This document shows, piece by piece, positions 1 through 64,000 of a stretch of DNA of 64,000 nucleotides; position 1 is the first letter of the stretch; every line of letters begins with the position of its first letter. The translations under genes and the position numbers were made by a program. The notes under the pieces were generated by a model. It was not told the DNA's origin and searched no databases. It saw only the letters and a program-made list of their open reading frames with translations. Source of the stretch: Vigna angularis (taxonomy: Eukaryota > Streptophyta > Magnoliopsida > Fabales > Fabaceae); contig NC_068980.1 in assembly GCF_016808095.1 (NCBI RefSeq), positions 4,932,501 through 4,996,500 on the forward strand, in the 5' to 3' direction.

Positions 1-90
1 AAGTAACATGTTGATTTTTCAAGAGATAGTTTATAGGTTCAGTGAGAAAAAAAGTTAAATGATTATCCCGTATTTGGAAGCATATCACTA

Positions 91-366
91 ACCCTTTATT
101 CACTTGAATGGATTTGGGGGAGAGTGATTGAATGAATTTAAGAGGATTTGAAGGTAAATTTTTTGTTGTTTATTTGAGTGGATTTGGAGGTAAGTGAGAG
201 TGGATTTCGAAGTAAATTTTTTTAATTTGTCATATCAATCAAATGCTACACTAATTTTTACAAACTTTACTTCCAAATTCACTCAAATAAACAACAAAAA
301 ATTTACCTTCAAATCCTCTCAAATTCGTTCAATCACTCCCTTCTAAATCCATTCAAGTGAATAAAG
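91..366. repeat. MITE-like inverted repeat with ~100 bp arms
   Basis: The left arm (about 93-195) and right arm (about 262-366) are near-perfect reverse complements: the left begins CTTTATTCACTTGAATGG and the right ends with its complement, finishing AAGTGAATAAAG. Only about 65 bases separate the arms, so the RNA or single strand would fold into a long hairpin. Short internal copies of GGATTTGGAGGTAA also repeat directly within the left arm. This architecture is typical of a foldback MITE. I could not find a convincing target duplication, so the exact ends and superfamily stay open. Confidence 0.6.
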
Positions 367-380
367 CCTAAAGGATTAGA

Positions 381-3300
381 AATGACACTCAACAAATATA
401 TTTGGTGTAGCTCAAACGTTGTGCTTAACACTCAAGTGTGGTATAAATGTATAAATGTTTCTTGAACATATGTTAGTGCATAACATGGTCTTAGGTGTTT
501 AAGCATTGGTTTAATGCACAAAGTCTTATGATAGTAAGAGTTTTCAGAACTTGCACCATTTCTTTCCACAAGTGGATGTCATTCAAGAACTTGCTAAAAC
601 ACTCGAGCGATGAAGTTGTCATTGGAGTATAAAGGTCTATGTATTTTTTTTTTCTAAGATTGTATTTGACTCATGCAAAATGGCAGTTGATGAGGTAATT
701 CAATAAGAGTTCGTTTAAGAAAAACATGCTTAAAAGACAATGATGTTATGCTATGTAAATGTTGTTTAGTCGTGCTATCACTAAGAATTTTCTTTGTTAG
801 TAATGAAATATTATCAACGACAATAAATCAATGCTAAACTCATATTCATCAACGAATTTCACATTTTAATTTATTGATAGATACTTTTGTCGGTATAAAG
901 TCTGTTTGTAAAGTTCATCAGAAAGATTCATTGGTAAACTATAATTACTATTCCTGATAAATATTTTTATTGATAACTTATCATCTTAATACTAAAAACA
1001 AAAGTTGGCAGATTTAATGGAGTTTTTTTTTATATATCAAGGGGAGATGGATGATAAGAAGGGAAGAAGATAAGATAAATAGAAAAATAAGGATGTGTAA
1101 GAGGAGAAGATGACACGATGATGGTGACAATGGTTGCTAGAGTTAGACAAAGAGATGAAAGAAGAGGAAGATAAAAAATGAAAACAAATAGAAGCATGAT
1201 GACGAGGATGATTTGAAGGTGACAGTGGTGACACAACTGACCCACAACAATGGAGTTAGGAAGAGGAAGAAATATATTTGACTTGTATTTATAGATTTCT
1301 CTATAAATTTCTAATTAAGGTTTATTTAATAATGGCCAAATTTTGTTTAACTTAATTTGATGATTAACTTGATTTAATTAACACTAATCGATTTCATCTA
1401 AATTCAAACAATCAATTTGGTACAATTTGATTGATATGTACCTATAGTACAAAAAAGAACGTTAACTATGATCGATATATGATATTCTTTGTCATAATTA
1501 TACCATAATTTTAGGGTTATAAACAATTATATTAAGTTATTTAATAATAAAGATTGCATAAGTGATGTAAAAAAATATATCCGCTAATTGATTATTTCAC
1601 ATTATATAACTTTAGTAAAACACGTGTTCTTTTTTATTATAAATAATTAATTCAATTTTAAAAATAATTGAATTTAAACAAATAGTAATATGAAAAGATA
1701 AAATAATAAAATAATACTTTAATTTAAAAAATAATTAAATTTAAATCAATGGTCATTAAAAGATAAACATAGAAATGTGATTATTTTAGTTTAAAATAAT
1801 AGTTACTTAAAATATACAATTGAAAAGAAAATGTATACATGATAAATGAGAATTTTTTTTTTATATATAGGTATAAATGAAAAAAAAAATGTAAGATTAT
1901 GGTGTTTCTATGACTTACATATGAGAGAACACGGCGACCATTTTATGCTTAAAGATATAGGTGCTACCACTTTAGGATCTAATTGGTTTAATACTAAATG
2001 TTTAGAGCCTGACAATATATAGTAAGGATAACCGAGAACAATCACTTTGTAATGTAGATAGTGATAAAGGTATACTAGTAGTAGTAAGAGATAACATCTC
2101 CAACTTAAACAAATAATGATATACTTAATCAAGTAAGAAGTGTGATTTATAACCTGGGAAAAAATTAAATAATCTAGTGATAATTATCAATTAAAATTTC
2201 TAAATGATTAATATGCATTTGAAATTCCCAATAATAATTTAAAGATTTTGAACTTCACTAACTAATTACGTACTATTTATATGTCTCAACATAGAAATAG
2301 ACTTTTTTATTTGTATTACTTTAATCTAAACTAATATGGTTGCTTCTCACATATCTTTACCATATCATTATATTATTTTTTTCTAAATTATGTTTCCGCA
2401 TAATTATGTATTATGTGTTGATCTTAATTGGATACACGAGTCGTGCATGTATAAAATATTTAGCAGGACATGTCGAGTGATTTTGATCTGAATTAATTTA
2501 ATATGAGATGCAAGCTTATGATAATAATTGCATATTAAAAAAATAATGATACAATAATACATTTTTATATTTATTTGACATACAGTATAAAAATAAATTA
2601 TTATAAAAAAATTGATTTTTATATTTTTTTTCAAAAAGATAAAAAAAAATATTAAATAAATATAAAGAATTTATACATTTTCAAAAATCATTCATTACTC
2701 ATTAAAAATACTTTTAATATATGTATTAAATGAATATAAAAATATATCATCTTATCCATTGTAAATGTTTTCGTAGAACCCATCATATGTGCGAATCGCA
2801 CTAGCCCAAGCATGTATCTACAAAGTGCGGCACACCACTTAAGATGTTGAAAAATTGGCGGCATGGATACGCCAAATTTCACCTCTGCCTCATGCTGCAC
2901 TCATCTTCTTCCTCTTAAACATGGGTGCTATCTATCACAGTGAGAAACGCAAGGAAACAAAATGAAACCATAGCTTGTTTTTTTTTCTGTTGAAATAAAA
3001 ATGAAAGTAGAAGAATCTGGTTGGTTCTTGGAGCATTAGATTTCACATGGAAAGCATAATGGCAGTGGCGTGAATAGAGGGCAAGGCCAGTGGCAAAAGA
3101 AAAGAAAAGGTTTTTTTTGTGTGTGTGTGTGGGTGACAGAGAGAGAGAGAGAGTGATGGGTGAGAAAGATTGACAGTGACATGAAAGCACTGAGTAGTGT
3201 TACACTATGGTGAGTGAGGCGGTGGAAGGAGGAGGTATGCAGGAAGCGAAATGAAAGAAAGAAATGTGTTTGGAATGGAATCGATGCTGCACTGCTACAC

Positions 3301-4990
3301 CCTCCCTCGATACTAGGCTTTCTGTTGGGTTCTTTCTGACGTTATTCTATTGTGTGACCTTACTGCAATTAAGACCTACACTTGTGCACTTTATTACCGA
3401 TTGTTCCTTTTGCTGTCTTTTCTTTTTATGGTTCATTTTACTTTTCTTCCTTCCCCCGATACACTATCAATATATTCAATCAATCCTTTCACCAACTATT
3501 CTTTCTAATGCAAACTCACTCTCTTCAATCTCTACAAAAGATTTTCAATTTAACAGAATCTCCCTCTACCCTTTTTTCTCTTTCAGAATTTCCTTTTTTT
3601 CTGAATAAGTATCTCTCCTAAACCAAAATTAAGTGTGGGCAGAGGTGCATTGAAGTAAAAGAAAAAGGTGTTTTTTACTTAGATTAATCGATGTTAAAGT
3701 TTGTAATGGAGAAGATTCTGATGTGTAGGTGAGAAATAGGGTGGGTATGTGTTGTTGTAGGTTGAAGAAAGAGAATATAAAGAAGAAATTTCACAGAAAG
3801 GAACATTGAACGATACTTCAGTCACCTTGACCATTCATTTGCTTAGTGACACTAAAGCGTCTAAAGATGCAAGATGCTCTTCTGTTAATTCACATGATAA
3901 TATAATAGATACAAAAATAATACACCCTTTGAAAAAATACATAAAAAAACCCAAAGGCATTGCATAATTTTTTAGGAAGGCTTTACAAGAAAACCCAAAG
4001 GTAACTTTAGTGCGAAATTTGTCTTAGGACATCTAACTTCATAATGTTGTGGACTTAGCTAAAAGGGACACCTACTACACCAAAACTCACAATGTGTGTT
4101 CTATCTTTTTTGCTCTTTCTGTTAAACCAAAAATCCGTCATACACTTTATATTTATGCCATTTATGTCTTTTTACTTTTCCTTTCAGAAATTGAATTGAT
4201 AGTACACAGTTTTATTCAGACCAATTCCATTTATTTTTTATAAATACAAGTGTTTTCACTTAATTATTTATGCATATTATTTAATTACGAAACTAGAGTC
4301 ATGTTATATATATATATATATTATGAAATTTAAGATCTCAATTGTGCTGACATTTCAAAATCTATCAATTATTTATCATTGCATAATTTTTTTAAAAAAT
4401 ACAATACATTTAAGAATGTTTGTTATAAATGTTTAATAAGATAAATATATTATTGGTTTATTTATCTAATTTATTGGCAAATTTAATTAATAGAGAAGTG
4501 TTTGTAAACTAAGTCTATAATTCATATGAGATAGAAGTTATTATAACTAGTTTATAACCTATAATTTATTTAATTTTGTTTAACTGCTTGCTAAAGTCAA
4601 TAACTATGTTTTAATTTATTTGATTGATACAAAAATAATTGATATAGTAATTTGTAACTTAATTAATTTTATTCATTTCTATCTCTTGTATTGTAATATA
4701 ATTTGTATTAACTTTAATTTATTTTTATCCATTGTAACATCTCATTTTAATAATATAACACTACTAAAATAAAATATTACATAGATGATGATACAACAAT
4801 TATATAAAATTAAACCTTTCACAATGACAAGATTTAGTAGAACCATCTGACTTTCCGTCTGTTTCACTCTTACCTCTCGTTGAATCAACTGAAAAGAATG
4901 TCTTCCTAAACTCACACCATTTAGGTGACCATCACAAAAAGAGAAAACAACACGTAGACATACAACACAAAAGCAATGGTAAGCTAATGG
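381..4990. other. AT-rich intergenic DNA
   Basis: No supported gene. Reading frames here are short, low in complexity (for example purine-rich around 1040-1250) and lack recognisable domains. A mixed GT/GA simple repeat sits at 3118-3153, followed by a slightly less AT-rich stretch to about 3800 that contains pyrimidine-rich tracts. That stretch could be a promoter or non-coding transcript, but nothing decides it. A short (TA)n run lies near 4307-4321. Confidence 0.5.
3118..3153. repeat. Compound GT/GA microsatellite
   Basis: A GT dinucleotide run (about 3119-3131) is followed after GGTGACA by a GA run (about 3138-3153). It is a simple sequence repeat with no coding meaning. Confidence 0.8.
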
Positions 4991-5060
4991 TAAAACAGTT
5001 TATCACTGGAATGGGGCGCTTGGGGGGAAGGGCTAGGAAGCGTTCAAGCCTCATGATAAC

Positions 5061-5936
5061 AAACTAAACACTTCCAAAACTCACCTTTGATGTATTTGAA
5101 CCTTGTTCTAATGATTAAATGGATTCCTTACACCCTATAATTGATTAAAAATCACATTTAGAATTAAAGCAAAGTACTCCTTTGATTTCAAAACTAGGTG
5201 CACTAAACCATTTGACAACTCTAAAAGTGTCCAAACTCAAATCTACCCTTTCTAACTCAAAAATTTATAAACTAAAGGTATGAACAAGTTTGGATGGACT
5301 TAATAACATACTCCAACAGCTCATTTTCATCACAGGCTCCATACTTTAAGTTTTCACTAGCTAGAACCTCCAATTTAGACTAAAACGTACAAAATGACAA
5401 CCTAAGAACTCAATATTTGATCCAACATAGATTTATCCTACTCAACACCTAAACATATCCCAGATGACTTAAGAGTTGTCCCTAAATTACTGGTTTCTAA
5501 TTTAACCATTATCTTAAAAATTCAACTGTCAAAACCCCTAAATTTCACCTAGAAACAACCCAAAATACCATCAATTAGCTACTACCTATTTCTAGATCAT
5601 ATTCTATCTAATTCACAACTCTAACATGTCTTAAACTGCCTTAAAACTCACTTCCAACTCCATTTTCCTCTCCTTAACCCTTCACCTAGAATTCCATATA
5701 CCAAAACCCATTTTAAAGTCAAAATGACTAACAATTCAACTCATATTTTGTTTTCACCAGGCTATATCAATTTCATATCATCAACCTTCACAACATTAAC
5801 CAAATACAAAACTATAATCATATTTAATCTAATGCATCCAAGCAATTTCATTCCAATCACACATGTATACTAAAACAAAACATACAATTCCAACATCAAA
5901 GTTAACATACATTCAATCTTTCGTATTATTAACTAC
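5061..5936. repeat. G-poor unclassified repeat-like segment
   Basis: The + strand is strikingly poor in G and rich in A and C over nearly 900 bases, unlike the flanking AT-rich DNA. Antisense copies of old retrotransposon LTRs or UTRs often look like this. No coding frame or terminal structure was found. The LTR element at 5937-8427 inserted at its right edge, after the sequence ACTAC. Confidence 0.3.
5932..5936. repeat. 5 bp target site duplication, left copy (ACTAC)
   Basis: The same ACTAC lies at 8428-8432 directly after the right LTR, which fixes both element boundaries. Confidence 0.9.
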
Positions 5937-6319
5937 TGTACTATATGAAGTATACCAATCGGAATTGATTATCATTAAGCAAGTACTAATAGGTCAGATT
6001 GCCTTACGCTCTACAAATATACAACATTAATGATTAATTATTGGGTTTGATTACCTAAAATATATTGCACTGGTGGTTAATCAATGGACGTGGCTGTCAC
6101 AAGCCTTATAAGTACACAACTGATTTCCAGGTACAATAACCTTTTTCTATCCTAATAAAATATAGATCTCTTTATCAAACATATCTGACTTGAGCGTCAG
6201 AGTGTCTTCTGCAGGTCAACAACCCATTGTAGTGGATCGCGTTCTCGGAGAGGATTGAAGATCAAAAGAGAGCAGAGCAAGGAAGGACGACCGACCCTCG
6301 GACCAATTCAACCGAAACA
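5937..6319 (+). repeat. Left LTR, 383 bp
   Basis: Runs from TGTACTATAT to CCGAAACA and is directly followed by the primer-binding-site sequence. It matches 8045-8427 over its full length without length differences. Confidence 0.92.
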
Positions 6320-6320
6320 T

Positions 6321-6340
6321 TTTGGCGCCCACCGTGGGGC
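6321..6340 (+). other. Primer binding site region
   Basis: The sequence TTTGGCGCCCACCGTGGGGC sits immediately inside the left LTR. TGGCGCC-type starts at this position are the usual reverse-transcription priming site of plant Ty3/gypsy-like elements. I did not assign the tRNA. The related element at 19157 carries the variant TTTTGGCACCCACCGTGGGG. Confidence 0.7.
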
Positions 6341-6584
6341 CGAGTGACATCCCCATGAAGTCATGAAGAACCAGACGCGCGCTCGGTCTCGACATCGCTA
6401 CTTCGGATCAACACCAGGTTTTGCAATAAGAGTAAAAAATTTCGTAATAATTCCTAAAGGCATGTCTTTTGTTTTAAGAACTTTCAGTAACGTTCAGCCC
6501 TACATCCAACCTTGACAGGTTCCAGTTTTCATTATAATTTACAGATTATAATATAGTTGTTCAACTCATATTTTTATGAGTAAA

Positions 6585-7110
6585 AATATCCTGCACAGGA
6601 AGGTATAAAGTTGCGTTCAACCTTGTCAGGTTCTACCAACTCTTAAACTATAAAATATTATGCACATATAGTTCAGAGTTGCGTTCAACCTTGTTAGGTT
6701 TTATCGACTCTTAATTTTAAATTATAAAATATCCTGCACAGGAAGGTACAAAGTTGCGTTCAACCTTGTTAGGTTCTACCAACTCTTAAATTATAAAATA
6801 TTATGCACAGATGATTTAGAGTTGCGTTCAACCTTGTCAGGTTCTACCCACTCTTAATTTTAAATTATAAAATATTATGCACAGGATGGTTCAGAGCTGC
6901 GTTCAACCTTGTTAGGTTCTACCAACTCTTAATTTTAAATTATAAAATATTATGCACAGGATGGTTCAGAGCTGCGTTCAACCTTGTTAGGCTCTACTGA
7001 CTCTTAATTTTAAATTATAAAATATTATGCATAGGATGGTTCAGAGCTGCGTTCAACCTTGTCAGGTTCTAACGACTCTTAATTTTAAATTATAAAATAT
7101 TATGTGCAGG
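6585..7110 (+). repeat. Tandem array, ~70-77 bp unit, about 7 copies
   Basis: Each unit holds TATTATGCACAGGATGGTTC (or a close variant), then GCGTTCAACCTTGT and AGGTTCTACC...ACTCTTAA. Copies start near 6592, 6661, 6733, 6803, 6878, 6955 and 7030. The unit length is not a multiple of three and stop codons occur, so it is not a coding repeat. Confidence 0.8.
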
Positions 7111-7139
7111 AAGGTTCAGACCTCAACTTGGTCAGGTTA

Positions 7140-7690
7140 TAATAGTCGCTCGGGGGGAAGTCAGAAAAATGACTTCAGAAATTCCCGCTCAATGCATGAA
7201 GTCAGAAAAATGACTCCTGCCTCAGGATCGCTCGGAGGAAGTCAGAAAAATGGCTTCAAAAATCCTCGCTGAACACAGGAAGTCAGAAAAATGACTCCTG
7301 CCTTAAGCCGCTCGGGGGGAAGTCAGAAAAATGGCTCCAGAAATCCCCGCTCAATGCAGGAAGTCAAAAAAATGACTCCTGCCTTAAGCCGCTCGGGGGA
7401 AGTCAGAAAAATGGCTTCAGAAATCCCTGCTCAACGCAGGAAGTCAGAAAAATGACTCCTGCCTCAAGCTGCTCGAGGGAAAGTCAGAAAAATGGCCTCA
7501 GAAATCCCCACTCAACGTAGGAAGTCAGAAAAATGACTCCTGCCTCAAGCCGCTCGGGGGGAAGTCAAAAAAATGGCTTCAGAAATCCCCGCTCAACGCA
7601 GGAAGTCAGAAAATGACTCCTGCCTCAAGGCGCTCGGGGGGAAGTCAGAAAAATGGCTTCAGAAATCCCCGCTCAACGCAGGAAGTTCGA
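7140..7690 (+). repeat. Tandem array, ~81 bp unit, about 6.5 copies
   Basis: Each unit carries GAAGTCAGAAAAATGACTCC and then CCGCTCGGGGGGAAGTC, AGAAATCCCCGCTCAACGCA. Copies of the first motif recur near 7197, 7278, 7359, 7439, 7520 and 7600. Within each unit the GAAGTCAGAAAAATG motif occurs twice, so an older half-unit duplication is visible. Short open frames across it are by-products of the repeat. Confidence 0.85.
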
Positions 7691-8044
7691 AAAAGAACTC
7701 TTATCAGTCAACTACTCAACAGGTTCAACTTTGTCAGGTTCCAATGCCTTTTCATTATAAAAATAAATATTGAAGCGTTTACTTTATTTAAAAGCATATT
7801 TTTTGGAGTGAAAATGTCTTGCAGAGGAAAAAGTTTCAAAGAGAACTCTTAGCATTTTCTATTCAGTCTAAGGAACAGATCCAAACAAAACTCTTAGAGT
7901 TCGCCGCTCAGTACATAGAGCAATGAAGACTTAAAGCATCAAAGATAGACTCCCTAAATACAACGTGAACGACCTCTTTTAAAGCTCATAATAATCCCTA
8001 CGCACGTCTTTTAATAAAGAGCTTGCTCGGACCTGAGGGGCTTA

Positions 8045-8427
8045 TGTACTATATGAAGTATACCGATCGGAGTTGATTGTCATTAAGCAAGTACTAATAG
8101 GTCGATTTGCCTTATGCTCTACAAATATACAACATTAATGATTAATTATTGGGTTTGATTACCTAAAATATATTGCACTGGTGGTTAATCAATGGACGTG
8201 GCTGTCACAAGCCTTATAAGTAGACAACTGATTTCCAGGTACAATAACTTTTTTCTATTCTAATAAAATATAGATCTCTTTATCAAACATATCTGACTTG
8301 AGCGTCAGAGTGTCTTCTGCAGGTCAACAACCCATTGTAGTGGATCGCGTTCTCGGAGAGGATTGAAGATCAAAAGAGAGCAGAACAAGAAAGGACGACC
8401 GACCCTCAGACCAATTCAACCGAAACA
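8045..8427 (+). repeat. Right LTR, 383 bp
   Basis: Runs from TGTACTATAT to CCGAAACA after a G-rich polypurine tract. It differs from the left LTR at about 13 positions, mostly transitions. Confidence 0.92.
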
Positions 8428-8432
8428 ACTAC

Positions 8433-11400
8433 CAAAGCATACTTTGCAATTCAAACTAAAAAAACACTAGTTTTTCTTACTTTATACCAAAGATACTGAA
8501 CTCTAAACGGAATAATTTTAAAGAAATATATGTATGTTAAGTAATAAAATGAGTTTAATAAATTATATTTATATAAACAAATTCTTTTAAGTTTTTAAAT
8601 ACAATTCTCATTATTTTAAAATATCTATAAGTTTTAATACTCTATTTTCTATTTTTGTAGGTTATCACGTCTACTTCAATTTTATAAACATAATCAACTG
8701 TTGTACTATTTTTTCATTTTTTATATTGTTATATTAATTATTTTGCTTTTTTATTTCTTAAAGTAAGTTATTGCTATATAAAGTTTATTTAAAAATTTTA
8801 TTATATGTAATATATAACATCATGTAAGACATTTGTCACTTTAATTTTTTATGTTGAATATTTCTTAATTTAAATTATATAAACATTTAAAGAGTAATCC
8901 GATAAATACTAAAAATGTATAATACTTGTTTATAAAATCAAAATAATTTATAATAAGTAAAAAAATAAAAATAATAAAACAATGTATTAAAATATAAACG
9001 ATAATGATGAAATAAATAAAACAAACGACAAGTTAATGGAAACCGCTTAGTATAAGATCGAAGCTCATAAACAAAATTATTTTAAAATATTTTAGCAAGC
9101 ATTTTTATATTAATCAAATTAATTCTGAGCTAATAACAAGTTTATTAGTATTACTAAATATACTTTAATAATTTATCCGTTTGAAGTTAACTTTTTCACA
9201 ATCTTATCAAAATACCAGGGTGGGCATCTAAACTATTAGTTATGGATTGAAGAAAAAATGTATTTTTTGAAGAAACAGAGAGAATGAAACCAGACTCTTT
9301 TATTTATAGAAATATATGGAGTTAGGTTTGAAAGATAAAAAGAAAACATTAAACTCCAAACTTGAATCTTCCAAAAGAAAAAATTGACCTTTTTTGTGGT
9401 GAAAAAGAAATACAAAATTACTTTATTTATAAATCACACATACTCTTTTAATCTTTCTTGTCAAACCAGAATGCGCAAACTACTTTATTTTTAAATCACA
9501 CAAACTCTTTTAATATTATCTTGTATAAAGAAGTTTCACATGCTCTCTCTTTTGGTAAAAAGCTCTAAAATGATGCAATTATTTTTTAAAATCACTAAAA
9601 GTAGTGCAAGTTTTAAACAATTATAAAAATAAATAAGTTGTAATAAGTTGTGTTAGATTAATATGATTTCAATTTACTAAAGTGTAGTATATTTTATACA
9701 ACTTTAATTAAAATTAAAAAAAATTACAACACATTAAAATTGTATGAAGATACAGTTTTAGTTTATATTACAATGTATTAAAATTGTATCACACTAATAT
9801 AACTTTAATTGAAATTGGAAACAAAAAAGTTATAATGTTTTGAAATCATAACAAATAACATAATTTCATTTTAATGTGTCAAAAATTATGTAAAGCTCAC
9901 ACAACTTCTTTACAGTAAAATTATTTATTTATTTTCACAATTTTTTATAATTTTTTAAAACATCATTTTGATAAATTTGAACAAAATTTTACCATTTTGG
10001 TATTTTTTTTTTTCTCATTTTCTTAGTTCTCTCCTTTATGCCTAACAAGTCAAATAACTCTTGAATTTACCGTTATTACACACACAAAAATAATAATGTG
10101 AAACAAATAGACGCAACTTTTTTTAATAATTCAAAGTTATCATTAAAACTTATCAAATTATTGTTAAAAAGTACATTTAATGTAAAAAATAAAATATGAT
10201 ATCCCATGATTGTAAATAAATATATTTGTTTAAAATAAAAATAATACAATAGATATAATAAAACTTGCTAATAAATTTTGATATTATATTGAGGTGAATT
10301 TAAATTTAACTTATTTTGACTTAAAATGTGGTAATTGTTCTTTGTTATATAATGTATATTGCATTCAATAGTAAATTATTTATAATTTTTACTTTGCTTT
10401 TGGTTAGTGCTTACTTATATTTTAAGATGAAAATATTTTCAAAAAAAAAAAGAAAATTAAGCAATAAATTAGAAATTATTCTTAATAGACATTGTAGAAT
10501 ATGTTTGGTAATGCAATTTCTATGTATAAGCCACTTCCAATATCTAAATAACTTGAACAACTAAATTTTCTCTCGGATCCCTACTTGTTGTCGGGTAAAG
10601 ATTAATTCTAAATAACTAACAAAAGCATTATCGGACTGAACGTGAAATTTTTTTCTAGCGGGTGATAATGAACCATGTCGGTTTTTTTGAGAGAGAACTC
10701 AAGTAATGTTTCTCTAATATCTTTTAATCTATGTTGATCTCTACTGAACTTTGTTTATGAGAATTTGTCCACAAGATGACCATTAATGAAAATTTCAACT
10801 GTCTACTATAATTTAAGATATAATCTATATATTTATTATGAATTTTAATTATAGAAAATAAGAATTTATCTATTGTAATATTCAAAAGTTTGTAGCATTT
10901 TCCTGAAAAAAAAAAAATTAATAGTGATAGTCTAAGATGCCCGTTAGTTGCCCAACTAGGTTAAAAGAGCCGGGGGCGTTTTCTTCTTGTACCCCACATT
11001 TTTCTTTCCGCACTCCCAAAGTTTTCACTCTTTACAAGTTTACCCTTAATAAATTTGTGCACTGGAACATTCGGGAAGTTTTTGAGGGGATGTGGTTACC
11101 GAAATTATCCAAGAAATACTAATCGGAATGAGAAATCCGGTGTGCGACATTCTTCATATGATTCTGATGTTAGCATGTTGGGAGTTTTATGCATGTGATT
11201 TCAGATTAGTGTTGACTGTGAAACATGACGTGGGTTGAATTTTTGGGTGCAAGAAGAAATGTCTGTCGTTTATCCATATAGCCCGTGTTCTGCATTTTTC
11301 TCTACCAAATCTATCTATCTAGGCCTCCCAAGTTTCAATAAACATTTATGTTTGAGTTAATTTAAATTAACTTATTTCTAGTACGAGTGATCTGAGATTT

Positions 11401-12227
11401 AATTGAAACTTATTATTATATTTATAATATAATAAAATGTTATAATTTTTAAAATTTTGAATTAGTTTAAATAAATTTATTATCATTTTTAAAAAAAATA
11501 AATGATTTTTTATAGATTATATTATCTTTAAATTGATATTTTAAAATTGTACTGAAAGAATTTTTTAAAACTTTTAATCTAATCTAACCCCTTTTAATAA
11601 TTAGTTAGGTTCGATTAAATTTAACATTAAAATAAATATAAAATCTCAATCTATTTGAATTCAATATTCTTTTAGTAAGTTAAGTCATGAGTTTGCACAA
11701 ATCTAATTCACTGTTCTTCCAAACTTGAAATTTCTTATCTGGATACTACCTTTACAAATGTCACCAATGAAACACAGGCTTTCACATGAATTAGAGCTTC
11801 TAAATTTCTACACGGATATAAAAATATATAATGAAAGTTTAATTAAAACCTTTATATTAATATTATATTTATTAAAAATCAATTTTTTTATTAAATATTT
11901 TTGGTTTAGAACTACAATTTGGTTTAAAATTAGGATGAAAATTTTAAGAGTAAAAAATAATATCCTTAATTTAAAATTTCAAGAGGTTAAATATTATATA
12001 AATATTAAATAAAACTTAAAACTAACGCATTCTACATTATTAAAAGAAATCATTGTAATTATTATTGTAATAAAAAACAAAACAAATATAAAAATAATTA
12101 TTTTTGCAAAAGTAAATAAATTTGACAATGATATTTTATAATTTGTATGATATTTTTATTTAATAATTGATATGATTTTTAATATTTTACGTGATTTTTT
12201 ACTTTTTAAATTTTAAACTAGTGTTAG
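8433..12227. other. AT-rich intergenic DNA
   Basis: No supported gene. The stretch at 10928-11330 is less AT-rich than its surroundings and could be remnant repeat sequence, but I recognise no domain. A 60-70 bp segment (TTTATAAATCACACATACTC type) is imperfectly duplicated around 9413-9530. Frames at 10328-10564 and 11725-12012 are simply AT-rich and give K/I/N/L/F-rich translations. Confidence 0.5.
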
Positions 12228-13717
12228 TGTAACATCCCAAAAATACAGTATAAACTATATAATAGAATAATCACATTTAATAATAATTCAGATCAGTCTT
12301 ACACTAAGTAGAGCGTACGGTTCTGGCCGAACGACCTTACAGAAAAGATACAATATTTAAACTGTACAAAAATACAAGTCTGACCGAACGGTTTACAAAA
12401 GCCAAATATCTATCGGTCATACAAATCAAAACGGGAAGGTGATCGAACAACCACCTCACTACAAAACTAAACTACTGACCGAACGTTCTACTGTTCGGTC
12501 TTAACTTCAACCTCGACCAAATTTTCTTCTTCCAGCGTATCTTCCAACAGCTCGTCCCCTTCTGCTCACATCCACACGGATGATCATTGCAACGACAAGA
12601 CGAACGTACATAACATGACAAGACAGGAAACACAGGGTAAGCTTATTTAATTTAATTCAGGCATAAACATACATTTTAAACAATCCAACACATAAGATAA
12701 ATTTCAACATACGTATCATCCAAAACCTATTACTAGACTGACTGTTCGGACTGTATGAAATCTGCGTAGCTACAGGCGTTCGTGCACCCGGGTGATGTAG
12801 TAACTGGGATGCCCTCAACAGTTGCCACCCGAGGTTAGCCCTATCTGTCCAAAGTACCCCTAAGGACTAGGACCTCCTGCCGTTCCCACACATGACCTAC
12901 CCTCCTCTACGTGAAGACGAGTACCCACGGAACATCAGGATGAACAACCAGCTTAGCATGCCCACAGTCATACTTTACAAATTCCAATATTCATTCATGA
13001 GACGTTCCTCCCCGGAACGCTCGTCCACAATCCACAACATTTCCATATCACATTTTCTTCATCTTTCATTAATAAGTATCTCGTTTAACCACCTCTTACA
13101 AAGATTCATAAGAATTCTAAATAACGAACGTTCAACCCGAACTCAGAACGAGACCGAACACGTAGAGTGAAACTGAGAGATCTCAAATTTTGAAATGAAT
13201 TAAGGCCAAGGGATTTATATCGGGTTGAGGAAGATAACAAGTACAATCATGTATCACAATAAACAATGGAACGAACGTTAATTACAACAATGAGCCAATT
13301 AGATGAACTGACTCCTGAGAGCTCCAACTGAACATCAAAAAGACCAGACCAAGTACGAAGACTCCAGAATGAAACCAATGGATAAGGATACTTCAAGACA
13401 TTCAAAACTAATACTTAGAGTGATGCACATGAAGAAACTGAACGCTTGTGAATACTTAGTTTATTTGAGTTTAGTATCAAGAAATCCAATTTCCAGTCAA
13501 AGACTGAACACTATAGGGAGCGAACCCTAGAGGGCTTGAACGAACGCTCGTATTAGAAAGTTTAGCTTAAGGAGATTGAACGAGTGCCTGGTGTGAGACC
13601 AAACACTTATTTAGGACGAGCACTTGGTATGAGACCAATTGCTACTAAACTTAAAGAAAATAGACTTGATAATTATACTTAGATACTATTGGGATAATGT
13701 TTAAAATATACAACTAA

Positions 13718-13794
<77 letters not shown>

Positions 13795-14767
13795 TACTTA
13801 AATTTATAACGGAATACAGGACACAACTATACTCTGCCGAACACTCAAACATGGTATTTCGAAATGCAGACGCTCGTCCTCAACTAGGATTCTTCCCAAA
13901 TGAAAGAATCCAATTCTAACCAAGTTCACTCAGAAAATCGAACGGTCAAAGACCATTCAGTAACGAACGTACACTTTCATAGGGGAATTTCACACTTAGG
14001 AATCATTTATCTTCAACTCATTTCTCAATACATAATGTCATAACTTTATAAATTCATATCATAATAAATTTTCATGCTTCATACAATCCATATCATAGTA
14101 AATAATCATAGTCCATATAAACAAGCATATCAGCATTCATACTTTATATACATTCAACCACTCAGCAACATGCATTCATTATCAACGAACGTACAAACGA
14201 ACATACAATTAAATTAGATAAGCTTTCCTTACCTCTAGCGTGAACGATCGTCCTAGAGACAGAAGTACGGTTCACCAGTACCAGTTCTTCTACCCTCAAT
14301 GCTCGACAATTTTCCAACTAAACCAAGAAAAATCAAAATACTCTCAGAACCACTCATTTGAAGAATGGCGATCAACACAGGAAACCAGAACTGGAGTTGC
14401 ATGTCTAGGAAAACGAACGATTGGGTGAAGAGAAAGACTTACCAGCTCAGCTTCACAAACCGAACGATTTATCTGGAAGCTCTTGACGCCGGAAGTACTT
14501 CTACGGAGAAGGGAAAGGGTGAGATTTCTTAGAGAGAAGGGAGAGCTTTTAGTGAGAAGGAGGAGAAATGAGAAATATCAGAGTTTTGGAGGAGAAGATG
14601 CATGCAGAGAGTGTGACGTGAATTTTTCAAAAACTCAGTTTTGCTAAAAACGAACGTCCGCTCCTCTGTTGATACCTGCATTCCACTATCTGATTTCTGA
14701 CTCTCCTCAGCTTGACACCTGACGTCCGTTCAGAGGAGTTTTGGGTGCGTTTTTAATGGTTCTGACA
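12228..14767 (-). mobile_element. Solo LTR, 2540 bp, Ty3/gypsy-like, minus orientation
   Basis: On the minus strand it begins TGTCAGAACC and ends GGGATGTTACA. The identical 5 bp GTTAG flanks it on both sides (12223-12227 and 14768-14772). No internal region or second LTR is present, so it is best read as a solo LTR left by LTR-LTR recombination. It shares a block with the solo LTR at 47849-50382: AGCTTACCCTG followed by GATGAYCATCC and GGATGTGAGCAG (here about 12550-12650, there about 50048-50133). The length and termini suit large plant chromovirus LTRs, but the clade is inference. Short frames inside (12892-13170, 14240-14428) are not genes. The hexamer CGAACG occurs at least a dozen times, and a long (AT)n tract lies at 13722-13792. 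Confidence 0.82.
13722..13792. repeat. (AT)n microsatellite inside the solo LTR
   Basis: About 35 uninterrupted AT dinucleotides. Confidence 0.95.
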
Positions 14768-14772
14768 GTTAG

Positions 14773-15933
14773 TCTCCACCTTTAAATTTTTATTCTAATT
14801 TTAAATCAATTCTAATCTTAAGTAAAAAATATTTTATAAAAATGTGATTCTTATTAAAAATACCGTTATAAATATTTATATAAAAAATAAACGTGATCTT
14901 AATTTAAAAAAAAAACAAAAATACTTATTTTAAAAAAGCATTAAAACTGAATTGAATAAAAACTAATAAAAACCAAATTAAATATGTGATACAGTCATAA
15001 TTTTAGATTAACTTGAAAACATTTTTTCAGATAAAAATAATTAAAAATAAAACCAAATTAACAAAAGTTAGATCTAAATTATAACCTTGAAGCCTTCTCC
15101 ATAGTTAGCTATCAATGACGGGAAGTTTGAAATTCATAAATATCAACAAATGATAATTAATAATACATAAAATAATCTGTTTTAAAATTAATTTTAAATA
15201 TACAGTTTCTTTTTTGGTTACTTTTTATTTATTTTCATTTCTTGTGTGACATTAGTAAAGGTTTACCTTTATTAATTTGACTTCAATTAATTAAAGCTAA
15301 GATGAAAAGTCAACGAATATGCGTGTAGAGAAGCATTAGTCAACTTGTTTCTGACCACCTCTGCAACTTGCGGGCGAATTTTAAAAGTTTGTCAGTCATC
15401 AGATGATATCCCTTATGATTTTATACTGATAAATAAAATTTTAAAGAAAGAAAATAACTTTTTTATACTGATAAATAAAAGTTTAAAGAAACAAAAAAAC
15501 TTTTATCTAGTTTTATAAAGTGAAAGGTGTAAACCATTACAGATATTTTTTATTGTGTTTATGTGCATATCTAAGAAAATGAAGAAGTGAAAAGGTGTTT
15601 GTTGCTGTTGAGCAGCAGTAAGGTTTGAAAATGTGTGTATTGCATTTGCAGTTGAAGAGCAGAAGGAGGAAGGAAGGCGTGTTTTCAGTTTGCACTTTAC
15701 AGCCATAGCCGCAAAATTGGTTGTCGACCCATTCAATCACCAACTCCAGGTTGAGATAAGATAGCCTCGCGGACCAAACCACATCGTATTGTTTAATAAT
15801 TTTGGTTTTCCTATAAACTCTCCCCTGAACAGTTAATTAAGCTGCTTAAATTCAATTTAACTTCAAACTTCAAAATTCAATTTAATCATCTTATCTCCTT
15901 TCGCTATCCTAATCACCATTGAATCTTTGAACT
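14773..15933. other. Upstream region of the pseudokinase gene
   Basis: AT-rich DNA with no gene. A segment of about 45 bp (TTTTATACTGATAAATAAAA type) is duplicated in tandem at 15419-15505. The last 100 bases become pyrimidine-rich (CTTCTCCTTCTTC), which fits a 5' untranslated leader for the + strand gene at 16003. No clear TATA box was identified. Confidence 0.45.
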
Positions 15934-16002
15934 TTGAACTTTGAAGACACCTTCTCCTTCTTCTTTATTTTCTCCTTCTCCTTTTCTCCGTCTTCGTCGC
16001 TT

Positions 16003-17313
16003 ATGTGCAAGACAAAGATGGCGACCAACGCCTCAAGTCCCACTCCCACACCGCGATTACAACAACGCCCCACCCAAAGCCCAAGAACATCCTCCCCAAG
16101 GTCCACACTCAGGCCCAATCCTGGGCCCACCACTTCTTTCTCAGACAAACCCTCCACCTCTTACGCCTCCACCGCCAGCGCTCCCTACAGCGGCTCCACC
16201 GGCTACCGTCTCTCCTCCGACACCTCCATTGCCAGCCGCACCTCCCTCACCTCTCTCCGCGACACCCTCCCAGAAAACCCTCACATCTACGACTTCTCCG
16301 AAATCTGCGCCGCCACCAACAACTTCCTCGCCAAGCGACACTCCTCCTCCACCCCCTGCTGGCGCTGCACTCTCCGCGGAGCAGACGTCATTGTCTTCCA
16401 GCGCAAGTTCATCCGCAAACTCCAGACGAATCAGCTCCAGCAACTGCTCTCCGTCGTCTGCCGCAGCCACCACGTCAGCATCATCAAACTCCTCGGCGCC
16501 TCCGTCTCCGGCGACCACATCTACCTCGTCTACGACTTCGTCAACGGCGCCAGCCTCTCCGATTGTCTCCGCAACAAGAACAACCCGCGCTTCACCGTTC
16601 TCTCCACGTGGATGTCGCGAATGCAGGTCGCCACGGATCTCGCTCACGCACTCGATTACATTCACAACAAAACCGGTTTGAACATCAATTTCGTCCACAA
16701 CCGTATCAAATCCAGCGGCATCATCGTCACGGAACCTTCTTTCAACGCTAGGGTTTGCCATTTCGGCACCGCGCAGCTCTGCGGCGAAATCGACCTCGAA
16801 AACGAACAATTAGGCGAAATCAGTGAGATAGGGGAGAAATTTCCGCCGTCCCCAGCGAGGTCCAGGCAATTCGAGGGCGTGCGGGGGTACATGGCGCCGG
16901 AATTTCAAGCCTCCGGCGTAGCGACTCAGAGGTCTGATATATACGCTTTCGGAGTGGTGTTGTTGGAGCTCCTCTCCGGGGAGGAGCCACTGAAGTTTAA
17001 ATATGACGAGAAGACGCGCGAATTTTTGAGGACGTCGGTGATCGAGACGGCGAGAGGCGTGGTTGACGGCGGCGATGGTGGCGTGCAGGGGAAGCTGAGG
17101 AAGTGGGTTGATCAGAGATTGAAAGATTCGTTTCCCGTGGACGTAGCGGAGAAGCTGACACGTGTGGCACTGGAGTGCGTACACGTGGATCCAGATAAGC
17201 GACCGAACATGGGACAGGTGGCAGGGAAGATCTCGAAGTTTTATTTGAAGTCGAGGATGTGGTCGGACAGTATTAAGGTTCCTGATCTCACTGTTTCACT
17301 GGGTCCTCGTTGA
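16003..17313 (+). CDS. Receptor-like cytoplasmic pseudokinase (LysM-RLK-related kinase fold)
   Basis: A single-exon 436-residue protein. Residues 1-95 are low in complexity and rich in Ser/Thr/Pro. The kinase fold runs from about 97 (YDFSEICAATNNF) to 410. No signal peptide, LysM or membrane segment is present, so it is a cytoplasmic RLCK type. The pattern recalls the LysM-receptor-like cytoplasmic kinases (Arabidopsis At3g57120 type, from memory). Key catalytic residues are lost: the glycine-rich loop is absent (KRHSSSTPCWRCTLRG), VAIK reads VIVF, HRD with its metal-binding Asn reads HNRIKSSG (232-239), and DFG reads HFG (253-255). The C-lobe scaffold remains intact (GYMAPE 295-300, SDIYAFGVVLLELLSG 311-326). 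It probably acts as a scaffold or allosteric partner rather than a phosphotransferase. I chose the ATG at 16003 (MCKTKMA; Cys2 could be acylated). An in-frame ATG at 15934 would add 23 residues translated from the CT-rich leader. Confidence 0.88.
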   Translation: MCKTKMATNASSPTPTPRLQQRPTQSPRTSSPRSTLRPNPGPTTSFSDKPSTSYASTASAPYSGSTGYRLSSDTSIASRTSLTSLRDTLPENPHIYDFSEICAATNNFLAKRHSSSTPCWRCTLRGADVIVFQRKFIRKLQTNQLQQLLSVVCRSHHVSIIKLLGASVSGDHIYLVYDFVNGASLSDCLRNKNNPRFTVLSTWMSRMQVATDLAHALDYIHNKTGLNINFVHNRIKSSGIIVTEPSFNARVCHFGTAQLCGEIDLENEQLGEISEIGEKFPPSPARSRQFEGVRGYMAPEFQASGVATQRSDIYAFGVVLLELLSGEEPLKFKYDEKTREFLRTSVIETARGVVDGGDGGVQGKLRKWVDQRLKDSFPVDVAEKLTRVALECVHVDPDKRPNMGQVAGKISKFYLKSRMWSDSIKVPDLTVSLGPR

Positions 17314-18336
<1,023 letters not shown>

Positions 18337-18339
18337 TAT

Positions 18340-18670
18340 TATGCTCAAAAGGGAGTCCCTACCGTTTGTTGCTCAACATGAGAAAAAGCTCTCAGGCTAT
18401 TAAACTCAAAAGGAAATCCTCACCGATCATTGCTCAGCGTAAGAAAAGACTATTGGGCTATTATGCTCAAAAGGGAGCCCCTATCGCTCGTCGCTCAACA
18501 TAGGAAAAGGTTCTTGGGCTCTTAAGCTCAAAAGGGAATCCCTACCGCTCGTCGCTCAGCGTAGGAAAAGGTTCTCGAGCTCTTAAACTCAAAAGGGAAT
18601 CCCTATCGCTAGTCGCTTAACGTAGGAAAAGGTTTTCGGGCTTTTAAACTCAAAAGGGAATCTCTACCGC
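18340..18670 (+). repeat. 61 bp tandem repeats, left partial copy of the interior
   Basis: About five copies of a unit carrying GCTCAAAAGGGAATCCCTAC, then CGCTCGTCGCTCAGCG and TAGGAAAAGGTTCTCG. The same array recurs at 21520-22435. Confidence 0.8.
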
Positions 18671-18784
18671 TCAACAAGTCCAGTCCTTTCCCGCTCGGAC
18701 CACCTACGTTTAGCTTTATCAAGTTCCAATGCCTTCTCATTATAAAAATAAAATATTAAATATTTTATTTAACCCATATTCTTG

Positions 18785-19156
18785 TGAAATATACCGATCG
18801 GAATTAATTGTCATTATGGACATTAACAGGTATTAATAGGTCATATTGCCTTACGCTTTACAAATATACGGTATTATTGGGTTTGATTGCCTAAAAATAT
18901 ATTGCACTAATGGTTAATCAATGGACTTAGCTGTCACAAGTCCTATAAATATACAATTGATGTCCAGGTACAATGATCCTTTTCTATCATAATAAAATAG
19001 ACCTCTCTTTATGAAACATATCTGACTTGAGCGTCGGAGTGTCTTCTGCAGGTCAACAACTCATCAAAGTTGATTGCATTCTAGAAGAGGATTGAAGATC
19101 AAAAGAGAGCAGAGCAAGGAAGGACAACCGACCCTCAGACCAATTTAACCGAAACA
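18785..19156 (+). repeat. Middle LTR, 5'-truncated
   Basis: Matches 22766-23149 from TGAAATATACCGAT to CCGAAACA. It lacks the terminal TGTACTATA and abuts interior sequence (ACCCATATTCTTG) through a deletion junction. The primer-binding-site sequence follows directly. Confidence 0.85.
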
Positions 19157-19369
19157 TTTTGGCACCCACCGTGGGGTCGAGCGACATCCCCATGAAACCA
19201 TGAGGAACCAGACATGTAGACGTGCGCTCGGCCTCGACATTGCTACTTTAGATCAATACCAGGTTTTGCAACAAGAGTACAAAATTCCATAATAATTTCT
19301 AAAGACATGTCTTTTGTTTTGAGAACTTTCAAGAACGTTCAACCTTACATCCAACCTTGTCAGGTTCCA

Positions 19370-20060
19370 ATACTTTTTATTATAATTTATAAATTATAAT
19401 TTTTATTTTGTTTAACTCATATTTTTGTGAGTAAAAATATCTTCCATAGGAAGGTTCAGTCTTACATTCAACCTTGTCATGTTCCACTTTTTATTATAAT
19501 TTATAAATTATAATATATTGAAGCATTTATTTTATTTTGTTTAACTCATATTTTTGTGAGTAAAAATAACCTTGTCAGGTTCCACTTTTTATTATAATTT
19601 ATAAATTATAATATATTGAAGCATTTATTTTATTTTGTTTAACTCATTTTTGTGAATAAAAATATCCTTTACAGGAAGATTCAGTCTTACGTTTAACCTT
19701 GTCAGGTTCCACTTTTTATTATAATTTATAAATTATAATATATTGAAGCATTTATTTTATTTTGTTTAACTCATTTTTGTGAATAAAAATATCCTTTACA
19801 GGAAGATTCAGTCTTACGTTTAACCTTGTCAGGTTCCACTTTTTATTATAATTTATAAATTATAATATATTGAAGCATTTATTTTATTTTGTTTAACTCA
19901 TATTTTTGTGAGTAAAAATATCCTTTACAGGAAAGTTCAGTCTTAAGTTCACCCTTGTCAGGTTTCACTTTTTATTATAATTTATAAATTATAATATATT
20001 GAAGCATTTACTTTATTTTGTTTAACTCATATTTTTGTGAGTAATGTGCAGGACTCCAAC
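19370..20060 (+). repeat. ~122 bp tandem array, about 6 copies
   Basis: Units contain CCTTGTCAGGTTCCAC, TTTTTATTATAATTTATAAA, TTTGTTTAACTCAT and AAAATATCCTTTACAGGAAG. Copies of the first motif recur near 19369, 19480, 19577, 19706, 19829 and 19956, with small indels between units. Neighbouring interior sequence at 21090-21500 repeats the same motifs less regularly. Confidence 0.8.
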
Positions 20061-20125
20061 GTTCAGCCTTGTCAGGTTCTAATGGCTCTTCATTATAAAA
20101 ATAAAATATTAAATATTTTATTTAA

Positions 20126-20373
20126 GGCTTAATACCTCTTTTGGTCCCTCTTTAGGGGGGCAATGTTCAAGTCCGTTCTACCTTTTTTAAAAAATTCAAT
20201 GTGGTCCCAACTTGTGAAAAAAATGTACAATTAAATTCTTTTTGGTCACGACATTAAATATTTAACGATCCAACTGACAGCGTGGAGTGATCTGTGCAAC
20301 GTGGTTGTTTAGGTTCATAACGTGGCTGCATAAGGGGTAAACATGTGATTTTCATTAAAGTTGACGTGGCAGT
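20126..20373 (+). repeat. Left TIR of the Mutator-like element
   Basis: It is the reverse complement of 20832-21079 with only scattered mismatches and a few small indels, and it begins directly after the 9 bp duplication. Confidence 0.88.
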
Positions 20374-20523
20374 GGCAGTGATTTTCATTAAGAGGGGTTA
20401 GGGTTTGGTTTCCTCCCAATTGGTCTTTGAGGTTTGGGAAATGTTTGGGGAGACATAGGAATGGCTTCCCAAGGGTGTTCTTCGTTTTCGAAAAGCTGGG
20501 CCAAAGGATCTTCTCGTTTGCAG

Positions 20524-20830
20524 AATTCAATTTGCTCTGCAGATTTCAGCTTCAAGATCACCCAATTTGGAAGACAGCTCCTCCAAAATGCTTAACCCCA
20601 AATCGCGGTTTCTGTAACCCAAACCCTAACTCAGAATTTTTTAATCAAAACATATCGAAAACCTCAACTTCTTAAAATTATCAAATGTAAACCCTAACCT
20701 GATTTGCGAAATTCAATTTGCTCTGCAGATTTCAGTTTCAAGATCACCCAATTTGGAAGACACCTCCTCCAAAATGCTTAACCTCAAATCGCGATTTCTG
20801 CAACCCAAACCCTAACTCATAATTTTTTAA
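20524..20830 (+). repeat. Internal direct duplication in the Mutator-like element
   Basis: A segment of about 125 bp (AATTCAATTTGCTCTGCAG through CCCAAACCCTAACTCA, then AATTTTTTAATCA) occurs at about 20524-20647 and again at about 20709-20833, with few substitutions. It may derive from a captured host sequence, but the source is not recognised. Confidence 0.7.
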
Positions 20831-20831
20831 T

Positions 20832-21079
20832 CACTGCCACGTCAACTTTAATGAAAATCACATGTTTACCCCTTATGCAACCACGTTATGAACCTAAACA
20901 GCCACGTTGCACAGATCACTCCACGCTGTCAGCTGGATCGTTAAATATTTAACGTCGTGACCAAAAAGAATTTAATTGTACACTTTTTTCACAAGTTGGG
21001 ACCACATTGAACTTTTTAAAAAAGGTAGGACGGACTTGAACATTGCCTCCTAAAGAGGGACCAAAAGAGGTATTAAGCC
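20832..21079 (-). repeat. Right TIR of the Mutator-like element
   Basis: It ends GAGGTATTAAGCC and is followed by TTTATTTAA, the second copy of the target duplication. Confidence 0.88.
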
Positions 21080-21519
21080 TTTATTTAACGCATATTCTTG
21101 TGAGTAAAATATCTTGCACAGGAAGGTTCAGACCAACGTTCAACCTTATCAGGTTCTAATGTCATCTCATTATTGAATATTTTATTTAACGCATATTTTT
21201 GTGAGTAAAAATATCCTGCACAAGAAGGATAAGACCAACGTTCAACCTTATCAGGTTCTAATATCATCTCATTACTGAATATTTTATTTAAAACATATTT
21301 TTGTGAGTAAAAATATCCTACACACGAAGGTTCAGACCATTTTGTGAGTAAAAATATCCTGCACAGGAAGGTTCAATACCTTACCGCTTGGTCAGTTGGA
21401 CCATCAACGTTCAACCTTGTCAGGTTCTAATGATTTCTCATTATAAAAATAAAATATTAAGTATTTTATTTAACCCATATTTTTGTGAGTAAAAATATCC
21501 TGCGCAGGAAAAAGTTCTA

Positions 21520-22435
21520 AAAAGAACTCCTATCGCTCGCCGCTCGGCCTAGGAAAAAGTTTTGGAAAAAGAACTCCTATCAACGTAGGAAAAGGTTCTC
21601 GGGCTCTTAAGCTCAAAAGGGAATCCCTACCGTTCGTCGCTCAACGTGCGAAAAGACTCTCGGGCTATTAAGCTCAAAAGGGAGTCCCCACCGATCATTG
21701 CCCAACATAGGAAAAGGCTCTCGGGCTATTATGCTCAAAAGGGAGTCCCTACCATTCGTTGCTCAACGTGTGAAAAGGCTCTCGGGCTATTAAGCTCAAA
21801 AGGGAATCCTCACCGATCTTTGCCCAACGTAGGAAAAGGCTCTCGGGCTATTATGCTCAAAAGGGAGTCCCTACCGTTCGTCGCTCAACGTGGGAAAAGG
21901 CTCTCGGGCTATTAAGCTCAAAAGGGAGTCCCCACCGATCATTGCCCAATGTAGGAAAAGACTTTCGGGGTATTATGCTCAAAACGGAGTCCCTATCGTT
22001 TGTTGCTCAACGTGGGAAAAGGCTCTCGGGCTATTAAGCTCAAAAGGGAGTCCCCACCAATCATTGCCCAACGTAGGAAAAGGCTATCGGGCTATTATGC
22101 TCAAAAGGGAGTCCCTACCGTTAGTTGCTCAACATGGGAAAAAGTTCTCGGGTTATTAAGCTCAAAAGGGAGTCCCCACCGATCATTGCCCAGCGTAGGA
22201 AAAGGGTATCGGGCTATTATGTTCAAAAGGGAGCCCCTATCGCTCGTCGCTCAATATAGGAAAAGGTTCTCGGGCTCCTAAGCTCAACAGGGAATCCCTA
22301 CCGCTTGTCGCTCAGCGTAGGAAAAGGTTCTCGAGCTCTTAAGCTCAAAAGGGAATCCCTATAGCTTGTCGCTCAATGTAGGAAAAAGTTCTCGGACTCT
22401 TAAGCTCAAAAGGGAATCTCTACCGCTCGACCTAA
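21520..22435 (+). repeat. 61 bp tandem array, about 14-15 copies
   Basis: The unit is 61 bases by count and carries AAAAGGCTCTCGGGCTATTA, then AGCTCAAAAGGGAGTCC and CCACCGATCATTGCCCAACG. Since 61 is not divisible by three, the reading frame shifts at each copy. This explains several overlapping open frames with related translations (LSSKGSPHRSLPNVGKG type) that I do not treat as genes. Confidence 0.88.
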
Positions 22436-22765
22436 AGAAAAAGTTCAGAAAAGAACTCCTATCAATCAACTACTCAACAAGTCTAGTCCTTTCCCACTCG
22501 GACCACCTACGTTTAGCTTTATCAGGTTCCAATGCCTTCTCATTATAAAAATAGATATTGAAGTGTTTACTTTATTTTGTTTAACGCATACTTTTTGGAG
22601 TGAATATTTCTTGCACAATATGCCGCTTGGTACAGAAACGAATGAAGACTTAAAGCGCATCGAAAATAGACTCCTTAAATACAACGTGAGCGATCTCTTT
22701 TAAAGCTCATAATAATTCATACGCACCTCTTTTAATAAAGAGCTTGCTTGGGCTTGGGGGGCTTA

Positions 22766-23149
22766 TGTACTATATGAAATATACCGATTGGAATTAATTG
22801 TCATTATGGACAATTAACAGGTATTAATAGGTCATATTGCCTTACGCTTTACAAATATACGGTATTATTGGGTTTGATTGCTTAAAAATATATTACACTA
22901 ATGATTAATCAATGGACTTAGCTGTCACGAGTCCTATAAATATACAATTGATGTCCAGGTACAATGATCCTTTTCGATCATAATAAAATAGTGACATCTT
23001 TTTGTGAAACATATCTGACTTGACCGTCAGAGTGTCTTCTGCCGGTCAACAACTCATCAAAGTGGATTGCATTCTAGGAGAGGAATGAAGATCAAAAGAG
23101 AGCAGAATAAGGAAGAACGACCGACCTTCAGACCAATTTAACCGAAACA
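22766..23149 (+). repeat. Right LTR, 384 bp
   Basis: Runs from TGTACTATATGAAATATACC to CCGAAACA, preceded by the polypurine tract GGCTTGGGGGGCTTA. It is similar to, but clearly distinct from, the LTRs of the 5937-8427 element. Confidence 0.9.
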
Positions 23150-23154
23150 AATAT

Positions 23155-23779
23155 TATATTACGTAACCATCAACATAATTTCTTAATAGTATGCTAAACC
23201 ATTTCTGTAAATTTATAGAAACAAAAAAAAAAGTAAATATATTTGAATTCTATGATTATTAGTTCAGTTGGATATAGAAATGCTAGTTTTATTTTAGTGT
23301 GGAAAATAACATTACATTCCTTCTTTCTTCCTTTTAGTTTAAAAAATCTCTTTGAATTAACCATGAATCCCTTTCTTTCCTTTGCATATTCTTCTTAGTA
23401 AGTGTTACGTAATATTGTATATTTTATATTGGCGTATTTGTTGATTCTTTCATATATATTGTCCATGTGGAATTCGAATAATGAACATGGAAATATGTCA
23501 TGTTTCAACCTTAAATTCCAAGTACATGATCAAATTGGAATGACAACAACCCATAATGTCGGATATGCCGTAAAATTGGCAAACTTCATCGTCACAATCC
23601 AAATATTCAAGCCAACACGTCTCGTTTCTCCCCTAACACTGCAATCTAAAATTTAGCCATCTCTTTCTCGAGCACCATCTCTCGTTCTTGATCTTAATAA
23701 CATTTTGATCAATACAAAATATTAAAATATTTAGTTTTAATATCCTTACACACACATTAATTATTGAATTTCTCTAGTT
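23155..23779. other. AT-rich intergenic DNA
   Basis: No supported gene. The frame at 23402-23656 has no recognisable domain and no plausible gene context. Confidence 0.4.
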
Positions 23780-24790
23780 TAATTTTTTTCATTAACCAAC
23801 TTATGTTATGTTGTTATTATCTTGTTTTGTCATTTTGTTTACTTTTTTATCCACATAAATAAATGTGACATTTATTAGTTAATGTAAATGATAGTAATTA
23901 ATTAAACTAACAGATGTTTTTATTACTTTTATTGAAAACATGTTAGATTCCCTTTTATTATTAGAGGTGATGACAACAATTCTTTAATATTTATAAATGA
24001 TGACATAATATTCATCTGAAAACATGTTAGATTTGCTCTTACCTGAATTATTAGTAGTTATGACAATAATTCTTTAATGATTATCGATGATAACATAATA
24101 TTCATCGCTAAGTATGACGATTTTTTTATTAACTAGCTTATGTTGCTATTATCTTATTATGTCATTTTGTTTACTTTTTATCCACGTAAATAAATGTGAG
24201 GTTTATTAGTTAATGTAAATGATATTACGATTAATTAAACTAATAGATATTTTTATTACTTTATTGAAAACATGTTAGAATTATTCTTATTATTAGTGGT
24301 GACGGAAATAATTCTTTAATGATTATAGATGACCACATAATATTAATTTGAAAACATTTTAGATTCACTCTTAGTTGTATTATTAGATGATAACAATAAT
24401 TCTTTAATAACTATAGATGACGATGTAATATTTGTCAGTAAGTATAACGATTTTTTTCATTAATCGGCTTATGTTGCTATTATTTGATTTTGTCATTTTG
24501 TTTACTTTTTATCTACATAAATATATGTGAGGTTTATTAGTTAATGTAAAAGGTATTACGATTAACTAAACTAACATATATTTTTATTACTTTTATTGAA
24601 AACATGTTAGATTCACTCTTATTATTATTGGTGATGAAAATAATTATTTAATGATTATAGATAACGACATAATATTCATTTGAAAACATGTTAGATTCGC
24701 TCTTACTTGTATTATTAGGGGTGATGACAATAATTCTTTAAATGACGACATAATATTCATAGGTAACTATGATGATTTTGTTATCCAACA
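23780..24790. repeat. Tandem repeat, ~335 bp unit, three copies
   Basis: Units begin near 23785, 24122 and 24450 with TTATGTTGCTATTATCTT or a variant, followed by GTCATTTTGTTTACTTTTTA, GTGAGGTTTATTAGTTAATG and GAAAACATGTTAGATTC. Each unit itself contains two diverged copies of a sub-block (GAAAACATGTTAGA...GATGACAATAATTCTTTAAT...ACATAATATTCAT). The copies have diverged by point changes and small indels, so the array is not recent. It has a satellite-like structure but only three units. Confidence 0.8.
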
Positions 24791-26792
24791 TGTTTATAAT
24801 TAAAAAAAATATATTTATCATTTATTATTTTATATTAACCACCAAAAATTATAAATTTGAACATATAGAGAAAATTAAGAAATATAATGAAATAAAACAA
24901 CATATACAAGTTTTAAAATAAAGACTCAATTAAAAATATAGATATAAAACTTAATTAAGGTATTCCATAAATTAATGTCTTCTTAATATCCTCCAAGTTA
25001 AAACAGCTATAGTTTTGAATTTGAAGAGGTGTATACCTGAACATAATAAGATGACCATAAATAATAAATCATATTTAATGTTTATTTAAGGATATTTAAA
25101 ATTATATTTACTCTTTTTTTATCTGTTTTAATTATGAGAAAAAGTGTTCATTTTAATAACACGTTTGCTATCACTTTTTCTATCATATTTTTAGTCCAAT
25201 AAATAATTTATAAATGATTTACGCATATTTCTTTATTGTATTAGATAGAGAGATAAAGTAATAAAATAGGAAAATGTACCACAATTTTATTGGAATAAAA
25301 ATATTATTATAATATTTTTCTTCTCGCAAAAATAACTTTGAAAAACGTATACAAAAGGAAGGGGTGAAGTATATATCTACAATTTATGCTTATTAAATAT
25401 TTCTTAATCCATGTGCATTAACTTAAAGATTACTAATTATTGTTAATTGTCAGACTTTTAAAATATTTTTTAGCTGTCATCTTTAAATTTAAATACAACT
25501 TTATTATTCTTTTACGATTTGCGTCTATACCTTTATCATAATGTATTAGATTACACATATATAATGTGGTGTAAAAAAAGGTAGAATAGAAAATTTTATA
25601 AATATTTTACCAAATTCGAGAAAATTTATTACATGTATCGGTTCTTCAAAATAATCTTAAATGACAAAAAAGAAAAAGAGATATTTTATTTCACTTCAGG
25701 GTAGGATTTTAACTAAATGACAAATTTTAAAATCAATTAATAATTAAGCATTAATATTTTATTTAATATGTTCCCAAATTAATTATGCTCCCTCTCAAAA
25801 AAATATTGTATTTATTAAAAGAGAGAAGTTATTAAAATAAATTACTTCAAAGATAATACATTCACTGTTATTATTAATATACATTGATCCCAGTGTGCCC
25901 TGAAGTTTCTTGAACACAAATTAAGAGTTTTTAAACATAATTTCATAGAAATAATCTCACTTAAGGGCTCACTTGTATTGAAATAAAAGGATAATCATTT
26001 CGAAAAAAAAACATTAGTGTTTAAAAAGTGAGACCATAAGACATTTTCTTGTAAAATTGTAGTCATATTTCGAAGAAAATATTTAATGAGCTTCTTTTAA
26101 GTTGAAAATTATCATGGTCGTCATGTGATGATGTAAGTATTCTGTGGTACTGCTGAGACTGTATTAATGTTGTATTACCAAAGGATTAGTTTAATGAGAA
26201 GAAAATAAATTTTTTTTAAAGGAGAGACTAAATTAGCATGAGAGGATATGAGAAGTGAAAGATTGACAACAAGGATTATGTATGGGACATTCCAGACAAC
26301 AATTCAATTGTAATTGATTTGAGAAGCCTTTTTTGCATATTTCTTCCTTAATATATTTTGTCTTATATAGAAACGAGACAAATATTTAGGTTGACGTTTT
26401 CGTTGATGCATGCTAAAAATTATGATACATCTAAAAATTTAGATTTTTACGATTATTTTATTCTTATATTTTGTATTAAATGAATATAAAAGTGTATTAT
26501 AATACCGTTTTAACATGACAATTTATAGACATATCTAAAAACAGTAAACCAACTATAACACAAACACACACCAAACATATGATTGGTATTTGAGATGGGA
26601 TAGGAAGAGAAAGAAGAAAATAGATTTTGGTCATTTTTGCAAGATGAACTCTAGTAGTCCAACAAGAATTTGAGTAAGACTAAATAATAAAAGTAAACAT
26701 CTGAATTTGTTTCCTAGAATATGTTGATTAATAGTATTTATGCAGTTTGGTTCTGTGCCTACACAATTTAAACCATGGTTAAATTTGATAGT
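24791..26792. other. AT-rich intergenic DNA
   Basis: I see no gene, RNA or defined repeat in this stretch. The last hundred bases or so before 26793 are probably the 3' untranslated region of the minus-strand TCP gene. Confidence 0.45.
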
Positions 26793-27299
26793 TTAATTGT
26801 CACGAAATCCTAAATCGGAATGTTGCATCCACTCAAAGTCGAAATGGAAAGGGGGGATGGGCTGTTCTGTCCTTGCAACCGCAGCAACGGTGACTAAGTT
26901 GGAATCCTGAGCAGTAATTGTGTCTAGTGGCACCAAGTTGGTGGTGGTGGTGTTGGCCATGAAGGTGGCGTTACTGTCCACCGAGGACATGATGGAAGGC
27001 ACAATGCCGGTGCCAGTGGCGGCCACAATGGCGGGTTCAGCCTTGTGTAAGAGCCATTCGATGGTTTCACCGTCGGTTTTCTTGCCTAGCTCACGGGTGA
27101 GTTGGAAGATACGAGCAGCACATATTGCTGATAGGCGAACTCGACGGTCTCTCCCATTCACCTTGATGTGGCGGTCGCCCTTCATGCCCCTAGAAGAACG
27201 TCTTTTGTTTCTCACCATTGAAGAACCTTCATTAGCTGAAAAAGATTCATATTCCCTCTCTACTATACTGATGTTATTCACTGAATCCATTGAATTCAT
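26793..27299 (-). CDS. Class I TCP transcription factor, short form
   Basis: A 168-residue intronless protein with a TCP bHLH-like DNA-binding domain at about residues 38-98. The basic part reads [17 protein letters not shown]. Helix I includes [13 protein letters not shown] and helix [22 protein letters not shown]. The basic region has the short class I (PCF) form, and the Cys conserved in many class I domains is present at residue 60. The usual GRGRRIRMPA reads [10 protein letters not shown]. Total length resembles Arabidopsis TCP16/TCP11 rather than the longer class I members. Family members bind GGNCCCAC-type sites in the nucleus and control cell proliferation and organ growth. A TATA-like TTTATATAAAC lies at 27335-27345, only about 36-46 bases before the chosen ATG; ATG at 27290 (Met4) is an alternative start. 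Confidence 0.92.
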
Positions 27300-27334
27300 G
27301 ATGTTTATTATCCAGTTTTAGCTGCTGCAGCAGG

Positions 27335-27345
27335 TTTATATAAAC
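27335..27345 (-). promoter_or_regulatory. TATA-like element upstream of the TCP gene
   Basis: Reads GTTTATATAAA on both strands. It is close to the first ATG, so a start about 30 bases downstream would leave an untranslated leader of under 10 bases. Either the leader is very short, Met4 is used, or another promoter is the real one. Confidence 0.4.
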
Positions 27346-28722
27346 TAGTTTTGAGAACTCCTTACTCCGTAAGTATATTATATTACTATTAATATTAATG
27401 TTATTATTAATTATTAATCTTATTAATGTTCATATTATTATATTACACACAATTATGAGGTCAGGGATTGACTGCAATGTTTATTCTTAAGATTCATAAT
27501 GATAATTAATCAAGGCCAGCGCATGATCAGAGTTTGAATATCTGGTTTTCTGACACTTGTATGGGTAAAGTCATTAATACTTTTTTGTAACTCCCTCTTG
27601 AAGTAATTAAGCATGAGGGCATCATCCATAGGAAACAAGGTGCGTAACAGGTTTCTATTCAAATTTGGCTTGTGTTCAGAATAGAACCAGTGGGCCTTTA
27701 GAAAGTGAAATTGCCGTTACCAAATGCACTGAGAATAAGCCTTGGCAACCGTTTTGCAGTCACTGATGACACTACAGTTCAAATTTTCAACGTTCTTAGT
27801 TGTCTTCACTGCATGGACTTTAACAAGCTGAGTAAATAATTGCTATCCTCTCCATAAACAACCCCAATAATTTATAAGATATTAAATAAGAGAGGGGTAA
27901 TTTATTTCCGTTAATGAACCACATTGTACTTGGAAACATAGTCAAATCCACCTTGATGAAATATTAGAAACACATTCTTTACTATTTAATGGAATTTATT
28001 GAAAATTACAAAAATGTGTCTTACTTATTAATAAGTTTCACTGTCTAACTCATGATTTGTAGTTCCTAATAAATTTATTTAACGTGCAATAGAAAATGTA
28101 GAGAAGCATGTTTAAATAGTGTGTTGCTAACACTGATCTCACTAAGAACCTAAGATTGTGAGTGAAATTAGTCCATTTCTATATACCGAGGCCGCTGCAC
28201 CCTTCATGTGAAAGCACTCACATATCTGTATTCTGATTTTATGTGGGCAAATTATTTATTAAATAGCATTTATTTTCACCCCATGTAAGGGAGGAAAAAA
28301 ATCTCATTTCACAGAAAGACCTGGTGCTTATTTGGATGTCAGTGTCACTCTAAAGTTTTACTTCTACAGGTTCGTAGTCATTAACTTATTATGGTTCGAG
28401 ATGCTCTTGTACAGAAAATATTCGAACCTTGATTTCACACTTCAGTTTAACATGTTTGATTACAAGCCTCAACAAAGTAATGCTGACAATAATATTAACA
28501 CTAATTAGAACATACCGCACAGTTCTCTCTATACAGAATCCATTTCAGCCACACATGTATCTCCAAGACCACTCATGCAAAGGATTGATGATTATCTCCA
28601 TTTCAAGATCTGGGGCCTCGGATTAGTGTTAACGCCATGTGTATTCTTTTTGTTATTCTGCATATCATATTCGTGGCAAAACAAAAACTCCGTGATTCGG
28701 CAAAAATAATGGATCACGCTAC
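27346..28722. other. Spacer between the TCP gene and PIG-A
   Basis: No supported gene. The frame at 28429-28626 is unrecognised. The right end (about 28500-28722) is expected to contain the 3' untranslated region of the PIG-A gene. A short block of ATATTAATATTAATGTTATT-type sequence near 27375 is simple AT-rich DNA. Confidence 0.45.
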
Positions 28723-31700
28723 TCATTTCACTGGGTTCTCTTCCAACATATCTTCATCACAGTTGTGAGGAAGACTAAAATCTGACACCTCCTCAATATC
28801 ATCTTCAGGCTAATAATGAGAGAGATATACATATGGTTACCAAATCAAAATAAGATGAAAATGTCGAACACATTCAAGACAGTCAACCTACCTGCCATAA
28901 TTCCAATAGTTGCCATAACAAGAAACCAACAATCATGACCAAGCAAAACAGCTTGCCCGCCCACGCTCCACAGAAGAGATATCTAAAAGAACAGAGACTG
29001 TCAGCACAGGTAGAAGTAACTCCTTAAGGTCATTACAGCAAGTATACTTTAAAATTGAAATGGCATCAATCTTTGAATAAAGAGGAAAACCTTAGAATTA
29101 TCATAATCATAATCATATCATGGTATTAAGCTGTTGAATGAAGATCCAGAAATACATTTCTATACCAAGTGTCAACAACCATGTGTTACTAGCAGATTAA
29201 ACCAAGTTATGGTGAAGTGGTTAACAAGGTCACGTAAGTAAAACTGAATGAACATTGGAGTTCCTATTACCGTATCAACTATATGTTAGCATCGCAAGCA
29301 AATTGAACCAATGATGTTTAGAGAGTACCGTGAGAGTCTTTCAAGAAGATTTTGGTTGGAGCACTTCAAAGCACGATCATATACAATTTCAGTCCTTTTG
29401 GCAACATCATGCCAATTGTATAGTTCTCTCATCTACAAAAATAACATTAAAAGAGGGTCTAACTTAGCCACTAAATGCATCCGAAAGACCACGTAATCAA
29501 CAACTCACCCGATTATGCATGACTTGCGGATCAATCTTTGGCAGAATAGATATTGCCTTTTGAATTGCATGTACCATATCACCAGGATCAGGCTCTGCCA
29601 AAACAATCATTTCATCGGGCAAAACCTATAAGCAAAGAAGCAAATTGGTATAAAGTCCCTCAAGATAGCAGTATACATTCTTAAACTGAACCAGTATAGA
29701 TGGAAATACTTTGCATCTACCTCAGGAACTCCTCCCACTCTTGTGCTCACTGTCAATAATCCACAACTTGCAGCTTCTAATATGGCTATACAAAAAGCTT
29801 CTGTTAAAGAACTGAAACAGTGCAAACATTATTAACGATTAAAATATATATGCAATTAAGCATTGTAATTGTAGCTGACATGAGAACCGTAACAATGAAA
29901 GAACTCTAGCGCCTAGGACTGCCCAATGTCCACACTTAGACAACAGAACTATAAATCCATTGTTCCAAAGCTTAAGGTAGAAAGAGATTTGCTACAGGAG
30001 CCAAACCTGTTTAAGAAGATGTGTCCAGATATCAGAACAGATCGAACTTGTACATGTTGCACAGCTCCCAACATTTCCACTCGATCTTGAAGTGAATGCT
30101 TTTCTCTCATCTCTTCCAACCTCACACGCTTAGGTCCATCACCTCCAATAATGAAACGAACCTTCAATTGGATATGCGTTATGCCTTTGAAAGTATATGA
30201 TTAAAAAAGAAGAAATAATCTAAATCATTTCTATAGCATTACATATTTCTCTTTGAACTTGCTCCCGGTATGTGCACATCTATAATGTAATGATAATATA
30301 TGCCTAAATCTGCCAGACACAGCTATTTGTTCTGTCAATAGATAAAAAGTTACATCACAGCCCAGACACAGCCTGAATATTTTTTGGAAATATAAGCAGA
30401 AAGTTCATTCTGGAGCACTTTTCAAAGGATTAGTAGTGTGTGCATCGGCCAAAGTACCATACAATCTTCAAAAGAAATGCCTATATACTAACTATCTGAA
30501 TGCAGCTCAAGTTGCCTATTCATGTACATTTTTTTACTGAATATTGTAAGAGGAGGATTGGGGAACATCGATCTTTCACCACCTATTTAAGCTTGGATTT
30601 TAAAATTAAATGAGATCTTTCACACATGTCTGAGTTAGCTGATAAGAATTCATTGATATTGAACAATAAATGACAAAATTAAGAAAACTATTTTTTTAAT
30701 AACATTCTTGTGTGCCCTATGTAATTCTTCATCATGAAAGTAGTCTCCAGTATGAAACTATATGACGCCCTATTTTCAATCAGATGGTAATTCTCCAACT
30801 CATCAGAAAGCATCATGAAAATAACTCATTAGGGAATGCTGTGGCTTTATAATCATAGCTGATAAACCATTGCATCACATGTTTGTTATTGCTAAAAACT
30901 CAAAAATTCAAGGATCTAAAATTACAAAAAACAGATATTTAGTGATAGCACGAATTACAAAATTATAATCCTACAAATAGAATTGAAGAAAAGGCATGGT
31001 TCAGGTATTGCATATATTTGATACACGAACTATAGCCATGAAGACCAGTACTTGGGCTTTTCTCAACAGCATCTATAATATCATTCAGTCAGACCAACAG
31101 AAAAAGTGCACAATGAAATTTTACCAAAGTTTGCAACTTTGAACACTGTAATATAAAGCTAAAGCACTCTGAACAGAGCCTTTAGCTTATTCACATCTCT
31201 TCCATGTAAGAAATTGAAATCAAAATTTCCTACTTATGCAGGGCAAATTAACAGTGTTTTCATCAACTCACATTAGGATGTAATCGGCATACTTCCGGAA
31301 TGACTTCAACAAGTAAATCAACTCCCTTTCGATAAACCAATCTGCTGATAACAACAATAACAATTTCTGGTCCGCTTGGACGATTCACTGCAGGCTTGAA
31401 AATGGAAGTGTCCACAGCATTAGGTACGACAAAAACCTTCTCAGGTGGCAAACCTGACCGCAGCACTGTGTTTTCCTTGCTTGTATGGGAAACACAAATG
31501 GCTTGACTCACATCTGCCAAGGTAAACTGTAACACCTTGTTCATGTGAATACTTCCAACATCAGAAAAACCATACAGTGAATGATCTGTAAACACAACCT
31601 TGTATCCCATGGTTCTTGCATGCATAAGAGCTTCATGACAAAATGTTGAAAAGGCTTGGTGTCCATGCACCACTGTAATTCTTTCTCTGATAAGAATAAT

Positions 31701-32498
31701 TCTAATAATTGGTAGTAATCCATAGAAGGTTGGTAATGTATTCTGCATAACAAACGGCCTCCATGGAACATAGTAGACTTTCAGACCACCAGTCATATAT
31801 CTGACCCCAGACCGATTTCCATAAGAATGAGTTGCAACCACCACCTGAATAGTCATTTTATTTGAATTCACTTCATTACAAACACCCTCAGCATAAGTAA
31901 GAAAAAAGAGTAAGTTATTTCATTCCCCTATATTTCGCATTTACAGCATAAACCTTCCATCCACATATATAACGGAAACCGATCTCATGTGTAACTAAGC
32001 CCAAGTGCCGCTAAACCTAATCAATTTGTTAACTCAAGTGTCCACTTGGTTTGCAAGTAAATCAATTTATGGAACACGTCCCAATGCTAAAGATGAGCTT
32101 AATTTACAGAACTCGTTTAAGTCAACAATTCAGAATCGATTCTACCAAAATCTAAAACAAACAGGCACTAAATTGTTGGATTGTCTACAGTCAGCGTGTA
32201 CAAGCGTGTTCACTCATTAGTAACTTGCAATTGTAAGACGGTTCATATTTTATCTCGATAAATCAAAATCTAAAAAACGCATTTGAGATTTGAGCCACCG
32301 AATCTCATCATAAAAAAAAATACAAAAGCTCTCATAATTGAATGAATGAAAGAAACAAAAAAAAAGGCTTACCTTGTGGCCTAGCTTGAGCAAACACTGT
32401 GAGAGGTAATATATGTGATTCTCCACACCACCAAAGTTGGGATAGAAAAAATCTGAGACCATCAGGATTCTATGCTTTTGAGGATCACCCATCATCAT
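28723..32498 (-). CDS. SETH2: PIG-A, catalytic subunit of GPI-GlcNAc transferase (SETH2-type)
   Basis: It transfers GlcNAc to phosphatidylinositol, the first step of GPI-anchor synthesis, on the cytosolic face of the ER. I assembled eight exons with GT-AG introns: 32373-32498, 31272-31844, 30007-30161, 29721-29811, 29509-29625, 29329-29432, 28892-28982 and 28723-28809. They total 1344 bp, giving 447 residues with all phases consistent. The N-terminal lobe starts [20 protein letters not shown] (9-28). [13 protein letters not shown] and [15 protein letters not shown] follow, then the GT4 nucleotide-sugar half with [23 protein letters not shown] and the EX7E motif (E289/E297, in [11 protein letters not shown]). 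One membrane helix lies near the C-terminus (about 399-418), followed by a short acidic tail. This length equals what I recall for Arabidopsis SETH2. A possible 5'-UTR intron spans 32516-32620. No disabling change was seen. Confidence 0.95.
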
Positions 32499-33018
32499 GT
32501 CCCCTCACACACTGCCTGCATCATAACAGTAATCAGAGAAATCGCGCGCTATGGAGGCCCTGAAAACCCTAACACGATTGAGAAATGAAAGACTCAACTA
32601 GAGTGGAAGCAACGACTCACTTGAAGACGCTTTATTGAATACCCATGACCTTCCAACAATGGTGGAAGCAATGACTGACTCAATTGAAGAAGCTTGTGTG
32701 TCTCACCAGAAAAAGAATATGATCACAAAATCCTTGCCAGAAAAATAGATTTGAAAACCGAGACTCAGTGTTCAATCCAAACAGAGAATGTTACTTTCCA
32801 GCGAAAAGAACACAAAAGAATTTTTCTGCCACTTACCAATTTTGAACTAGGGCTAATTTATCTAAATATTTACCAATCCTAATAAGTTTCATGTTCCAAA
32901 TTTTGCTAAAATGAAATAACACCATAACATTTTAAATAAATAAATAGTTTCTCTTATTGCTGAAAAGAATGTGCCAGTACAAATCGTCCTACACTTATAT
33001 AAATTAAGAAATTATCAA

Positions 33019-33020
<2 letters not shown>

Positions 33021-33059
<39 letters not shown>
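33021..33059. repeat. (TA)n microsatellite
   Basis: About 19 TA dinucleotides. Confidence 0.95.
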
Positions 33060-33061
<2 letters not shown>

Positions 33062-33554
33062 AATTCTTGCAATAATTATCTCATACATCATATTTTAATA
33101 AACAGTGTAAAACTATAATCATTAGAATTTAACAGGCTTGCATGAAACAATTGGTAGTTGTAAGAAAAATCTTCACAGTTTTTAGTTACCTAATATTCTT
33201 GTTAAAACATAATACTAAATTGACGTTAAATATAATGTTTTTAAAAAGTATTATAAATAGTTTTTATTAATAAATTATAGAAAATAATATTTTCGTGAAA
33301 ATATAAATATACTTTATATTCTATATTATTGTAAAAGTTCAGAATATATCGTATTAATGTAGTAAATATTTTTGTCCTTATATGTTTAATAAAATTTTAA
33401 TATTTATAATAATAAATTTAAAATTGTATACATAAAAAACTTTATTATTGTTTGATATTGTAAGAATCTTTTTGTTAACCACGTGAAAATTAATTTATAA
33501 ATCTAAACCTTTAAAAATTGAAAATTGGTATAGGCCCTTTCCTAATCCCTACAA

Positions 33555-33665
33555 CGCTCATTACTAATTATCCTCATTGTTCATTCTAAAAAATAATTAA
33601 TTTCAAACTTTCTCATTAATAATTATCCTCATTGTTCATTCTAAAACATAATTAATTTCAAAATT
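33555..33665. repeat. Tandem duplication, ~54 bp, two copies
   Basis: ATTATCCTCATTGTTCATTC followed by TAAAA-ATAATTAATTTCAAA occurs twice in direct succession with very few changes. Confidence 0.8.
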
Positions 33666-35083
33666 TCTTCCAAAATCATATACTATCCCAAAGAATTTAA
33701 CTAATTAATTATTATTTTTAATTCAACCAATCCTAAAAAGTTGTTCTATTCTATTTTCCTGTTAAAACTTCCATATTTAATTATAGCGTGTTTATTACAG
33801 CACGATAATGCCTTATATTTTGTCCCAAACAAATTTAAAAATTTAGGAAAAAAAATCAACAACGTAATGTTGTTGCAAAAGTAAAACTAACTTTAAGGCC
33901 GAATGTTACATGGGCCTTTTCTGTATGGGCCTTTTCTTCATTGATACATGGCCCAATAAAAACATTAATGAAAAGTGCAGACCGAAATATAATTAAAGGA
34001 AAATACACCAAGAATACAACAGAAGAAACTTTGAATGTGAAATTTTATAATATTTTCTCTATATATAAAAAATTCAATTTTTACCTTCCTTTTTGTTGTT
34101 TAATTAATTAAAAGACAAAACAAATCTAAATAAACAGCAAAAATAATAGTCTAAATTACAATTGTTTAATTCTTGATTTGCATCCTCCCTTTTTTTTTCT
34201 CGATTTTACGGTTTCAATTTTAAAATATAATAATTCGGGTTCAATTCTTAACTTTATATTTTAAATTATAGTATTAAGTTTAAGGTTCTACAGAATCAGA
34301 ATAAAAAAAATATTAAAAATTCGACCGAAATTAATGATTTTATACGAGAATAAAAATATGAAAAAATTTGAGAAATCAAAATTGTGACTCAAGAACGAAA
34401 TAAGAACAAATATTACTACTTAATGAAGATAATGACAATGATAGATATTAGGAATTGGAATAATTAAATAAGATTAGTTAGTATTTACAAAGTGAGCTTT
34501 AGAATATGAAAGGACTGTGTGCTTTCCTTAGAATCAATCTGTCAATCTAATATTGATCTCTCAAACTATAGATTAGTGCGTATTGGAAGTTTTTGGCTTA
34601 TCTTATTAAGGAATAAGTTAGTGTGCCCGTCTACATGTTTTTTTACTTTTTAGTTTATATAAATATTTTGTAATTATTTAATTAACATTTTTATTAGGAC
34701 AAAATTAAGATAATTACTATTATTATGTGTTACATTATTCTATTATGATCCATAGTTGAAATTTAATAGATAAATATTTATAATTAAAATTAAAATAATA
34801 TTGTATATTATATTTTTCAAAAAAGTTAAATTATATAAATTATAGTTTCTATTTAAGTTATGATAAATCATTTTTAATTAATTGAAAGAACTTGTTAAGA
34901 CTAAGGTACTTTTATGGGTTAAAATTGCTAATCCACAATGTTGAATTGATGGTCAATTAAAGGTGGACCCAGTTGGGTCATCCTTACAAATTTGTGGAGC
35001 GGACAATAATCATAATATTAGAAGTATAATTAAGCTCATTTCAATGGAAAAAGTAAAAAACAGATAAACAAAACCATAACAAA

Positions 35084-35088
<5 letters not shown>

Positions 35089-35139
<51 letters not shown>
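35089..35139. repeat. (TA)n microsatellite
   Basis: About 25 TA dinucleotides. Confidence 0.95.
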
Positions 35140-35142
<3 letters not shown>

Positions 35143-35779
35143 GAATAAGTTCGATTAAGTTTAATTTTAATTTGAGTGTAAACAAATTTGAATTTGATCG
35201 AAGTTATTTTTATATATTGTTTTTGAAATTATTTTTATGATTTTGTTGTATAATTTGTTATAGAATCTTATTTTCTCAACGTGATATTACTGATTTTTCT
35301 ATTAGCAAAATAACTTAATAAAATACAAAAAGAAAGAGGTGTTTATTTTTTGTAATGGAAAACAAAAAAGATTTTAATAAAATAACTTAATTATGTTATA
35401 GTGCGCTCCTCAGTCAACTCGGTTTATCACGAGTTTGGACCTGTTGGATTAAAAAAGATTTTAAATTTTGATATGGATCAAGTTTACTAAGAACTCGTTT
35501 ACTTGGATTAACTCTGTGATAAAGCGAGTTGACTAACTAACCCACATAATTATTACTTTATGCTTCAATATTATTAGTTAACACTTTTTTATTACATTAT
35601 TGATAAATATACAATTTAAGTGAAATTTAAGATAATTTTGACACTTATTATGTTTTAATTTTGTTTAGATTATATTTAATTCACTCCTATTTAGTTTTTT
35701 TTTTGTAATTCTTAATATCAAACAAAGAGTCAAAATGGAAAAATGAAAAAAATAGAAGAATTTTAAGAAAAAAAATTAG

Positions 35780-37000
35780 CAAACTGACTTCAGTGCTACT
35801 AAAATTCGGGCTTGAGTCATTAAAGAAAACCTCAAGCCCTGACCAGAGGCTTAAGCCACGAAGAATCCTTCATCCATAAATAATCTCAGGAGGCTTCAAT
35901 GTGAAACACAAGGTCTAAGCCACACAGAAAACCCACCTTAGAAGGAAACATTATAGTTAGAGCCATGGAAGTGTAAGGCTTGAGCTACAGAGGAAACCCA
36001 TCATGGAGAGAAACCTCAAGCAACCACCTTTCGGAGGATCTAGAACATCACTTTTACGACTTAAGCCAAAAAATGTGGAGTTGAACCTACAGAAAGGAAT
36101 TTTGGAAATATCTACAGTAAATCCCTATGACTCAAGAATCAAATTTTGCGACTCAAGCATCAAATTTTGCGGCTCAAGCCACACCCTAAATAGTTATAAA
36201 TATATACCTCATGTCTTCATTTTAGGCATTGCGTGGATGACCAAAAATATAGTAATAGAGTATGAATGGGTTTGTGAGCCTCGAGAGAGATGCTTTCATT
36301 GTAAATTTTATGTTTATATGTTGTTGGGATTGCATTGCAATATTCTATGAGTAGTTGAACTCTCTCGTGTTGACATTCAGTTTAATCAATTTGACTCTTT
36401 GTACTTCTACTTCATAGATATTTATTTATGCTTTCATTCAATCTGTTTGTGAATTGATTTATACTTGTTTGACAAACTGTAACTTGTCTTATCTAACTTG
36501 TTTGAGATTGGGTGAGAACCGGTCTCAAGTTGTGGTCCAATTTGTTTTTTTGTGGACTTTTGCATGTTTGGAATAGATCTAGAGTGTGCAGTTGGAAATA
36601 AAGTCATAACCTTAATGCAGATGAGTTGGTTATGCAGTCACTGATGATTCGAACAGAATAGAAAAATAATAGTCTAGGTTTTAGATGTTAGGAATGGACC
36701 TATAGTTACATTCAAAGAGAACTCCCACGACAATAAAATGATTTGTGTAGGTTCGTAGACAACAAAAATAGTGGTGCAGTGGAAAAGGTGAGATAAAATT
36801 CACTCATAGTCTCTGCTTTAGTCAATCTATAAGATATATATTATTATCAATATTTTTCAAATACGTACTTTCCATCAAAATACAAAAAATCCCAAAAAAA
36901 ATATGCTTGAGAAATCCCTGTGGATACAATAACCTTCATTCGGTTATATTACAAATAACTTGGTGCAATAAGTCACACAGTTGGATAAATCTTTCAAAAT
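35780..37000 (+). mobile_element. Degenerate Athila-like Ty3/gypsy LTR remnant
   Basis: The segment 36900-36990 reads GAAATCCCTGTGGATACAAT, then CGGTTATATTAC and ACTTGGTGCAATAAG. This order resembles the conserved 3' part of Athila/Tat LTRs (CCCTGTGGATACGATA, then a TTACTT block and GGTACACTTG). Upstream, 35800-36190 is rich in repeated AAGCC and CTCAAG motifs. The frame at 36003-36350 shows no domain. I found no matching second LTR or target duplication, so this is an old fragment with uncertain ends. Confidence 0.45.
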
Positions 37001-38350
37001 TTGATATTATGTGATATTGGGGATTTCGGGGTTTAAGCCTAAAGAACATAAAAATCACAACTCAAGTCCAAACCCCATCAATTATAAATGGGAATAAAGA
37101 AGAAGATGGTTCAAGAAAACAAAATATTGTGGATGTATTCGTTCAAGCCTCTAATATTATAGATAGATAAGTGACATGAAAATTATCAATGTTAAATACT
37201 TATTTGTTTTACTTTTTGTGATTGATTTTGAATTCTATTTGGAGTTTAAGATGATTTTTGGATTGTATTGTGTGTTTTTTAATTGTCTTTAGAGTTTAAT
37301 ATTATTTGAATTGAAAGTTATTCAGATTTAAATTAGAAAAAAATTGTTTTGTGTTGTTGGTATTGAAAAAAAAACTTTTAATTAAGTGAGCTAGTGAGTA
37401 AATCTGTTTAACTCATCAACTCGTGGCAGACTGGTCCGAATTCAAATTTTTTTTGACTCGCTACTAAATGAACCGGATTTGATTGATTAAGTAAGCGACC
37501 AACTCGTGATGAGTTGGGTCGGATCAGATAATCTGTTTTTATAGAATTATTATGTTATAATCATATTCTATTGTGTAAAAATTAAATAAACCTTATCATT
37601 TATTGAGTTAAATAAGATTTTAGTTCTTAAACTCTGACACGAAATTGAAATTCATCCTTATTCGAAATTTTAGTACATTTTAATTTTCAAACTTTAAAAA
37701 TAAATTGATATACTTTTTTAATTTAGTTATGTTAATTTTTTTCATGTGTCAAATATACTTCGTACCTATTGATTTTGACACAATATTTGAAATATTGCTA
37801 AATTTTGGTGTCTAAATTTGAAAAATAATTTTTAACCTAATTACATTATTTTTTTTATGTGTAAAATATGTTTTGTGTTAATACTTGAATTGTTTTCTCA
37901 GTTGAAAATCCCTCTTGCATAATTGTATACAATAAATTACATCATTCAAAATAGAAAACATCAAAACCAATCGTTAATGCGTATTTGCTTTTAACACTTT
38001 TATTTTTTCACTCAAGATTACTAATGTAATGTTCATACCTTAATAACATTTTACCATTCATGTTAAACATATTAAACAACTATTTTACCAATAACTCATA
38101 CGCACACATAACTTTAATATATAAATAAAATAAGAAACAATATAATAATATTTAAATAATTTATTTAATTTTGATATAGTTTTATATACGCTAATTAAAT
38201 CAAACTACTTGATTTAAAATAAAAATATCCAAGGTGATATAATATTTTAATTTTAATCTATTATTGATTTTTTTTATTGGTTTCAAACATCTATAGTAAT
38301 GGTAACTTTTATATATAAGAACATTAATAAGTTTATGATTTTGGTCATAG
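37001..38350. other. AT-rich intergenic DNA left of the CACTA element
   Basis: I see no gene here. A segment near 37400-37530 (ACTCGTGATGAGTTGGGTCG type) resembles, partly inverted, a segment near 35400-35540 (CTCGGTTTATCACGAGTTTG). Both could belong to one old repeat family. Confidence 0.4.
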
Positions 38351-38353
38351 TCA
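38351..38353. repeat. 3 bp target site duplication TCA, left copy
   Basis: The matching TCA is at 42815-42817 directly after GTAGTG. Confidence 0.88.
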
Positions 38354-38395
38354 CACTACAAAAAATTAGATTTTTACCGGGGGTTATTTTTTCCG
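38354..38395 (+). repeat. Left terminal inverted repeat of the CACTA element
   Basis: CACTACAAAAAA is shared exactly with the inverted right end. GGGGTTATTTT is shared further in at nearly the same distance. Confidence 0.9.
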
Positions 38396-38660
38396 TTTCC
38401 GACGGTTTTAACCCCCGGAAAATATGTTACCCGCGGTTAGAAAAACCGTTGGGAAAACCTGCGTCGTTAAGTAATTATCGGCGGTTTTTTAAAAAACCGC
38501 CGCAATTAGCGGGGGTTTTACTAAAACCGCCGGTAACAGTGGAGGTTTTACTAAAACCGCCTGAAATAACCGGGGTTAAGCAAAACCGCCGGTAATTTGT
38601 GAGGGTTTATGAAAACCGCTGATACTTTTGAAGGTTTTTCAAAACCGCCGAAAATGTAAA
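38385..38660 (+). repeat. Subterminal repeats of the CACTA element
   Basis: About eight copies of AAAACCGCC(G) or near variants, spaced about 35-45 bases apart. Several are paired with an upstream GGTTTT to form small hairpins (for example GGCGGTTTTTTAAAAAACCG, 38480-38499). A reading frame across this stretch (38299-38595) is an artefact of the repeats. Confidence 0.85.
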
Positions 38661-38861
38661 TAATTTAATTTTTTTTATTATTCAAATTACTTGATTATCA
38701 TTAATAAACCAAAATTAAATAATATGAAACCAAAATTAAATGTAAACATTAAATATAAACCAAAATATTATTATATAAATTGTAAAGATTAGAAATACAA
38801 TTAATGTTTCTTAAAAATTAAAATTAACATGTTATGAATAATAATTATAGTTTCGTACTTC

Positions 38862-38936
38862 TTCATTATTTTCATCATTTGGTACTTCTTCATTTTATCC
38901 ATCATTTGGTTCTTCTTCATTTTATCCATCCTTTGA
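38862..38936. repeat. Short tandem repeat, ~30 bp unit
   Basis: TACTTCTTCATTTTATCCAT and its variants with CATCATTTGG occur about two and a half times in succession, within the CACTA element. Confidence 0.65.
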
Positions 38937-39148
38937 TATGCTTCCTTTTTCAAATACCTACAATATAAAACAATAATTAGTTAATAATATTTTAAAAAAA
39001 TTATTAGACGAATTTAAGAACTATTGATGGTTGAAAAATATTAAAATATGATATAATAGAAACTAAATCCAAGTATATCGATGAAAACAAAAGGTTAAGC
39101 ATTTTATGGAAAGTAAGAGAAAAAAAAACATAGATCTTGATCTTAATA

Positions 39149-39388
39149 CACTACAAAAATATCTACTATATCTTTGATATATATCAAATCATATGATTCA
39201 AATTGTGAATCTTAACTGTACGAAAGGTAAAAAATAACAATTGTCCAGATTTGCATCTTTGAAACAATATTAAACAGAACATATAAACAACTATTAATAT
39301 ATGGACATAACTTACTAAAATTTGAACAAAATGCGCAAACACGTGAAAAAAATAATATATTTTTCTAAAATTAATTATTTTTGTAGTG
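39149..39388. repeat. Possible nested CACTA-like inverted-end segment
   Basis: The segment starts CACTACAAAAAT and ends ATTTTTGTAGTG, 240 bp apart in perfect inverted orientation. It lies inside the larger CACTA element. The flanking triplets (ATA and AAT) do not match, so a target duplication is not shown. It may be a small nested deletion derivative or an internal relic of another end. Confidence 0.4.
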
Positions 39389-39606
39389 AATAATGCTTTA
39401 TTTGTTTTGGGAGAAAGGAATTAATACAATATATAGAAAAGATTTTATATCCTTTAATAATAAAGATATGATACAAGAATAAACAAAAACACTCTTAGTA
39501 ATACATATATACTTTGTGTACTACTGATTATATAAGATATGTTCCTTATTTCTATAATTAAAACAATAACATATGCAAATATCAATTATATTAGAGTATC
39601 TCATAC

Positions 39607-40193
39607 CTTTAGCGTGCTTTCATTCTTTTCCCAACTTCTCTCCAGGAAAAGATATTCAGAAAACCACATTGACCAACCAATAACCTGCACATTTTAACTT
39701 AGCAAATAGAACAACATTAACACAAATGTTGATATTATCAATGAAGAAAAAAAATGCAAGTAGGTTCAAAAGCTTCCATGTCCAATCAGGCCTGAAGCAA
39801 GCATAAATCATGTGATAAACCAAACCACCAAACAGAATCCCATCCCATTATTATCAATAGATACAAACAATAAAGCCCCATTTCATAATTCATTCCAATT
39901 TAAATCTAAGAATATCACATTTATGGTGAAATAAACCTATAAGTAGGCCCCAACTATGAGTACTTTTTTCCTAGTAAGATAATATTAAACATTTCAGAAT
40001 GACAAATGAAACATGCAACTGATTCCAATTCATATGTAAATTCCAGTATTAATTTTCTTGTGATGAATGTGAAAGAGGTCATACTAAATAAGACAATCAC
40101 AATCACCTGAGCTAAAACCCATCCAACAAGCCAATCAATGTCACTTCTGTGATTGGATATGGCAACATTCACTGTTGAAACCAGTGACACAGC
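39607..40193 (-). pseudogene. Captured LPAT2-type lysophosphatidate acyltransferase exons
   Basis: Two exon-like blocks lie in the right order on the minus strand. Block 40107-40193 (87 bp) encodes ISNHRSDIDWLVGWVLAQ at its end, ahead of a GT donor, and keeps the HX4D catalytic motif of the acyltransferase family. Block 39607-39684 (78 bp, 26 codons, with AG and GT flanks) encodes [18 protein letters not shown] and then EKNESTLK. These match ER-type 1-acyl-sn-glycerol-3-phosphate acyltransferase 2, which makes phosphatidate. In intact proteins an RSGCLGS...KFLP segment sits between these blocks; I could not find it. The EGTR-motif part and both termini are also absent. The start of the first block (AVSLVSTVNVA) does not look like the family. 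It is a non-functional fragment carried by the CACTA element. Confidence 0.82.
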
Positions 40194-40939
40194 CTGCACT
40201 AGTTCTATTTTAAACAAAAGAAAGGCTTAATTCATATATATACATATAATACCCCACTATGTGACAGGGCATATATCAAGCAGTACAAAATTTAATAAGA
40301 GAGAACGGTTCCTGAACGTATGGAAGAGGCACCAATAGCAAAATGAAGAGACTTGAAGGACTGTACCAAGTATAGGAAGATCCAGTCAAGTATTTCTATG
40401 TGGTGTTGAATTTGCATCGCAAGCCTTAACAAAGATAGGTTACACCACAAAAGCATATATTGACAAAAAAATAAGGTTAAAGTCCAATTATTTGAATGGA
40501 AAGAAAACCAGCCTGTGTCATAGGCAAGGAAACCTACACTACAACCATATACTACACTAAAAACAGTGTCTGCACCAATGTAAAGGAAATAAAACTGCAG
40601 CAACAATTTTATTAGTGAAAAAGTGACTGCACAACTTTAATGAAGGAGGTTCTTAATTCCATTCGTGAATTCCAATCCAAGGTATACATCAATTCCATAT
40701 ATAACCTTCATTATTTTACCAATTAAATAAATCCTAAAGAATGAAGTAGGTACAATACAAAGTAATTTGACAGATCATTTTATTCAAGGTATATGATTAA
40801 GTGCATATATATTCAGCACTAAAAGATTCTTTAGTCATGATTAATGTGCAGCTTTGGCCTACACCGAGAGAATTAGCACCTAGCAAGAAAAGAAAACTAA
40901 ACACAGTAGGATTAATGTTCATCATGTAATCTAAACTCT

Positions 40940-41047
40940 ATGGCTCGGTCAGGGATGATCAGAGCTTATTTCTCTTTCTCCTTCTTCATACTTCTTCAAT
41001 TCACAGTCGCCTTTGCATCTTCTTCCAACCTAATTCTTGAAATCTAA
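40940..41047 (+). other. Small signal-peptide-like frame inside the CACTA element
   Basis: A 35-codon frame reads MARSGMIRAYFSFSFFILLQ and then FTVAFASSSNLILEI before the stop. A basic start, a hydrophobic core and an Ala-x-Ala-like end look like a secretory signal peptide. That suggests another captured first exon. I do not recognise the parent gene, and a frame this short could arise by chance. Confidence 0.3.
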
Positions 41048-41336
41048 TTTACAAGAAGAGAAGAGATATGTGACTGTGAAGAAAGAAGAAGAAAAAAAAT
41101 AAACCATAAAAAAAGAGTAACAGAGAGATAGAAAGAGATGAGAACCTCCTAAACGCTTTTGTTCTGCAGCGTGCAGCGTGCGGCATGCGGCGTGGTGGCA
41201 GGTCGAATATGAAATTGCTGGAAGAATCTCGCTTAATCATTTTAGAAAAACCAAATCCTAAATAAATAAAAATAGATATACTAAAAATACTTATATCCTT
41301 ATTTGATGTATTGAAACCAAGAAGAAGCATGCATAC

Positions 41337-41398
41337 CTTCCTTGATACTAATCTAATTGTTTGCAGTGCATCCTTAGAAAATATAGCAGTCCGTAATT
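41337..41398 (-). other. Exon-like block of unknown origin inside the CACTA element
   Basis: On the minus strand, CTTGTTGCAG precedes and GTATGC follows a 62 bp block with one frame open throughout (LRTAIFSKDALQTIRLVSRK). Good splice-site contexts on both sides, beside other captured exons, suggest a fourth captured gene piece. The family is not recognised. Confidence 0.35.
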
Positions 41399-41554
41399 CT
41401 GCAACAAGTAGTTGCATCCAATAAATAAAAATTTAGCAGAACGAATAATGAAAACACATGCCTTTTTTCAAAGTAAATATTTGTTCAAGCTTAATGATAT
41501 AAAAGTAAGGAGAAATGTGACAAGAATCATCATGTTACGTTCGTTGAGCTTACT

Positions 41555-42076
41555 TGGTTGCTAAGCCTTCAAGGTTTCCTCCATCACCAATGGTGATATA
41601 AACAGGGGCTGATTGATAATTTATAGGAGTGCAAATGCCAAATGCAAAATGCTATTTGGCACCATTTGAAAAGGTACGGTTTCACCCTGCAACAAAGTGT
41701 TCATCTATGTTAAAAACTCTATTCTTACGAACATTTGGACTGGGTAAATGCATTACACCAAATTTAAAATTTTTCGTTGAGCAAAACAGAAAGAAATTTT
41801 TCAGATAATTGAAACCAGATAAAGTGAATTGGTTTGAGAAGCTTACAATTTCTGGAGCAAAATCAATTTCATGGTTCCCTGCAGTCCAAATCCATGGTTG
41901 ATATGCAACACTTCTTTCTGTAAACCTTCCCCAAGTATCCCACCTCATGTTATCATGATTCGGGTAGTTATCAGCATAAGAGAGGTCGCCAACAAACAGT
42001 ACAGTTTCTCCTTTTCTTGGACTCAATTCATAGTGAAAAAGAGTCACATTTGAATCAAAACTCTGACCAAGATCCC
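41555..42076 (-). pseudogene. Captured purple acid phosphatase exons with internal deletion
   Basis: The block 41847-42076 has an AG acceptor and GT donor. It encodes [20 protein letters not shown], then [13 protein letters not shown] and [16 protein letters not shown], which are the first metal-binding motifs (GDLG, GDLSY, GNHE) of plant high-molecular-weight purple acid phosphatases. The next block, 41555-41686, starts GETVPF as in the family but then jumps to [20 protein letters not shown] and NLEGLAT in another frame. The stretch normally lying between, with the remaining metal ligands (VxxH-type and GHxH motifs), is gone. N- and C-terminal exons are also missing. It cannot encode a working enzyme. 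Confidence 0.9.
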
Positions 42077-42251
42077 CTACAAATAATGTCACACCAATTT
42101 ACAACAAAAATATTATCACTAACACAAGTATAATGCTTCAAAACCTACAAAACAACATTTGGGAAGGGATAGTGATCACAGATAACAAAAGTAGAATAAC
42201 TGAAAAATTTATCGTAAAACCCTAGTCTTAGTCTCCCACCTTTCTTCCCCA

Positions 42252-42645
42252 ATGGAGGTCAAAGTGAAGCTGCGCCTCGCAGACGCTAACGCCCACCGCC
42301 GTGTCACCAGCTTGCTCTCCCCCTTCCACGTCGTCACCCACCGAAAAAAACCTCTTCTTCGACGGTGCTGTGTCCGAGCCCTCTAAGCGTCGCGCTGTGC
42401 TGCGCTTGCACTTCTACGGTGACGACGAGCGGTGCGTCGTTTCGCTGAAGGCTCGAGCGGTGCTGGTGGACAGCGTCAGTCGCGTAGACGAGGATGAGAA
42501 GGATCTGGACCCACGGGTCATGCACGAATGCGTTGCAGAGCCTGGGAAGTTGGGATCGGTGGAATCTAGGGTTTTGCAGAAAGTGAAGGAGGACTTTGGA
42601 ACTGAAAAGGGGTTTACAGGATTGGGAGGGTTTGGGAGAAGATAA
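42252..42645 (+). pseudogene. Captured TTM3-type triphosphate tunnel metalloenzyme exon, frameshifted
   Basis: The frame opens with MEVKVKLRLADANAHRRVTS and continues to HVVTHRK. Homology then carries on in the +1 frame (NLFFDGAVSEPSKRRAVLRL, CVVSLKARAVLVDSVSRVDE, ESRVLQKVKEDFG), ending at GFTGLGGFG. These are the N-terminal two-thirds of plant TTM3, a CYTH-fold tripolyphosphatase. One extra base in the A7 run at 42344-42350 explains the frame switch. The CYTH signature ExExK reads EVKVK, so its second Glu is Lys. The C-terminal part, with its remaining charged tunnel residues, is missing. The upstream 42080-42251 may be its captured leader. A minus-strand frame overlapping here is a shadow. 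Confidence 0.9.
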
Positions 42646-42749
42646 AAAAGAAAAACAGAGTTTCAAACTAAACGAAAGACAACGAAGAGGAACTGGGGTT
42701 TACAATAATTAATCAGAAAAATTATTTTAAAAAAATAAATAAATGTTTA

Positions 42750-42814
42750 GGGGCGGTTTTTACTTATAAACCGCCGGAAAATAACCCCTCTTAAAATATA
42801 CTTTTTTTGTAGTG
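42750..42814 (-). repeat. Right subterminal and terminal repeat of the CACTA element
   Basis: GGGGCGGTTTTTACTTATAA followed by ACCGCCGG forms a hairpin, then ATAACCCC, then TTTTTTTGTAGTG. It mirrors the left end. Confidence 0.88.
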
Positions 42815-42817
42815 TCA

Positions 42818-43726
42818 GTCTATTTCAATGGCAAATGGAATTGAGCATTACCCTACCATAACTTCTAAAATAAATGATGATGGCCTTTGTTTTACCACCA
42901 CATTTCCTACGCAAGTGACACAAACACAAACAAACGTGTCTCAATTGCTTAAAAAGGCAAAGCTAGACCCTACATTTGACGGGTCACTGCCTCAACACCT
43001 ACAATATGGGTCCCTTCACAATTTAATAACTCCTGTTCTATTATGGCTCCGTATAATTTAACACGTATTTTTATTATTTTTATTTATTTATAAACCTCAT
43101 AACTTTTTAAACTCGAATTAATTGTTTTTTAATTTATGAAAATAAGTATTCTATTTTAAATGAACTTCATCTTCACAATAGCATAAAGAATACAAATTAT
43201 AAAGAATAAAAACATGTTTAGAAAACAATAAAATAAGACCGCGTAAATAGATTTTTTTTCAAGAGACAAACATATTACTATCACTCCCATCTAGCATTGA
43301 TAAAAAAACATATGCAACGGATTAAAAGTATATTTATCTACATAAATATTCTCATAGAAACTAAAATTAAACATTCATTAAAAAAAGACTTAAAATAGAT
43401 ATTTAAAAACTAAAAAAGAAAAATTGTGGAATCAACAAAAGATTATTCCAGTTAGGAACAAAAGAAATCATGATGTAAAAATGATGTCACGATCTGGTCA
43501 ATCCAGTTATGACTGTGTTGACTCTTTGGTTGAATATTGAATGATTAGTGTCAATTAGTGAACAGGAAATTAAACAATATCTTATAATATAAATGTTCAC
43601 AATCACAGAATGTTTCTCAAACAAGCAAAAAAATTGAACTTTAAGGTATTTTAAATTAAATCACACACTCTATTAAATAATGATAGACTAGGCATCTAAA
43701 TAGATGTCAAAATATTTTTTTCTCAT

Positions 43727-43764
<38 letters not shown>

Positions 43765-46700
43765 TTTATTTTTGGAGGGACAACTGTGTTGATACAATAA
43801 ATGCTGCTGAGCTAAATATACGATGAAATTATAATAAATAACAGAGTCAGGTGAACTTCGAAAAAGAGGCTCTAATTTCTTTACCTCAAAATCGTACATA
43901 GAATTATATCGTTAAAATTTCAATCTTATAAATTTTTCTTATTGAAATATATTAACAACAGCATAAAATTTAGCACCTAAAACTTATAAAAACCTTGCAA
44001 AAATGTCCTATTTTATTTCACTTTTTAATAAATTTTTTGTGATTAATGGATTTTGAAATATTAATATAATTTAGATGTCAAAATTTACAATGATTTTTTA
44101 CGTTACTTAGAAAAATATCTTATAACATAACAAATATTAACAATAAATAAATTAATTAAAATTTCATATAAATAAACTTTCAAAATCTGATTTTGTTCTC
44201 TCATTTTCCTTTATAATTTTATCACCAAACTAATTATAAAGTGTTAGTCTGAAATTAAACCCACAGCTCTTTTCATCATTTCTTCAAACTATTTTTCATA
44301 ATTTTAAAATATGATTTTGTGAAGTGTTTTCTAATTATATTTAGTATGTATAAACTTTTTCTTTGTTTATTTGAGTAAAAAGTTATTTAATTTGATTCCA
44401 ATTTTGTTTGAATGAGAAAGTGGAAGTAAAAGAGTTTAGTGAGCATGGCATCCATCCATGGTATGTGAGAAGTGTAGATGATATAGAGAGAGAATAGAAA
44501 AATTGAAAGTGGAGGATAATAAAAAATAAAATAGGAAATTATTGTAGGTTGACCTTTAAGTATCTAAAACTAGAAAATAAAGATTAGAGGGGGAATGAAA
44601 AGTGACAGATGAAGAGGGTGCGTGTCACGTGGGCGGCACTGCTAGGTGATATAGCATTAAAGAAAGTGTACGGAGGGCCCCAAAGCCACGTGAAGGGAGC
44701 ATGGAGTGTGTGTGCTTATGTGTGTGAAGGAGCAGTTTACACGGTTTCCACTTGTCCATCGTCACCTTCTTCAAATATCTCCTAATGTGATCTATAAACA
44801 CGAGGAGATGAGGTACCACATCGAAAACTTGTTCTCCTAATAAGTTATGATTAACTAAATGAAAGTACTGAGGTGTGATGTCAGGTATGTTAGAGAATGT
44901 ACTGTGGTGAGTGGACCCATTGAGTTTTGGACACCAAGTTGAAATGGAAGGATGAATGTTGGAAGCGTGTGCGTGTTTGTGTGTTGGTGCAATTATTCAC
45001 CACTTCAAGCCGATTCATTGCCTAGTTAGTAACGATCATCGCATTCAATGTTCAATCAACACTTCTCAAGCATCCCCTGCTTCGTCACTTTCCACAGGAC
45101 CACTTCCCTTCTTCTTTCTCTTCTTTCTCACTTTCCTTTTTACTCATATCTTCTCTCTCATCAAACACAAGGCCAAGAATAATCTAATCTTCCTGCTAAT
45201 TAACTCATAAAACACCATTGTAACAACAGTTATCTTTTTCTTACTTCCCATATGAACGTGGTGATGGTGAATTAGGAAGGACAAACCAAGAAGAAAGAGA
45301 TTGTATGGTGACTGGAGATTCTGTTGATGGAAAGAAAAAAAAGCAAGAAAGACGCAGCGGCAGACCGTTTGTACGGATTGGGCCATGGCCTTCGATGTGG
45401 AACAGGTGGTGGGAGCCTGCATTTGACAACAGAGGCAAAAATTTGAATAATTTTTTGCTTTATAATAATTTTATCAAATTTTGTATATTGTTTTAAATAA
45501 ACAAATTATTTTGGTTTTTCATTTTAATTTGGTATCTAGTTTTATTTGAGTCTATTACATTATTACATTATGGTTTCTTAGAAGTTTCAAACTAACTAAA
45601 AATAGTTTCAATTGAAGGTATTTAAGTGAATGTAAAAATCACTTGTTATTAGAATATTTTTTTATTTTTAATATGTTATTAGAATAATGGTTAGAAATTA
45701 CATACTAATTAGAGATAATTTTTTTTAAATATATAAATGAATATAAATATTATTTTATGAATTTATTTTTTAAAATTAAATTAATTAAAGTTTATTTTTT
45801 AAAATATTAAAGAGGAACTTATTTTGTTTTTTTATTATTTTCTGTTAGATAAGATTATTTATTAATATTTTTAAGTAATAAATTATTTCTTGAGTAAAAG
45901 AGTAAAATTAACATATTATATATTTATATTTATATTAACGTCTTGTCAATTCTAAAAAAGATGAAGACGACATGTATAATTTTTTTTGGAAAATAATTCT
46001 TTTTAAAAAAATAAATATTTGACAATTCATTATAAAAGTAAAACATTCATAAAAAAATATTTTTTTGTATTTTGTAAAGAAAAATATAAAATAATGAAAA
46101 GTAATTATGAAAAAATAAGAAAATAATTTAGTATCTAAATATCATTATCTTTTCTTACGTGATCCTCTATTTTCTTTAAGAAAAAATAAAAGAAAAAGTT
46201 ACTAGCCAAAAAAATATTATTTCCATCGTATGTTTTAAAAGTTTTAAAAATCTACATATATTAGTTTTCCTCACACTTTTTTAAATTGCACATATAAATA
46301 ATAAAAAAAAAGGTATAAACTCTAATTAAAGAAAAATAACATTGTTTTCGTTTCATTAGTTTTTTCTTTTTTCTTCAAACTAGCTAATTTTGGTAAAGTA
46401 CATAGTCAATTATACTCTATCATAACATATCACAAATAATTCATCATTTGACGGATGATAGTAAATTGTAAAAAATAAAACATTAATAATTCCTTTTTAT
46501 CAAAGAGATTTTTTTTTTATCAAGAACTATGGGTAAATTTTGCAGATTTATGGAAAATGAAAAAAAAGTAAGTCTTATTTCAAAATTTAATCACTGAGTA
46601 ACTAAATTTTGAACTAATTTCTTAATAAAAAATAATAAATGAAAATTATATTATATTTTATAAAATTAATAATATATTTACAATTAAATTTTAATTAGAT

Positions 46701-47848
46701 GATTTTTTAAAATATAATAACTATTGTCATTAAGAACACTGTGATAAAACCATTGCTTCAATTATCATAGACTTGTTCACACTAAAAGAAATTTCCTAAA
46801 ATTCTTCTTCTGGTATCAAACTTAAGTCATAGAATAAATGTTATATTTTTTATTTATTTATTTTTATTGTCGAACACTATTCAATTAATTAAATAATTTT
46901 TTCAAATTTTATGTACTATACATGTAAATCGGGCCACTTGATTCAGTGAAATAAGTATTACAATGAATAATTAAAGTGAAATAAAATCAATTCTAATAGT
47001 GATATTAGGGTGAGATTTTTTTCTTTTCATTTGACACATTAATTTGATACAGTACATGATTAAAATAATCATAAAAAATGAATTTTTATTTTTCTTTTAA
47101 AAAAATAAAAATAAAATTAATATCAAATTAAGCAAAACATTTATGTGTGTCAAAATAATATTTAATAAATAATTATTTTTTTATGATTTTGTTTTTTCAA
47201 ATTTGAGGTACTGTTTACTGTATATCATGCACAAAAATTATAAACAGCTAAATAATATGTTATATTTATTATCATGAATTATTCTGTATAAAACCAAAGC
47301 AAAACAGTTTGTTTCTGTAAATAATTTTAAAATATGTTTTAGTTTCTCTAATTTTTTTGGCAAGTGAGTTTCTTGGAAAAAAAAATCTAGTTTATTCTTT
47401 ATAAGTATCCCCGTTTATTATTGAATGTTATAAAAGGGGAAAAAGCTAAGAGAATTATTTCTCTTAGCAACGGGAAAAAATAAAATGCTTTTATGCATAA
47501 GAAAGCAAAATAAAACGTGGAAATAAAAGTAGAACAACCATAAACATAAATTCGGTAAAAAACAATATTAAAGTGAGATTCGTTGGATGATATTAGGATA
47601 AAAAAAATTGATATATTTAGGGAGACATAATAAAAATATTCAAATATAAGATTTTTTATTAAAGCATGTAGAAACTAAATTTGGATAAAACGACACTTAA
47701 ATAATTAACAAGTATGATTTATAAGAAAAAGTGATAATATGATTTAGAGATATCCAAAAATTCAAATATATTTTGAGTGAATATCTTGTAATGAGATAAT
47801 TATTATTTATGATGGTGTTCCTTATCAAAATTATTCAATAAGATATAT
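42818..47848. other. AT-rich intergenic DNA
   Basis: No supported gene. The frame at 42828-43061, just right of the CACTA element, is unrecognised. A less AT-rich block at 44600-45430 contains two CACGTG G-boxes (about 44626 and 44692) and a TATA-like TCTATAAACA near 44791. It could be the start of a non-coding transcript, but I found no domain or RNA structure. From 45500 to 47850 the DNA is extremely AT-rich and nothing is seen. Confidence 0.45.
43733..43761. repeat. (TA)n microsatellite
   Basis: About 14 TA dinucleotides. Confidence 0.9.
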
Positions 47849-50382
47849 TGTAAAGACCTGAAAAATAGAGTGTTATAGAGCAGATTGATGTATTAGAATA
47901 ATGAGATCAATTATTTTACTTTAAAATAATCTGATAATATAAAATGAGATTTTATAAACTCTTCTCATTATTCTAAGAACACTTTATCTCTCTAGAACTT
48001 TATTCCTCAGAGTTCTCTCTAAAATTTCTTCTTGCTGAGTTATCTGTTCAACGATCAGGAAGTGCCTAGGCGATCCTGGCGTTGAGGGCTTGAGTTTGGA
48101 CCGATCAATTTTCCCGTTCCTCAGCTGGTAAGTCGTCTCCCTTTTCTGTTCGTTCTTCTCTGTGCTGTGAGCATGCAACCATTTTGTTTGCATGTGGTTG
48201 GTAGTTATTCCTTCAATTTCTAGCTCAATTTAGGTTCTAAGTGTGGTTCTCTATCACCAATTGGTGAGTTGTAGGTTTCTGTTGAGTTTCCTTGCGGTGC
48301 AAGGTACGGCTGGAACGTTTCTGTGTTTGGGACTGTGTAACTCTGAGGTAAGGGAAGCTAGGTTGTGTTTTAATTATCAATTGGTGATTGTATGTTATGA
48401 ATTCTGTGATTAGAGGACTGTGCAGCTAGAATTTTAGCTTGTGAATGTATGTTCCTAACTGTTAAACTAATGGAAACTGTGAAACTTAATTGATGAGCTG
48501 ATTTGGATTAATCTGTGTGCTGTAATGTGTACAAATTGGTGATTGTTATTGACTGTGATTGTGTAAATTTGAGATGTGTGCTGTATGAGATCGGTTGTGG
48601 TGACAAGGAAGTAAAGAGTAAAGTGTTTTGGACTGGTTTAGTGTATTTTAGAGGAAGTGAAGTAGTGAATTTGAGAATTAGTGGGCAAGGGTTGTTGGTG
48701 ACTGCTGGGATAGTGTAGATAGGTCATATGGGACTGGTTTGAGTCTTTGAAATGGTCAAAAACAGGTTCAAAGTGGTAGAATTGGTTTTGGGTCTATAAG
48801 TTGATGAATGAGAGGTTTTAGAGTAGAGATTGGTGCATAAACCCTTTAGTTTGGTGTTAGGAATGTTTAGAATCCTTTAGTTAAGTTTAATTTAGCATAT
48901 ACATCGAATTAGGAGTGTTAGAAGTTGGCCAAGTTGAGTAGAATTGGTAAGGAGTGGTTGAGTTGTGTAATTCTGCAGAATTTCGTTCTGCAGATTATGC
49001 AGACTCGCTGTGCGAATGGATTCGCATAGCGAGTTACCTTGGCGAGGTGCTCTCTGCCAATGCACTCGCATGGGTGCGCTGTGCGAGTGATTTGAGAGGG
49101 TTGCTCTCTGTTTTTCAATTCGCATAGCGAGTGTAATCGCTATGCGACTGGTTGAGGTCTGGAACCATTATTCAATTTTATTTGATCAGCGAGTGGGTCT
49201 CGCTCTGCGAGTGCTTGGGGGTTCAGTCTCTAGATGAGACTCTTGCGTAGCGAATTGGGTCGCTATGCGAGGATTTGGGGTCTGTAGCTTTTTACAATTT
49301 TATTCGTATAGCCAGTTTAGTCGCTATGCGAGAGACCCAGAGTAGTTGGTCTCTATCTTTGGCTTTCGCAAGGCGAGTTCGGTCGCTGTGCGAGAAGTTT
49401 AGGGTCTCGCTATGCGAAGGTGTGCGCTATGCGAGGGGTACGTTCTAGTTCAAGCCTTGTGTGTTCTTATGTTGTTTGATATGTATCAAGAAGTGTTGTA
49501 TGAAGTAAGTGGAAGTAGCAACATGTAATATCTGTGGTGATTGTAGTATGTTGTAATCAAAATGGTATAGTTTAAGTGTTGTTTATGGACGTAATTCCAT
49601 GATCCTCAAGGAGAGGAGACATGGTGGTGCCCTATGTTGTGATTTAAAGTGTAGTCTCTAGTTGAGATTCAAGTAAGTTTAGAATGAATGCAGGAGCTCA
49701 GTCTTGGGGGTTATCCTGAAACTCCAATGGTCTTTCATTCTCAAGTAGAGAGGATTGATCCATGTCGTGAGGAGTAGCAGGAGGTCCTAGTCTTGGGTGC
49801 TTCCAGTATGGCCCAAGGTGAGTGATAACGGACTAACCTCGTGAGTGTGGTAGGGTGAAACCCATTGGCAATGGCTTTGCAAAGCAGTAGAAGCCACCAC
49901 GAGTGCACGACCCGCCATAGCTCAGCAATCATTCTAAGTCCGGACAGTCAAAGTCAGTGTGTGTTATGTGTGAAGGGTTTAAGTGATGTGAATGCATAAT
50001 ATACTTGTATGGATTCTATTGATTGTGATATGAGTAGTCTTTGTTTAACCTAGCTTACCCTGTTGTGTGCTTATGTTTTGTATGTTCTGCTATTCTTTTC
50101 TGCGATGACCATCCTTTGGATGTGAGCAGCGGAAGAAGATGTTTCCTTGGAGCAAACATTGGATGGAGGTGATGCTGCTGCTGAGTAGTTGTGTTGGGTT
50201 CTTTAGATCCTTGTAGATAGTTTTGGAATAGTCTTCGGGTTGTAAATAAAGTTTTAAATTTATAGTTGTTTTTGGATGACTGTAAAGGTATCACTTTATA
50301 TTTAGATGGATAACTGTACTACTTTATCATGTATGTTGCTTCTCCTTATCATAGTCTATACTATATATATTGGGATGTTACA
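47849..50382 (+). mobile_element. Solo LTR, 2534 bp, Ty3/gypsy-like, plus orientation
   Basis: Begins TGTAAAGACCTGAAAAATAG and ends ATTGGGATGTTACA. TATAT flanks both ends (47844-47848 and 50383-50387). Neither an interior nor a second LTR is present. Near the 3' end it shares a block with the solo LTR at 12228-14767 (AGCTTACCCTG ... GATGACCATCC ... GGATGTGAGCAG), and both end GGGATGTTACA, so they belong to the same broad family. The region 48990-49440 is packed with TCGC/GCGA motifs. The flanks also share AATTATTCAATAAGA on both sides beyond the TATAT, which is more than a normal 5 bp duplication explains. Small frames inside are not genes. Confidence 0.8.
48990..49440. repeat. Cluster of TCGCATAGCGAG / CTCGCTATGCGA motifs
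   Basis: At least fifteen TCGC or GCGA motifs occur in 450 bases, many as TTCGCATAGCGAGT or TCGCTATGCGAG. These are imperfect palindromes in alternating orientation. Spacing varies from about 10 to 60 bases, so it is not a simple tandem repeat. The region lies in the middle of the solo LTR and is much richer in CpG than the rest of the window. Confidence 0.75.
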
Positions 50383-51309
50383 TATATAAAGTAAATTATT
50401 CAATAAGAGTCTATATATTAATTTTGACATTTCAATGGTTAATTGAGAGAAATAAATATGAAATGGAAACGATTAAGATTATTGATAATATACTTTACTG
50501 GATATGATAAAATTTTCTAACATATTGTTTAGTAGAGAAGATAGCTGAAGATGACAATAATAAAACTTTACTTTTATTTCATAAATATTGTGATGTGTTT
50601 GGTGAAAACAATAAAGTGAATAAACATAATTTTAAAAATTATGAAATTATTTTATTAATTTTAACCTATTTTTATTTATCTCTTTAGCATTTACTCTATG
50701 AAAGTGAAAAGCATGCGTCTTTTGAGATAGGAAGTTTTTAGAAAGAAATAACAGCAGATAAAAAAATTGTATTACTTCATTTCAAAACCTTAAAATAATA
50801 TTTTTAAATCTCTTTTCTTAATGATAATTCTTTTTATCTATATGTAATATGAGATTTAGTGTAACCTTTAGGTTCAGAATCATATACACTGAACAACATT
50901 GTAAAATTCCAACTAGTATGAATGTTTGAATTTTTATTACAATATAAACAATGAGTTAAAAAAAAAACAGAAATAGTCATTGTTTTGAGTGTGAAGTTAA
51001 GGTCAGTTGTTCGGTTTTTTATATGTCATTTTAGGTTTAAGTTTTGTTTGACAAAATCTTTTGCATATGTATACTTGCATAAAGTATTTTGATGTCCAAG
51101 TCAAATTAATTTGGAGAGATAACAATGAATGTTGTAATTAATGCGCAACCTATATTTTAATCTTAAACATTTATTTATATATTTTGTGGTAAACATTTAA
51201 TTAAGGTTGGTCTAACTACGACCCAAACGTAAATAATCATGTTTTGACATTGAGTTAATTAGTTTTAGGGTTGATTTGATTTGGTACGGTTCAAATCGAT
51301 CAGTCTCAT

Positions 51310-51545
51310 GTATAACTGGACGGTTTGTTAGACGACCGTCTAGGCTCAACGACTCGTCATTCGGGTTGTTTAGGTGGTCATTCAATCCGATGTATGATCG
51401 AAAAATCTATTAGGTGACTGTTTGGATTCAACAACTTGTCATCCGAGTGGTTTGGTTGATCATCTAATCTGATGAATAGCTGTCTAATTTGTTAGGTGAT
51501 CGTCTGAATTCAATAACCTTGTCATCTTTGATAATTGATTATCCA
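51310..51545. repeat. ~80 bp tandem repeat, three diverged copies
   Basis: Units contain TTGTTAGACGACCGTCTAGG or TATTAGGTGACTGTTTGGAT, then CAACGACTCGTCATTCGGGT-like sequence and GATCATCTAATCTGATG. The three copies have clearly diverged, and the third is shorter. Confidence 0.7.
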
Positions 51546-53807
51546 AATTATAATCGATCCAACAGTTATATCAGCATCATTGAGAATTGAGAAGTTTTAT
51601 TATGGTAACCTCTCTACTAAATCTTGATTAAAAAAACTCAAATTTGGTATATAAAGAAAGAACAACTCATTTGCTAAATTGATAAATTTAAAAGAAAATT
51701 GGAATGAAGTATTGGAAGTAGGTGGTTGAGGACAAGGGCACAAAATTGGGGGACCCGTCTTTTACATTGTAGGACTCCTCTGCCGAAGGGATGGGGGCAC
51801 CATTAGGTAGTGCATCCCAATAGACTATGACAATGTCTATGCCACTTTTTTCTAAATTTTTTGTGTTGATACTTCTTTTTATTTTTCTTCATGAAAAAAA
51901 TTTATTGAAAGAAACTTCCCAAGCTATAGCACCAGAGTATTGACCTATCAGTTTGACTAGTTTGTCACAACAAGTATTATTGGACAGTTTTTTTTTTCTT
52001 TTATATTTTATTTGAAGGTTCTATAGTTTCTGAAGTCTAATAGTAAAGTCACTAGAAAATTGTTAAGCATGGAAATATTGGAAGACGTTTTTTTATAAAA
52101 ACAAAGACTATGACAACTACACAGTGCTTGTAGAAAAGAAGTTTCCAATTGGACTGTGTTCAGGAAAATCCTTTAGGACACAATTTTCTACTCAGCATCT
52201 AGACTCATCTACCTACCATCAATGCATATTTTCTACCTTCTCAGTCTAAATCTTTTATATTCTTTCTACCATAGTAAATTTAAGTTTTTTCTTTAATGGT
52301 TTTTTTTTAAATTGTTTTGATTATTATCTGCTTTCTTATGTTTTAAAATGAAATTTTGTTATTTAGTTTTGGAATTAATTAGAGGGACATGAATGTTAAT
52401 TTTCATCATCATTTTATATATATTAAGAAATTATTTTAAATATAGTTTATCTTCACACACAAATTAGCTTATAAAATGATAAGTGTATATTTGAATTTAG
52501 ATTCTCTAATTAATTTTTTGGATTATTCTTTCAAGATACAATGATATATACTAATTATGATATTTTAAAATACATTAACTTTTTTAATGTGACATAACAA
52601 GTTCATCAAACTTCGTTAAATAAATACTGTTTTAATATTAAGAAGTAATCTAACTCATCTTTACAAAATAAAATTCTAAAATGAATTACCATATTTATAC
52701 AATGTGAATTAGTCTTAGAATTACTATATTTATATGATGTGAATTAGTCTTTTATTTTTAGTGGAGGTGAGATATTCAACAATGTGTTTTCACATAACAA
52801 ATAAAAAAATAACTTAAGTTTTAACCTCACTGAAAATTTGAGTATTTTTAATAGACTGTCTAATAAAAATATTTGTTTTATTAAGTGTTCAAAAGTGATG
52901 GTTTAATTTTGTAGTTTTAAAAAAATATAAAAAAATTAACAATAGAAAAAGGTGAAGTTTTGAAACCTAATTATCTTTATAACAAAGGACATTCTTTCGT
53001 TTTATAAATTAAATACTAAAATATATATAAATCAATGAGATAGAAAAGAAAATAAAATTAATTAGATTTTAGAACTTCGGTTTTTTAGTTGTCCAAAATC
53101 ATGGTATTCTCAGTGAGATCACAAAATCAAAACGACAAACTTAATTAAAAAGTATAAAAGTTTTAGACACTCAATCAAAAAACATAAAAGATAATTAATT
53201 CATTTTTTCTTTAATTTTTCATATTGAAACATGTAAGTAACGATAATACAAAGCAACAACTGTATAGTTCTCAAATTATGGATAAAATCAAACTGTAAAA
53301 GACATAATTGAACATTAGATAATTAAAGTTTCTTTGTTATTTATAACAAATTTTTTAAATCACTTAATTAAAATTAATTTGTTATTTATTACACTTATGC
53401 TTTGTTACGTATATCCCTTTAATTATTTTTCATTTACATTTTCGTTTGGTTTATTTGTTGACCATAGTGTTATTTGATGATGATTTTGATAATAATAGTG
53501 AGTATTTTAACATTTAAAAACTGATTTTTTATTTTTTTTAATATAACAATCCATTATGCTGAGGTTATAATCCACTGTCTTAAATGATGTTAACCAAATT
53601 TATATAAATAATCAATTGTAAATAATGAATAATAGTTTATGTCAACTAAATTAAAATGCTTGCTTTTTATAATCAAACAATAATGAACAAATAATAATTA
53701 ATTATATCAAACTTTTTGGAACAATTTAACCTTTTATAAATAATTGATTATGTTAAATATAATTGATTAAAATTGTCATAAAGTATTTTCTAAATTAATG
53801 AACGGAC

Positions 53808-53940
53808 AAATTAATAAATCGTCTTTAACAATAATTGACTATTATATCGAGTTATTTCGAAACTTCTTTCTAAAATTAATAAATCGTCTTTAACAATAAT
53901 TGACTATTATATTAAGTTATTTCGAAACTTCTTTCTTAAG
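53808..53940. repeat. 67 bp tandem duplication
   Basis: AAATTAATAAATCGTCTTTA through TTATTTCGAAACTTCTTTCT occurs twice in direct succession with only a couple of differences, so it is probably recent. Confidence 0.85.
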
Positions 53941-54360
53941 AAACCTTTTTCTCTTGCAAAAACACAGTTATGTTTTCTATATTATATCTCCCCAGTTTCA
54001 CTTTCTTCTTCTACTACAGCTTTCTTTAAATTTCAATTGCACATTTTCCATTCTTACTGTTTTTCTATTTATTTTTCTTCATCAAAGCCTTTTATATTTC
54101 ATATAATTTATTAAATATTCTCGCATGGGTTGTGTATTATTTTCTCTGCACATTTGACAAGTATTTTCTTTTACATTCATCTCAAATTTACACATAAAAG
54201 TTTATTTATATATTCATATCTTTTTCTACATGTTTTACGAAACTCTATTATTCTAAGATCTGTATTAATCTTCGTATTTGGATCAAATTCATAATGTTTT
54301 ACAAAAACATTGCAAAATGTTTTGCACGCAAGTGTACATACTCATAAGAAACAGAATAAG

Positions 54361-54711
54361 GTTAAATATGTTTTTGGTCCCTTAACTTTGAGCGAAAATT
54401 GGAATTAGTCTCTCTTCAAAATTTTGGACTAATTTAGTTTCCAAATTTTAGAAATGTGTGAATTTAGTCCTTTTAACCAAATTTTATTAACTTTATTTGA
54501 AACGCATTTATCAGTGAACATTGAAGCAAAAATGTGTCAAACGGGATAAACAACTTAAATGCTATCCAAAACGCACTTAAAACATCAAATAAACCTAACA
54601 AAATTTAGTTAAACAAACTAAATTCACACATTTTTAAAGTTTGGGGACTAAATTAGGCCAAAGTTTTGAAGAGGAAATAATTACAATTTTCGCTGAAAGT
54701 TAAGGGACCAA
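54361..54711. mobile_element. MITE with ~100 bp inverted arms
   Basis: The left arm starts GTTAAATATGTTTTTGGTCC and continues CTTAACTTTGAGCGAAAATT. The right arm carries the reverse complement, ending AAAGTTAAGGGACCAAA. AACAGAATAAG lies on both sides (54350-54360 and 54712-54722). The right arm lacks the last ~11 bases expected from the left arm, so the end may be deleted or the duplication could be 10-11 bp with a shortened TIR. Long TIRs with a duplication of about 9-11 bp point to the Mutator superfamily. There is no coding capacity. Confidence 0.75.
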
Positions 54712-54722
54712 AACAGAATAAG

Positions 54723-57700
54723 GATAACTATTCAATTTTGAGTCCATAAGTTGAATTTAAACTTAATTATTGGAATCATATTAGTAGTGTGGGATTTTTA
54801 CTTACATAATAATTAGGTGTTCAATTAAAAAAATGTTTTTCTGTCAAAAGAAACTAGAATTGGAATGCTTCTCGGTCATCCACTATATTTAAATTAATTG
54901 AAATATAATAAAATAATTATGAGATCATCCATTATATTTAAATTAATTTTCAATTTTTTTGAAATTATATTTTTTTTTATAAAAAAACCAAAGTTGTCAA
55001 CTTGACTTATATCCATAAATCACTCTTAACTCATCTTTTAAAAAACTTTCTTTTAGAAGACCTTCTTAAGTGGGATTAAAAACAAAACTTCAATCTCAAA
55101 ACCTCCATTAGAATCATAATTAATGTAAGTTTCATCTAAGTACAAGATTTTAATTAACTCTTATAAACAATATATAATTTATGTACACATATAAAATTAT
55201 ATATTTTACTATATGTTGCAATTCTTTTATATTTAAATAAATATTTTTATATCATACATATTATTATATATTATTGTGTTATTAAATAAAATATATAATA
55301 TATAGTTCAATATAATTATTAATTATAATCTATTTATTAATTTTATTAATTTCTTAGAGAAGAAAACTTTTAATATTTAATAAAGCAATACATAATACAT
55401 TATGATAACGTCTCAAACACAATAGAAGGAAACATGAAATCTAGTCAAAATGTAAGAATATTTGATTAGTTCTAATAAAATTCTCACTATTTTTTTATAA
55501 TTACTAAATATTATATATATATATATATATTAAAAACAAATAAATAATTGATAGAAGTTAAATATAAATTTAAGTCATATATTAAAAAAAGAAAAAATAT
55601 AAACTACGTATAGTAAAAAAAGTTAAAAAAAATTAAATATGTTTAAGCAAAGATTCCAACGTTATGTTGTTGCATAGTTTTTCCATATAAACAAACAACC
55701 AAAGTTGCCTGAAACATTTTATAAATTTTATGTTATATTCTGATTAAAATGTTTGTACATAGTTCTTTTACAAATAAAAAACATCTAAATTTGCGACAAA
55801 TTAAGAGTTAATTGATTTTTTCTTGTATTCAAAATGAATATTTGTTCTAGAAAGAAGGTCTATATGTTGACTCTGACACACTGAACTTTTATAAATATAT
55901 TTGACCAAGTTGAGTTTTTCAATAGAGAACTTTTTGACCCTAGTCTATGTGGGTCAAAACCAAATCATGTGAAGAAGTTCAAGCTAATATCTCTACCAAA
56001 ACCTTAATCTTAGGGATTCGATTAAAAGAATTTATAACTAATTTCAAGTTTTAAAATAAAAAACAACATATTTATTCAACCGAAAAGTCATGAAATCTTC
56101 TATTTGAGGAATTAATATATTTTTATTTTTTAGACAAATTATTACAATCAATCAACAATTAAGTCAGAAGTGTTAAAAGGGTAAAAACATACCTAAGAGT
56201 TGTAATCATAAATGAATAATAAAGTTGTTATAGTACAAGCTAGTAAAAATATTAGGTTGAGATGGATATCACTTGAGTCAAGCAATCTATTTTGCATATA
56301 CTAGGTCTTTTGGAGACTAGAAAAAATGTTGGATGGTTGCAACCTCTTATTAGGATTAACAATAATGAATGTTGTTCAAATTTATAAATTTGTGAACCTA
56401 ATTCAAAGTTTGGAGAGGTAGTCTTAAATGCATTCCTTTATGTTTAAAATATATTTAAGGTAAAGTTTGATATGTTAAAAGGAGAAAAGAGAAAAAGAAA
56501 AAAAATGAAAGTCCATTTCATGGTGAATTTGAACTGTGGGAAGAAAAGATATACGAACCAAAAGCGATAAATATGATCATTGAGGACATGTAAAAGAAAA
56601 AGTAAGAATAAAAGTGAAAGTAAAGATAAAAAATACAGTAAATATACATTTTTAAAATAACCCATACTAAAACTCACTTTTGACTTATTACTACCCTCTC
56701 ATATTTTTTATAAATAAAATTCTGTATAATAATAATAAGAATAAATTATAAATATAGTCGTAAAAAATATACATGAGTATTGGCTGTCTAAGTCAACATC
56801 CAATCAACTACTAAATTAATAACCAACTAAGTTTAATAGCGTTTATTTTATGTTTATAAACAAGTCATTAATGTCACCAATGCCACTTTTTCTGGTAATA
56901 CTTAGTATCACCCAATATCACCTAATTTGTTTCATGTATATATTTAATTCAAGTCATTTTATGAAAATGTTAAGTGAATCTACATAGTAACATAAAAATT
57001 TTCAAACTAAATATATGAGTTTTAGACTACCTTGGAATGACTGAAATTGGGAATCTTGTAAAATGCAGTTGTCACACTTTAAAACATTAAATAAAAATAA
57101 AGACTTCAACCATATATTATGTCCTCATGCCTACACTCTTAACGGAATATATGTATATATATATGAAAAATATATTTTAAATTTGATATCAATATACATG
57201 ATTATACTGTTACAATTTATAAATCTTACCAGTAATAATCTTATCAAATGACCATTTAATTTTTTTATTTCATAAAATAAATAATACATGTAGGTGGTAG
57301 TGTTGATGTAACCGTTCTATCACAAAACAATATATTTATTATTTTTTATTATAATTTTAAAAACTCATATCAAGTGTCATAAATGTTTACCTCTGATAAA
57401 TAAGGAAATAAATCGATAACCGTCTTAGAGACTGAATTCAAATGTTTATAAAATTTGTTTTAATTAGAACGTTAAAATTTAGACTTGCTAAAAATAAATA
57501 AATTTAATGGACCATCTATGTAAGGTAAATATAAACAATAATGGTTAACATTAATATATTAATTTTTTTCTAGCGTATTAAAATTGTGCAAGTATTTAAT
57601 TTTAAAATATTAAGTTGTATTATATAGAAGGTCAAACTTAAAACCTTATTAAAACTAAACTCTTCCGTAGTCTTTGTCACAAAATAAAATTTTAAATATT

Positions 57701-57757
57701 TTGTGATAAATATTGGAGCTTTTTATGTTAAGTTTATATCAAAATGAACAAACACAC

Positions 57758-57811
<54 letters not shown>

Positions 57812-58170
57812 CTCCACTTTTAGAAAAGCCATTTCTTTTATTTTGAAAATTAAATATTTATTTAAGGAAAACCGTGTTCGATCTATGTTACGTTATTATA
57901 ATTGATGAAAGATAAATTTTGATTAAGCTTATAATTTAAAAATAATTTTGAAATGAAAGGAAAATTGAGGAGGTTATTTTTTGTGGCGTCATCCCTCCGC
58001 CAACGAGTTGAAATTAGGGTTTAGGGGAAATTAGAATGAGTATCTTGGCCACATAAAACCAGGTATACAGTACCATATACACAGCTAAGTCCAACCAATG
58101 AGAATATAGAGAAACCAAATCACCAATTTCATTACCAATATATATTTTCCTCCATCACACAGATTCACCT
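54723..58170. other. AT-rich intergenic DNA
   Basis: I see no gene here. Simple repeats occur at 55510-55530 (TA) and 57762-57807 (TA). Frames at 56444-56677 and 57063-57251 are AT-driven. The last 200 bases before 58180 rise in C content, which fits a promoter for the MIR172 transcript. Confidence 0.45.
57762..57807. repeat. (TA)n microsatellite
   Basis: About 23 TA dinucleotides after ACACGTGTG. Confidence 0.95.
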
Positions 58171-58179
58171 TCCTCCCCC

Positions 58180-58189
58180 TATATATGAC
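58180..58189 (+). promoter_or_regulatory. TATA box of the MIR172 transcription unit
   Basis: CTATATATGA follows a C-rich tract (CTTCCTCCCC), and a pyrimidine-rich leader follows about 30 bases downstream. That is the standard layout of a plant pol II start, with the start predicted near 58210-58220. Confidence 0.6.
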
Positions 58190-58230
58190 TCCCCCAACCT
58201 TCTTCCACTGTTACCATTCAACACACACTT

Positions 58231-58233
<3 letters not shown>

Positions 58234-58288
<55 letters not shown>
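58234..58288 (+). repeat. (TC)n microsatellite in the probable MIR172 leader
   Basis: About 27 TC dinucleotides, 20-70 bases downstream of the predicted transcription start. CT-rich repeats at this position are common in plant 5' leaders and can influence expression. Confidence 0.9.
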
Positions 58289-58291
<3 letters not shown>

Positions 58292-59266
58292 CACCTTTTT
58301 TTCTTTCGTTTTCTCCATACTTTTCCTCTCAGCTTTAGATCTTAGTCGTATTGGAACATGCTGTGTATGGTTTTTTTATATGTTCTATATCTCTATACCT
58401 CCTCCTTCCGATTCTAACTCTGATCTATAATCTATTTCAAGGGTACAATATAAATATGAAATATTTCGATGTGCCCTTTTTATCTTTTGAGAAACTACTC
58501 CTTCCTATAAGGATTTGCCAAGGTACGTGAGTCTTTCCCTTTTCGAGGGATTACTGTTTGGTTTTGATTCTAACATCAAGGGTTCTTTTTTAAAATCTCT
58601 TTTTGTTGTTTACACAAGCGAAAGTATGGTTCTTTTTAATCAACACAGCAAAACAAGTACTTTGTAAAAGTATAGTTAGCTGGCTTTGAATCCGGCTGGT
58701 TTTGGTTTTCTTCAATCGTTGGAGGGTCTGAAAGTAAGCGCTTTTGTTGTTCTTTATGGAGTGGTTGAATTTTGTTGCTTTCTTTTTTATTTATTTTAAT
58801 TGGGGTTTTGGCTTTTCTTTTGTTCTTGAGGTATGAATTGAGTTCATGTGGTTAGATTCCATTCGGGGTACCCAACTGGCCTCGTGTGGCAAACACAAAC
58901 TGACCACTTGCAACAGGCCACATCAGCGACTCCTCGTGGCCTTGCTGCTAAAATTCCACATAAAATCTCAATTTTCCGTGTCCCCTCTTTCTTTTCTATT
59001 TTTTACCCTCTCTTGCTTTCTCTCTGTTTCATGTTGTTCACCTTTTTTTTTTTAATTTATTTTCCCTCTGGACAAATTTCCGTGACATTAACTGGTCTTC
59101 ACTATTGGAGTAACCTATTGAGCTTTTTAGCCATACATACGTTTCACTAAAAGTGGCAATAATGCTTTATAGCTTCTAAATATATACACATGTCTATGTA
59201 TGTGCATACCTCTCTTTTTCAGAAGCTATAGTTGCATGGACAGATTGACAGTCGTTGTTTGCGGAT

Positions 59267-59287
59267 GTAGCATCATCAAGATTCACA
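59267..59287 (+). ncRNA. miR172*: miR172 star strand
   Basis: GTAGCATCATCAAGATTCAC followed by A pairs with the mature strand, giving the usual 2-nt-type offset. Confidence 0.88.
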
Positions 59288-59344
59288 TGCAAATGAAGGT
59301 GGATGGGACTGTGATGCAATCTAAGCGCTGGTCTTTTTGATGTG

Positions 59345-59365
59345 AGAATCTTGATGATGCTGCAT
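59345..59365 (+). ncRNA. miR172: Mature miR172
   Basis: AGAATCTTGATGATGCTGCA followed by T is the standard 21-nt miR172 sequence, starting with A as in the miR172a-type forms. Confidence 0.95.
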
Positions 59366-59900
59366 CAGCCATAAACGGCTTTAAAAAGTTGAACAAGTAC
59401 TGCGAGTAGAGACCCCCCAATTAAAGAGTGAAGATAAAAAAGAAAGAAAGTGGTAGGTATACACATATACACACACATACACAGCTCAAACTTCCAGGCA
59501 TTGTCCATGAGTTCATGATGCATTACACGGAGAGGTGGCTCTTTCTGCTTTCCTTTCTGTTGCTGTCAGGTGCCTTTTTTCATCCATCTATCTTTTCTGT
59601 TTGCAATTTGCAGTGCTAAATTTTTGTTTATTCACATTACTGGATGCCCTTCCTGTCTTTTAAATATTATTTTTCCACACTAATTAGCCCTTTTTCATTT
59701 GCAGACAGTACTAGGTTATCGAACATTGGCTATTTGGATTTTGGAGGCTCAGTGGAGCGGCTGAGTGTTAGGTCCTTTATATGCTGACTTCACAGATCTA
59801 TGAATATTCCTTTTCAACAGGAATGCTGCAAGAGAAATGGTGTCTTTTCAGTTTCTTAATATATATTCAAACATCACTTTATCCAAATCTTGAGCCAATA

Positions 59901-62900
59901 AAGACACACACACATAATGCAGAGAGTAAGAGAGAGAAATTAATATTTGGATTTTAGTTCGCCATATCTCATGTTTCTCATGTCATTGTATTGTAAGAGA
60001 GAGTGCTCAGCTTCTGTTATTCAGATCCACCCATCATACTTAATCATCTATCAAATCCTATAACGCTTATATGCACTTTTACCAGAAGATATACATATAC
60101 ATATATATACAAAGTTTTTCAGCCTGCAGTTTTTGTGGTGCCAAATTATAGCATGGTAGGTATATAGTGAGAGGATTTTGAATTGTGACCTTGATAAACT
60201 AGTGCTTTTAATTACTGATTGTTGTAGTTTTATGGGATGGGGGGTGGGATTCCCGTGTTTAACAGTATGTCCTTGTTACGACATTTAATATTATATGGTG
60301 GAATTAATGAAATATATTATAAATATGGACATTCTTCCAAGTGGCTTGCATATGAGGATCACTGAAAATTGAAGCTGGCTTGGAACTTGGTTTTGTCCAA
60401 CCACGGACTTTGTCTTAGATTCATGTCAAAGTTTTGGCTTTATCATGCACAAAAATCACTACAATATGAAGCCAGGGTCGGTTCAACCCTTGGTAGATAA
60501 TCTCAACAGCTGAGATATTTCATCCCATAGATCCATTATTATTTACCCCTCTTGTTTTATACATTATTGGTCAAAGATCTAAGTAGTAGAAGGTTTTTAT
60601 TTTGCAGAATAATATATTGTTGAATATTTATGACAGTGATAATTCAGTCTATTTAAGATGTTATCATGGAAATTTGTGTGCTGGCATCGCTGTCCAATCT
60701 TGGTTCACATATATTTGCTCCACTTGTTCAAATTATGCCACACACTCTCTTCACTATCTTGCCCTATTTCTTCGTACTGCATACAGATCTTGGTGTCCTC
60801 TCTCCCCTTGCTGGAGGATACAAGGCCATTATTTTGTTTGGATTTTGACTGACATACAAGGAGTTTAACGATCATAGTGTCTCCTTTTTGCCATAAAAGT
60901 GGATAAATTATTTCTGTACAACCAAGATTAATCATGAGAAAAACGAAATAAGTCTATGCATGATGTTACAACTAATGAAGCGAGCATATAGAGAAAAAGA
61001 ATTCAATCAGAATGATATCCCAGTATAAAAGTCATCCACACTATTATTGAGTTATATATGAACTGCTATATATATATATATATACACACTTAGATACTAA
61101 ATTTAATAATTATTTTAAATTGGAATATATCTAAGATTATTCATTTTTATATTAAAATTAAGTTGAAAAAAATAATAATGTAAAACTGTGTTAAGAAAAT
61201 ACTATATGGGTAATATAGTTGTAAAAGTTTAGAGTGTTCTATATATGATCAAAATAAACGGTGAAGTTGGTCAGAATGATATTAGAATTTCCCTAACTAG
61301 TAAGAGAAATATTGTCTATTTTTAACCCTAAACCCCTAACAGTAAATGTGTTAAATAAATTTTTTTTTGCTTGTGCAATTAATCAGTAACTATTTTATTT
61401 TGCAATACTGTGTATGATGCAGAAGCAAATTCATGACTTCATCATATACAAGAAAGGAGTAAAGAAATAGGTACTTTGTTTTTTTTTTAAATGTATTAAA
61501 TAACTATAGGATATGTTTAGATTTTAATCATAAGAAAAAAAATGTACAACGACAAAGCAAGATAACACATGTTCCCCATACATTGGCATCTTGCTGTTAG
61601 CATTTGAGACAAAGTAACAATCCATTGTTAACCATACTCACATATATGTCTAGTCGTAGGGACACCTTCGCTTGTTGAGATAAACATTGTAATATTGTTC
61701 TGTCACTCTTGGCACATGTTTGGATTATGAAAGTGAATTTTTTTGTCTGAGAATTTTTTATTGTTAACGTTCTTCATTCTTTCCCAAATCTTGAATTTTT
61801 TTTCCCATATATTAAATTTAAAAGTATATTTTTTATTTGTTCTTATATAAGAAATACAATTGTATCTTGTTTTTAGAAGAAAAAAACTTAATAATGAACA
61901 ATAACTTTTTTATTATATTCTTCCTTTTAAAATCGGTAATTTATTTGGTATTGTTTGATTGGATATGTTTTCCTTCATATTTTTTCTAATTTTACCTAAA
62001 TGGTCATTCACATAATATATTATTATATATATATATATATATATCTTAAAATAAGGAAATAAGAAATTATAAAGTTGATTCGGTGGTAAAATTTGAGAGT
62101 GTCAGTGAAGGAATTGAATCTACTGCTTATTTCACTTTTTGTTTCAACGTTACTGTTAAATCAACTTTATAACTCCTAATTTTGAAGTGGGTAAGAGAAG
62201 TTATGAATTTAACTTTCTTTACTAACGTAATACTAATAATTAACGTTTGTCGATAAAAAAAATGATGTTATGACAAAATCATTCAATAATATAAAGTCAT
62301 TAAGACCTAAGCTTTGAATAATTATATTCAGAAAATTCAATATCAAGCAAGTTAGATTTGGTGATGCCGTGTTGGAGATGAAAACTTAAAATTCAGCCTC
62401 ATTTCTAAGTTGGTTGTTCTTTACTCATGGCTAATTTTTTTGGTAACACGTTTGAAAGGGTTTAACATATTCAAATTAAAATAGAACACATTCGGCTAAG
62501 CATAAGAAGGGGAAATTGGATTGATAAAATTTCCAGAATGTAATCTAAAGCATTTTGAATGAGGCATGGTTTGAAGAAGGGTGAGTTTCATTGTTTAAGA
62601 AAATAGGGAGAAATTAGAGGGAAATTATGATAAAGGAATTGTTGTTATTATTAGTATGAGTGGAAAGTGAGAAGGTTGAAATGAAAATGAGTATTTATGT
62701 TGGTTGGAATGGGTAGTGGTAAGTGGGGTATTTTGGTCCCCACGGTTTATGTGTATAGTACATGTTATGGTATGTTATGGTCCCTCACTGTCACTCACAC
62801 TGTGTATGTCATACTACTAGGTGTAAATGGGGCAGACATGCACTTCAAAAGGCCACTCTTCGCTCCATCTACAAACTAATTTATTCAATCGATGGATCAT

Positions 62901-63028
62901 GATGCAAAATAGTTCTAATGTTTCATAGTATACGTACCTAAACTAACAAATGTATATATTCAGTTTATCACACTTATTCACGATCAATTTATGGGGAATC
63001 TTCACACAAGATAGTTTTAGACCAACCA
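59901..63028. other. Intergenic DNA after MIR172
   Basis: No supported gene. The stretch 60600-60870 has several long overlapping frames and is noted in the findings. The frame at 62697-62879 is unrecognised. (TA)n runs lie near 61069-61084 and 62025-62044. Confidence 0.4.
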
Positions 63029-64000
63029 TGTAACGTCCCAAAATTGTATCTATTCATCACCCTCAAATATATCATGCTCTCAAAACAAAAAAAAAATACA
63101 TCTACTCTTTTAAGATGTAAAACAGAACCAAAAATCACTTCTATCTAGATTATTTTATTTTGATAACCATTTAATAGTCTTATATCATCTAAGAGTCGAA
63201 GGTTAAGATAATTTAAATATTTCTTTCATAATCAATGTGTCATTTAAGAATAAAACTGTGATAAAATACAAGTTTAAAAACGGATAATATCTCAGATACA
63301 TTGTGATTGACCTTAACGATATTACTCGATCAACTTGAAATTAAAACATTGACAATCATAAATTGTTTTAGGTCCCAACTCCTAAATGATGTGAGACTAT
63401 TAGATATATAGTAAAAATACATATTAAGAACAATTTTAGCAAAAAAGAATATAACTATTAATATAAAAACTGCAATCAAAATGTGAATAATTTTAATTGT
63501 AAAAAAGTAAAAGATATATAATTGACAAAAAAATATGAATGATGTAGTATTTAACGGTGAATACAATAAGTTAATATATTTAAACACATTTTAAGAAAAA
63601 TCACTATTTATATGGATCACTTTCTCTTTACATTATTTTTATATTTTTAAAATATTTGTTCATCTTTTCGAAAATTTAGGCCCACCTTAAGGATCTTGGT
63701 GAAGAACATAATAAAATTGTCCAATCAAAATTTGTTTAAAAACAAATTCTTAAGTTGGTTTTGAAAGTTTTACATGTATGAAAGCTAAGGATCTTGTATG
63801 AGATTTCATTTATTTATTTATTGTATGTTAAGTAGTGAAAAATTATAATATGTCAAATAAGTCAAATTTTTTTAAGATGTTATTTTAGAACAAAATAGTC
63901 CGTGTTAGACATAAGAAATGAATACAAAATTCATATTGGAACTTTTGGATCACTTTTTATATTATATTATGTGGAATTTATAAATTAATTAAATGAAAAT
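63029..64000 (-). repeat. Possible third LTR of the GGGATGTTACA type, degenerate
   Basis: At 63029 the sequence TGTAACGTCCCAAAATTG closely resembles the start of the solo LTR at 12228 (TGTAACATCCCAAAAATA). This suggests the 3' end of another minus-strand LTR here. The sequence after it is AT-rich, I could not align it further by eye, and the window ends. Only the terminus supports the call. Confidence 0.25.

Follow-up and report, generated by a model that had tools for sequence, protein, structure and literature searches.

Positions 38354-42814 of the analysed stretch of Vigna angularis DNA (64,000 nucleotides, hereafter the window) are a non-autonomous composite CACTA transposon of the Pack-CACTA kind, composed in part of pieces of four unrelated genes. 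The element belongs to a known kind, represented by Tgm-Express1 and Pack-CACTA, and the relatives found alongside it in this genome reveal unusually clearly how it was assembled. How CACTA transposons acquire host gene pieces is not settled, and an undiscovered capture mechanism may exist beside neighbouring insertion, as discussed in a 2026 review (PMC13317346). Since one genome preserves the parent loci together with a donor-like site, related forms and the final composites, the order and the mechanism of capture become directly testable. Coordinates are collected in Table 1.

Table 1. Features of the composite element and its flanks (window positions)
Feature	Position	Strand	Remarks
Composite Pack-CACTA element, whole	38354..42814	.	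4,461 bp
Left target-site duplication TCA	38351..38353	.	
Right target-site duplication TCA	42815..42817	.	
5' terminal inverted repeat CACTACAAAAAA	38354..38365	+	
3' terminal inverted repeat	42803..42814	-	
5' subterminal ACCGCC repeats	38480..38655	+	period ~30 bp
3' subterminal GGCGGT/ACCGCC repeats	42752..42776	.	
Family 5' module	38354..39148	+	at least 41 loci
Putative inner element A	38354..39388	+	1,035 bp; family 5' end and family-type 3' end
Inner CACTACAAAAATA	39149..39161	+	with following bases, only in the five full-length copies
Piece common to L048 and L049	39160..39360	+	there without CACTA end
Inner 3' CACTA terminus	39365..39388	+	163 genome sites
LPAT fragment	39389..40165	-	two exons and introns, exon between missing
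LPAT exon, 26 residues	39607..39684	-	acceptor and donor kept
LPAT exon, 3' part (ISNHRSDIDWLVGWVLAQ)	40107..40160	-	donor kept
Block contiguous with degenerate LPAT-containing C10 locus	39389..40490	-	95.3 %
Scattered pieces	40416..41225	-	40416-40516, 40965-41155, 41179-41225; also on C6 near a CACTA-like end (L056)
ABCB25-like transporter fragment	41227..41473	-	exon ~41337-41399 and flanking introns; 96 % to C7 locus
Purple acid phosphatase (PAP) fragment	41473..42114	-	main stretch 89-94 % to three tandem C5 PAP copies
PAP exon GDLGQ...APEI	41847..42077	-	acceptor and donor
29 bases replacing 870 bp of PAP gene	41641..41669	-	
TTM3 fragment	42212..42637	+	start codon, 2-bp frame-breaking loss; 92 % to intact C1 TTM3

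All 12 terminal bases matched between the two ends, each flanked by TCA. Perfect 3-bp duplications were displayed by 12 of the 13 family members examined (10/10 in one set, 2/3 in another), the thirteenth being L048, whose ends are decayed; as a random 3-mer match has a probability of 0.025 here, the duplication stands above chance. The outer 300 and 100 bases of the element contained eight ACCGCC/GGCGGT motifs, against a mean of 0.39 and a maximum of four in first-order simulations, with eight or more in 0/2000. These terminal inverted repeats, the 3-bp duplication and the closely spaced subterminal repeats place the element in the CACTA superfamily, among its non-autonomous members. A Pfam scan of all six frames of the element, in which stops were treated as X and matches accepted up to E 1, revealed no transposase domain. 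Its single match above the cut-off was Metallophos, from the PAP piece, with Metallophos_C and FeoB_C below it; FeoB_C (PF07664), GhoT_OrtT (PF10753), TMEM213 and DUF1619_N, all below the cut-off, were taken as compositional. The assignment to Pack-CACTA follows from the lack of an own transposase, from host-gene DNA with parents elsewhere and from movement after capture. The earlier note, made from the window alone, had already described a multi-gene Pack-CACTA with perfect CACTA ends, TCA duplication, ACCGCC subterminal repeats and no transposase frame, and each of these points was borne out, the first also by sister copies and parent loci.

The gene sources were found on different contigs (C1, C3/C10, C5 and C7); within the window, comparison of the element with the remainder revealed no parent loci, only short matches (best E 0.006). 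The PAP piece matched kidney-bean-type PAP chains (E 8.9e-48), and the TTM3 piece matched a TTM3-like structure (E 7.1e-24) as well as a TTM3-like protein of Vigna umbellata (93 %, covering 95 % of the query). The LPAT exon pieces matched LPAT proteins, with no real match among solved structures. The whole frame of the TTM3 parent on C1 was read and is intact over 199 codons; for LPAT on C3 and C10, PAP on C5 and ABCB25-like on C7, exons rather than whole genes were read. The LPAT exon missing from the element is present on C3, and the PAP trio on C5 still has the part lost from the element, the 870 bp of which include coding sequence. Introns in the captured LPAT and PAP pieces indicate genomic DNA as the source. 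The splice sites announced in the earlier note for LPAT2-like, PAP and TTM3-like exons were found for the first two; the TTM3 piece lies inside one coding stretch and so lacks splice sites, and in this copy its 2-bp loss breaks the frame. Three of the "three (perhaps five)" sources proposed there were recovered (LPAT, PAP, TTM3), and a fourth, the ABCB25-like exon, had gone unnamed. The two coexisting orientations were likewise found, with LPAT, ABCB and PAP on the minus and TTM3 on the plus strand.

The genome contained five full-length copies, i.e. the window copy and four sisters on C2, C8 (two) and C9, which are identical in order end to end and have each their own duplication. Pairwise identities among the five were 97.3-99.0 % in the 5' module, 99.2-99.7 % in the LPAT block and 98.0-99.6 % in the 3' module. 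Sister-copy ends were of the same kind as those of the window copy, with CACTG in L012. The genome search proposed in the earlier note yielded both sisters and parent loci. Two signs that it had named as contrary to a transposon, namely termini and TCA flanks unlike those of sister copies and gene pieces running past the ends, were looked for: the sisters share the termini and possess 3-bp duplications of their own, and the boundaries are sharp while parent loci continue.

Further relatives comprised five copies with a different middle and one heavily deleted copy. Ten elements (the window copy and L009-L017) had the ABCB-PAP-TTM3 3' module in common, and their middle block was LPAT in five, a block bearing P450-reductase (CPR) in place of the LPAT block in four (L013, L014, L016 and L017) and another one in L015. 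The CPR parent was located on C1. This shared 3' module with differing middles agrees with the stepwise gathering that the earlier note had supposed; the 3'-module tree is unrooted. The count of the 5' module is a lower bound, as 40 of 421 candidates were scored. Eight relatives were uninterrupted through the site where the full-length copies break off; that L013 likewise departs near 39148 was counted against the composite reading.

The inner 3' terminus was found at 163 genome sites with up to two mismatches, against one for a reversed-pattern control. It adjoins LPAT intron DNA exactly where the degenerate C10 LPAT copy is uninterrupted (39389), and the visible side of this junction is compatible with a 3-bp AAT duplication. 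It was preceded by no ACCGCC-type motif within 300 bases; native 3' ends read in three relatives displayed three, two and one ACCGCC repeats in their last 300 bases. Among the 41 listed 5'-module loci, 14 were accompanied by a like-oriented terminus of this type at a distance of up to 12 kb and none by one in the opposite orientation (100 of the 163 termini were taken into the pairing). Nine of these pairs were 4.1-6.3 kb apart and the five full-length copies 1.04-1.07 kb; element A on its own was met in none of the 14. A nested 240-bp mini-CACTA at 39149-39388 was considered and rejected, as its left end is confined to the five copies and its right end is the common family terminus, for which reason 38354-39388 is read as one inner element; no matching 3-bp duplication was found at the flanks of 39149-39388. 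Together with the bases that follow, the inner CACTACAAAAATA occurred at five genome sites (up to two mismatches; first base T in L012), and its being private to the five copies was counted against the composite reading.

A composite, non-autonomous CACTA element with four gene sources, moved in trans and built by neighbouring insertion, is considered the probable reading. An older Pack-CACTA would have acquired the ABCB, PAP and TTM3 pieces and then spread. Element A, a smaller relative, appears to have inserted into LPAT-like DNA, where it would have met a degenerate LPAT copy; to judge from sequence comparison, the most likely source of the LPAT piece is the already degenerate C10 copy and not directly the C3 gene. 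The subterminal repeats at the 3' end of element A would then have been lost, and transposase may afterwards have paired the 5' end of A with the 3' end of the older element and mobilised the intervening DNA as one unit, which later would have reached five sites. Such an architecture fits the published neighbouring-insertion model of capture. From 40490 to 41221, between LPAT and the 3' module, lies patchwork DNA that recurs in part near another CACTA-like end, and because of this we infer, rather than read directly, the adjacency of element A and the older element. An open stretch at 40939-41044, overlapping a piece shared with the C6 locus, looked signal-peptide-like by eye.

Movement would depend on a CACTA transposase encoded in this genome and acting in trans. 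Matches to Transposase_21 were listed for 150 of 1669 candidates; nine of these 150 had an inner-type terminus 3.3-8.3 kb upstream facing them and one displayed another arrangement (100 of the 163 termini considered). None of the 150 lay within 50 kb of the 41 listed 5'-module loci, so that an autonomous mother with such a 5' end was not seen among them.

Abortive gap repair with template switching, in which synthesis after excision copied unlinked genes between the ends, was weighed as the origin of all pieces and retains a substantial chance, somewhat short of even. It is favoured by the sources on separate contigs (C1, C3/C10, C5, C7), by the short patchwork pieces at 40416-41225 and by the filler at the PAP deletion, which points to repair; filler and patchwork suggest that repair-type events may have contributed to the composite too. 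For the ABCB-PAP-TTM3 module, at the edges of which no inner CACTA ends were seen, gap repair is likely. However, an intact family-type 3' terminus right at the LPAT boundary is not what it would predict.

Module shuffling without fresh capture, i.e. recombination swapping 5' and 3' halves among related CACTA elements, appears rather unlikely. The 3' module does occur with the LPAT block, with the CPR block and, in L015, behind the 5' end of another family (70 % identity), and ACTTTTT immediately precedes breakpoint B (41222) in both L015 and the CPR type. The LPAT block moreover recurs in L048, which carries window positions 39788-41093 at 98 % in a different order, indicating movement of this block between elements, which was also weighed against the composite reading. 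Yet immediately to the left of breakpoint B the LPAT type has no evident sequence in common with the others, and recombination accounts for reshuffling, not for first capture. That 38354-42814 is a mosaic of nested insertions arisen by chance, or an artefact of assembly, is suggested by the mosaic structure and by related repeats being common in the genome; this has a negligible probability and was rejected, because the four full-length sisters on three contigs share one order end to end and have duplications of their own. Returning to assembly by neighbouring insertion, the family may tentatively, and with more doubt than confidence, be taken as a stepwise record of capture in which the inner 3' terminus, silenced by loss of subterminal repeats, marks the exact point at which an element beside LPAT DNA was joined to the older gene-carrying element, the genome retains both the uninterrupted donor-like site and relatives in which other gene blocks follow this 5' module, and at least one PAP-CPR model may be expressed.

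In the available description, Tgm-Express1 of soybean is a 5.7 kb non-autonomous CACTA with pieces of five genes, located in an intron of F3H1, whose exons are spliced into transcripts (Zabala and Vodkin; PMC1947982). Both are thus legume non-autonomous CACTA elements with intronic and exonic pieces of unrelated genes; compared by description, the present element is of similar size (4.5 kb), has four identified sources and other captured genes, the 5 kb flanking its window copy on each side gave no Pfam match (E 0.01), and its sister copies and related forms are visible in one genome. Pack-CACTA elements of Arabidopsis and maize (Pack-TYPE) are described with CACTACAA ends, no transposase and coding DNA captured from several loci (PMC8903248). 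Our element shares these traits and the existence of related mosaic elements; in contrast to that description, its inner terminus, which lacks subterminal repeats, is kept intact exactly at the capture boundary, and the genome contains an uninterrupted donor-like sequence. A CACTA family of a related legume, pvCACTA1 of common bean, is described as small and extremely abundant, in terms that do not include gene-fragment capture (PMC4938662).

A working enzyme is not expected from the captured pieces. If they were transcribed from outside, the kept splice sites could yield chimeric RNAs, as in Tgm-Express1. That the captured exons form a chimeric functional gene under selection is very improbable, although two gene models speak for it: the TTM3 piece of L016 is open in frame and encodes a sequence identical to annotated protein P0003, and adzuki gene model P0045 (147 aa) was recovered from L017 in three parts, which together account for 139 residues (PAP exon 76, PAP remnant 33, CPR exon 30). 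Gene models are not transcripts, however; in this assembly the second PAP piece of L017 is preceded by AA instead of the acceptor AG, PAP lacks its 870 bp, coding sequence included, and of the ten copies holding the TTM3 start, nine have their frame broken by the 2-bp loss, L016 as the tenth having lost 3 bp there. Compared with their own consensus, the TTM3 copies displayed 28.5 synonymous and 56.5 non-synonymous changes (~92 and ~287 sites; sum over 10 related copies); between consensus and parent, dN was 0.047 and dS 0.139, and no constraint was concluded. The PAP-CPR join of P0045, annotated in another adzuki assembly, was the only hint of chimeric RNA. V. mungo P0024, which ends in GGFGRR like the sister copies, was not counted as a sister because it resembles the C1 parent gene (77.5 %) more than the copies shown (60.6-72.5 %). 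In adzuki and rice bean, some gene models annotated as "TTM3-like" or "acid phosphatase" are fragments carried by a transposon, with consequences for gene counts and for gene-family studies.

The element was a Pack-CACTA, a non-autonomous CACTA transposon carrying gene pieces (Table). The perfect CACTA ends and the TCA duplication claimed for it in an earlier note were borne out by 12 perfect terminal bases with TCA on both sides. The claimed ACCGCC subterminal repeats were likewise recovered: both ends were dense in ACCGCC/GGCGGT, with eight motifs counted versus 0.39 expected, and eight or more in none of 2000 simulations. In agreement with the claimed absence of a transposase frame, a six-frame Pfam scan detected no transposase domain in the element and matched domains of purple acid phosphatase (PAP) instead. 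No Pfam match at E 0.01 was obtained within 4,985 bp on either side, for which reason the window copy seems intergenic.

Table. Positions in the window of the element, its parts and other features
Feature	Position	Remarks
Whole element	38354-42814	4,461 bp; 12 perfect terminal bases, TCA on either side
5' module	38354-39148	
Inner CACTA 3' terminus	39365-39388	
LPAT block matching C10 locus	39389-40490	contiguous, 95.3%
Part of LPAT intron	39392-39574	
Block recurring in L048	39788-41093	98%, in another order
3' module (ABCB-PAP-TTM3)	41222-42814	common to ten elements
Match to ABCB25-like parent	41227-41473	96%, exon and intron
ABCB25-like piece	41337-41399	E 0.0086
Captured TTM3 stretch	42212-42637	sharp edges
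Large tandem arrays	6583-22429	units of ~61, 75, 81 and 98-127 bp
Open frame	15934-17313	presumably receptor-like kinase, by resemblance
Open frame	26793-27299	presumably TCP transcription factor, by resemblance
Open frame	31263-31871	presumably PIG-A-like glycosyltransferase, by resemblance

The three gene sources named earlier (acyltransferase LPAT, PAP and TTM3) were all matched; their number was incomplete, a fourth piece matching ABC transporter B family member 25. The corresponding exon of its genomic parent, an ABCB25-like transporter gene on contig C7, scored better (E 6e-05). The PAP piece comprised a kidney-bean-type exon (E 8.9e-48) together with what is left of a later one, while the TTM3 piece matched a solved TTM3-like protein (E 7.1e-24). 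The LPAT exon pieces matched P0150 (E 4.7e-6), named 1-acyl-sn-glycerol-3-phosphate acyltransferase in its source, and the clover LPAT2-like protein P0165 (23 of 28 residues). Joined, these exons fell below the Pfam cut-off (E 0.001), which is weak evidence from domains alone; their identity was settled because a genomic LPAT locus was found.

The genome search proposed in the earlier note recovered both parents and sister copies, the parents lying on other contigs. The TTM3 frame was read whole, while PAP, LPAT, ABCB25-like and CPR (P450-reductase) parents are known from gene parts only. The TTM3 parent, on C1, had an intact 199-codon frame; ten copies held the TTM3 start, nine with a common 2-bp loss and L016 with a 3-bp loss at the same place. 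Three tandem PAP copies on C5 (L040/L041, 40.42-40.43 Mb; main stretch 94, 94 and 89% alike) probably gave rise to the PAP piece, in which introns were captured along with exons and 870 bp of the gene were swapped for 29 bases. An LPAT locus on C3 displayed three consecutive open exons, the middle one being absent from the element. The C10 locus shared both this exon loss and a 5' fusion with the element; beyond the start of the LPAT block it ran on as LPAT intron, without element DNA, which argues for it as the better donor. CPR, source of an alternative middle block, was located on C1. Part of the LPAT intron resembled an old dispersed repeat in that it matched over 15 further sites at 76-80%.

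The TTM3 piece gave 12 genome matches, namely the window (G000:C11:4932501-4996500), ten more elements and the parent gene. Four elements were full-length sisters (L009, L012 (C8), L010 (C2) and L011 (C9)), five (L013-L017) had the 3' module in common and a different middle, and L019 was heavily deleted. The 5' end of L014 was not found within the stretch examined. Perfect 3-bp duplications flanked all ten elements with both ends found (eight different triplets) and two of three further relatives, among which L048 had decayed ends. L015 (C3:24.56 Mb) combined the ABCB-PAP-TTM3 module with the 5' end of another CACTA family, ~3 kb lying between. The left flanks of L015 and L017 shared AAGACTTTGTC and the right flanks of L012 and L019 ATGTATGTATTAA, as if each pair had landed in the same kind of repeat.

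An unrooted tree of the 3' module separated the five full-length copies from the other five (support 0.995). Left of this module, the LPAT type, the CPR type and L015 all differed, the latter two sharing only ACTTTTT, and the 5' end of L015 was only 70% like the rest over 645 bases; both observations argue that modules were exchanged between elements. Among full-length copies the LPAT block was most alike (99.2-99.7%) and the 5' module least (97.3-99.0%). The block recurring in L048 was reordered there and partly present in L049, another relative, which points to a separate history.

In eight relatives the 5' module led uninterrupted into one common sequence, and L013 diverged close to that place. 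The five full-length copies diverged at the module edge with CACTACAAAAATA and the bases following, found at five genome sites with at most two mismatches, all in full-length copies (first base T in L012). The last bases of the 240-bp stretch starting there were CTAAAATTAATTATTTTTGTAGTG. This is a common type of CACTA 3' terminus, occurring at 163 genome sites versus one for a reversed-pattern control. Among the places listed, a like-oriented terminus of this type lay no more than 12 kb from 14 of the 41 5'-module loci, and an oppositely oriented one from none; nine distances were 4.1-6.3 kb and those of the five full-length copies 1.04-1.07 kb. ACCGCC repeats directly preceded the native terminus in the three relatives read, and none occurred in the 300 bases before the inner terminus in the window. 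LPAT intron DNA began at the very next base, where the C10 and C3 LPAT sequences were unbroken; AAT stood where a 3-bp duplication would fall, a single side being visible. Insertion of a smaller relative into DNA that was enclosed afterwards would give this layout, as in a model outlined in part of PMC8903248. Loss of subterminal repeats would have made the inner end unusable.

Pfam Transposase_21 was abundant: 1669 genome candidates yielded at least 150 matches (the number listed), and many of these lay within long open frames. With 100 of the 163 termini listed, nine of the 150 listed transposases had an inner-type terminus 3.3-8.3 kb upstream, facing, and one in another arrangement. None of the 41 listed 5'-module loci lay within 50 kb of these 150. 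On these results a partner family is at most suggested. A CACTA transposase would move the element in trans, its freight being decayed exons with potentially usable splice sites.

The best protein matches of the TTM3 piece were Vigna gene models that departed from TTM3 at one shared point, beyond which the genuine Vigna protein goes on. Two of them, P0001 (V. umbellata) and P0003 (V. angularis), ended in GGFGRR; the frame-shifted P0002 (V. angularis) extended past the TTM3 boundary into element DNA. P0003 was identical to sister copy L016 (130/130 residues), P0002 matched L009 (137/141) and P0001 was closest to L011 (112/119). V. mungo P0024 also ended in GGFGRR, yet was nearer the parent gene than the copies, and may thus be unrelated to the element. 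The annotated adzuki gene model P0045 (LR48_Vigan05g036800, 147 residues) had 139 residues within L017 (positions 3203-7100; C11:22.79 Mb) as exact pieces of 76, 33 and 30, linking exons of PAP to one of CPR over a capture boundary; one splice acceptor is AA in this assembly. These protein identities place the genome in V. angularis or a very near relative.

Soybean Tgm-Express1, inserted in a transcribed gene, carries five captured gene pieces spliced into chimeric transcripts, according to portions of PMC1947982. For the Vigna element an analogous possibility is suggested by the PAP-CPR gene model P0045, although its AA acceptor calls for caution. Multi-gene CACTA elements are already described in parts of the literature on soybean (PMC1947982) and on Arabidopsis and maize (PMC8903248); in accessible portions of the open-licence literature on Vigna CACTA transposons and gene fragments, no description of this element was found. 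Its special value lies in parents, donor-like site and related forms all occurring in one genome. Elsewhere in the window, several units of the tandem arrays shared a phrase like AACCTTGTCAGGTTC.
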